Positions 1 through 34,438 of a stretch of DNA of 34,438 nt are shown piece after piece. The stretch is from Gammaproteobacteria bacterium 42_54_T18 (GTDB taxonomy: Bacteria; Pseudomonadota; Gammaproteobacteria; Pseudomonadales; Ketobacteraceae). The first letter of the stretch is position 1. Each line of letters begins with the position of its first letter. Under the pieces are notes generated by a model. The model was given only the letters and a program-made list of their open reading frames with translations, made no database searches and was not told the origin of the DNA. Position numbers and translations under genes: made by a program. The stretch lies in contig MAAL01000066.1 in NCBI GenBank assembly GCA_002163245.1, positions 1-34,438 on the forward strand, in the 5' to 3' direction.

Positions 1-95
1 AGCTGAACCTTTTTGATCGAAGAAATTTGTACGATTTGTTCTCGCCACCAATTGATGACGAGCCAGATAAAAACAAACAGTTGTCGATGTTATGA
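1..95 (+). CDS. IS4-family transposase, C-terminal end (cut by window edge)
   Basis: In frame from base 3 the last 30 codons read LNLFDRRNLYDLF...NKQLSML and stop at 93-95. A Leu-Asn-Leu-Phe stretch followed by a short hydrophobic tail is typical of IS4-family DDE transposase C-termini (family knowledge, by eye). The stop codon touches a 20-bp inverted repeat at 95-114 that reappears in the opposite sense at the right end of the window, which confirms this is the 3' end of an insertion sequence. The rest of the gene lies outside the window. Confidence 0.75.
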   Translation, partial: LNLFDRRNLYDLFSPPIDDEPDKNKQLSML

Positions 96-395
96 AACTG
101 TGGGACAGCAGTGATTATATATATGCAATTTCCCGTCGAGAGATTCGACCCGGATATCAAATCGTTCTGGAGCAGTATCTTCCCAAAGCTCTATACTAGG
201 GAATTGATCTCCGTTAACGACTATAACCCCATCAGTTTGCATGCGGATGCCTTGGCGATATTCTGATTTTTTAGATATAAATCGAACCGAAATAATTGCC
301 CCAGCCCCTACATCCACAACATCCCATTTAATTACAGGTACATCGTACTTCCCCGCAAAGAACGAGTTTTCAACTGCGTCATCAATCATCTTCAT
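90..395 (-). CDS. Small acidic protein, possible immunity protein, C-terminus replaced by IS4 sequence
   Basis: A 101-residue soluble protein with no signal peptide or membrane segment, beginning MKMIDDAVENSFF. I do not recognise the family. Small acidic proteins opening with an IDDAVE-type motif and following a short tail-like coding stretch are common as immunity proteins of polymorphic toxins (inference). The last codons (from base 114 down to 90) are the IS4 terminal repeat, so the native C-terminus has been lost or altered by the insertion. The stretch immediately upstream on the same strand (396-515) is open in another frame and could be the end of the partner toxin gene. Confidence 0.5.
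   Translation of the reverse strand: MKMIDDAVENSFFAGKYDVPVIKWDVVDVGAGAIISVRFISKKSEYRQGIRMQTDGVIVVNGDQFPSIELWEDTAPERFDIRVESLDGKLHIYNHCCPTVS
95..114. repeat. Terminal inverted repeat (right end) of the left IS4-family copy
   Basis: The reverse complement of these bases is TCACTGCTGTCCCACAGTTT, identical to bases 34327-34346 where a second copy of the element begins. The flanking gene on the minus strand reads into this repeat for its last codons. Confidence 0.85.
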
Positions 396-515
396 TTTGT
401 AATCCCTCCCGGCCGAAGCCCTTTGTAATGTCTAAATGGGTCAATATCCGCATGTTCCCAGGGCCACACTTCTTGGAGATTACCCGTTTCATGCGTCCCT
501 CCGTCTTTCTGCGGT
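396..515 (-). pseudogene. Possible C-terminal remnant of a toxin gene
   Basis: On the minus strand one frame is open from a TAA near 515 to a TGA at about 395 and encodes about 40 residues containing HETGNLQEVWPWEHADIDPF and ending RPGGITK. There is no start codon of its own. Its stop overlaps the start region of the 101-residue gene, as expected for a toxin-immunity pair with tight coupling. The composition is protein-like, but the identification is only a guess from arrangement. Confidence 0.25.
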
Positions 516-923
516 TTTTATGATGCAATTCTTTTGAAACATTAACTTGTGATATAAAGAATCCTCTACACCACCTCTAATTGCAGAAAGCTCAAGTACC
601 ACATAGTCAATACCACTATTAACACCATATTGTTCATCACATAATGTTGCGCCTAGGCCTGATTTAACATTCAAAAGGTACTGTCGAACAAAACCTTTGG
701 TCTTCGTAGACATCGAACGAACTCTAACCTGCAATCCAGAACCTCTTCTATTCTGGACTTGAGAAAGCACGACACCTGAACGATATATACTGGCATGCCA
801 ATCAGAAGGGTAATGATACAAATAGCCATACTCCATATCGCTGAATATTTTGGTCTTATTTCCAGCGAATACATTTACGGAAACCATCATTACAACAATT
901 AGAAAGTATTTTCTAATTCTCAT
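489..923 (-). CDS. Secreted or periplasmic hypothetical protein
   Basis: A 144-residue protein with a clear Sec signal peptide: MRIRKYF, a hydrophobic core LIVVMMVSVNVF, then a probable AG cleavage site near residue 21. The mature part contains SDMEYGYLYHYPSDWHASIY, reminiscent of small periplasmic proteins that begin with a 'Y-sldyPsdW' strand (PsbP/DUF-type folds; weak analogy). Two cysteines (in LCDE and KNC) could form a disulphide in the periplasm. It runs in the same direction as the small gene at 90-395 and ends within the possible toxin remnant. The charged end TAERRRDA may be a replaced C-terminus. Function unknown. Confidence 0.55.
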   Translation of the reverse strand: MRIRKYFLIVVMMVSVNVFAGNKTKIFSDMEYGYLYHYPSDWHASIYRSGVVLSQVQNRRGSGLQVRVRSMSTKTKGFVRQYLLNVKSGLGATLCDEQYGVNSGIDYVVLELSAIRGGVEDSLYHKLMFQKNCIIKTAERRRDA

Positions 924-1286
924 TTCACCCTAATTCGTCTATTTTAATTTTTGTGGGAACTCAGATACTTCCATCGAATCAGTATTACCACATAGATATA
1001 CCAGTACTCTTCAGAAGTGAGAGTAATGGGGGAGTGATGTTGCTTCCTGAGCACTATTAATCAATGCCTATCAAAACTGTTCTTTTATGATGCCAGAAAT
1101 CCATCAAGCATTAAGTAGAACTTTTCCTGTGTTTGCGTTGGGAGGAGTTTAATCACTTCAAATTTTTCGATCTAAATTGCATACAAAAGCTAAAAGTGTA
1201 ACGACGGAATCTAATGACTTTTTAGCCAAACAACTTGACAAAAATATTGTCGGATACTGGTATCGATCCCTAGGTATGCTTCTACC
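924..1286. other. 363-bp gap without a supported gene
   Basis: Between the secreted-protein gene (start at 923) and the helicase stop (1287) I see no convincing coding frame, RNA gene or IS end. The plus-strand frame at 1177-1362 overlaps the helicase 3' end and has no ribosome binding site or recognisable protein, so I treat it as noise. Confidence 0.5.
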
Positions 1287-2681
1287 CTATGCGAACACAG
1301 TCCCAGTGAACGACAGCACCTCACTTTTGAAACGCCCTGGTATATTCAGAGTAGCTTCATAAGACCTCGCCAAAAGGGAATCACCGCAAGCAAGAGTATC
1401 CGACTTGCTCTCATGATTTGTGAAATCACTTAGCGATAACTCCAGCGGGCTATCTAGCTCAAGCACCTTAGCGGATGATTTAGGTTCACCTGATTTGGGG
1501 TTAGGCATAGAATCAAAGCTAACGACATTTTCTTTAGGGATATCTTCTGCAACGCGATGCGCAAATTCGCTTAATGTCGGCTCTGCTGGCATGTAAAGAA
1601 ATCCCTCTCCTGCAACTGGATCATTAACCCTCAAAATACGCCCCAATATTTGTCGAAAATAGAGTTCGGTTTTAACTCGAGTTAAGTGGCAACACACGTG
1701 CAATCTTGGCAGATTGGTACCTTCGCTAATCATGCCAACCGATATGATCCATTTTGTTGATGATTGTTTATAGTTTTGGATGATAGATATCGCATCATCC
1801 TCCAAGTAGGTAGCAATATCGGCAACTTCATTGAACCGGGTTTCTAGCAGGCCATGTATCTGACGGGCGTGAGCAACTGATGTGGCGACAATCAAGCCAC
1901 CCGCGTCGGGGACGTGCATTCTTAGCTGATTTAGTTTTTTGTTAGCCTTGCCAATCATATAGGCTACTAAATCTTCATTTTCTACCAAGTTTTGATAGCT
2001 GCAATCAGCCTGCTCCAATAACTCACAAAATGAGCCGTAGAAACACCGTTCGTTTCCCTGCTTAAAAATGATTTGGTCGTTATCTATTAATGTCAGTCTA
2101 GGAGTTCTGCATACCCCCTCGCTTATAGCCTTACTTAATCCGTAGCTGTAATCACAACGAATGCGCTTGCTCTCACAGTAGCGCGCCAATACTATTGGGA
2201 TACTGTCTGATCGCCATGGTGTACCTGTAAGCGCCAAGGTAAATGCGGCCTTACCCTGAATTTGAGAAATGATTCGCTCACCCCAGGCATTTGCATTTTG
2301 CGCACCACTGCCTGCACAATGATGAATCTCATCAAAAATCACAAACACGCGGAATTCTGAAAGCAGTGCCCAGAAATCACTGCCCAAGCTGAGCATTGCT
2401 TGATAGGTCAATGAGCACCCATTTGATCCAAGCTTACCATCCAGCCTTTTTCCCGTTTGCACCTCAAGTTCTGACTGGAAATCCTCAGAGACAATTACCG
2501 AAGGTGATAGGCAAATCACAAGATCGATATTACCTATCTCCAACAATTTTTTGGCAAGAGTAGATGCCATCATTGTTTTACCCGCGCCAGGTGTGGCGAG
2601 GCACATAAAATGCGTGTTGCCCGATCGGTACTGTTCAAGTGCCTTGTCTATGCACTCTGCCTGCCATTGACGTAATTTCAT
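1287..2681 (-). CDS. Superfamily 2 DEAD/DEAH-type helicase (type III restriction/UvrB-like helicase core)
   Basis: A 464-residue helicase. Visible motifs in order: a Q-motif-like LRQWQ near residue 3, Walker A ATPGAGKT at 29-36, Walker B DEIHH at 117-121, motif III LTGTPWR at 151-157, and in the second RecA domain a motif V/VI pair ending in RQILGRILRV. The Arg-rich motif VI and DEIHH box place it with the ResIII/UvrB-type helicases that act on DNA. No nuclease domain is fused, and about 100 C-terminal residues are poorly conserved and hydrophilic. It is the last gene of an operon with the split winged-helix gene (10-bp gap) and is divergent from an XRE regulator. Such small regulated helicase operons occur on genomic islands, sometimes linked to phage defence, but no specific system is recognised here. 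Confidence 0.85.
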   Translation of the reverse strand: MKLRQWQAECIDKALEQYRSGNTHFMCLATPGAGKTMMASTLAKKLLEIGNIDLVICLSPSVIVSEDFQSELEVQTGKRLDGKLGSNGCSLTYQAMLSLGSDFWALLSEFRVFVIFDEIHHCAGSGAQNANAWGERIISQIQGKAAFTLALTGTPWRSDSIPIVLARYCESKRIRCDYSYGLSKAISEGVCRTPRLTLIDNDQIIFKQGNERCFYGSFCELLEQADCSYQNLVENEDLVAYMIGKANKKLNQLRMHVPDAGGLIVATSVAHARQIHGLLETRFNEVADIATYLEDDAISIIQNYKQSSTKWIISVGMISEGTNLPRLHVCCHLTRVKTELYFRQILGRILRVNDPVAGEGFLYMPAEPTLSEFAHRVAEDIPKENVVSFDSMPNPKSGEPKSSAKVLELDSPLELSLSDFTNHESKSDTLACGDSLLARSYEATLNIPGRFKSEVLSFTGTVFA

Positions 2682-2691
2682 ATGGGGTGAT

Positions 2692-3212
2692 CTAACAATG
2701 TGAAATTAGAGACTCTAGGGCCCGTATGCGACCAAGCGTTTTGGAGTAGTGATCCCTTGCTTGATTATATAGCTCTTGGATATGTTCACGCCGCTGAGGT
2801 GTTTCGCTACCAATAAGCTCGTACTCTTCAATTTCTCCGACCGTAGAAAGTAGCTCTAACCTGTGAGCCTTAAGCTTGTCCTCAAGGCCTATAGCAAAAT
2901 CTGCAGGCACGATCTCGCTAGCCTGGCCATTCGGACGGTGAGGCTTGCAGATAATAACAGAGCCTTTATTAAAGCTATCATTCAGCCGATAGGTCTCTGT
3001 TCGCGAACCAGCATGCCCAACTTTATCCATAACCCTTTAGCCTCAAGCCTTTGCAGGTTTCGCTTTACAAACTGCCTTGCGGCCACGTCTTTTAAATCAT
3101 GGCAATTTGGTAGTTTAAGATACGCATCAGTAAGCTCCGACACGGTAAAAGCCTTGTGTTTGTTAGACTCAAGTAGTGTGAGAAGCTCAGGTTTTATCCG
3201 GATTTTTGTCAT
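2692..3212 (-). pseudogene. Winged-helix plus coiled-coil DNA-binding protein, split by a frameshift
   Basis: Two overlapping frames make sense as one protein. The first (start best at 3212, MTKIRIKPELL) is a winged-helix domain: VSELTDAYLKL... AARQFVKRNLQRLEAKGL. Where the wing should follow, the frame runs on as WIKLGMLV and stops at 2982. In the neighbouring frame the natural continuation appears at 3030: MDKVGHAGSRTETYRLNDSF, then a charged helical C-terminus (about residues 50-110 of that frame). The junction is at about 3028-3034, next to AAAGGGTT. Joined, the product would be about 170 residues. Either a one-base deletion inactivated it, the sequence has an error, or there is a programmed shift; I see no canonical slippery heptamer in phase. 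It sits 10 bp upstream of the helicase. Read as separate genes, the pieces are 2692-3030 and 2982-3212. Confidence 0.6.
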
Positions 3213-3231
3213 GTACTGTTTTATCAGGTTG

Positions 3232-3277
3232 TGTCTCGAATTTCGCGACATTCTACCTTGTCTCTATCATCGAGACA
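3232..3277. promoter_or_regulatory. Twin 19-bp operators between the winged-helix/helicase operon and the XRE gene
   Basis: Site A (3232-3250) is TGTCTCGAATTTCGCGACA and site B (3259-3277) is TGTCTCTATCATCGAGACA. Both are 19-bp inverted repeats with consensus TGTCTC-N7-GAGACA; B is perfect and A has one arm mismatch. Their centres are 27 bp apart. Site B touches the XRE start codon (3278). The arrangement suits autorepression by the XRE protein and control of the divergent operon. It also argues for the downstream start (3212) of the winged-helix gene, because the longer start at 3251 would place site A inside its coding region. Confidence 0.7.
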
Positions 3278-3532
3278 ATGAGACCATCCTCCTACTCTAA
3301 ACAATACAAAGATCTTCGTGCCTGGCTAAGACAAAAGCGTGAGGCCAAAGGCCTATCAATCAGGGCTGTAGCCGAGATATTGCAGCGCCACCACTCTGTG
3401 ATAGGCAAGCTTGAGCAGGATAGGCGTCGAATTGACATTATGGAATTGCTAGAATATTGCCGAGCAGTGGATGCTGACCCTCACGAAGCAATAGACCTTC
3501 TTGAGCATTCATTAGATAGCAGCGATATGTAG
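3278..3532 (+). CDS. XRE-family helix-turn-helix regulator
   Basis: About 84 residues starting MRPSSYSKQY at 3278. The helix-turn-helix is seen as LRAWLRQKREAKGLSIRAVA followed by EILQRHHSVIGKLEQDRRRI, the Cro/CI fold with the KLE-x-D-R-R recognition-helix signature. It ends with a short acidic helix (AIDLLEHSLDSSDM). An upstream in-frame ATG at 3206 would add 24 residues that cross both operators and look non-native, so the later start is preferred. It is divergent from the winged-helix/helicase genes and is the obvious repressor acting at the twin 19-bp operators. Confidence 0.8.
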   Translation: MRPSSYSKQYKDLRAWLRQKREAKGLSIRAVAEILQRHHSVIGKLEQDRRRIDIMELLEYCRAVDADPHEAIDLLEHSLDSSDM

Positions 3533-3716
3533 AGTTACTTCCAAGCCAGCCGCTATTGATCATGTATCACAAAAGCTCCCTCCTGAAGCCGACTCTCTCT
3601 GTTGCATTTTCGGCTGCGCCAGACTGAGATTATATACTGCGAATCAATTAGATTTTACCCTAATGTAAGACCTTCATGTTATGATCCACCGAATTTTCAA
3701 TGACATTTAGGGATGA

Positions 3717-4640
3717 ATGATGAGTGAATTTCATACAATAGCTTTAGCTTTAACTATGATCTGCATTAGCGGGTGCACAGTGAACGGCCAGCATATATAC
3801 ACAGAAGATGGCAAGTGCCTGTCATGCTGGAATAATCCGTTAACTGGTCAAGCTATTAATCATACTGGAGAAACGCCTAAATCTACCAAACAGCAACCTG
3901 TGAATTCTAATCATAATCAAAAGAGTTACCCGTTGTATGGCCTGGCAAACGAAACAAGTATTTTTGCATCAAAAACCTATTGGCTTAAATATTCAGACGA
4001 ACTAGTAAACCTTTATCACAGAATTAGCGGAAAACCCTACCCAAGCGCAGACCAACTAGCAAGTGAAGTAAATTCAGGCTCAAAAAGTGTAAACATGTTG
4101 TCAGCCAACTACCGCCATGAGCGTAACTCTTTCAAGAAGACTGACCTTGGTCAACAGTTAAAAACCGAAATAGAGAACCAAGAGCAAAAGCTATCTAAGG
4201 AATTCCTGGCATTCCCTTGGGAAATCTACATTGATCAATACGACTTTAGTAAAGGCGGTTTTAGAGTTTGCTTCAGTAAACAGTGTGAGAACACATCTAA
4301 ACATGTGATTAATAAATTTGGCGCTAAAAAGTATGAATTCAAATTAGATAACGTAGGAATGACATTTTTTCTGAAGGCCAGTAAATCCGAAGCACGTGAA
4401 ATAGAGGTATTGGCCGCCAAAGGAACTGGCTGGAATTCCCGTCGAATTCCTGTAGTCATTTTTGCAAAAGCTAAGGATACCGATGACTCTCGTAAGTGGT
4501 CAGATGGGACTCCATATAGAGTAGTAACAGGCGAACTGGAACAACTCTTCTTCATGAAGGATTGGTCAGCTCGTTCAGCGTCCAACTTACCTAAAGCTAA
4601 AAGTGCTGAATTTATAATTACTCCCAACGGTAGAGGATAG
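3717..4640 (+). CDS. Putative lipoprotein of unknown function
   Basis: A 307-residue protein with a lipoprotein signal: a hydrophobic segment IALALTMICI then ISGC, with Cys20 as the likely lipidated residue. A low-complexity, Asn/Gln/Thr-rich linker follows (about 45-70). The folded part begins near TSIFASKTYWLKYSDELVNL and includes FPWEIYIDQYDFSKGGFRVC. The layout (lipobox, linker, folded domain with YIDQYDF) recalls uncharacterised DUF4852-like proteins, but I cannot confirm this. It is monocistronic, followed by a short orphan coding remnant at 4696-4908. Confidence 0.65.
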   Translation: MMSEFHTIALALTMICISGCTVNGQHIYTEDGKCLSCWNNPLTGQAINHTGETPKSTKQQPVNSNHNQKSYPLYGLANETSIFASKTYWLKYSDELVNLYHRISGKPYPSADQLASEVNSGSKSVNMLSANYRHERNSFKKTDLGQQLKTEIENQEQKLSKEFLAFPWEIYIDQYDFSKGGFRVCFSKQCENTSKHVINKFGAKKYEFKLDNVGMTFFLKASKSEAREIEVLAAKGTGWNSRRIPVVIFAKAKDTDDSRKWSDGTPYRVVTGELEQLFFMKDWSARSASNLPKAKSAEFIITPNGRG

Positions 4641-4695
4641 CTCGCCATGAATAAATTCGGGAACATTCGTTTCTAATGGGAGAGGGTCGATTTAG

Positions 4696-4908
4696 CGGTT
4701 TGAAGCACAATGGAACGGTAATAAGTATGAAGTTAAATGTGTGTATTTTGGTGATAAGTATTCATCTAGGCCATGTCAATGCATAGAATTTTTGGCTCAA
4801 CTAAATATAAGTAAGTGCTTTTCACCAATGACCGCTTTCGAAAATTTCTCATTCAGATTAGTAGGCGGAGTATGGACGCTAAGTGAAAGAACTTGCCCCC
4901 GACGCTGA
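4696..4908 (+). pseudogene. Orphan 3' coding remnant
   Basis: An open frame of 70 codons with protein-like composition (EAQWNGNKYEVKCVYFGDKY in the first third, then EFLAQLNISKCF and SFRLVGGVWTLSERTC before the TGA at 4906-4908). There is no start codon or ribosome binding site and a TAG precedes it directly. It looks like the end of a gene whose 5' part is gone. Product unknown; four cysteines suggest an exported protein. The rest of 4641-5080 contains nothing I can identify. Confidence 0.25.
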
Positions 4909-5080
4909 CATCCAGAGTAGCAGCAATATAAATACTAAACTAAACCGTTCTGCGATAAACAGCGTCAGGTTCATCACGGTGACGTTAGATCAAATTATCA
5001 TCGAGTTATTCAAAATCAGCCCTTTCTCCGCGCTGACAAGAATGCCATACCTTTGACTTCTATCACGAAGGAGAAAGGCC

Positions 5081-5295
5081 ATGACACATTACGCAGAAGC
5101 TCACCTCTATAAAGCAGTCAGCCCATTGCGCCAACGCATGACCGGCGACATAACCATGCGCAAATTAAAGAAAAGAACACAGTCAGATTATATTCGAGCC
5201 GTCAAAAAACTTTGCACGATTCCTTGGTCACTCGCCAGATGAAACGACAGCCTAGGATTTACGCCTTTTCAGTTAGATATAGGGTTCCAATGTAA
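5081..5295 (+). pseudogene. Decayed tyrosine integrase N-terminus (IS91-associated type)
   Basis: From the ATG at 5081 the frame reads SPLRQRMTGDITMRKLKKRT then QSDYIRAVKKL, the N-terminal SAM-like domain seen in tyrosine recombinases that accompany IS91-type elements (family recollection). The frame stops at 5242. The expected continuation RFLGHSPDETTA appears in a shifted frame and then meets a TAG where such proteins have Glu, with a second shift before FQLDIGF. At least two frameshifts and one stop make it dead, and the remainder is replaced by the IS110 fragment. Confidence 0.65.
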
Positions 5296-5337
5296 TGAAC
5301 CATCCCATCTCACCCATGATTCAGCCAGCTAAAGTTT

Positions 5338-5380
5338 CCCGGTATACTATCAAACTGGGTAATTTGAATAGCATACCGGG
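5338..5380. promoter_or_regulatory. Hairpin upstream of the IS110-type transposase start
   Basis: CCCGGTATACTAT (5338-5350) and ATAGCATACCGGG (5368-5380) form a 13-bp stem with one mismatch around a 17-nt loop. The 3' arm runs into the ribosome binding site GGGAGG (5378-5383). It may limit translation from read-through transcripts, or be part of the structured non-coding end of an IS110-family element (where guide/bridge RNAs are known to lie). Confidence 0.5.
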
Positions 5381-5390
5381 AGGTTCGATG

Positions 5391-5597
5391 ATGAATATTT
5401 TCTTATTGGGTATAGATATTGCTAAGAACATTTTTCAACTACATGGCGTTAACCAAGCAGGCAATGCAATTTTAAAAAAACGAAACAATCGCAACAAGTT
5501 GCCTGATTATGTGGCGAATTTAACGCCTTGTACGATTGTCATGGAATCTTGTGGTGGGGCAAACTTAATACGAGCACGGTTGGCGCGCGGTGGTTGA
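5391..5597 (+). pseudogene. IS110-family transposase, N-terminal fragment
   Basis: Starting at ATG 5391 (GGGAGG 7 bp upstream), 68 residues read MNIFLLGIDIAKNIFQLHG, then NLTPCTIVMESCGGANLIRA. This is the start of the DEDD domain of IS110 (IS1111-like) transposases, with the first Asp in GIDIAKN and the Glu in MESCGG. It ends at a TGA at 5595-5597 after about 68 of roughly 340 residues; the following bases no longer match the family. The central and Ser-containing C-terminal parts are missing, so the element cannot transpose by itself. The next 130 bp up to the ligase gene hold nothing recognisable. Confidence 0.8.
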
Positions 5598-5734
5598 TGT
5601 TGGGTTTTGGCCGCTTATACATGGTGTGAATTATACTAAATCCTAGTACTCCTTAATGGGCGAATAACTCCTATAACCACGTGAGGATATGACATCGCTA
5701 AACGCGACAAAACCGTTATACGCCCATTCCCTAT

Positions 5735-6682
5735 CTAGTTCACCGCTGCGTCTATTAGCAGGGATTCATATTGTTCTCCCGTTAGAGCAGATGTCACAAT
5801 TGTGCATATTATCTCATCAATACTTTCCAAATGGGAGTATTCCACGTAAGCAGGCTTCTCAACAAGTCCAGGGAGTGTGTTAATCTCTATAAAATATACA
5901 TCATCGCCCTGAACCATGAAATCAACTCGACAATAATCCTTGATGCCTAAATAGCTTACCAAAGTCGCAGTTAGGATTCTTATATTAGTTTCTGCTAAGT
6001 CGCTGAGATATGCCCTATCGAAAGTAGTCGACCCATTTGAACTGAATTTGGCCTCAAGGTTGAAAAATGGCTGAGTATAACTGACGCTAATGACAGGTAA
6101 TGTATGATCTGTAAGATGAAACAACGCCACTTCCTGCCCAGAAATAAACTCCTCAACGAGAATATCGTCATTGTAGGACTTGCATAACTCAATGCCCTCA
6201 AGGTATGTCGATTCATTGTCCGCCATACTAACACCAACACTGCACCCTTGATTACATGGTTTTATGATTACTGGAACACCGAGGCTCTCCTTAATTTGTT
6301 GAAATGGTGGAACAATAGATTCCTTATCTAGGTAAAACCCTTTTGGTGTAGAAACGTTGCAATGTGTTGCTATCTTCTTTGCTAAAAACTTATTCATGCC
6401 TATAGCAGATCCCAATGCTCCAGCGCCATTGTGAGGGATTCCCAACGACTGAAGATAATATTGAAGCGAACCATCCTCTCCAAATCCGCCGTGCAGAGCA
6501 ATGAACACATAGGCGACACCAGACATATCGTACTCATAAAGATCGTCAAAAGAGGTCACGTCTATTGATTTAGATCGAACTCCTTGCCGTACAAAACTTT
6601 CCTCAACGGTAGCACCACTATGTAAAGACACTTCGCGCTCAGTTGACGCACCACCCTTTACTATCAAAATATATTTCTGCAT
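5735..6682 (-). CDS. D-alanine-D-alanine ligase homologue with altered substrate-binding triad
   Basis: A cytoplasmic ATP-grasp ligase of about 315 residues (preferred start MQKYILIVKGG at 6682; an in-frame ATG at 6703 adds seven residues). Ddl hallmarks: STEREVSL (Glu15 equivalent), HGGFGEDG, GMNK, VIIKP, EEFISGQE, RVDFM (Arg255 equivalent), FIEINTLPG. Aligning by hand to E. coli DdlB, the Ser150 position is Cys (GCSVG instead of GSSVG), Tyr216 is Phe (EAKF instead of EAKY), and Ser281-Leu282 is Pro-Ala (LPGLVEKPA). The Tyr-to-Phe change is known from D-Ala-D-Lac ligases of Leuconostoc type. So the enzyme should be active as an ATP-grasp ligase but may join D-Ala to another acceptor or resist an inhibitor. 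It has its own regulated promoter shared with the biosynthetic genes, which argues against a housekeeping role. Confidence 0.9.
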   Translation of the reverse strand: MQKYILIVKGGASTEREVSLHSGATVEESFVRQGVRSKSIDVTSFDDLYEYDMSGVAYVFIALHGGFGEDGSLQYYLQSLGIPHNGAGALGSAIGMNKFLAKKIATHCNVSTPKGFYLDKESIVPPFQQIKESLGVPVIIKPCNQGCSVGVSMADNESTYLEGIELCKSYNDDILVEEFISGQEVALFHLTDHTLPVISVSYTQPFFNLEAKFSSNGSTTFDRAYLSDLAETNIRILTATLVSYLGIKDYCRVDFMVQGDDVYFIEINTLPGLVEKPAYVEYSHLESIDEIICTIVTSALTGEQYESLLIDAAVN

Positions 6683-6727
6683 AACAGTAATCACTTCCAA
6701 CAATGAAATACAATAATAAAAGCATCT

Positions 6728-6774
6728 ATTTTATTTACTTCAGTAGAAGAAACAATAAGTTACTCATTTGAGTA
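6728..6774 (-). promoter_or_regulatory. Ligase promoter with cluster palindrome
   Basis: On the minus strand: TACTCAAATGAGTA (6761-6774), 5 bp, -35 TTGTTT (6750-6755), 16 bp, -10 TAAAAT (6728-6733). A second short repeat, TACTGAAGTA (6736-6745), lies in the spacer. Palindrome and spacing match the promoters at 11132-11178 and 19862-19908 exactly. Placing the palindrome 5 bp upstream of the -35 box suits an activator. Confidence 0.65.
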
Positions 6775-6833
6775 GAATCTTGTTTGATTATCACTAGTAG
6801 GTTTGATCTGTCAACACTTTGCCGGACACCAAA

Positions 6834-7646
6834 TTACACTGCTTTCTGCATCTCTTCGTAATCTACGGGCGACCAATAGCCATTCGTAGAGTGAAGTCGT
6901 TGGCGGTTATAGAACACCTCAATATATTCAAAAATGTCCTGCTGTGTTTCTTTCCTAGTTTGATATTGTTTGTGGTTAACTTGTCCCGTTTTCAATGTGT
7001 GAAAGAAACTTTCTGCAACAGCATTGTCCCAGCAATTTCCCTTACGACTCATGCTTTGAACGATACTATAATCTTTCAACAAGTCGCGATGGCTATGTGA
7101 CGCATACTGAGACCCTCTGTCTGTATGCCAAAGCAGCCCCTTGCCAGGCTTTCTCCGCCAGATCGCTGAGAGTAAGGCATCATTAACTAAATCAGCAGTC
7201 ATCCTACTGCTCATTGACCAGCCAACTACCCGACGGGAAAACAAGTCGATTACCGTTGCTAAATATAACCAACCCTCTGCCGTCCACACGTAAGTTATAT
7301 CACCAACCCACGCATGGTTTGGTTTAGTCTGCGTGAATTGTCGGTCCAGTATATTCGGTGCTACTGGATGATTGTGTTTTGAGTTTGTCGTTGCTTTGAA
7401 CTTCTTTCTTGTTTTACAGCGCAACTCCGCTTGTTTCATCAATCGCCCAATTCTCCTTCGGCTGACTTGGTGCCCCTGCCGATATAGCGCCTTCTTGATT
7501 ACACGGGTTCCGCAGCCATAACGCTGCCCCTCAAAGATGGTTTTGATAAGAGCAGTCAATACATCATTTTCTAGTGCTCTTGGTGTTTTCGGCTTTTTGC
7601 ACCAATCGTAATAAGCTGTTGTTGAAACTTGAAGCATAAAGCACAT
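6834..7646 (-). CDS. IS3-family transposase OrfB (DDE catalytic part)
   Basis: The integrase core is clear: VGDITYV with the first Asp, LWHTDRGSQYASH with the second Asp, and NCWDNAVAESFFHTLK with the Glu, plus the usual HHH_21-like N-terminal region GCGTRVIKKALYRQG. The annotated ATG at 7646 is internal: the frame is open further upstream (KYAWIKAQREFKIQTM) into the end of orfA, as expected for a protein made as an OrfAB fusion by -1 frameshifting. No inactivating change is visible. Confidence 0.9.
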   Translation of the reverse strand: MCFMLQVSTTAYYDWCKKPKTPRALENDVLTALIKTIFEGQRYGCGTRVIKKALYRQGHQVSRRRIGRLMKQAELRCKTRKKFKATTNSKHNHPVAPNILDRQFTQTKPNHAWVGDITYVWTAEGWLYLATVIDLFSRRVVGWSMSSRMTADLVNDALLSAIWRRKPGKGLLWHTDRGSQYASHSHRDLLKDYSIVQSMSRKGNCWDNAVAESFFHTLKTGQVNHKQYQTRKETQQDIFEYIEVFYNRQRLHSTNGYWSPVDYEEMQKAV

Positions 7647-7690
7647 TGTCTGAATTTTGAATTCTCTTTGAGCCTTTATCCATGCGTACT

Positions 7691-7939
7691 TCAGCGGCTT
7701 TCTTTCGCGAAGTACGCCGTTGCTTTTTTTAATATATCTCGTTGCTCCTTAACTTCTGCAAGCTCTTTCTTAAGGCGCTTCAACTCATCAAAAAGCTGTT
7801 CGTTGCTTGGCTCATTATTTACGACTGCAACTGATTTCTCTTTGGCTATCTGAACCGTAGACTTATCAGAGCTGATCACCATCCCAACAGCTCTTTCTCG
7901 GAATTCTGTGGTATATTCTTTCTTTGTTCGCTTGTTCAC
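7691..7939 (-). CDS. IS3-family OrfA (helix-turn-helix and leucine-zipper part)
   Basis: 82 residues: an N-terminal helix-turn-helix (YTTEFRERAVGMV) and a C-terminal coiled coil LFDELKRLKKELAEVKEQRD that ends ILKKATAYFAKESR, the standard end of IS3 OrfA. On the minus strand the final codons GCG AAA GAA AGC CGC TGA give an A-rich site (about 7698-7706) where a -1 shift leads into the orfB frame. It binds the IS ends and, as OrfAB, is the transposase. Confidence 0.88.
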   Translation of the reverse strand: MNKRTKKEYTTEFRERAVGMVISSDKSTVQIAKEKSVAVVNNEPSNEQLFDELKRLKKELAEVKEQRDILKKATAYFAKESR

Positions 7940-8218
7940 TGCTTTCTCCTCAATTTCTATTCATAGTTTAAATGAAATTGAGTGTCCGGGTTAGTGTAGC
8001 CAGACCAGTTTGTCATTGCGATAAAGCTACTACATGCATCAGCGTATAATCCTATCTTAACTGAAATGACAGATTGCGTTGATTCATATTTTGAAACACC
8101 TTACCTTCGACCGGGTGCCAGGTCATGTGCCTTCGACAGAATACTTATCCATGACACCGAAAGACCTCATACTGAGATGTAGTCGAAGAGTCTAAACTCA
8201 ATTTATATATGCCTAAAC

Positions 8219-8252
8219 AAAGGGTTTTCCAATCAAGCGAGGAAAAACCTTT
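8219..8252 (-). terminator. Hairpin at the end of the efflux operon
   Basis: On the minus strand AAAGGTTTTTCC and GGAAAACCCTTT pair over 11 of 12 positions around a 10-nt loop, overlapping the stop codon of the membrane-fusion gene (8251-8253). There is no clear T run after it, so it is only a probable terminator. The remaining 8011-8218 is non-coding with nothing recognisable. Confidence 0.45.
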
Positions 8253-9480
8253 AAGGGGCTTCCATCTTGGCAAACTCTTGTTCAGGAACGTCATAACTGT
8301 CGGTATAGACAGTTATATAGGCAGACATACCTGCACGTAACACATAAAGGCTTTTATCGTTAATCACGTGGATCCGAACAGGGAAGCGTTTGACAACTTT
8401 TGTAAAGTTCCCTGTTGCGTTTTCAGGCGGTAGTACACTAAATAACGAGCCGCTGCCATTAGAAATGCTGTCTACATAGCCTTTGAATGTAACCCCAGGG
8501 TAAGTATCAATTCTAATATCTACCTCTTGTCCATCACGCATATTCTCAATCTGAGTTTCCTTGAAGTTGGCCTGGATCCAAATTGAATCCTGACATGAAA
8601 CAATACTGGCAATGGGTTGCCCAATTTCCACATAATTACCTGAGGCAACAGTTTTGTTTGTAACCATACCTGCACGACGCGCCTCAATCTTTGTCCGACT
8701 CAAATCCAGCATAGCCAACCGATATTCAGAGCGCGCCACTTCCACTGCATTACGGTACAAAGTTACACTGAACTTTGATGCGCTGATACGATCTTCCAGG
8801 GTAGCTTTGATCAATTCATAATTTCGCTGTGAATTTTGATATGCAATATCATTAATACTGGCCTGGGATTTGAGTGATTTTATATTCTCAAGAAGTGCAT
8901 CTCTATCAGACAAAAAACTTTTATAATTGCGTTTAGATTGAGCCAGATTATCCGTTGACACAATTCTTTTCTCGTGTAGCTTTTGATTTCTGTTGTAGGT
9001 CTCTAAAAAATACTCCAGATTTATCTCCATACTCATCAAACTCTTCTGTGACTCACTAACAAGCTGAGATGATGATTGTAAACGGAGCCGTGCTACATCG
9101 ACTTCGGCTCGCTTATTTTCGATCTCTGAGGTAATTTCAAGTATCAGTATTTTATGATTGTTCGAACCTTGGTTATAACGAGATACCGCTAACTCAAGCT
9201 CTGCTTTCTGTCTTGATACTTCTGAAACCTGATAGTCATTCTCGATTTGGACGATGACCTGTTCACGATCTACATACCCATTTTCAACGAAATCAATCTC
9301 TCTGATTGTACCATTTGTCTCCGAAACAATGTCGGTCACGATACATTCGACAGTGGCATTGTTCGTGGAAACGATATTAATGTTTATCAGGCTCCAAGTG
9401 GAATACACAATGATTACTACAAATGCGAAAATTACTACTTGAGCCCGCAAATCGCGTTTTACTGTAGCTAGTATGCTCAT
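8251..9480 (-). CDS. HlyD/EmrA-type membrane-fusion protein
   Basis: 409 residues. A single N-terminal membrane segment (VVIFAFVVIIVYSTWSLI, about 15-32) anchors it in the inner membrane. Then come the first half of a lipoyl/barrel-sandwich domain (SETNGTIREIDFVENGYVDR), a long alpha-helical hairpin (about 90-245; KAELELAVSRY, AQSKRNYKSF, ATLEDRISASK) and the second lipoyl half (IEARRAGMVTNKTVASGNYV) followed by a beta-barrel (WIQANFKETQIENMRDGQEV). This is the EmrA/HlyD layout: it bridges an inner-membrane exporter to an outer-membrane channel. It follows the DHA2 transporter gene with a 2-bp gap, so the pair forms an EmrAB-like pump. No TolC gene is present here; a genomic TolC would be needed. 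Likely exports the product of the surrounding cluster. Confidence 0.9.
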   Translation of the reverse strand: MSILATVKRDLRAQVVIFAFVVIIVYSTWSLININIVSTNNATVECIVTDIVSETNGTIREIDFVENGYVDREQVIVQIENDYQVSEVSRQKAELELAVSRYNQGSNNHKILILEITSEIENKRAEVDVARLRLQSSSQLVSESQKSLMSMEINLEYFLETYNRNQKLHEKRIVSTDNLAQSKRNYKSFLSDRDALLENIKSLKSQASINDIAYQNSQRNYELIKATLEDRISASKFSVTLYRNAVEVARSEYRLAMLDLSRTKIEARRAGMVTNKTVASGNYVEIGQPIASIVSCQDSIWIQANFKETQIENMRDGQEVDIRIDTYPGVTFKGYVDSISNGSGSLFSVLPPENATGNFTKVVKRFPVRIHVINDKSLYVLRAGMSAYITVYTDSYDVPEQEFAKMEAP

Positions 9481-9482
9481 AT

Positions 9483-11048
9483 CTAAGGTTTACTCTGCTG
9501 CGAAGGTGGCGTTAGCTTAGTTAGAATGCAGACCATAATCATAATGGCAAAAGCTGCGGCGACTAATTGAAACATATACATGAACGAAAGAGACAGAACC
9601 TGCTCCGTAACACGTCCATTCAAAGCTCTAAATGCCTTCTCCATGGATTCATATCGACTAGCTGTTGTAGCTTGAAAGTACTCGACCACACCTGCAAAAC
9701 GCTTATACAGCACGGTGCTAGACAATGTGATGTTATGTCTAAGGAGGCCCCAATTCGCTTTCTCCTGATAGGAAAGGATTGCGGCTGAGATGGTGATACC
9801 GAGTGTTGCTCCGAGCTGATTACAGGTAGATTCAAATGCAGAAGCCGCACCTAGCTTATATTTAGGGACATACATAAGCGCAACAATATTTAGCGGTGTC
9901 AGCACCAACGCAATACCAATACCCAAAATAATTTGAGGTACAACCATATCCCCCCAACCAGTTTCATGAGTAAACAATGACATCATCCACGATGCTATCA
10001 ACCCCATGGCTAAACCAGCTAGGATGACATGCTTAGGCTTAACCCAATTGAGAATTAGCCCAGAAAATGGAAATATTATGGCCATAACAACAGCTCTAGG
10101 AGCCATTGCAGCACCCGCGTAAGTGGGACTGAAATCCAATTGTTCCTGCATATAAATCGGGAGTAGAAACAATGTGCTAGATACTAAAAATCCCATCGAA
10201 AAAATCAGAAATGACGCTGAAGCAAACACCGGATACTTCAGGACCGCAAAATCAACCGCAGGTGACTGAACGGTTAACTCATGGGCAACAAGTAACGCAA
10301 GAGAAAAAATAGATAAAAATATCAGTAATCGGTTAGAAGCGTCATCAAACCAATAGGTTCTATTCCCACGCTCAAGTAGAAGAATTAAAGTAAAGATACC
10401 TATCACCAACAAACCGATACCTACCCAATCTATACTCTTAGCGACACGATTAGAAGTTAGGCTATCTGACTGTAAATAGGTATAGATCAAACCAAGGCTA
10501 ACTAATCCAATAGGAATATTAATGAGAAAAATCAGGCTCCAGTGAAAATTATCGATGATGATTCCACCGAATACTGGCCCCATAGCAGGCCCCGCCATAA
10601 CCGTTGTTCCATATAGTCCCATTATCAAAGGGTGCATGCGTGGTGGAAATATACTTCGAAGAATTACTATTTCTACCGGCAGCATGACTCCTGCCCCTGC
10701 CCCTTGAATGATGCGCGCAAATACAAGTGTATTAAGGTCATCCGCAGAAGCGCACATGAGTGATCCTACAAGGAACGTACATAAAGCGGCCATGAATGCA
10801 TTCTTATTTCCTAGCACCTGGTTTACGTAACCAGATAACAACATCATCACCAGCGAAGAAGTCGCATAGCTCGTCGTTAACCATGAAATCTCAGACACTG
10901 AAGCTGAAAACACACCTCTCAAGTAGGGCCCAGATACAAATAAAACAAAGGTATCCATGGTGGCCATTATCGAACCAGCACAGGCCGCTATTGCAACTAT
11001 CCATCGATACGGATAAATCGATTCTTCTTCACTCTCTAATGGATTCAT
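9483..11048 (-). CDS. DHA2-family (EmrB-type, 14-TM) multidrug exporter
   Basis: 521 residues with about 14 hydrophobic segments. MFS signatures: an N-terminal MATMDTFVLFVSGPYLRGVF helix, the Asp-x-x-G-N/R-like loop after TM2 (VNQVLGNKNAF), and the antiporter motif C in TM5 (GLYGTTVMAGPAMGPVFGG), which marks a drug/proton antiporter. Inner-membrane protein, partner of the downstream membrane-fusion protein. It is transcribed divergently from the aldo/keto reductase operon across the palindrome at 11132-11145. Probable role: export of, and resistance to, the cluster product; the substrate is not known from sequence. Confidence 0.9.
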   Translation of the reverse strand: MNPLESEEESIYPYRWIVAIAACAGSIMATMDTFVLFVSGPYLRGVFSASVSEISWLTTSYATSSLVMMLLSGYVNQVLGNKNAFMAALCTFLVGSLMCASADDLNTLVFARIIQGAGAGVMLPVEIVILRSIFPPRMHPLIMGLYGTTVMAGPAMGPVFGGIIIDNFHWSLIFLINIPIGLVSLGLIYTYLQSDSLTSNRVAKSIDWVGIGLLVIGIFTLILLLERGNRTYWFDDASNRLLIFLSIFSLALLVAHELTVQSPAVDFAVLKYPVFASASFLIFSMGFLVSSTLFLLPIYMQEQLDFSPTYAGAAMAPRAVVMAIIFPFSGLILNWVKPKHVILAGLAMGLIASWMMSLFTHETGWGDMVVPQIILGIGIALVLTPLNIVALMYVPKYKLGAASAFESTCNQLGATLGITISAAILSYQEKANWGLLRHNITLSSTVLYKRFAGVVEYFQATTASRYESMEKAFRALNGRVTEQVLSLSFMYMFQLVAAAFAIMIMVCILTKLTPPSQQSKP

Positions 11049-11131
11049 TGTGATTAAAACTACTACTCGTATAAATCAGAACTGACAATAATGCTTATCT
11101 AATCATATCCGCAGTGATTGCTACCAGCATC

Positions 11132-11178
11132 TACTCAATTGAGTAAATACTTGAAAATTGAGCCTATGAAAATATGAT
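11132..11178 (+). promoter_or_regulatory. Promoter of the biosynthetic operon with a perfect 14-bp palindrome
   Basis: TACTCAATTGAGTA (11132-11145) is a perfect palindrome, then 5 bp, -35 TTGAAA (11151-11156), 16 bp, -10 TATGAT (11173-11178). It lies in the 250-bp gap between the divergent exporter and reductase genes, so it may act in both directions, although I could not find an equally spaced promoter on the minus strand. Confidence 0.7.
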
Positions 11179-11312
11179 AGCTGAAATTTTATTAGGTCAC
11201 TGTTTCCGTTGCTCAGTTCTCTTCCATATGTTTTGGATGCAAACGATAGCAGATAAACAATGCACGACATGTGATTCATCAACCGTGAATCCCTATGAAC
11301 CCGGAGATTAGT

Positions 11313-12320
11313 ATGAATAAGAAAAGACAGCTTGGAACCAGAGAACTACCACCAATCGGATTGGGCTGCATGGGTATGAGTGAGTTCTACGGAGAAAGTG
11401 ATCACCTAGCTTCTTTGAAAACTCTGCACCAAGCCTATGAATATGGCTATCAGCACTTTGATACTGCCGATATGTACGGACGCGGAAAGAACGAGACGTT
11501 GATCGGAGAGTTTATTCAAGAATTGGGAAGCCAGGAACGGGAAAATCTATTTATTAGCACTAAAGCAGGAATCGTACGCGATCCGAATGACCAGTTCACA
11601 GTCTCGGTTAATAGTTCTTATAACTACATAATGCAGTGCTGCGAGAATTCATTGAATCGATTGGGTGTCGATTACCTCGACCTGTTCTATCTGCACCGAT
11701 TAAGTCCTGACGTACCTATAGAGGAACCTTTACGCGTACTCGATGACCTGATAAAGCAAGGTGTAATAAAAAATGTCGGACTTTGTGAAGTGAATGCTGA
11801 GACGATTCGAGATGCACACCGTATTCTTCCTATCACAGCAGTGCAAAGTGAGTACTCCCTGTGGACTAGAGATGTTGAAGAAAACGTGCTTAATACTTGC
11901 TACGATCTTGATATAGCATTTGTTGCATTTAGTCCATTAGGCCGCGGATTCCTCACTGGCAACATAGATAAAGACACCATTGACAATGGTCTGACGGAAA
12001 ACGATTTTAGAAAACGAATCCCACGTTTTAACGACGAGAACATTATCAAGAATAAGCGGACGCTACAAACGCTAATTGAAATATCAGAGGAGCTTGGAAA
12101 ACCCCCGGCCCAAATAGCGTTAGCCTGGACACTCTCTAAGCAAAATAATATACATGTCATACCTGGTACGCGCCGTATAAAGTATATGAAGCAAAATTTT
12201 GATTCGTTGAACATTGCTCTACCTTCGCATATTACAGCAAAGCTAGATTTCATATTCCTGCCCGAGAACATATTCGGGGAGCGCTACCCTTCGGCTGTTT
12301 CACGTCACTCAGTAGATTAA
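11313..12320 (+). CDS. Aldo/keto reductase
   Basis: About 335 residues. Start chosen at 11313 (MNKKRQLGTRELPP) because GGAG stands 6 bp upstream; the ATG at 11295 lacks a site. The AKR catalytic tetrad is present: Asp and Tyr in FDTADMYG, Lys in ISTKAG, His in FYLHRLSPD. C-terminal NADPH-binding signature IPGTRRIKYMKQN. AKR13-like soluble enzymes reduce aldehydes or ketones with NADPH. It is the first gene of an eight-gene plus-strand operon ending with the carrier protein. In context it may reduce a keto or aldehyde intermediate made by the AfsA-like protein or monooxygenase; substrate unknown. Confidence 0.88.
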   Translation: MNKKRQLGTRELPPIGLGCMGMSEFYGESDHLASLKTLHQAYEYGYQHFDTADMYGRGKNETLIGEFIQELGSQERENLFISTKAGIVRDPNDQFTVSVNSSYNYIMQCCENSLNRLGVDYLDLFYLHRLSPDVPIEEPLRVLDDLIKQGVIKNVGLCEVNAETIRDAHRILPITAVQSEYSLWTRDVEENVLNTCYDLDIAFVAFSPLGRGFLTGNIDKDTIDNGLTENDFRKRIPRFNDENIIKNKRTLQTLIEISEELGKPPAQIALAWTLSKQNNIHVIPGTRRIKYMKQNFDSLNIALPSHITAKLDFIFLPENIFGERYPSAVSRHSVD

Positions 12321-12355
12321 TACAAACTATAACTTTTACCAGGGAATGAAAAGAT

Positions 12356-13132
12356 ATGAAACAGTGTAACTATATTATTGTTGGTGACGACTATCATATG
12401 TTCTCTAACGGAGTGAGCGTAGTAACTGCTACTGAGTTTTATGAAATGTTATCTCAGCCAAACCTGCACCGACTTGAAGGTTCCACTATTCTCCTTGGGC
12501 AGGGTATAAGTACAAATGTGCGGCGCAATCTACTAAAACATCTTGATGCACATAATGTAACGGATATCGTAACCTCAAGGGTACCTGCGGCCTGCGATTT
12601 GACTCATAAAATTACTGAAGACAATGCACTTATATCCAACCCAAGGGTACAGAGCAAACTCCACCATGAGTATGACCTGATCATTAATGACAAAATCGAT
12701 CGCTTGTCTGATCATGTCACCGGCCTTCATATCGGCGCCATGCCCTTGATGGAAGCAGTCAGGCAGGCAACCATCTGCATACTCGAGTTGGCCTACATAA
12801 CGGATAAGCTAAAATTTGGGCTGGTACTTAATTCCTATCGGTCTGATTTTGTCGGTTACTTGTTTCCTGTAGGCGCAACGTTGAATGTCACCATTAATGA
12901 AGTGGACATGAGTTCAAAAACAAAATTCAACGTAGTCGTTAACACGGACGTCATGCAATGCGGCAGTAAGGTAGCTGCTATTGGTCTTGATGTAACACTC
13001 ATCATAAAATCTAAGCTAGATGACATTGAAGCTAAGCGAGCAAAACGCCTACTCAATAAGTTGCTCGTGGAAAATCTTCAGAAAGCCCCACCAAAACAGA
13101 CTGCAACTTTGCCAGGAAATGCAGAAGCATGA
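12356..13132 (+). CDS. AfsA-like hotdog-domain protein
   Basis: 258 residues. The stretch GLHIGAMPLMEAVRQATICI (123-142) followed by FVGYLFPVGATLNVTINEVD matches the A-factor biosynthesis hotdog domain: HxxGMxLxEAxRQ with the conserved Glu133, Arg136 and Gln137. AfsA-type enzymes condense a beta-ketoacyl thioester with dihydroxyacetone phosphate to start gamma-butyrolactone or furan signals (known for Streptomyces AfsA/MmfL). The usual protein has two hotdog repeats; here the first ~110 residues look different (TILLGQGISTNVRRNLLKHL), so it is a variant with one clear hotdog. The gene overlaps the next one by ATGA. An HAD phosphatase and reductase in the same operon fit the same chemistry, but the acyl substrate is unknown. 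Confidence 0.7.
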   Translation: MKQCNYIIVGDDYHMFSNGVSVVTATEFYEMLSQPNLHRLEGSTILLGQGISTNVRRNLLKHLDAHNVTDIVTSRVPAACDLTHKITEDNALISNPRVQSKLHHEYDLIINDKIDRLSDHVTGLHIGAMPLMEAVRQATICILELAYITDKLKFGLVLNSYRSDFVGYLFPVGATLNVTINEVDMSSKTKFNVVVNTDVMQCGSKVAAIGLDVTLIIKSKLDDIEAKRAKRLLNKLLVENLQKAPPKQTATLPGNAEA

Positions 13133-14679
13133 CGAGTCAGCGTAAACCCGTTCTGATCGTCGGAGCTGGCCCTGTTGGTCTTTTGATTGCCAATGGTCTA
13201 GCCGCAAATAATGTTCCGTTTGATATAGTGGACAAAAAAACTGGCCCAAGTAGTGAGAGCAAGGGCCTAGCGATAAACATTAGCTCGCAAAGTGCATTCA
13301 AGCTGTGCGGAGTCAACGATCCAATTGGCAATAGTGGTTGTAAGATTAAGCGACTAGATATCCATTGGAACCGCCACCGGTTCTCATCAATTAACTTTAG
13401 CCATTTATCGACAGCCAGAAACTATTTGATTACCCAGCCACAATGGGTCACAGAGCAAGAGCTGATAAATTCACTAAAGATACACGTGCGTTGGTCCCAT
13501 GAGCTGATTGGCCTTCAACAAGAAAGTAGTGGTGTGGTAGCGCACCTACAGACTGAGGAAGGTGAAGTATCGGAGCAATATGAGTATGTTGTCGGTTGTG
13601 ATGGAAAATATAGTAAAGTTCGCTCCTATATTTCTCGAGATGAGGAATTCACTCAGTACGATATGCACTTTGTTCTGGGCGACTTCCAACTAGAGCAGCA
13701 AGTTCCGAGAGATACTGTCCAATATCAAGTATTTTCTGATGCGTTCTTCATACTGGTACCGATATCTAATGAGCTAACTCGAGTTGTCGTTAAGTATGAC
13801 GGACCTCCCCCGGATCGCCCCGTTCAATCTGCCGATATAGTTGACTACGTTAACAAGTACACAGAGACACCCTTAATAAAACACAACTCAAACTGGATCT
13901 CCCGAGCACCATTCTACAACGCTGTATCCAGCCGAATGCAGAGTGGCCGGCTATTTATCGCGGGCGACGCAGCCCATCTATTTAGTCCTATTGGTGGTAC
14001 TGGAATGAATACGGGATTTCAGGATGCGATCAACCTTCTATGGCGATTAACCTACCTCTATCGTGGCTACGCAAGCAGAGCGTTGCTAAACTTTTATGAA
14101 GAAGAGCGGGTGCCTGCCAACAGATCAGGGATGATCACCGCTGATATTAATACCAAGAATATTGCTGATGTAAGCAAAGCTAAAGAGTTCATCGATGCGA
14201 TTGCTCCGGTAATAAGCAATCGCTCTAATCTAAGGTTTAATCTTCCAGCTGCCATTTCAGGTTACACTTACACGCTTGGTAGCATAGGCGGTCATCCAGA
14301 TCGAGTTGGCCACTATGATTCTGCGTTATGTGACTACATTCTTGAGCATAAACCCAACCAAAAAGAACCTCATCAATTTAAGCATTCCCTACTAATTAAT
14401 GAATCAGATATCAATAGAGAAACTTCCAACAGAGTGGTTGAGCAATGTCTCAGTTACGGTTTCATTGACGTATTGATTATTGAGGCAGACGAGAAATCCA
14501 TCATTAAACAACACTTACAAGATACCTATACGCTGCTCCGTCCAGATGGTGTGATTGAATTAGAATGCTGCCATCTAGATCACAACTTTATTTTTGATTA
14601 TCTAAACGTTAACTATAAAGCGAATATTGATTCAGCTATTGAAGATAAACAATCAGAAAACGGCCTGTTGGCGCTGTAA
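13129..14679 (+). CDS. FAD-dependent aromatic-ring-hydroxylase-type monooxygenase
   Basis: 516 residues of the PheA/TfdB/UbiH flavoprotein fold. N-terminal dinucleotide motif VLIVGAGPVGLL (8-19), the DG-type motif VVGCDGKYSKVRSYI, and the second FAD motif LFIAGDAAHLFSPIGGTGMN. The C-terminal thioredoxin-like domain (about 390-510) is present but divergent, as in phenol-hydroxylase-type enzymes. Uses NADPH and O2 to hydroxylate or to insert oxygen. Starts inside the previous stop (ATGA at 13129) and its TAA overlaps the next ATG, so it is translationally coupled. In this operon it may oxidise the AfsA-derived part; the true substrate cannot be read from sequence. Confidence 0.88.
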   Translation: MTSQRKPVLIVGAGPVGLLIANGLAANNVPFDIVDKKTGPSSESKGLAINISSQSAFKLCGVNDPIGNSGCKIKRLDIHWNRHRFSSINFSHLSTARNYLITQPQWVTEQELINSLKIHVRWSHELIGLQQESSGVVAHLQTEEGEVSEQYEYVVGCDGKYSKVRSYISRDEEFTQYDMHFVLGDFQLEQQVPRDTVQYQVFSDAFFILVPISNELTRVVVKYDGPPPDRPVQSADIVDYVNKYTETPLIKHNSNWISRAPFYNAVSSRMQSGRLFIAGDAAHLFSPIGGTGMNTGFQDAINLLWRLTYLYRGYASRALLNFYEEERVPANRSGMITADINTKNIADVSKAKEFIDAIAPVISNRSNLRFNLPAAISGYTYTLGSIGGHPDRVGHYDSALCDYILEHKPNQKEPHQFKHSLLINESDINRETSNRVVEQCLSYGFIDVLIIEADEKSIIKQHLQDTYTLLRPDGVIELECCHLDHNFIFDYLNVNYKANIDSAIEDKQSENGLLAL

Positions 14680-15509
14680 TGGAAACGACAAACATGCATC
14701 ACTCGAAGATAACGGTTGACGGTTGTAACGCTGCTATTTCTGATACAGGCGGCGATCATCTACCTGTCTTTCTGTTCCATGGAAACTCCTCATCAAGGAA
14801 AGTTTATTCTGAACTAATTTTACGAAATAGCGGTAAGTACCGGTTAATCGCTGTGGATTTTCCGGGGCATGGAGATACGCCTTTACCTGATTGGGCTCTT
14901 GATGGCGTATCGATCAGTAGAATCGGCAGCTTTGCCTACTCCGTCATCAATCATTTTGGGTTTAACGACTTCGTGGTGGTAGGTCAAAGTATAGGTGGCC
15001 ATGCCCTGATAGAAAACGACAACATAATTGAAAGTGCAAGTGGCATCTGTCTACTTTCTTCGCCTCCTATTAACGAGCATACGATTGGCCAAGCCTTTCT
15101 CGAAAGCCCGGTTATGCCTCTACTTTTCCAAGGTGAACTTAACTCTGAAGAACTTGACGCTCTATGCAATCACTTTATATACAGAGATAAACCTCGGCTA
15201 GCCTCTAGGATTTTAACCGATTTAAAACGTACTGATACCCGGTTTCGATCCCTTCTGGGGTTGGGCATGGAGACTGAAGGTATCAAGGATGAACTCTGTG
15301 CTCTAGGTAAATTTCGCCATGATGTATTGATGATCCGCGGCTCACACGATGGCTTTATCGCCTCACAGTACTACGACTCTATTCAGGAGGTGCCTCTTTG
15401 GAAAGATACTTTATTTGAGTTTGATTGTGGACATTGCATCAGCTTAGAAGCGCCTCAACTACTGTGGAATTGCTTGTCTGAATACATAGATAGTGTTTGC
15501 CCCTCTTAA
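14679..15509 (+). CDS. Alpha/beta hydrolase (possible thioesterase or acyltransferase)
   Basis: 276 residues with a full catalytic triad: nucleophile elbow VVVGQSIGGHAL (Ser104), acid IRGSHDGF (Asp224), and FDCGHCISLEAP (His252). The oxyanion strand is FLFHGNSSS. A lid region lies around 130-190. In coronamic acid biosynthesis an alpha/beta-hydrolase-fold acyltransferase (CmaE, a Cys enzyme) moves the amino acid to the free carrier and a thioesterase (CmaT) releases product. The Ser nucleophile here favours a thioesterase or esterase role. Coupled to the monooxygenase by a TAATG overlap. Confidence 0.85.
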   Translation: METTNMHHSKITVDGCNAAISDTGGDHLPVFLFHGNSSSRKVYSELILRNSGKYRLIAVDFPGHGDTPLPDWALDGVSISRIGSFAYSVINHFGFNDFVVVGQSIGGHALIENDNIIESASGICLLSSPPINEHTIGQAFLESPVMPLLFQGELNSEELDALCNHFIYRDKPRLASRILTDLKRTDTRFRSLLGLGMETEGIKDELCALGKFRHDVLMIRGSHDGFIASQYYDSIQEVPLWKDTLFEFDCGHCISLEAPQLLWNCLSEYIDSVCPS

Positions 15510-15545
15510 TAGATACTCAAAAACTACGTTTATAGGAAGACTCTG

Positions 15546-16142
15546 ATGCAAAGAGCAGCATTTTTCGATCTCGATGGAACATTGATTAAAGAGAAAAGTA
15601 TGATTAGCTTTGTTAACTATTTAGCAAACCACCATCCTGGGACGGTTAACGGCCTGAACGAATTCATTGACTCACTTCAGGAACACATGAACCGGGATGT
15701 TATTCGTGTGAATATTAATCGAGAATACTTCAGAATATTTTCAGGTATCACTATAGAAAGTATGCAAAGGCTTGTTTCTTTATGGGCCGAGAAATTCCTT
15801 AGTGGTAAGGACATATTCAACGATCACATCGTCACCAAGCTAAAACAACATAAAGCCAATAACGACAAGATAGTAATCGTATCTGGTTCTTTCGCCATCT
15901 TAGCTAAACAAGCCACTATAACTCTCCCCATTGATGACTACCTATGCACGCAACCCGAAGTGGTATCTGGCCGATTCACGGGTGAAGTAGTAGGTCCTTC
16001 TTGCATAGGCGGGGGAAAGCGAGCCTACATGCTTGAGTACGCTCTTGATGAAGGTATTGATTTGTCACGTTCTAGTGCTTATGGCGACGACCCCACTGAC
16101 CAGCACATGTTGGACACAGTCGCCAATGGAGTTTTCGTATAA
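15546..16142 (+). CDS. HAD-superfamily IB phosphatase (SerB-like)
   Basis: 198 residues. HAD motifs: I FFDLDGT with Asp8 and Asp10, II IVSGSF, III the Lys in GGGKRAY, IV AYGDDPTDQHML. A helical cap lies between motifs I and II (20-90). Such enzymes remove phosphate from small molecules; in AfsA-type pathways an HAD phosphatase (MmfP in methylenomycin furan synthesis) dephosphorylates the condensation product, which suits its place three genes after the AfsA-like protein. The end is abrupt (NGVFV stop), and the bases after the TAA read on in frame as PNDRERVSSHE, resembling the usual VNPDR tail, so about 11 residues may have been lost by a small mutation; all catalytic motifs remain. Confidence 0.85.
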   Translation: MQRAAFFDLDGTLIKEKSMISFVNYLANHHPGTVNGLNEFIDSLQEHMNRDVIRVNINREYFRIFSGITIESMQRLVSLWAEKFLSGKDIFNDHIVTKLKQHKANNDKIVIVSGSFAILAKQATITLPIDDYLCTQPEVVSGRFTGEVVGPSCIGGGKRAYMLEYALDEGIDLSRSSAYGDDPTDQHMLDTVANGVFV

Positions 16143-16305
16143 CCAAATGATCGTGAAAGAGTATCCAGTCATGAATGAGTCTATATCGCCAGCTTTAACC
16201 GATATAGGGAACCGTCTTGCTCATGTTCTAGTACATTAACTCAGCAGGTGTACCTACTTCCGAAGTGGACTACCCGCTATATCTACTCTATGTAAGAGGT
16301 AAAGT

Positions 16306-17232
16306 ATGAATATAAATACAGGTGAAAAAAAGTACGCGCTATCTGATAGCGAGTTAGAACAGTTCCACAAACAGGGCTTTATTGGGCCCTTCACATTGGC
16401 CTCTCCCGTTGAAATGGACGAGCTACTAAAAACTCTTCGTAAAAAGCTGTTTAACACTAAGAATGCTATCTACTCCACAAAAAAAGCTGTCAGTGGGGGA
16501 ACCAACTTAGCGAACTATGACCGTCACTTTGACATTAATTTGCTCAGTGAGTTGACTAAGCGACCAGAAATAGTAAATCGCGTAAACTCAATTCTAGGAT
16601 CGGATGTACTCTGCTGGCGTACGGAGTTCTTTCCAAAGTACCCTGGTGACGAAGGTACAGATTGGCACCAAGCCTCAAACTTTGCAAATGTCGCAGGTGA
16701 TAAGAAACCCCAGATTGTTTGGCCAAATGGTTCTGATTTTGGTGGCACTATTACGGTGTGGACAGCAATGACGGACTCCACTATCGAAAACGGTTGCCTT
16801 CAGTTCATACCTGGTACTCATACTCAGATGAACTATGACGAAACGAAGGACATGAACTACGATGCCGATATGATAAACAATGCAGAGAAAGACGGCATTC
16901 GACGCGGATTTTTCGGATACGATTACCGCCAGCTTCAGATTGACCCAGATTGGAAACCCGACGAAAGTAAAGCAGAACCCATGGTGATGAAAGCAGGGCA
17001 ATTCATCATATTCTGGTCAACGCTTATGCACGCATCCTACCCTCATTCTGGTCAATCGGAGAGTATGCGGTTAGGATTTGCAAAACGCTATGTTCCTACA
17101 AGCGTACAGGTATACCCTTTCTCTCGCGAGTTAAAAGAGTTCGGAGGCGAGGCTTCGCTCATCAATCATAAATGTGTTCTGGTTTCTGGACAGGATTCAT
17201 ATAAACACAATGTAGTTGAGGAGCCTGCATGA
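16306..17232 (+). CDS. SyrB2-type Fe(II)/2-oxoglutarate-dependent aliphatic halogenase
   Basis: 308 residues in the phytanoyl-CoA dioxygenase-like fold. The iron site is decisive: [12 protein letters not shown] gives His121-Gln-Ala123, where hydroxylases have His-x-Asp. The Ala leaves a coordination place for chloride, the hallmark of SyrB2 (His116-Ala118-His235). The distal His242 ([10 protein letters not shown]) and the 2-oxoglutarate Arg255 (SMRLGF) are present. Long blocks such as [30 protein letters not shown] and [15 protein letters not shown] look very close to remembered SyrB2/CmaB sequences. These enzymes chlorinate an unactivated methyl of an amino acid held as a carrier-protein thioester. 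The next two genes are a VOC protein and a carrier protein with overlapping start/stop codons, the CmaB-C-D arrangement. Confidence 0.93.
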
Positions 17233-17708
17233 CCGTTCCGATGGTTGACCCAGATGCGGACGATTATCAAGAGCGGATCGCGGATATACTCATAAACAAG
17301 GTCAGTGGTGTAGACCACATCGCGTTTGCCAGCACTGATACGGACTGTACAATTGAGGTGCTCAGTTTATTGGGGTTTGAAACAGCCATTTACAAAAAAA
17401 CTGTTGAACGATTCAACATCCTCGCAACGAAGATGATTAACGTAAAAAGTGATGTCATAGAAATTGTTGAGGTGCTAGATCGCTCCAAGCGAAGCCCGAT
17501 CGACAATTTCATCAAGGACAATCAGAGTCAAGTTTATCACGTGTGCTATAAAGTTGACGACTTTGACAAAGCATATCGAGCGTTGGTCGCGCTGGAAACC
17601 CTGGTGGTTACCAAGCCATTCGAAAGCTATTTGTTTGATGGTTATAGGGTGTCTCATATGCACAATGAATCGATTGGATTATTCGAAATATTCGGGAGGA
17701 TAAGATAA
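17229..17708 (+). CDS. VOC/glyoxalase-fold metalloenzyme, CmaC-like cyclopropane-forming candidate
   Basis: 159 residues with two beta-alpha-beta-beta-beta modules. Metal ligands expected for the vicinal-oxygen-chelate fold are visible: His30 in GVDHIAFAS, a Glu in IEIVEVL (78 or 81), His104 in VYHVCYKV, Glu153 in GLFEIFG. In coronamic acid synthesis a Zn-dependent protein of this fold (CmaC) removes the alpha proton of gamma-chloro-allo-Ile on the carrier and closes the cyclopropane. Here the gene starts inside the halogenase stop (ATGA at 17229) and overlaps the carrier gene (TAATG), so the three are made together. Alternatives are an epimerase or dioxygenase of the same fold. Its N-terminal 25 residues are an extension before the first strand. 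Confidence 0.75.
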
Positions 17709-17950
17709 TGAATAAACTTAGCAAAGATATACAACAGCTATGGTGTGATGTGTTAAAAATAGAGGAATGTAACCCACAAGACAATTTCTTTGATCTAGGC
17801 GGGAACTCACTCCAGGTTATTAAGATCCTCAATGCCTTGGATAAAAAGTTCGGTTTAGAAATCGAGATTGAATCCATATACGATGAGTTGAGTCTAGCTT
17901 CTCTCACTAACGTTGCATTGAATCTTCAGAAGAACTCCACCCTCGTTTAA
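17708..17950 (+). CDS. Free-standing peptidyl carrier protein
   Basis: 80 residues, one thiolation domain. The phosphopantetheine site is DNFFDLGGNSLQVIKI with Ser34. Four-helix carrier layout, acidic surface, and nothing fused. A phosphopantetheinyl transferase must come from elsewhere in the genome. It presents the amino acid to the halogenase and the VOC enzyme, as CmaD does. Last gene of the plus-strand operon; a hairpin follows at 17958-17986. Confidence 0.92.
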   Translation: MNKLSKDIQQLWCDVLKIEECNPQDNFFDLGGNSLQVIKILNALDKKFGLEIEIESIYDELSLASLTNVALNLQKNSTLV

Positions 17951-17957
17951 AAGCTAT

Positions 17958-17986
17958 GCTCGGTGAATAGCATTACTTCACCGAGC
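17958..17986 (+). terminator. Hairpin after the biosynthetic operon
   Basis: GCTCGGTGAA (17958-17967) and TTCACCGAGC (17977-17986) form a perfect 10-bp stem with a 9-nt loop, 8 bp after the carrier-protein stop codon. A T tract is lacking, so termination may be partial. Confidence 0.55.
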
Positions 17987-18065
17987 ACTCTCTACACAGA
18001 TTAAAAGGCGCCTTTAGAATCATCTTCATTAGTATGATATACCTGCCTCATAGGTAATGAGATGA

Positions 18066-18447
18066 TGTTCTAGTCAACCAAGCCGGACACATTAATTTTC
18101 TAAATCCTCGTATTAAACCGGCGACAAATCAACGCCCACTAATTCCACTTAAGTTATTAAGAAATAACGAAATGATAGGAATCTTTTTATAAGGACAGAA
18201 CTCTACAGGTTTGGTGTTTTTGAATTCAAAATTATACTTGCACGACCCACCAATAAATTGCCACCTACCACCACAGTCCTCTAGACCAGAGGGTGTAGCG
18301 ATAAATCATAATCATCGGCGAAGATTAAAAAGTAAAACTCATCGTATGGGCGTTTTATACCGCTTTTGTAGTTGAACCCATGATGACACTCCAATAATTA
18401 ACCGAGACTGTCTCTTATTAAAGAGCCCGGTTCATTAAACCAGAACA
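18066..18447. mobile_element. Degenerate IS3-like remnant or MITE-like element
   Basis: The 17951-18473 gap has no gene. Its ends at 18066 (TGTTCTAGTCAACCAAGCCG) and, inward from 18447, TGTTCTGGTTTAATGAACCG resemble each other and the termini of the intact IS3 at 6804-8007 (shared TG-TCTG and CCGGACAC-like blocks). The 382 bp between them have no transposase I can recognise and no target duplication is evident. It is a low-confidence relic. Confidence 0.3.
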
Positions 18448-18473
18448 CTAGGAGTGTGGCGCAATAATAACGA

Positions 18474-19790
18474 CTAAAAGCTATATGTACTACTGCTTTC
18501 TATTTTCTCTTCAAAGCCCGCACTACGGTCTGCATAGGTCACATGATACCGAAAGGACTGGATGAGTTTATCTATCTTTTCTTCGGAAGTCAGCGGCTCA
18601 GGGTAGACAAACTGAATCGTGTCAATATCGTTAAATTTATACAGGTGTACGACCACCATGTACGTCCCACCGATCCGGTTTACTGTAGTGAAATAATCAA
18701 GTAGCTCAAAGTGGCAGTAGTCACGAGGAATAGATATATCCCCTATGTTGGTGACCCCTACTCCCCCTGTGAATTCTTCCGACTCTAAGCTAGTTGCCAT
18801 TGTTCGGTAGATATCCTGTGAAGAGTAGTGGGTTTTAGTGAAACACCTTTTCAGTGAATCCTTTACCAGTCCAATTTGGTAAGCTTTTGCGATCTCCGTA
18901 ACACTTTTGTTCCGGGCCACCTGCCGCATACTCGAGATACCCATATAACATCCCAGACTGGAGGTCTCGATACTTTCCATATCTTCATAAATGCGTAAGG
19001 ATACTGCTGATTTGAATTCCATCGGTTCTTCATACAATCGATTATCGCTGATCGCTTTAATCAGCGCTGCACTTAAAACCGAGTTATATTGAAGGTTGTC
19101 TTCTTTCGCCCGGGTTTCAATACACTCTCTTAACGTCCGATCTATCAACATCGATTTCCAGGCGGTTCTTCTATTTTTTATCGGAACTGCCACTTCATAA
19201 GGTAATGGAGCAACTGGTTCATGGGGCAAAATTGATGACTTCTCACTGAGAAAATCATTGATAGAGGGTGGAAATTTACGTATGGCGACTTCCTCGGTAC
19301 CGCCTTGTTGAAAATTATCCAGGTAATGAAGAAAGCGTGTCCCTACAACAGATAAACCATGCCCATCCAGAATGGCATGGTGAAATGTCATCACTATCTT
19401 GGTCGTGGATTCCCCGTTAACAGTAAGCACTCTAATTTGCCAAAGCGAGCTTTCTTGGGCTAATGGATCGTCGACTGCAGTTCGAATGCAGCGCTCCTCT
19501 TCATGACTATCCGATACCATCTCGCTTACCAAGGGTATATCCCTACAGTTAGCTCCCGAGAAGAACCAAGCCTTCCCCTCGTATTCCCGAATACAGGCAC
19601 CTAGAATTGGAAACTCCGTGAGTAGTTTCTGAGACGCGTCCAAATAAGCGTCGAAAGGCAATATACAGGAAGTGTGCAGCACCTGGGTCGCTTGCGATGT
19701 ACCACGCATTAAGCTATGCATGCAAGACATAATAATCTCGACTCCGGCCAAGGGACGGATCGGGGCGAGCAGTTCAGTATCGTTCATCAT
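18474..19790 (-). CDS. Stand-alone condensation-type (PapA-like) acyltransferase
   Basis: 438 residues. The catalytic motif TFHHAILDGHG is the HHxxxDG of condensation domains (His138, Asp142). The C-terminal half carries GGVGVTNIGD, like the 'vTNlG' of PapA5/alcohol-acyltransferase-type members, in place of the DFGWG of NRPS C domains. The protein is not fused to a carrier or adenylation domain. It could join the carrier-bound amino acid to an acceptor (amine or alcohol) and release it. Encoded divergently from the adenylation gene across the palindrome at 19862-19875, so both can be switched together. Confidence 0.83.
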   Translation of the reverse strand: MMNDTELLAPIRPLAGVEIIMSCMHSLMRGTSQATQVLHTSCILPFDAYLDASQKLLTEFPILGACIREYEGKAWFFSGANCRDIPLVSEMVSDSHEEERCIRTAVDDPLAQESSLWQIRVLTVNGESTTKIVMTFHHAILDGHGLSVVGTRFLHYLDNFQQGGTEEVAIRKFPPSINDFLSEKSSILPHEPVAPLPYEVAVPIKNRRTAWKSMLIDRTLRECIETRAKEDNLQYNSVLSAALIKAISDNRLYEEPMEFKSAVSLRIYEDMESIETSSLGCYMGISSMRQVARNKSVTEIAKAYQIGLVKDSLKRCFTKTHYSSQDIYRTMATSLESEEFTGGVGVTNIGDISIPRDYCHFELLDYFTTVNRIGGTYMVVVHLYKFNDIDTIQFVYPEPLTSEEKIDKLIQSFRYHVTYADRSAGFEEKIESSSTYSF

Positions 19791-19861
19791 CGTCTGTTTA
19801 CTGTAGAGAATCGTTTATTGGCTGCAAATACTAGCAACCTTGACAGTGCGAATATACTTTT

Positions 19862-19908
19862 TACTCAAATGAGTAGATTCTGGAAAGTTGTATCCAACTA
19901 ACTATAAT
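19862..19908 (+). promoter_or_regulatory. Adenylation-gene promoter with cluster palindrome
   Basis: TACTCAAATGAGTA (19862-19875), 5 bp, -35-like TGGAAA (19881-19886), 16 bp, -10 TATAAT (19903-19908). Same spacing as the promoters at 6728-6774 (minus) and 11132-11178. On the minus strand, a weaker TATATT / TAGTAT pair at similar distance could serve the condensation gene. Confidence 0.7.
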
Positions 19909-20003
19909 CCGCTCCCCTAGAGTATGTCTAGAGCGACATCTATCAATCAATTATTCATGGTCAGCAAATAGTTGACGACGATAAACATCAGGAGTGATCC
20001 CAG

Positions 20004-22058
20004 TTGGATTCAATCGATACCAAAACACTCACCTGTTTACAAAATAAAGGCTTCGCAGACGAAAGGCAAAAAGCCACTTATTACATCAGCGTACTAGCCT
20101 GCCTTTTCTATCGTTACCAGCCTGCTCGACACGCAAATATTGTCTTCCATTGGTACCAAAACGGCACTACTTCCCCTGTAGAATATATGCTGGATATAGA
20201 CTCCGATCTCCGGCTGGATACCTGTATAGATTCCATCAACCACTTACCTGGCAAGTCCCCTGATGCATCTAATCGTATACAGTTTGTAGTCTTCATGGGA
20301 AGCACAAACGGTGGTTTTGAACCCGACTTGCACTCCAGCGGATGTGAGCTCCATATTCATGACAACGGCGTGCAACTTCGATCTAAAAACAATTCCCCTT
20401 ATCGACCTTTACACCTTCATGTCGAGCGCATTATTCAGCTACTCAACGTAAATAACATGACGACTTTCTCAGAGCTTGAGATACTATCGCAGGCTGAACA
20501 GACAGCCCTGGTATTAGAAAGCGGATCAGATCATGACACCGGACTCTCACGAGGTACCATCCACGAGTTTGTCGAAACTATCGCATCCAAGCTACCCGGC
20601 AACCAGGCGGTTCTAAGTGATCAGGTTCATCTGACATATTCAGAGTTAAATCGGTCAGCCAATCAGCTGGCAAGAGTCATTCTGGAAAAAGTCGGCTCCG
20701 CCCCCCAACCTATCGCGATCGATCTAAGGCGAGGACCTCACATGATCATCGCTTTGTTAGCGATCCTTAAAGCGGGTCACCATTATTTACCCATTGATCA
20801 AAATACCCCTCTAGAAAGAATCCAATTCATGCTTGAAGACTGTGAATGCCGTTTACGTCTTTGTGATTGTGAGCGTGAACTCCCACCTAGCGTCGAACCA
20901 TTGTATTGGGATCACTGCCTTACACTTATGGATTCTGTCTCCGACAAAAATCTTGGGGTAAATGCCTACAGCGACACAATTGCATACATCAATTACACAT
21001 CAGGCTCTACGGGAGTACCCAAAGGGGTTGAGGTATACCATCGTGGAGTTGTCAGACTCAATCACAACCCCAACTTTATCGAGTACGACGAAAACACCCG
21101 CATGCTTCACATTTCCAATGTTGGGTTTGACGCCGCGACATTTGAGATATGGGGCGCCCTCATGAATGCCGCGCCTTTGGTAGTATACTCAGGCGCTCGC
21201 CCCACCGTAAAAGGATTAATGCATTGTATCGAACAATACGGAGCCAACACGACGTTCCTTACTTCGTCTCTGTTTGACTTCTTAATCGATGAGGCCCCTC
21301 GCGTGTTCGCTCAGCTCAGCTGTGTGATAGTTGGCGGCGACAAGATATCAATCAAGCACGCAATGAAAGTGAGATCACAATTCCCTCATTTGAAGTTGAC
21401 CCAAGCCTACGGCCCTACTGAGTGCACAACATTCGCAACCACTTATTCGATCGATACTGTTGACAAGACTACCGAATTTATTCCAATCGGTAAGCCCATT
21501 AATGAAACCCAAGTATACCTGCTGGATGAAAATGGAAATCTGGTTCCTAGCGGTGTTCCTGGTGAGATGTACATAGGAGGTATGGGCGTCGCCAAGGGCT
21601 ATCGAAACCAATTGGAAAAAAACCAAATAGCTTTCGTATCCATGCAAGGCCCGTTGACCAATGTAGGGACACTTTACCGAACTGGGGATATAGCGTACCG
21701 GCTGCCCACTGGTGATCTCGTCTTCGTTGGTCGACGCGATGACCAAATCAAAATTCGGGGCTTCCGAGTAGAACTCGGAGAAATCACCAACACTCTATCC
21801 TACCACCCTAAAATTGCTCAGTTGTACACGGTTCTTCATGGTGAAAGTTATTCTGATAAAAAGATCGTCGTTTATTTTACACCCGAGAGAAACTGCACCC
21901 TTACTGCCCAGGAAATAAAGAAATATGCAAAAGAGAAGTTGCCGATCTATATGGTGCCCAGTCAGGTCATTCATGTGAGTCAGTTTCCGCTGACTGGTAA
22001 CGGAAAAATAGACAAAGCCCGTATAGCAGATTATCGAGTTGAATCAGCGCTCAGTTAG
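20004..22058 (+). CDS. Stand-alone NRPS adenylation enzyme, aliphatic amino acid code
   Basis: 684 residues; TTG start with AGGAG about 9 bp upstream. Core motifs: A3 YTSGSTGVPKG (331-341), A4 FDAATFEIWG (375-384), A5 AYGPTECTTF (468-477), A7 YRTGDIAYRL (558-567), A8 RDDQIKIRGFRVELGEI, A10 GNGKIDKARI with the catalytic Lys. The specificity residues aligned by hand to GrsA read D-A-F-F-I-G-A-T-F-K, near published Val (DAFWIGGTFK) and Ile-type codes. Residues 1-160 look like the damaged C-lobe of a condensation domain (VLACLFYRYQ). There is no carrier domain, so it must charge the free carrier at 17708-17950 in trans, as CmaA-type chemistry would need. Ends tail to tail with the racemase gene with 3 bp overlap. 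Confidence 0.92.
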   Translation: MDSIDTKTLTCLQNKGFADERQKATYYISVLACLFYRYQPARHANIVFHWYQNGTTSPVEYMLDIDSDLRLDTCIDSINHLPGKSPDASNRIQFVVFMGSTNGGFEPDLHSSGCELHIHDNGVQLRSKNNSPYRPLHLHVERIIQLLNVNNMTTFSELEILSQAEQTALVLESGSDHDTGLSRGTIHEFVETIASKLPGNQAVLSDQVHLTYSELNRSANQLARVILEKVGSAPQPIAIDLRRGPHMIIALLAILKAGHHYLPIDQNTPLERIQFMLEDCECRLRLCDCERELPPSVEPLYWDHCLTLMDSVSDKNLGVNAYSDTIAYINYTSGSTGVPKGVEVYHRGVVRLNHNPNFIEYDENTRMLHISNVGFDAATFEIWGALMNAAPLVVYSGARPTVKGLMHCIEQYGANTTFLTSSLFDFLIDEAPRVFAQLSCVIVGGDKISIKHAMKVRSQFPHLKLTQAYGPTECTTFATTYSIDTVDKTTEFIPIGKPINETQVYLLDENGNLVPSGVPGEMYIGGMGVAKGYRNQLEKNQIAFVSMQGPLTNVGTLYRTGDIAYRLPTGDLVFVGRRDDQIKIRGFRVELGEITNTLSYHPKIAQLYTVLHGESYSDKKIVVYFTPERNCTLTAQEIKKYAKEKLPIYMVPSQVIHVSQFPLTGNGKIDKARIADYRVESALS

Positions 22059-23185
22059 CCTGATACCACCACCCGACGAACTCTTTCGCTGATTCCACAG
22101 AGCAAATCATAGGAAATAGTATTACAGTGTATCGCCACCTCGTCCACACTTAGACCTGGCCCCCATAGGGTGACCGTATCTCCAACACTGGCATGGAACC
22201 CATCTGTCAATTGAACGGTGATTGTATCCATAGACACCCGCCCCAATAGCTTCGCTCTCTGACCATTAATCAAGACCGGTGTTCCATTTCGAGCACTTCG
22301 AGGGTAGCCATCACCGTAGCCTACAGCAATGGAAGCAATCCACCCTGGCTGGTCGAGAATATTTTCATCGCCATAACCAATTGGCTGCTCTTCCAAAACA
22401 TAGCGTACCGAAGAAACCTTGCTAGTAAAGTGCATCACGGGGCGTAGACACTCGACGGAGTGGACTAACTGTTCTGATTTATCGTCTATAAAGCTGGTGC
22501 TGCCATATAATGATATCCCCGGCCTTATCCAGTCAGCGTGGTATTGATGCTGTGTAAAAATCAAAGCAGAGTTCGAGATTGTACTATACCCAACGTCTTC
22601 TGCGCAGTCTTTAACTGTGAACTCCCACTTCGAAAATTGTTTCGTATTGTGTACGTTGGCAGGGAAATCGGCGCAACTATAATGCGTAATAAGATTTATC
22701 TTATCCTCAATACCCATGACCCGCAGGGCTCGCACCACATGAGGAATATCACTATCCCGAAACCCTAAGCGATGCATACCCGTGTCGACCTTTATCCAAA
22801 TCTGTCGGCCACAAACAATATTCGTCTCCGATTGTTCTGTTAAGAAAGAACGCAACCATTCTATCTGAATCCAGTTATGAATCGTAAAGAAGAAACCACC
22901 CTTCAAGATTACTTCCAGCTCTTCCTTAGATGAATAACCACCAAGAATTAAAATGGGTTTACCGAATACTACTGTGCGTATCGCTGTCGCCTCTTCCACT
23001 CTTGCTACAGCAAAACCATCGGTATGACCAACTAGAGCCATTGCAATGTCTGTTAGACCATGTCCATATGCATTTGCTTTGATAACGCTGAAAACCTTAC
23101 TATCTGGCGCGAGTTTTGAAATATAACTATAGTTATGCTGAAGAGCAGACATATCAATGAATGCTACTGCCGTTGACATGCTCAA
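22055..23185 (-). CDS. Alanine racemase
   Basis: 376 residues, fold type III PLP enzyme. All active-site residues of the family appear: PLP Lys36 in SVIKANAYGHG, His168 in THYSCAD, Asn205 in SNSAL, Arg221 in RPGISLYG, the opposite-face Tyr271 in PIGYGDEN, Tyr290 in VGYGDGYPR, and Met-Asp in GRVSMD. It therefore should interconvert L- and D-alanine, or a related amino acid, in the cytoplasm. It lies inside the biosynthetic cluster behind a small ribbon-helix-helix gene (45-bp gap), not in a cell-wall or dad operon. Possible roles: target duplication against an alanine-mimic product, supply of D-Ala for the neighbouring ligase, or epimerisation of a pathway amino acid. Confidence 0.92.
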   Translation of the reverse strand: MSMSTAVAFIDMSALQHNYSYISKLAPDSKVFSVIKANAYGHGLTDIAMALVGHTDGFAVARVEEATAIRTVVFGKPILILGGYSSKEELEVILKGGFFFTIHNWIQIEWLRSFLTEQSETNIVCGRQIWIKVDTGMHRLGFRDSDIPHVVRALRVMGIEDKINLITHYSCADFPANVHNTKQFSKWEFTVKDCAEDVGYSTISNSALIFTQHQYHADWIRPGISLYGSTSFIDDKSEQLVHSVECLRPVMHFTSKVSSVRYVLEEQPIGYGDENILDQPGWIASIAVGYGDGYPRSARNGTPVLINGQRAKLLGRVSMDTITVQLTDGFHASVGDTVTLWGPGLSVDEVAIHCNTISYDLLCGISERVRRVVVSG

Positions 23186-23230
23186 TATCCCGTAGTTTTG
23201 GTAGAAGTATTTAGGTCGATAATACCTGGT

Positions 23231-23440
23231 CTAAGATTTAGATTTCAAAGCATCATTTATTAGAACTCTGGTGAAATCACTGATCGAGATATCATTGTAA
23301 TAACACATAAGCTTCAGCTTTTTGTATATTTCATATTCTACTTCAACGTTCAGTCGTTTCTTCTTAATCACTAAGCTTTCTTTGCTTTGGTCTTCAAAGC
23401 AATTAGCCGAATGCGTGGTAAGTAAATCCTTCACTTCCAT
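23231..23440 (-). CDS. Ribbon-helix-helix (Arc/MetJ/CopG-type) DNA-binding protein
   Basis: 69 residues. A short N-terminal tail leads to a basic strand KKKRLNVEVE and two helices: EYEIYKKLKLMCYYND, then ISISDFTRVLINDALKSKS. This is the RHH pattern, which works as a dimer on palindromic sites. It is the only small regulator within the cluster and is likely co-transcribed with the racemase. It could bind the TACTCA-NN-TGAGTA palindromes; this is an inference from position only. A TACTCA half-site (23542-23547) and an AGTAGGA/TCCTACT inverted repeat (23518-23524, 23539-23545) lie in its leader, and a TATAAT-like -10 lies farther up (23591-23596, minus strand). Confidence 0.65.
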   Translation of the reverse strand: MEVKDLLTTHSANCFEDQSKESLVIKKKRLNVEVEYEIYKKLKLMCYYNDISISDFTRVLINDALKSKS

Positions 23441-23517
23441 ACTCCATACATATAAAAATATCAGACACTAAAAAACCTAGAGTCAGTGCTTTTTCGACTC
23501 AGCTAAACTTCCCTGCT

Positions 23518-23547
23518 AGTAGGAACTATTTATCTACATCCTACTCA
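23518..23547. promoter_or_regulatory. Inverted repeat and operator half-site upstream of the ribbon-helix-helix/racemase genes
   Basis: AGTAGGA (23518-23524) and TCCTACT (23539-23545) are perfect 7-bp inverted repeats with a 14-bp spacer; the right arm overlaps TACTCA, one half of the cluster palindrome, but the second half is CATTCA rather than TGAGTA. It may be a weaker autoregulatory site or a leader hairpin. Confidence 0.35.
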
Positions 23548-23760
23548 AACATTCATATACTGCAGATAAACTAATCTAATTAGGCTGCGCATTATAAAGC
23601 TCAACTTTTAGATTTTCTAGATAAAAAATGTAAACTTTCTAGAGTTGTGATGCATTCAAAATTCGAGCTTATACTCTTGATTCATTTCTACGCATATCCC
23701 TAGCAAAAACACGTTCCTTTATCGGACTCCAGAATGAATTTTAGTATTCTATGCATTATC

Positions 23761-23815
23761 AATACGTTACATAGTCCTATGCCGTATACTGAGGTATAGG
23801 ACTATGTAACGTATT
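23761..23815. repeat. Long palindrome upstream of the GNAT gene
   Basis: Two 23-nt arms (23761-23783 and 23793-23815) pair with a single mismatch around a 9-nt loop; the arms begin AATACGTTACATAGTCCTAT. It lies 49 bp before the GNAT start and has no T tract. It does not match integron attC sequences that I know. It may be a terminator shared with the leftward transcripts, a protein-binding site, or a small palindromic mobile element. Confidence 0.7.
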
Positions 23816-23864
23816 CTCCTCACTGTATGCATATTTAATATTAACCCAAAGAGGTACTGCTTTT

Positions 23865-24302
23865 ATGACCATTCGCGAGTTTACGCCTGCCGATGAACCA
23901 CAAATACACAGAATATACAATGCTTCGAAATTGGACGAACTCAAAGATGAAGGTATGCGATTTACGCTAATACCTCTAGATGAAGATCAAAGAAGAAGTC
24001 GTACTCTCTGGGAGTCAAATATCTACGTATATGAGCAAGACAGAATATTGGGGTATTGCGCCCTGTTTAACGATGAAGTCAGAGCTCTATTTGTCGCCCC
24101 AGATTCCCGACGTCTTGGAATCGGTAAGCTTTTACTAGAGTACATGCTGGATCGAATCGAAGGTAAAGGTACTCTATACGCTGCAACGTCTAATTCGGCA
24201 GCGATTAGCTTGTACGAGCATTATGGTTTCAGGGTTACCGATACCCTTATGACCGACTACAACGGGGTACCCGTCAGTGCTCATCGAATGGAGAAAGCAT
24301 AA
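23865..24302 (+). CDS. GNAT-family N-acetyltransferase
   Basis: 145 residues, GNAT fold. Motif A (acetyl-CoA pyrophosphate loop) is ALFVAPDSRRLGIGKLLLEY, with R-R-x-G-x-G; the C-terminal ISLYEHYGFRVTDT is motif B. Ribosome site AAGAGG precedes the ATG. GNAT enzymes acetylate amines; next to an amino-acid antimetabolite cluster it may acetylate the product as a resistance step, but the sequence gives no substrate. It stands alone between the long palindrome and a dead IS6 fragment. Confidence 0.85.
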   Translation: MTIREFTPADEPQIHRIYNASKLDELKDEGMRFTLIPLDEDQRRSRTLWESNIYVYEQDRILGYCALFNDEVRALFVAPDSRRLGIGKLLLEYMLDRIEGKGTLYAATSNSAAISLYEHYGFRVTDTLMTDYNGVPVSAHRMEKA

Positions 24303-24333
24303 TTCAAACAACGCCACCCTTAGGGGGCCACTG

Positions 24334-24630
24334 TTATTTCCCTTCATTATCAACTACTCGATAATAGTAGCGCCACTGCCCCCTAACCTTTAAATAGGTT
24401 TCACCCATTCGCCAGCGATCGCCTGCTCGTTTCTTCTTTTTATGGAAGGACTTTTCCAGCTTTGGCGCGTAGTGAACAACATATCGATTCAGAGTATTAT
24501 GATCAATTCTAAGAGCACGCTCTGCCATCATTTATTCAATATTACGATAGCTTAGAGCGTAAAAACAATACCAGCGGATACACTGAAGGATGATTGGTTG
24601 AAGAGTGTGTCTGCCTTTGAGGGTGATCAT
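24334..24630 (-). pseudogene. IS6-family transposase fragment
   Basis: From ATG at 24630 the minus strand reads MITLKGRHTLQPIILQCIRW then YALSYRNIE, a TAA, and in the same frame MMAERALRIDHNTLNRYVVH, KKRAGDRWRMGETYLKVRGQ and YYYRVVDNEGK before a stop at 24334. This is the N-terminal third of IS6/IS26-type transposases (family pattern 'LSYRDLEEMMAERG', 'WRMDETY'). The in-frame stop after NIE and the loss of the C-terminal DDE part make it inactive. The Asp of 'MDETY' is Gly here. Confidence 0.8.
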
Positions 24631-24782
24631 GGTTTGCTCGCTTAGTAGATACGGAGAGGGCATTCTATCATGCTGCTTTCAAACACCACGGGGGGCGACA
24701 CAACCCCAAATATTGTTCATCGACTCTATTCAAACCACAAAGAGCCTCTAATTCTTTTACCATGTAATCATTTCTCATGAAG

Positions 24783-25376
24783 TTACTGATTCAGACATCT
24801 CAACAACTCGCCATTCTGTTTCCTCAAATTTGCAATTGTTGTTTGTGCTTTTTCATAATCAATTTCGAGCTGTTTGTATTTGGCTATCAGATATTTCTGC
24901 TCATTAAGAACCTCAGACGAAAGAGCCTCCTGGAAGTATCCTACTAACCTTTCGTTTTTTATCTCACTTAGCTGTCGTTCATAAATTGATTTATCCCGCG
25001 CCAGATCAGATTTGGATGGTTTTTGTCCTTTTTTAGGGTGCTCAGAAGTATTCTTCCATAGCTGATCAAGCTTGATGTTTTCTTGTTCTATATATTTTAA
25101 TAGCAGTGATTGACGATCCTCTCGTAAGTTCGATTTATCTACCCCTGCCAACTCAGCAATCTGGCTATTCACAAGCTGTCGATCCTTGACACCCAAAACT
25201 TTCTTAGCCGATGACTTAATTAGCACTTCTTTCTCCAGAACCATATTCTGTACTGCTTCATAGAGCTTTAGCGTAACAGGAGGGCCGTCTAGAACCCAAC
25301 TGGGAACAATAGGTATTTCATCTGGTTTTTTGAATTTGTCGAGAGAAAACTGATCCATATCATGCTTCCATTTCAT
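24783..25376 (-). CDS. Small helical accessory protein of the recombinase module
   Basis: 197 residues, mostly helical and charged, with a C-terminal coiled coil (YLIAKYKQLEIDYEKAQTTI ... LRKQNGELLRCL). The middle contains NSQIAELAGVDKSNLREDRQ, helix-turn-helix-like. The gene overlaps the end of the upstream recombinase by 17 bp (a start at 25358, MDQFSL, would avoid this). Small coiled-coil DNA-binding proteins accompany multi-recombinase elements (TnpC of Tn554 is the classic case), so it probably helps the recombinases at the element ends. No catalytic residues seen. Confidence 0.6.
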   Translation of the reverse strand: MKWKHDMDQFSLDKFKKPDEIPIVPSWVLDGPPVTLKLYEAVQNMVLEKEVLIKSSAKKVLGVKDRQLVNSQIAELAGVDKSNLREDRQSLLLKYIEQENIKLDQLWKNTSEHPKKGQKPSKSDLARDKSIYERQLSEIKNERLVGYFQEALSSEVLNEQKYLIAKYKQLEIDYEKAQTTIANLRKQNGELLRCLNQ

Positions 25377-27312
25377 TTAGAATGATGCGGGCTCTCTTAA
25401 CCGTATTCTCACTAACATTATGGGCAGTAGTCCCCTTTATAGGAAAATTTTCCAGCATATTCTGGTGGCTTACCGCAATGCGTGTTATCGATTCTTCGTT
25501 CCCTTTTTTGCTATGCATTGAATTGGCACAACCAGAACACAATTCAAAACAACCATTTTCCAAGATGGGAATTTGAGTTTTCTTATTAAGACACTTTGCT
25601 AAATGACGCGTTTCTTTTCGAACCAGGCAAAAGCCGTATTCATGAGCGACCAGTAATTCATTTTCTTCACTCAGCTCCTCGATGAAAGCGTCCACCTCTG
25701 AAATATCAAGATAGTTAATGGCTTTGGCGATTCGCTTTACATAAGCAGCTGCTGGGCCTGTAAAATCATCACTTTCGCCACCATCAACCATTCGTTCAAG
25801 CAGCTCCCTTATATAGGCCCTTTCAAGGCTGTTTTTCACCTCTTCAGAAAGTTTGTTGTCCGTATAACAGTGTGTAAAATAACTACCTGCATGGTGACGG
25901 AAATGTTGGCGTATAGCCTCAATAACATTGCCATCAAATCGTCGAAGAGCAAACTCGACAAAGGAGTGACGAAAGCGATGCGGATGAATGCTTGGGCACA
26001 ACAATTCAATGTCACCCTCAAAACCCTCCAAGAAATGTTGATAATATTTGTTCAACCTATAACGAAAACTACCTCCAGAAGTACTGCGTAGCACATCTCG
26101 AATATTACTATCGGTATCAAAGTCGTCCCTATTGTAATAGCGACCAAACAATGGCAAAGCTTGACCATCTAAACGGTTTTTCTTCGTTACATAACTTAAG
26201 TCTACCAGTGTATTGGCTGCTTCTGCGACGAGACCGCTCATCGTCCGAACTTCGGATAAACCAAAGTTGGTTTTTATCAATTCGCTGTTAAATACCCAAG
26301 TACCATCAACTTCCTGCTTGTAGTCGTCCGAACAAACGCTTGTTAACTCGCTAACTCGAACACCTGTAAGCGCCAACATGATAACTATGCAGGCATCGTG
26401 AACATTTCTACAATGTTCATTTATCACCTCATGTGACAATGGGAAACCTGTTTCCTTATTACCGATTGTATCTTCAATTGACGCCTTAAGAGCAATAAAA
26501 GCATCTTTGCTTTCCTGGCAAGTGCTTCTCATTTTTCCGTATTTACAAAAGTAGCTAAAGTAAGAATTGACAAAAAGTGATCTCATTCCTACCCGTAACT
26601 CACTACGTTGTTGATTAAAATATGCAACTAGAAACTTGGTTGTAGAGCTACGCAGTAAATCTATGGCATTAGCCAATAACATCATGGTCACAGTTATAGG
26701 GATCGATTCCCAACTACCACCTTTAGTCCATTCATAAAAAGACGTTCCATTCTCAATCAAAACATCTTCCAAAGAGGTCTGCAAAAAATTGGGCGGAAGA
26801 GCACAGGTAACACCGTCAATCAAAGTACCTTTTAAATATCCTTTCCTGGATATATTCATACAAACTGTTATGACTGAAATTGATCTCATACCGAGCAACT
26901 CTTTCTCACTATCACTTCCACTCAATGTTATATTATTTCTCAATGCGTCACGCAGAAAACCTCTAAAATCAATTTCTTTCCACTGAGTTAATGGCACATC
27001 AATTAAATTTTCGCATGCCCAAGTTACCCAACGCCTAAGGGCTAAATGTTTCGATGATATAGAGCTACCATTACCAACCAACGACTGCTTATCACTATCA
27101 TCATATCCTCCGCAACATTCAATAAATAGCAGCTTAAACCGCATCTTCCATTCATCATTCACCCCTGGAATATTGAAATCAAACTCTAACTCCCTCAGAT
27201 TTTTAATATCAGTGACATAGAAGACATCGTCGGTAATGTTATTTTTCCTCAACGATTTTCTGCTATTAGCGACGGATTCGGGTGTACTGTAACGCTGAGA
27301 TATGTTGCTCAT
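25360..27312 (-). CDS. Large tyrosine recombinase (650 aa)
   Basis: The catalytic domain is in the second half: ALTGVRVSELTS gives Arg319, IHPHRFRHSFVEF gives His445-x-x-Arg448, then RQHFRHHAGSYFTHCYTDNK with the third His and the nucleophile Tyr483. A C-terminal extension carries a cysteine cluster CFELCSGCANS (zinc-binding type). The N-terminal 300 residues are a large unrecognised DNA-binding part. Second catalytic recombinase of a module with the genes at 27322 and 29532. The 10-bp gap to the upstream gene indicates one operon. Compare Tn554 TnpB, RIT elements and the Gamma-Mobile-Trio proteins; I cannot say which is closest. Confidence 0.82.
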   Translation of the reverse strand: MSNISQRYSTPESVANSRKSLRKNNITDDVFYVTDIKNLRELEFDFNIPGVNDEWKMRFKLLFIECCGGYDDSDKQSLVGNGSSISSKHLALRRWVTWACENLIDVPLTQWKEIDFRGFLRDALRNNITLSGSDSEKELLGMRSISVITVCMNISRKGYLKGTLIDGVTCALPPNFLQTSLEDVLIENGTSFYEWTKGGSWESIPITVTMMLLANAIDLLRSSTTKFLVAYFNQQRSELRVGMRSLFVNSYFSYFCKYGKMRSTCQESKDAFIALKASIEDTIGNKETGFPLSHEVINEHCRNVHDACIVIMLALTGVRVSELTSVCSDDYKQEVDGTWVFNSELIKTNFGLSEVRTMSGLVAEAANTLVDLSYVTKKNRLDGQALPLFGRYYNRDDFDTDSNIRDVLRSTSGGSFRYRLNKYYQHFLEGFEGDIELLCPSIHPHRFRHSFVEFALRRFDGNVIEAIRQHFRHHAGSYFTHCYTDNKLSEEVKNSLERAYIRELLERMVDGGESDDFTGPAAAYVKRIAKAINYLDISEVDAFIEELSEENELLVAHEYGFCLVRKETRHLAKCLNKKTQIPILENGCFELCSGCANSMHSKKGNEESITRIAVSHQNMLENFPIKGTTAHNVSENTVKRARIILNEMEA

Positions 27313-27321
27313 TCCAATATC

Positions 27322-29532
27322 CTATATAAGGCTTGCGAACGGAAAATCATATTGTTTCGCCATTTCCTCCCCAGCAACACGGAGGCCTTGCGGGTATTCG
27401 TCTAATATTGCATTCAGGTAAGCCTTGTGAAACAACACCTTAAGCGCCTTTTTCTCATCATCTAACCGCAATCGTGAAAGTTCAGTATCTATATGTCGAA
27501 TCTGTGCAATAATTAGCGCTGCCGTAAGTTCCGTGGTAATTACAATCGTTTCATTATCAAGCTGAACTTCACCCATCAAGCCAATTACACTCCCTTGGAC
27601 AACTAGTTCAGAAATCAATGCTTCATAATCATCAGCTACATCGGTAATACCCAGCAGCTCTTTGGCCTTTTCTAAATTGATAACCTTCGTCCGGCGCATA
27701 AAGGTGCGAATTTTTTCGGCATCCCGTTCCATCGCTTCACCGACTTGTGCTGCAAAATTTCGCATTGAAGAGATAGTTTCCGGCGATTTTGAACGATTTT
27801 TGTAGGTATTGATTTTTGTTTTTTCACTGTGCGCAGTTAGCTCCGCTTCGACCATGGTATCACTTGTTGAGGACGAGTCCGTGCCTCGTCCTGAAACATA
27901 CACTCCACTATCCATTTCTTCACGACTTTTAGCAATAAATCCCGGTGCAATTCCAATTTTCTTCGTTTTCACAAAATGTTTACGCGTAGGCTTATCACCT
28001 ATCTTTTCTTCATGCCATTTTTTTAATGCTTTATCATAAATAGATAACTCACTTCCCACTCTAGAATTATTGGAAATTACCTGTTCTATTAACCAAAGAA
28101 ACGGAATCGCATCCTCCCCAATATCTTTCATTAATTTGACATGAAGGTATGATTCTTCATTTATTAGTCTACTAAAAAAACTCGATGTCGCGCTATTTTT
28201 CTGAGATAAGTATCCATTTTTGCTGTCCACCGACTCATAAAATGGTAGAACCAATTGCTTGCTATCGGCCTCAAGTCTATCCTGGGCTTTTAATAACATG
28301 GCTTTATATGTCTCAACTGTATCATGTAATAATGTACCGCGTTTATAGGTAGCTGTAGCAGAGGTTCGGCGGCGACGACCTTTTTCATAGCCAGTCTGCA
28401 CTCCATATTTATTAACAACTATATTATCTAGGCAAAGTTTTTCCAGACTACTAGCTTGGATGCGTTCAGACGCAAATATACTTTGCATACAAAAGACTTC
28501 CACATCGCTCGGGCGCAATAGATGCGCATACGTGAGAGTCGTAATTGACGATCCTGCATAAAATTTTTCTTTGTATTTGAACATACTCCTTACCAGATTT
28601 TTATCAGACTTTTTAAGCCAACGATTAAGCCATTCCTTCATTTCACTCAACGTCGGTGAAACTATAACGCTCGGTTGTGGAAACGATACGTACAAACGCT
28701 CTACCAATAGTACATCGTCACTATCCCGTACTGCTTTTAACAAGGGACCGTAGGCTAATGCACTCAGGCTTTTATTTGGTGACATCTGGCTAATTGATGC
28801 ATGATGCATCGGAACTTCGATAGTCGGACAATGTTCGAAATCAACAATGACCTGGTCAATATTTTTGTTGGCGAGCAATTCATCTCGTTGCTGCGAATAT
28901 AGCTGAATCACATAGCAACACACAAGGCGCAGCGATTCAATCATGCTCTTATTGTCAAAAGGACAGTTGGCGAACAGGCTAACAAGTGAATCTATCGGTT
29001 TTTGCGGGTTTGTTTTAAATGCTGGCGCATGCGCCAGCATTTGATGGAAACCCTCGTGCCAACAATCTTTTTCTGAGTGTTTATCTGCAGCGCACAATTC
29101 TTTCAGCGGTTTAATTACTGCATTTACTTTATTGGTAACAGAAATACCCTGTATATCTGTATTTTTTCTCAACCATTGAGTGTAATGCGCGAAGATATTT
29201 ACCGGAATAACACTATTACCGGTACTGGTTTTACTCATGAAAAGGAAAAAATTTCGGATATGCCTCGCCTCCAGGTCACGAGTAGATGCTGCAAGTTTCA
29301 AAAATCTCACTGATTGCAGATAATCTATATAAACTTGACATAGAGGCATATCTTCAAGCCCTTCCGGAATACGCACATCCAGAGGTTTGCCCCTTCCCCT
29401 TACAATGACTTGGTGCGGGTGGGAGCTTAGTGCGCTGATAGAAGAGGGTGCCATAGCGGCCAAATCAAGATTATTTAGGGAACGTTCGCCTACTGTATTG
29501 CTACCCTCAGCTATAGTGTCTAGGTCATCCAT
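27322..29532 (-). CDS. Large recombinase-module protein (736 aa), probable degenerate tyrosine recombinase
   Basis: 736 residues, one operon with genes on both sides (TAATG overlap with the upstream integrase; 10-bp gap to the next). An N-terminal SAM-like region (VYIDYLQSVRFLKLAASTRD) fits a core-binding domain. In the middle, LTYAHLLRPSDVEVFCMQ could be the first-Arg box of a tyrosine recombinase, but I do not find a clear HxxR or Tyr box after it; the segment with GYEKGRRRRTSATATYKRG is instead basic. It may be a structural partner without catalysis. The C-terminal 150 residues are charged and helical. Confidence 0.65.
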   Translation of the reverse strand: MDDLDTIAEGSNTVGERSLNNLDLAAMAPSSISALSSHPHQVIVRGRGKPLDVRIPEGLEDMPLCQVYIDYLQSVRFLKLAASTRDLEARHIRNFFLFMSKTSTGNSVIPVNIFAHYTQWLRKNTDIQGISVTNKVNAVIKPLKELCAADKHSEKDCWHEGFHQMLAHAPAFKTNPQKPIDSLVSLFANCPFDNKSMIESLRLVCCYVIQLYSQQRDELLANKNIDQVIVDFEHCPTIEVPMHHASISQMSPNKSLSALAYGPLLKAVRDSDDVLLVERLYVSFPQPSVIVSPTLSEMKEWLNRWLKKSDKNLVRSMFKYKEKFYAGSSITTLTYAHLLRPSDVEVFCMQSIFASERIQASSLEKLCLDNIVVNKYGVQTGYEKGRRRRTSATATYKRGTLLHDTVETYKAMLLKAQDRLEADSKQLVLPFYESVDSKNGYLSQKNSATSSFFSRLINEESYLHVKLMKDIGEDAIPFLWLIEQVISNNSRVGSELSIYDKALKKWHEEKIGDKPTRKHFVKTKKIGIAPGFIAKSREEMDSGVYVSGRGTDSSSTSDTMVEAELTAHSEKTKINTYKNRSKSPETISSMRNFAAQVGEAMERDAEKIRTFMRRTKVINLEKAKELLGITDVADDYEALISELVVQGSVIGLMGEVQLDNETIVITTELTAALIIAQIRHIDTELSRLRLDDEKKALKVLFHKAYLNAILDEYPQGLRVAGEEMAKQYDFPFASLI

Positions 29533-30713
29533 TAATCACCTTTAGCTTTTTGCAACGCCTGATATCTAGCGCCGTAAACCGTACTGTTTAAAGAAAGGGA
29601 GGCTATGACCTCCGGCCGCTGATGCAGAACTGCATCGTAGAAAATGTAGATCTCAGTGGTTTTGTAATCTTCGTGCCCCATCCATTGCTTTACGAAAACC
29701 CGAGGGTCGAGCCCACTATTCACGCAATGTGTAACACTGTTAGTCGCATAACATTTCCTTAACGTGTGATAGTGACGAATCTTCCAGGCTTCTCGTTCAT
29801 CAATATCTGTTTCCAACAGCCTGTCTCTACAGAGAGAAAATAGCGAACTACCAAAACTAGGATCCTTTAGAGGTCGGTCGTTATTTGTGCACATAAGGTT
29901 GGTAGTTATATGCTTGGCTCTCCCCCAGAGAAACCGGTACAAAGCGTCTGTGAGTTCGACACTTATTTGCACTGTTCGAGTTTTCTTTCCTCTCCCTTTC
30001 CGGCCCTTTCCGGTTACCTGTAATTCTATTGATATAGGCGTCCATTGCTTTTTTTTTGGAAGTAATTCACGCAATGTATCGACATTCAAATTGTCTAGGC
30101 CATTAGCACGAACTAATTCGTGAGTTCTAAATCCAGCGTAATAGCCTAATTTTAGCGCTAACTCATTTCGTTCACGAATAAAGGGGTTCTTATCATTAAT
30201 CTGACCCAAAACATCGGATTTAAAGCGGTCTTCGTCAATGTAAACCTTATGTAACTTTTCGGAGATGGCGGAAACCGTGTTATTTGCAGCAGTTTCTTCA
30301 CAGTAAGTAAAAGAGAAACTAGGAGCAGTCTCAATAAAGCCCACATCAGCAGAAAATTTATAAAAAGTTGAGAGCGTCACAATATGTCGCTCCAATGAAC
30401 AGTTGGATAATCCCCGTTGCTGTTTCAAGTAACCGTATAGATAACCTGACATTTCATTCTCGGTCAGGTATCGATAATCGCTGGTAGATCCTAGGGTGTC
30501 CTTTGATCTCTCTAATACCGAAAATAAAGTTGCTAGATCATTTGCATAGGACTTTGTCGTATTGAGCGCGGCACCGCTTTTGGCAAGATATAACAGAAAC
30601 ATACTGGGTGCAAAAACAGGAATGCAGTCATTGCGACTGGTATTCGTTACGCAGTAAAAATCAAATGTGCGCCCTTGGTATTCCACCTCCCTAATAAGTG
30701 TTGCGACTGCCAT
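29532..30713 (-). CDS. Tyrosine recombinase/integrase (393 aa)
   Basis: Complete tyrosine-recombinase catalytic set: Arg196 in YYAGFRTHEL, His316 and Arg319 in YHTLRKCYAT, His347 in QWMGHEDYKTT and Tyr356 in EIYIFYDA. N-terminal core-binding domain NTTKSYANDLATLFSVL (about 50-70). First gene of the module, starting about 90 bp inside the junction with the interrupted antiporter gene, the usual place for an integrase next to its attachment site. It overlaps the chimeric tail of the truncated antiporter frame on the same strand. Confidence 0.88.
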   Translation of the reverse strand: MAVATLIREVEYQGRTFDFYCVTNTSRNDCIPVFAPSMFLLYLAKSGAALNTTKSYANDLATLFSVLERSKDTLGSTSDYRYLTENEMSGYLYGYLKQQRGLSNCSLERHIVTLSTFYKFSADVGFIETAPSFSFTYCEETAANNTVSAISEKLHKVYIDEDRFKSDVLGQINDKNPFIRERNELALKLGYYAGFRTHELVRANGLDNLNVDTLRELLPKKKQWTPISIELQVTGKGRKGRGKKTRTVQISVELTDALYRFLWGRAKHITTNLMCTNNDRPLKDPSFGSSLFSLCRDRLLETDIDEREAWKIRHYHTLRKCYATNSVTHCVNSGLDPRVFVKQWMGHEDYKTTEIYIFYDAVLHQRPEVIASLSLNSTVYGARYQALQKAKGD

Positions 30714-31663
30714 TGACTATCTCCATGAATCTCCCCTTGATACATTAGCCGGGATATACCTGTTGTCAACAAAACGGCAAAAAAAGACAACCCTGGATAA
30801 TCCCAAAATGTATCTAGGTGTTCTCTAGATGCATCAGACATCGCGAGCATCCGACCCTTATTACCAATCATAAGGCCGGCCACAACAATCGCTAATGGTC
30901 CCGAAACATGAATGTGCCCTGCCAAAGTATAACCGCTCACCACCAACGCCAAAGTAATCAATATCTCCACCTGATAATTATCAACCCACTTTAACATTTG
31001 ATAACCTAAATACCCCAACATCAAACCATATATCACACCACCAATAGCCTCTTCTGCAAACACCCAAGCAATATGACCCACAGTCATATCCTCACCACCT
31101 TGTGCAATACCTAATAACACAACAAAAACAACGACCGCTATACCATCATTAAATAACGACTCACCAGTAATTTTTATCTCTAGACTTTTAGGCGCCTTGG
31201 CTTGCTTCAAAATACCCAATACAGCAATAGGGTCCGTAGGTGCAATGAGCGATCCAAATAGAAAACAATAAATAAGCGGTATTGAAAAACCAAATGCAGC
31301 AAAGATATAGAAACTAACAAACCCCACTATAAACGTAGTTATTAGCACACCGATGGAAGCCATAAGGCCAATTGCCCATTTACGTTCCAGTAAATCATTA
31401 ATATTAACGTGTAATGCCCCAGCAAATAATAACAAACTTAACATACCTTTCATGACCACTTCGTCAAAATCAACATGCTGAATAAAAGTCTGTGCCTGTT
31501 GTGTAACACTGCTAAAGCCTGCGTACTGAAGCATCAGCAATACCACCGATATCACCAGGGATATCGCCATCACACCAATAGTGGTGGGTAATTTAATAAA
31601 ACGATGATTGAGAAAAGAGAATAATGCCGTAATCGCAAGTATAATCGCGGTGGTGTCTAACAT
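30647..31663 (-). pseudogene. Na+/H+ antiporter (CPA1/NhaP type), 3' end lost to island insertion
   Basis: Start taken at 31663 (MLDTTAIILAITALFSFLNH). About nine hydrophobic segments and the CPA1 core with its conserved IAPTDPIAVLG and GESLFNDGIAVVVF (ion-binding Asp-Asn region) are present. After SREHLDTFWD, where such proteins continue with 'LIDEILNAVLFVLIGLE', the sequence changes at about 30800 into 50 unrelated residues (YPGLSFFAVLL...) encoded by the recombinase element. About a third of the protein is missing, so it should not be functional. Confidence 0.85.
30762..30801. other. Probable element end/attachment site inside the nhaP gene
   Basis: Homology of the antiporter reading frame stops near 30800 (after HLDTFWD). 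Just inside lie GTTGTC (30762-30767) and GACAAC (30786-30791), a 6-bp inverted repeat with an 18-bp spacer, of the size used by tyrosine recombinases. The other end of the element and the missing part of the antiporter gene were not found in this window. Confidence 0.4.
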
Positions 31664-31689
31664 AGTGTTGTTTTGTCCTTTGCTTATCA

Positions 31690-31940
31690 AATCCGTAAAT
31701 GCGGTATTTTCTTATGATGCCCTGTGTTTGTCTACGCATATAACGAAGATGATTGATCAATTCATTACGGGTATGCGGTCGAAAGTCACAAAAATAGAAC
31801 TCTGGTGACATTTTCTCAGGTATTCGTCGTAGCACTTGAATTTGCTCCTCCATTGAGCGGCGTATCTCATCTAGAGCATGATTAACCACGTCCCTAGTAT
31901 CCTGTTCCAATAATTTGGGGCTGCTAAAGTACTCGATCAC
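31690..31940 (-). CDS. Small protein of unknown function upstream of the antiporter
   Basis: An open frame starting GTG at 31940 gives MIEYFSSPKLLEQDTRDVVN followed by helical, charged sequence with IRRSMEEQIQVLRRIPEKM. The frame continues to 31593, but the last 30 residues overlap the antiporter start and look like a shadow of it, so only about 80 residues are credible. No family recognised; it may be a small regulator or a fragment. Confidence 0.35.
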
Positions 31941-32000
31941 ACCAGTAATCGCTGGCTTCAGTTTATTCTATCAAATCCTCTGAAACCAGCCTATTGCATC

Positions 32001-32918
32001 CTAATGTAGACGTTTACGATCCCGATCAAGGCCACTCCAAAAAGCATAAACCCCATCCAGCATTTCATTACCTATGCGGATAAACGCATTCTCATCAACA
32101 TCAAAGCTAAAAAAATAGCTCTCCAGCTCTTCCTGGGTATGATGAGCATGATTAGCTTCTATCCGACTATGCCAAGAGAAAAACGCAAGAGGTAACTTTT
32201 CAATATTATGACTGATCTTATAACGATTAATACCTGCCACTAATTGATCCCAAAATCCAGCCGATGCCCAATGTTCCACAACATAGGACGCAGCCGTTGC
32301 CGTTTGATAATCTTCACTCCCGTATAAACGAAGAAGCTCATCACAAAAAAATAACGTACTGGGTTTCCCCCGCCCCCTCTTACCCAAGAGTCTATAATCC
32401 AACCCTAGTTTTTCTGCCATTCTTACAAGGAGCTCAAAATGAGCCGACCGAAAATGAAAACGGCCTCCTTCAATCGAACCTTCTAATCCACCAAAATCGC
32501 GGCCTTCCACACTGGACAAGCCCCCCTTTTCCGGCTTTTTCCTCTTGTTATTAAATAATACTCCCAATTCATTAGCAAGAATCTCCTTCGATGCTCGCAT
32601 TTCATCTATCGTATTGGCATTGAGCATTTTATGAAGCTGCGCTATCAAAAATTGATTTGAAAATACACTGAATTGAATAATAAAATACTTAACCTGCGCA
32701 TCATTCAACTCTGCATTGGAGAACCAATGGGTATAAGGATTGTTGGTGATCACCGCATGAGTTAATACTTCATTATTAATACGTTGCTGAAATGCCAAAA
32801 ATGCATCTGCTTTTTCTAATGCATAATCACCACTATCTAATTTTTTCAGCGTTGCATTTGTTAACCCAACCAAATGGTGTTGCTCCGCAAAATCATCTAA
32901 ACGAGAAGTTTGCATCAT
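32001..32918 (-). CDS. Heme-oxygenase-like di-iron enzyme family protein
   Basis: 305 residues, all helical. Pattern of the heme-oxygenase-like iron-containing redox enzymes (CADD/PqqC-related): an early helix HWFSNAELNDAQVKYFIIQF, a helix with EILANELG, and a late helix FSWHSRIEANHAHHTQEELE carrying His and Glu ligand candidates. A Gly/Lys-rich insertion (NNKRKKPEKGGLSSVEGRDF) interrupts the middle. Such enzymes use non-haem iron for oxidation or cleavage; the substrate is unknown. Its composition and its place outside the recombinase junction suggest chromosomal backbone. Confidence 0.65.
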   Translation of the reverse strand: MMQTSRLDDFAEQHHLVGLTNATLKKLDSGDYALEKADAFLAFQQRINNEVLTHAVITNNPYTHWFSNAELNDAQVKYFIIQFSVFSNQFLIAQLHKMLNANTIDEMRASKEILANELGVLFNNKRKKPEKGGLSSVEGRDFGGLEGSIEGGRFHFRSAHFELLVRMAEKLGLDYRLLGKRGRGKPSTLFFCDELLRLYGSEDYQTATAASYVVEHWASAGFWDQLVAGINRYKISHNIEKLPLAFFSWHSRIEANHAHHTQEELESYFFSFDVDENAFIRIGNEMLDGVYAFWSGLDRDRKRLH

Positions 32919-33048
32919 AGTTCTCCTAGCTATTGACCTTGGTTTATTTTACCTAAGGCAATTGCAAGCCATAAATACCAATCAGCAATAAGAAAAAACC
33001 TGTAAATCACTAAAAATTGTAAAGGGCTTTATTTTCATTTCATCAATA

Positions 33049-34326
33049 CTACCGCCGACCCAGACGCCTTAATGCACTAGGTTTAAAGCCTCGTTTCGGC
33101 AGAACTGTATCACCAACAGTAAACACATTACCTTCATTCCCCAAGGCCCCTTGAGCATAGTAGGCTTTATCCTTTAGATCATGGTGCACATCCACCACTT
33201 TAAATATTCCTGGAAAAGCGTGATAGAGTTTTACATAGGATGCACTGACTCGCCATAGGTCACCCTTCCTATTGTAATTCTCTGCAAGAACAGCATTCCA
33301 GCTATCTTCATCAAGATACAATATACGCTTTTTATAAGGATGAGATTTTTCTTTTTTTAACAACCCTTCGACAACCCAAACACGATGTTTTTCGTATCGT
33401 AATACTTCGGGATTCATATGGGATTTTGTTAAAATAACTTCATTTGGACCATCAGATATTTGTAATTCATCATATAACTTTTTATTATTGTATGGGATTA
33501 TCATTTCCTTTTTTCCCAATAAACGCCATTGATAACGATCTATCGAACCAATATAAACATCAACTTCGTCAGCAAAACGAATCCCTTCTGATCGTGGCAT
33601 AGGGGCGTCATAATCAATACTAGGAATACGAACAACACGACGCTGACCAGCGAGATAACCCCAGGCTTGCCGCGGAATAATACTACCATTTACACGCTCA
33701 TGTACTAACAACGAACTACCGGATAATTTAGGGGGAGAAATAACTGTCGACAGGTAATAAGTATGTATTTGGTCCTCCTTAGATTTATCTCGATCTTTAT
33801 TATAATATTCTGACGATAATTTAACCCTACTTTTAATAACTGAAGAACGCCTATTTTCTTGAACCACAATCTCCCAGGACTTTGCGTTTAAAGATACCCC
33901 TCTAAATGACAACATGTGATTCCACAACACCTCATAGCCATCTTTTGGATCAGGAAAAGGTATGCCAGGATACGCACCGACAACGGCACTGCCACCCTTG
34001 ATAAGTTTGGCACTATCTCTGTTTTTACGAATCGCATCATATATCCAATCATAATAATAGGCAGGTCGGTAGCTGGTAAATACCGGTACTTCCATTGTTT
34101 CTGGATACTGTTCTATTAGTGCAGAAAGTGCACCGGGTAATATTGACCGGTATTTCTCTATATTCGAAGAATTAATGGTATATAGTGGTTTTTCTTCCAA
34201 CAATCTTTCACCAAATTCCTTTTTATTTTTTTGTCCTCCCTGCCACGCGGGAATAGACCCATCGTCGTTACCATTAAATTCTGCGCCGTAAGGAGTTTTT
34301 TCTACATCTGCTGCATATGTATTCTG
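33049..34326 (-). pseudogene. DUF1329 outer-membrane-associated protein, start and signal peptide removed by IS4
   Basis: The frame is open from 34326 down, without a start codon: it begins TYAADVEKTPYGAEFNGNDD, then GSIPAW. The YAA before ADVEK is the end of a signal peptide. Further DUF1329 signatures: PVFTSYRPAYYYDWIYDA, GIPFPDPKDGYEVLWNH, ERVNGSIIPRQAWGYLAGQR and PSALRRLGRR at the end. In the intact family these are exported proteins of about 450 residues with a LolB-like fold, often encoded with RND exporters. Directly upstream stand a TGA (34327-34329) and the IS4 terminal repeat, so the promoter, start and most of the signal peptide are gone. An internal TTG at 34203 is unlikely to be a real start. 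Confidence 0.88.
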
Positions 34327-34438
34327 TCACTGCTGTCCCACAGTTTGACATAAAAAAGGCCTAATTCTCGATAAGTGTTACAATACAAGTGCGAACAAAC
34401 AACGTAATACAAAAGGAAAATTAGGCCTTGGCACATAA
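34327..34438 (+). mobile_element. Left end of the right IS4-family copy
   Basis: Begins with the 20-bp repeat TCACTGCTGTCCCACAGTTT (34327-34346), the reverse complement of 95-114. A leader of about 80 bp follows, then AAAGG (34412-34416) and a likely TTG start at 34428 reading L-A-H before the window ends. IS4-family transposases of this group commonly open with Met-Ala-His. Same orientation as the left copy. Confidence 0.7.
34356..34429. promoter_or_regulatory. Inverted repeat covering the IS4 transposase start
   Basis: AAGGCCTAATT (34356-34366) and AATTAGGCCTT (34419-34429) are perfect 11-bp complements separated by 52 bp. The second arm overlaps the presumed TTG start (34428-34430) and follows the ribosome site. 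In transcripts entering from outside the element this would hide the start, a device known from IS10 and IS50. Confidence 0.5.

Follow-up and report, generated by a model that had tools for sequence, protein, structure and literature searches.

A halogenase, a CmaC-like VOC protein and a free carrier protein in one overlapping gene unit: a probable cryptic-chlorination route to a cyclopropyl amino acid

The three-gene unit and its surroundings

The window analysed here, a stretch of 34,438 nucleotides from contig MAAL01000066.1 of Gammaproteobacteria bacterium 42_54_T18, contains a halogenase gene followed directly by genes for a VOC-fold protein and a free-standing carrier protein. Together with the genes around them, they are arranged as follows (positions are those of the window).

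5735..6703, minus strand: extra D-Ala-D-Ala-ligase-like (Ddl-like) protein, candidate for self-protection or amide ligase (PF07478 and PF01820, both over cut-off)
8251..11048, minus strand: EmrA/EmrB-type efflux pair (8251-9480 and 9483-11048; TIGR00711 307.5 bits against a cut-off of 230.2, TIGR00998 186.5 bits, below 390.8)
11295..12320, plus strand: aldo-keto reductase of the AfsA set (PF00248, 252.4 bits)
12356..13132, plus strand: AfsA-like hotdog protein (PF03756, E 0.0022, 18.5 bits, below the cut-off of 24)
13129..14679, plus strand: flavin monooxygenase (PF01494, 183.2 bits)
14679..15509, plus strand: alpha/beta hydrolase, candidate thioesterase (PF12697, 50.3 bits; Ser motif GQSIGG)
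15546..16142, plus strand: HAD-IB phosphatase of the AfsA set (TIGR01490, 105.7 bits against 98.3)
16306..17232, plus strand: SyrB2-type non-haem Fe(II)/2-oxoglutarate halogenase, 308 aa
17229..17708, plus strand: VOC-fold protein, proposed CmaC-like cyclase, 159 aa (PF13669)
17708..17950, plus strand: free-standing carrier protein, proposed to carry the amino acid while it is chlorinated and cyclised, 80 aa (PF00550)
18474..19790, minus strand: PapA5/condensation-type acyltransferase, candidate joining or release enzyme (HHAILDG; NF006787 44.8 bits, below the cut-off of 396; PF00668 20 bits, below 30.6)
20004..22058, plus strand: free-standing adenylation (A) protein with a TTG start (TIGR01733, 363.5 bits against a cut-off of 317.4)
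22055..23185, minus strand: extra alanine racemase (Alr), candidate for self-protection (TIGR00492, 300.9 bits against a cut-off of 168)

The halogenase and VOC genes meet at ATGA (17229-17232, a 4-base overlap) and the VOC and carrier genes at TAATG (17706-17710, a 1-base overlap). The first-pass annotation of this DNA had described exactly these two overlaps, and the open reading frames fall precisely where it placed them. All three genes encode full-length members of their families within a single overlapping unit, an arrangement for which chance is excluded.

The halogenase scores 433.9 bits against the NCBIfam profile TIGR01762, 'chlorinating enzyme', for which the curated cut-off is 226.3 bits, and its best match among PDB sequences is SyrB2 (2fct; E 2.6e-126), with CytC3 next. 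In SyrB2-type halogenases, an Ala or Gly (HxA/G) replaces the carboxylate of the facial triad; the window protein has WHQAS at this motif, i.e. His-X-Ala. It is a clear member of TIGR01762 and is predicted to chlorinate a carrier-bound amino acid. The VOC protein matches Pfam Glyoxalase_4 at 37.4 bits (cut-off 27), and the carrier matches PP-binding at 59.5 bits (cut-off 20.8) and possesses LGGNS; on these features, it is a normal PCP. The A gene lies 2 kb from the trio, behind an oppositely oriented gene, and its product comprises AMP-binding and AMP-binding_C in Pfam terms, with no carrier domain found.

Lineages of the halogenase, adenylation and VOC proteins

In a tree of 16 halogenases (L042, L108, and L109 left out; L063 trimmed), the window protein forms a clade with those of a Burkholderia plasmid (L033), a Streptomyces plasmid (L034), and a Mycobacterium plasmid (L035), with support of 100/99. 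A tree that places it among the CmaB halogenases is worse by 30 log-likelihood units and is rejected (p-AU 0.0005). In all three plasmid loci, the halogenase gene has near it genes for a free A domain and for an acyl-CoA dehydrogenase, together with a small gene for a carrier; the carrier gene is annotated in L034 and L035 and is a weak match only in L033 (E 1e-4), where the dehydrogenase was identified by Pfam. This gene content is that of KtzA-KtzD, the allocoronamic acid set, and the three loci are called Ktz-like here on the strength of their gene content.

Among relatives of the organism, a halogenase match at E 1e-30 was found in its own genome only (1 of 96). Across the order, matches at E 1e-50 occur in 5 of 390 genomes, its own included, and the 20-kb stretches taken from the other four held no VOC match.

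The specificity code of the A protein, read from alignments with 22 and then 19 other A domains at positions set on motifs of the PheA structure, is DAFFIGATFK. Codes of this type presumably denote Val- or Ile-like substrates. All three Ktz-like loci have DAFFLGVTFK, and the four CmaA-type domains scored (L032, L043, L044, and L045) have DAFLYGGVFK or DAFLFGGVFK, while threonine-type codes take the form DFWNIGMVHK or near variants (L036, L037, L063, and the readable part of L039). In the A-domain tree, the eleven DAF-type codes, that of the window included, form one clade (99/98). The code and this clade together thus point to a Val- or Ile-type amino acid as the probable substrate, which need not be L-allo-Ile. 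Within the clade, the window domain, on a long branch, joins the Ktz-like A domains with a support of 90/87, below the 95/80 mark of the tool, so that the A domain leans towards the Ktz-like sets, as does the halogenase. Two other substrates were considered and rejected: threonine, as the window code is unlike the threonine type, and D-alanine, as the DltA match is below its NCBIfam cut-off (236.9 against 559.85 bits) and the code is of another kind.

The VOC protein is about 29% identical to CmaC and 28%-33% identical to CmaC-type proteins. Residues H30, E78, H104, and E153 are invariant in a four-row alignment of the window protein with CmaC, the homologue of CmaC from Azospirillum, and a VOC protein from Rahnella, and we take them, by the general anatomy of VOC proteins, to be metal ligands. 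H143 is shared by the window protein, all five CmaC-type rows, and all five Rahnella-type rows, and by none of the 30 other rows; column 60 is acidic in the window protein and in every CmaC-type row (5/5), in no Rahnella-type row (0/5), and in 4 of the 30 others. In an alignment read by eye, this residue, E60, pairs with a Glu of methylmalonyl-CoA epimerase, and an acid at this column would serve an epimerase equally well.

Against four profiles whose groups bear labels that we assigned, the protein scores 71.7 bits for CmaC, 67.6 for the glyoxalase-like set, 55.5 for the Rahnella type, and 49.5 for the epimerase-like rows. The lead of CmaC over the glyoxalase-like profile, which is built from three rows, one of them short, is just 4 bits. 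In trees, the window protein, on a long branch, is sister to CmaC, both with 41 rows (96/87) and with 36 rows under a mixture model (97/91); placing it with the Rahnella-type proteins instead is statistically acceptable (p-AU 0.19). The larger tree was built without the window copies L001, L004, L053, and L066 and without L050, L071, L075, L077, and L093; the smaller additionally left out L049 (a short sequence of 115 residues), L051, L087, L089, and L090. The VOC sampling (alignment A1) was partly seeded with CmaC, which favours CmaC-like rows. An unseeded plasmid search with the window protein alone returned 20 records—nine annotated cmaC, ten from Rahnella, and one from Azospirillum—and the cmaC-annotated records gave the best E-values (2e-13). 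In the trees, the protein groups with CmaC and not with epimerase-like or glyoxalase-like rows, and the clustering that the first-pass annotation had named as its refutation did not occur, although the Rahnella-type grouping stands beside it at p-AU 0.19. An ordinary methylmalonyl-CoA epimerase is rejected, this being the lowest of the four profile scores and the window protein lying outside the epimerase-like set in both trees. The VOC protein looks CmaC-like, and cyclase activity is predicted for it.

A VOC gene neighbours the halogenase gene in five CmaB-type loci (L032 and L042-L045) and in the window, a count that gives no frequency since four of the five were fetched via their VOC protein. 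The window protein, searched at E 1e-3 or 1e-5, and CmaC, searched at E 1e-2 or 1e-3, found no VOC match in a further 13 halogenase loci (L033-L039, L062-L065, L108, and L109). In L034, a 'VOC family protein' is annotated some 11 kb from the halogenase, with no match to the window protein or CmaC; VOC genes are common. A scan of genome contigs gave ten loci, of which three had a halogenase match. Among relatives of the organism, a VOC match was found in 4 of 57 genomes, one of them its own; in the remaining three, the match was weak, with E-values no better than 1.6e-4. Phages gave no match.

Proposed route and competing readings

CmaB and CmaC are reported to act by gamma-halogenation followed by intramolecular gamma-elimination (PMC5490422). 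The resemblance of the window to the Cma system of coronatine producers (CmaA-CmaE) lies in a SyrB2-type halogenase gene directly followed by a VOC gene, as in L042, in a carrier-tethered amino acid, and in the four putative ligands. The first-pass annotation went further and held that the cassette reproduces the Cma set, a claim that fails on several counts. The halogenase falls outside the CmaB clade, and a copy of Cma is rejected on this ground; the window has a free A domain where Cma has the A-T protein CmaA, and its code differs from the DAFLYGGVFK of CmaA, which activates L-allo-Ile; and the carrier gene of the window lies directly after the VOC gene. Furthermore, none of the four cma-type loci (L042-L045) matches the hydrolase of the window at E 1e-3, a search that could miss a distant relation. 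The hydrolase has a Ser motif and CmaE-type aminoacyltransferases have Cys.

With the Ktz system for allocoronamic acid, the window shares a halogenase clade (with the three Ktz-like loci), a free carrier, and a similar free A code. KtzD is reported to carry out cryptic chlorination of thioester-bound Ile before cyclopropane formation (PMC12615548). The window departs from the Ktz system in that the VOC protein replaces the acyl-CoA-dehydrogenase-type flavoprotein; three Ktz-like dehydrogenases used as queries found none in the window, the best piece being 26 residues at E 0.67. In the Ktz set, this flavoprotein is KtzA, reportedly the flavoprotein of the title of Neumann and Walsh (2008); the first-pass annotation had proposed KtzA-cluster homologues for comparison with the VOC protein.

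The locus hence looks like one of mixed lineage, in which a Ktz-type halogenase, free A protein, and free carrier are accompanied by a CmaC-like VOC protein. Ktz-type chlorination with CmaC-like closure looks like a new combination, matching neither the Cma nor the Ktz system as defined. The trio is ordinary by family, unusual as a combination by lineage, and situated in what resembles an antibiotic cluster.

We consider it probable that the trio and the A protein use cryptic chlorination to make a cyclopropyl amino acid. The A protein would activate a branched aliphatic amino acid, either Val or one of the Ile isomers, and load it onto the free carrier, after which the halogenase would chlorinate the gamma carbon. 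The metal site of the VOC protein would then take the alpha proton and stabilise the thioester enolate, with the carbanion displacing chloride to close the ring; the product would be 2-methyl-ACC from Val or a coronamic acid isomer from Ile. Finally, the hydrolase or the PapA5-type transferase would release the amino acid or join it to another piece. As the best reading of the locus, cryptic chlorination with cyclopropane formation, first proposed from the letters alone, is upheld by the placement of the VOC protein with CmaC and by the Val/Ile-like A code; the part of that proposal that made the cassette a copy of Cma is not.

Of the alternatives, the one that survives best—though we think it unlikely—is that the chlorinated amino acid is a stable end product and that the VOC protein does another job, such as alpha-carbon epimerisation in the manner of methylmalonyl-CoA epimerase. 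NCBIfam gives two matches for the VOC protein, and the better one is indeed to that family (TIGR03081), at 36.1 bits, far below the cut-off of 114.95; a D-configured product would, moreover, suit a target in the metabolism of D-alanine. Among solved proteins, the halogenase is closest to SyrB2, which makes stable chlorothreonine in the SyrB2/SyrB1 module of syringomycin synthesis, with which the window shares the halogenase family and the WHQA motif. The window differs from this module in its non-threonine A code and in having a VOC partner, and its halogenase and A domain go with the dehydrogenase-partnered sets rather than with the threonine sets. The low epimerase-like score and the position of the VOC protein outside that set in both trees also speak against an epimerase role.

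Rather less probable is cryptic chlorination in which the VOC protein forms a different bond, whether in an epoxide made from a halohydrin, in an alkene left by elimination, or in a heterocycle. Largimycin biosynthesis offers a precedent: there, cryptic chlorination of Thr by a non-haem iron halogenase precedes a proposed epoxide, and the cluster encodes LrgB, an uncharacterised VOC-domain protein (PMC9396626). The halohydrin route requires Thr, however, and the window code DAFFIGATFK is set against the DFWNIGMVHK of threonine-like sets; in addition, CmaC is the nearest characterised relative of the VOC protein in the tree. It is very improbable that the VOC protein is functionally of the Rahnella type, which belongs to carrier-protein pathways without halogenases, and that its place beside the halogenase is incidental: the p-AU of 0.19, the shared H143, and the surroundings of both Rahnella genes looked at (acyl-CoA dehydrogenases, a carrier, and free ligases of the A-domain type, with no halogenase match found nearby) accord with this, but the profile scores (55.5 against 71.7 bits), the absence of the column-60 acid from all five Rahnella-type rows, and the overlaps of four bases and one base that tie the VOC gene to the halogenase and carrier genes do not.

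Neighbouring genes and a possible target

Three genes upstream of the trio have homologues in the AfsA (putative butyrolactone) killing locus of Ruegeria pomeroyi DSS-3, a locus reported to be required for diffusible killing (PMC7426152). The AfsA-like protein is 28% identical (E 6e-21) to the AfsA protein of R. pomeroyi, for which PF03756 gives 50.5 bits, above its cut-off of 24; the HAD-IB phosphatase is 31% and the aldo-keto reductase 46% identical to their counterparts. In searches of the R. pomeroyi locus, neither the VOC protein nor the A domain found a match at E 1, and nothing matched the halogenase with an E-value better than 0.07. AfsA-like matches were found in 3 of 369 genomes, that of the window included; in one of the others (G728), a HAD gene adjoins the AfsA-like gene, and in the second (G724), no HAD gene was found in 18 kb. 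The AfsA/HAD/reductase set may make a signal or a part of the product. The EmrAB-type efflux genes are divergent from the operon.

The window alanine racemase is 38% identical to the housekeeping copy, which lies between radA and dnaB (C16), and the Ddl-like protein is 32% identical to the housekeeping DdlB, encoded between ftsQ and murC. As housekeeping Alr and Ddl are thus present elsewhere in the genome, the window copies are extras. A search of 15 genomes from the family found two Alr copies in three of them; two Ddl matches (E 1e-20) occur in this genome only, with one match in 11 and none in three. The window Ddl-like protein is below the NCBIfam Ddl cut-offs (234.2 against 243 bits and 195.3 against 245.65), and an alignment shows an altered acceptor loop, with Phe in place of the omega-loop Tyr and the HSLVP loop absent. 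The omega-loop exchange of Tyr for Phe in Ddl has been linked to a broader acceptor range; a biosynthetic role is, for that reason, equally open, and the protein may as plausibly be an amide ligase as a means of self-protection.

D-cycloserine is reported to inhibit both alanine racemase and D-Ala-D-Ala ligase, with a Ddl encoded in the producer's cluster proposed for self-resistance (PMC6804068). The window resembles that system in that an additional gene of the Ddl type accompanies the biosynthetic genes, and differs from it in also having an extra alanine racemase. Among the 20 window proteins scanned, no cycloserine biosynthesis gene was recognised. The extra Alr and Ddl, both of them cell-wall enzymes and candidates for self-protection, may represent the target of the product. 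Taken together with the EmrAB-type efflux genes and the AfsA set, they point, tentatively, to an antibiotic, perhaps an antimetabolite of D-alanine.

A broader reading, which we offer as speculative, would see here a natural exchange of partners between a Ktz-type module and a CmaC-type cyclase, with the amino acid under the control of, or joined to, the product of the AfsA/HAD/reductase set, in a new antibiotic pathway whose resistance genes would reveal its target. Among the matches listed, no description of the halogenase and VOC combination was found in titles or the beginnings of abstracts; these covered mostly non-subscription literature, so it may have been published elsewhere. VOC-type closure of a cyclopropane is not known outside the coronamic acid pathway. 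If the proposed activity is correct, a halogenase from the lineage partnered by flavoproteins would here work with a VOC cyclase, and the two halves of cryptic-chlorination pathways would thus be exchangeable; the window would also provide a second, distant VOC sequence, useful for finding the catalytic residues.

Cell-wall enzyme genes and the AfsA-like gene run

The cluster is flanked by genes for two divergent, additional enzymes, on one side a Ddl-like ligase (5735-6703) and on the other an alanine racemase (22055-23185); housekeeping copies of both Ddl and alanine racemase are sited elsewhere in the same genome, outside the window. Within the window ligase, the acceptor loop is altered and the omega-loop tyrosine is replaced by phenylalanine.

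The run of genes at 11295-16142 includes aldo-keto reductase, AfsA-like, and HAD genes, which are homologues of those in the diffusible-killing locus of Ruegeria pomeroyi, together with flavin monooxygenase and hydrolase genes. The N-terminal 185 residues of the free-standing adenylation protein (20004-20558) matched no Pfam family at an E value of 0.01, and the product of 32001-32918 is weakly haem-oxygenase-like (PF14518, 21.2 bits, below the cut-off of 28.9).

Related loci in other bacteria

The VOC proteins of four Rahnella and Pseudomonas loci (L040, L041, L047, and L048) share the SH[ML] motif, and none of these four loci yielded a halogenase match. For the two Rahnella loci, the annotation lists a carrier, acyl-CoA dehydrogenases, 3-oxoacyl-ACP synthases, and proteins of the AMP-binding/D-alanine ligase type. 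A Salmonella enterica plasmid, typed as conjugative, carries a SyrB2-like halogenase alongside a Thr-type adenylation domain, a carrier, and a hydrolase.

Possible traces of mobile elements

Three features of the window are relevant here:

6834-7646, IS3-family transposase (NF033516, 351.6 bits), between the additional Ddl gene and the EmrA/EmrB-type efflux genes
29532-30713, tyrosine recombinase (PF00589), one of the group of large genes at 24783-31690
30647-31690, partial match to an Na+/H+ antiporter model, adjoining the recombinase gene

Since a C-terminal piece of an antiporter is encoded on another contig of the source genome (C123, 25778-26197), the antiporter gene may have been split by an element.
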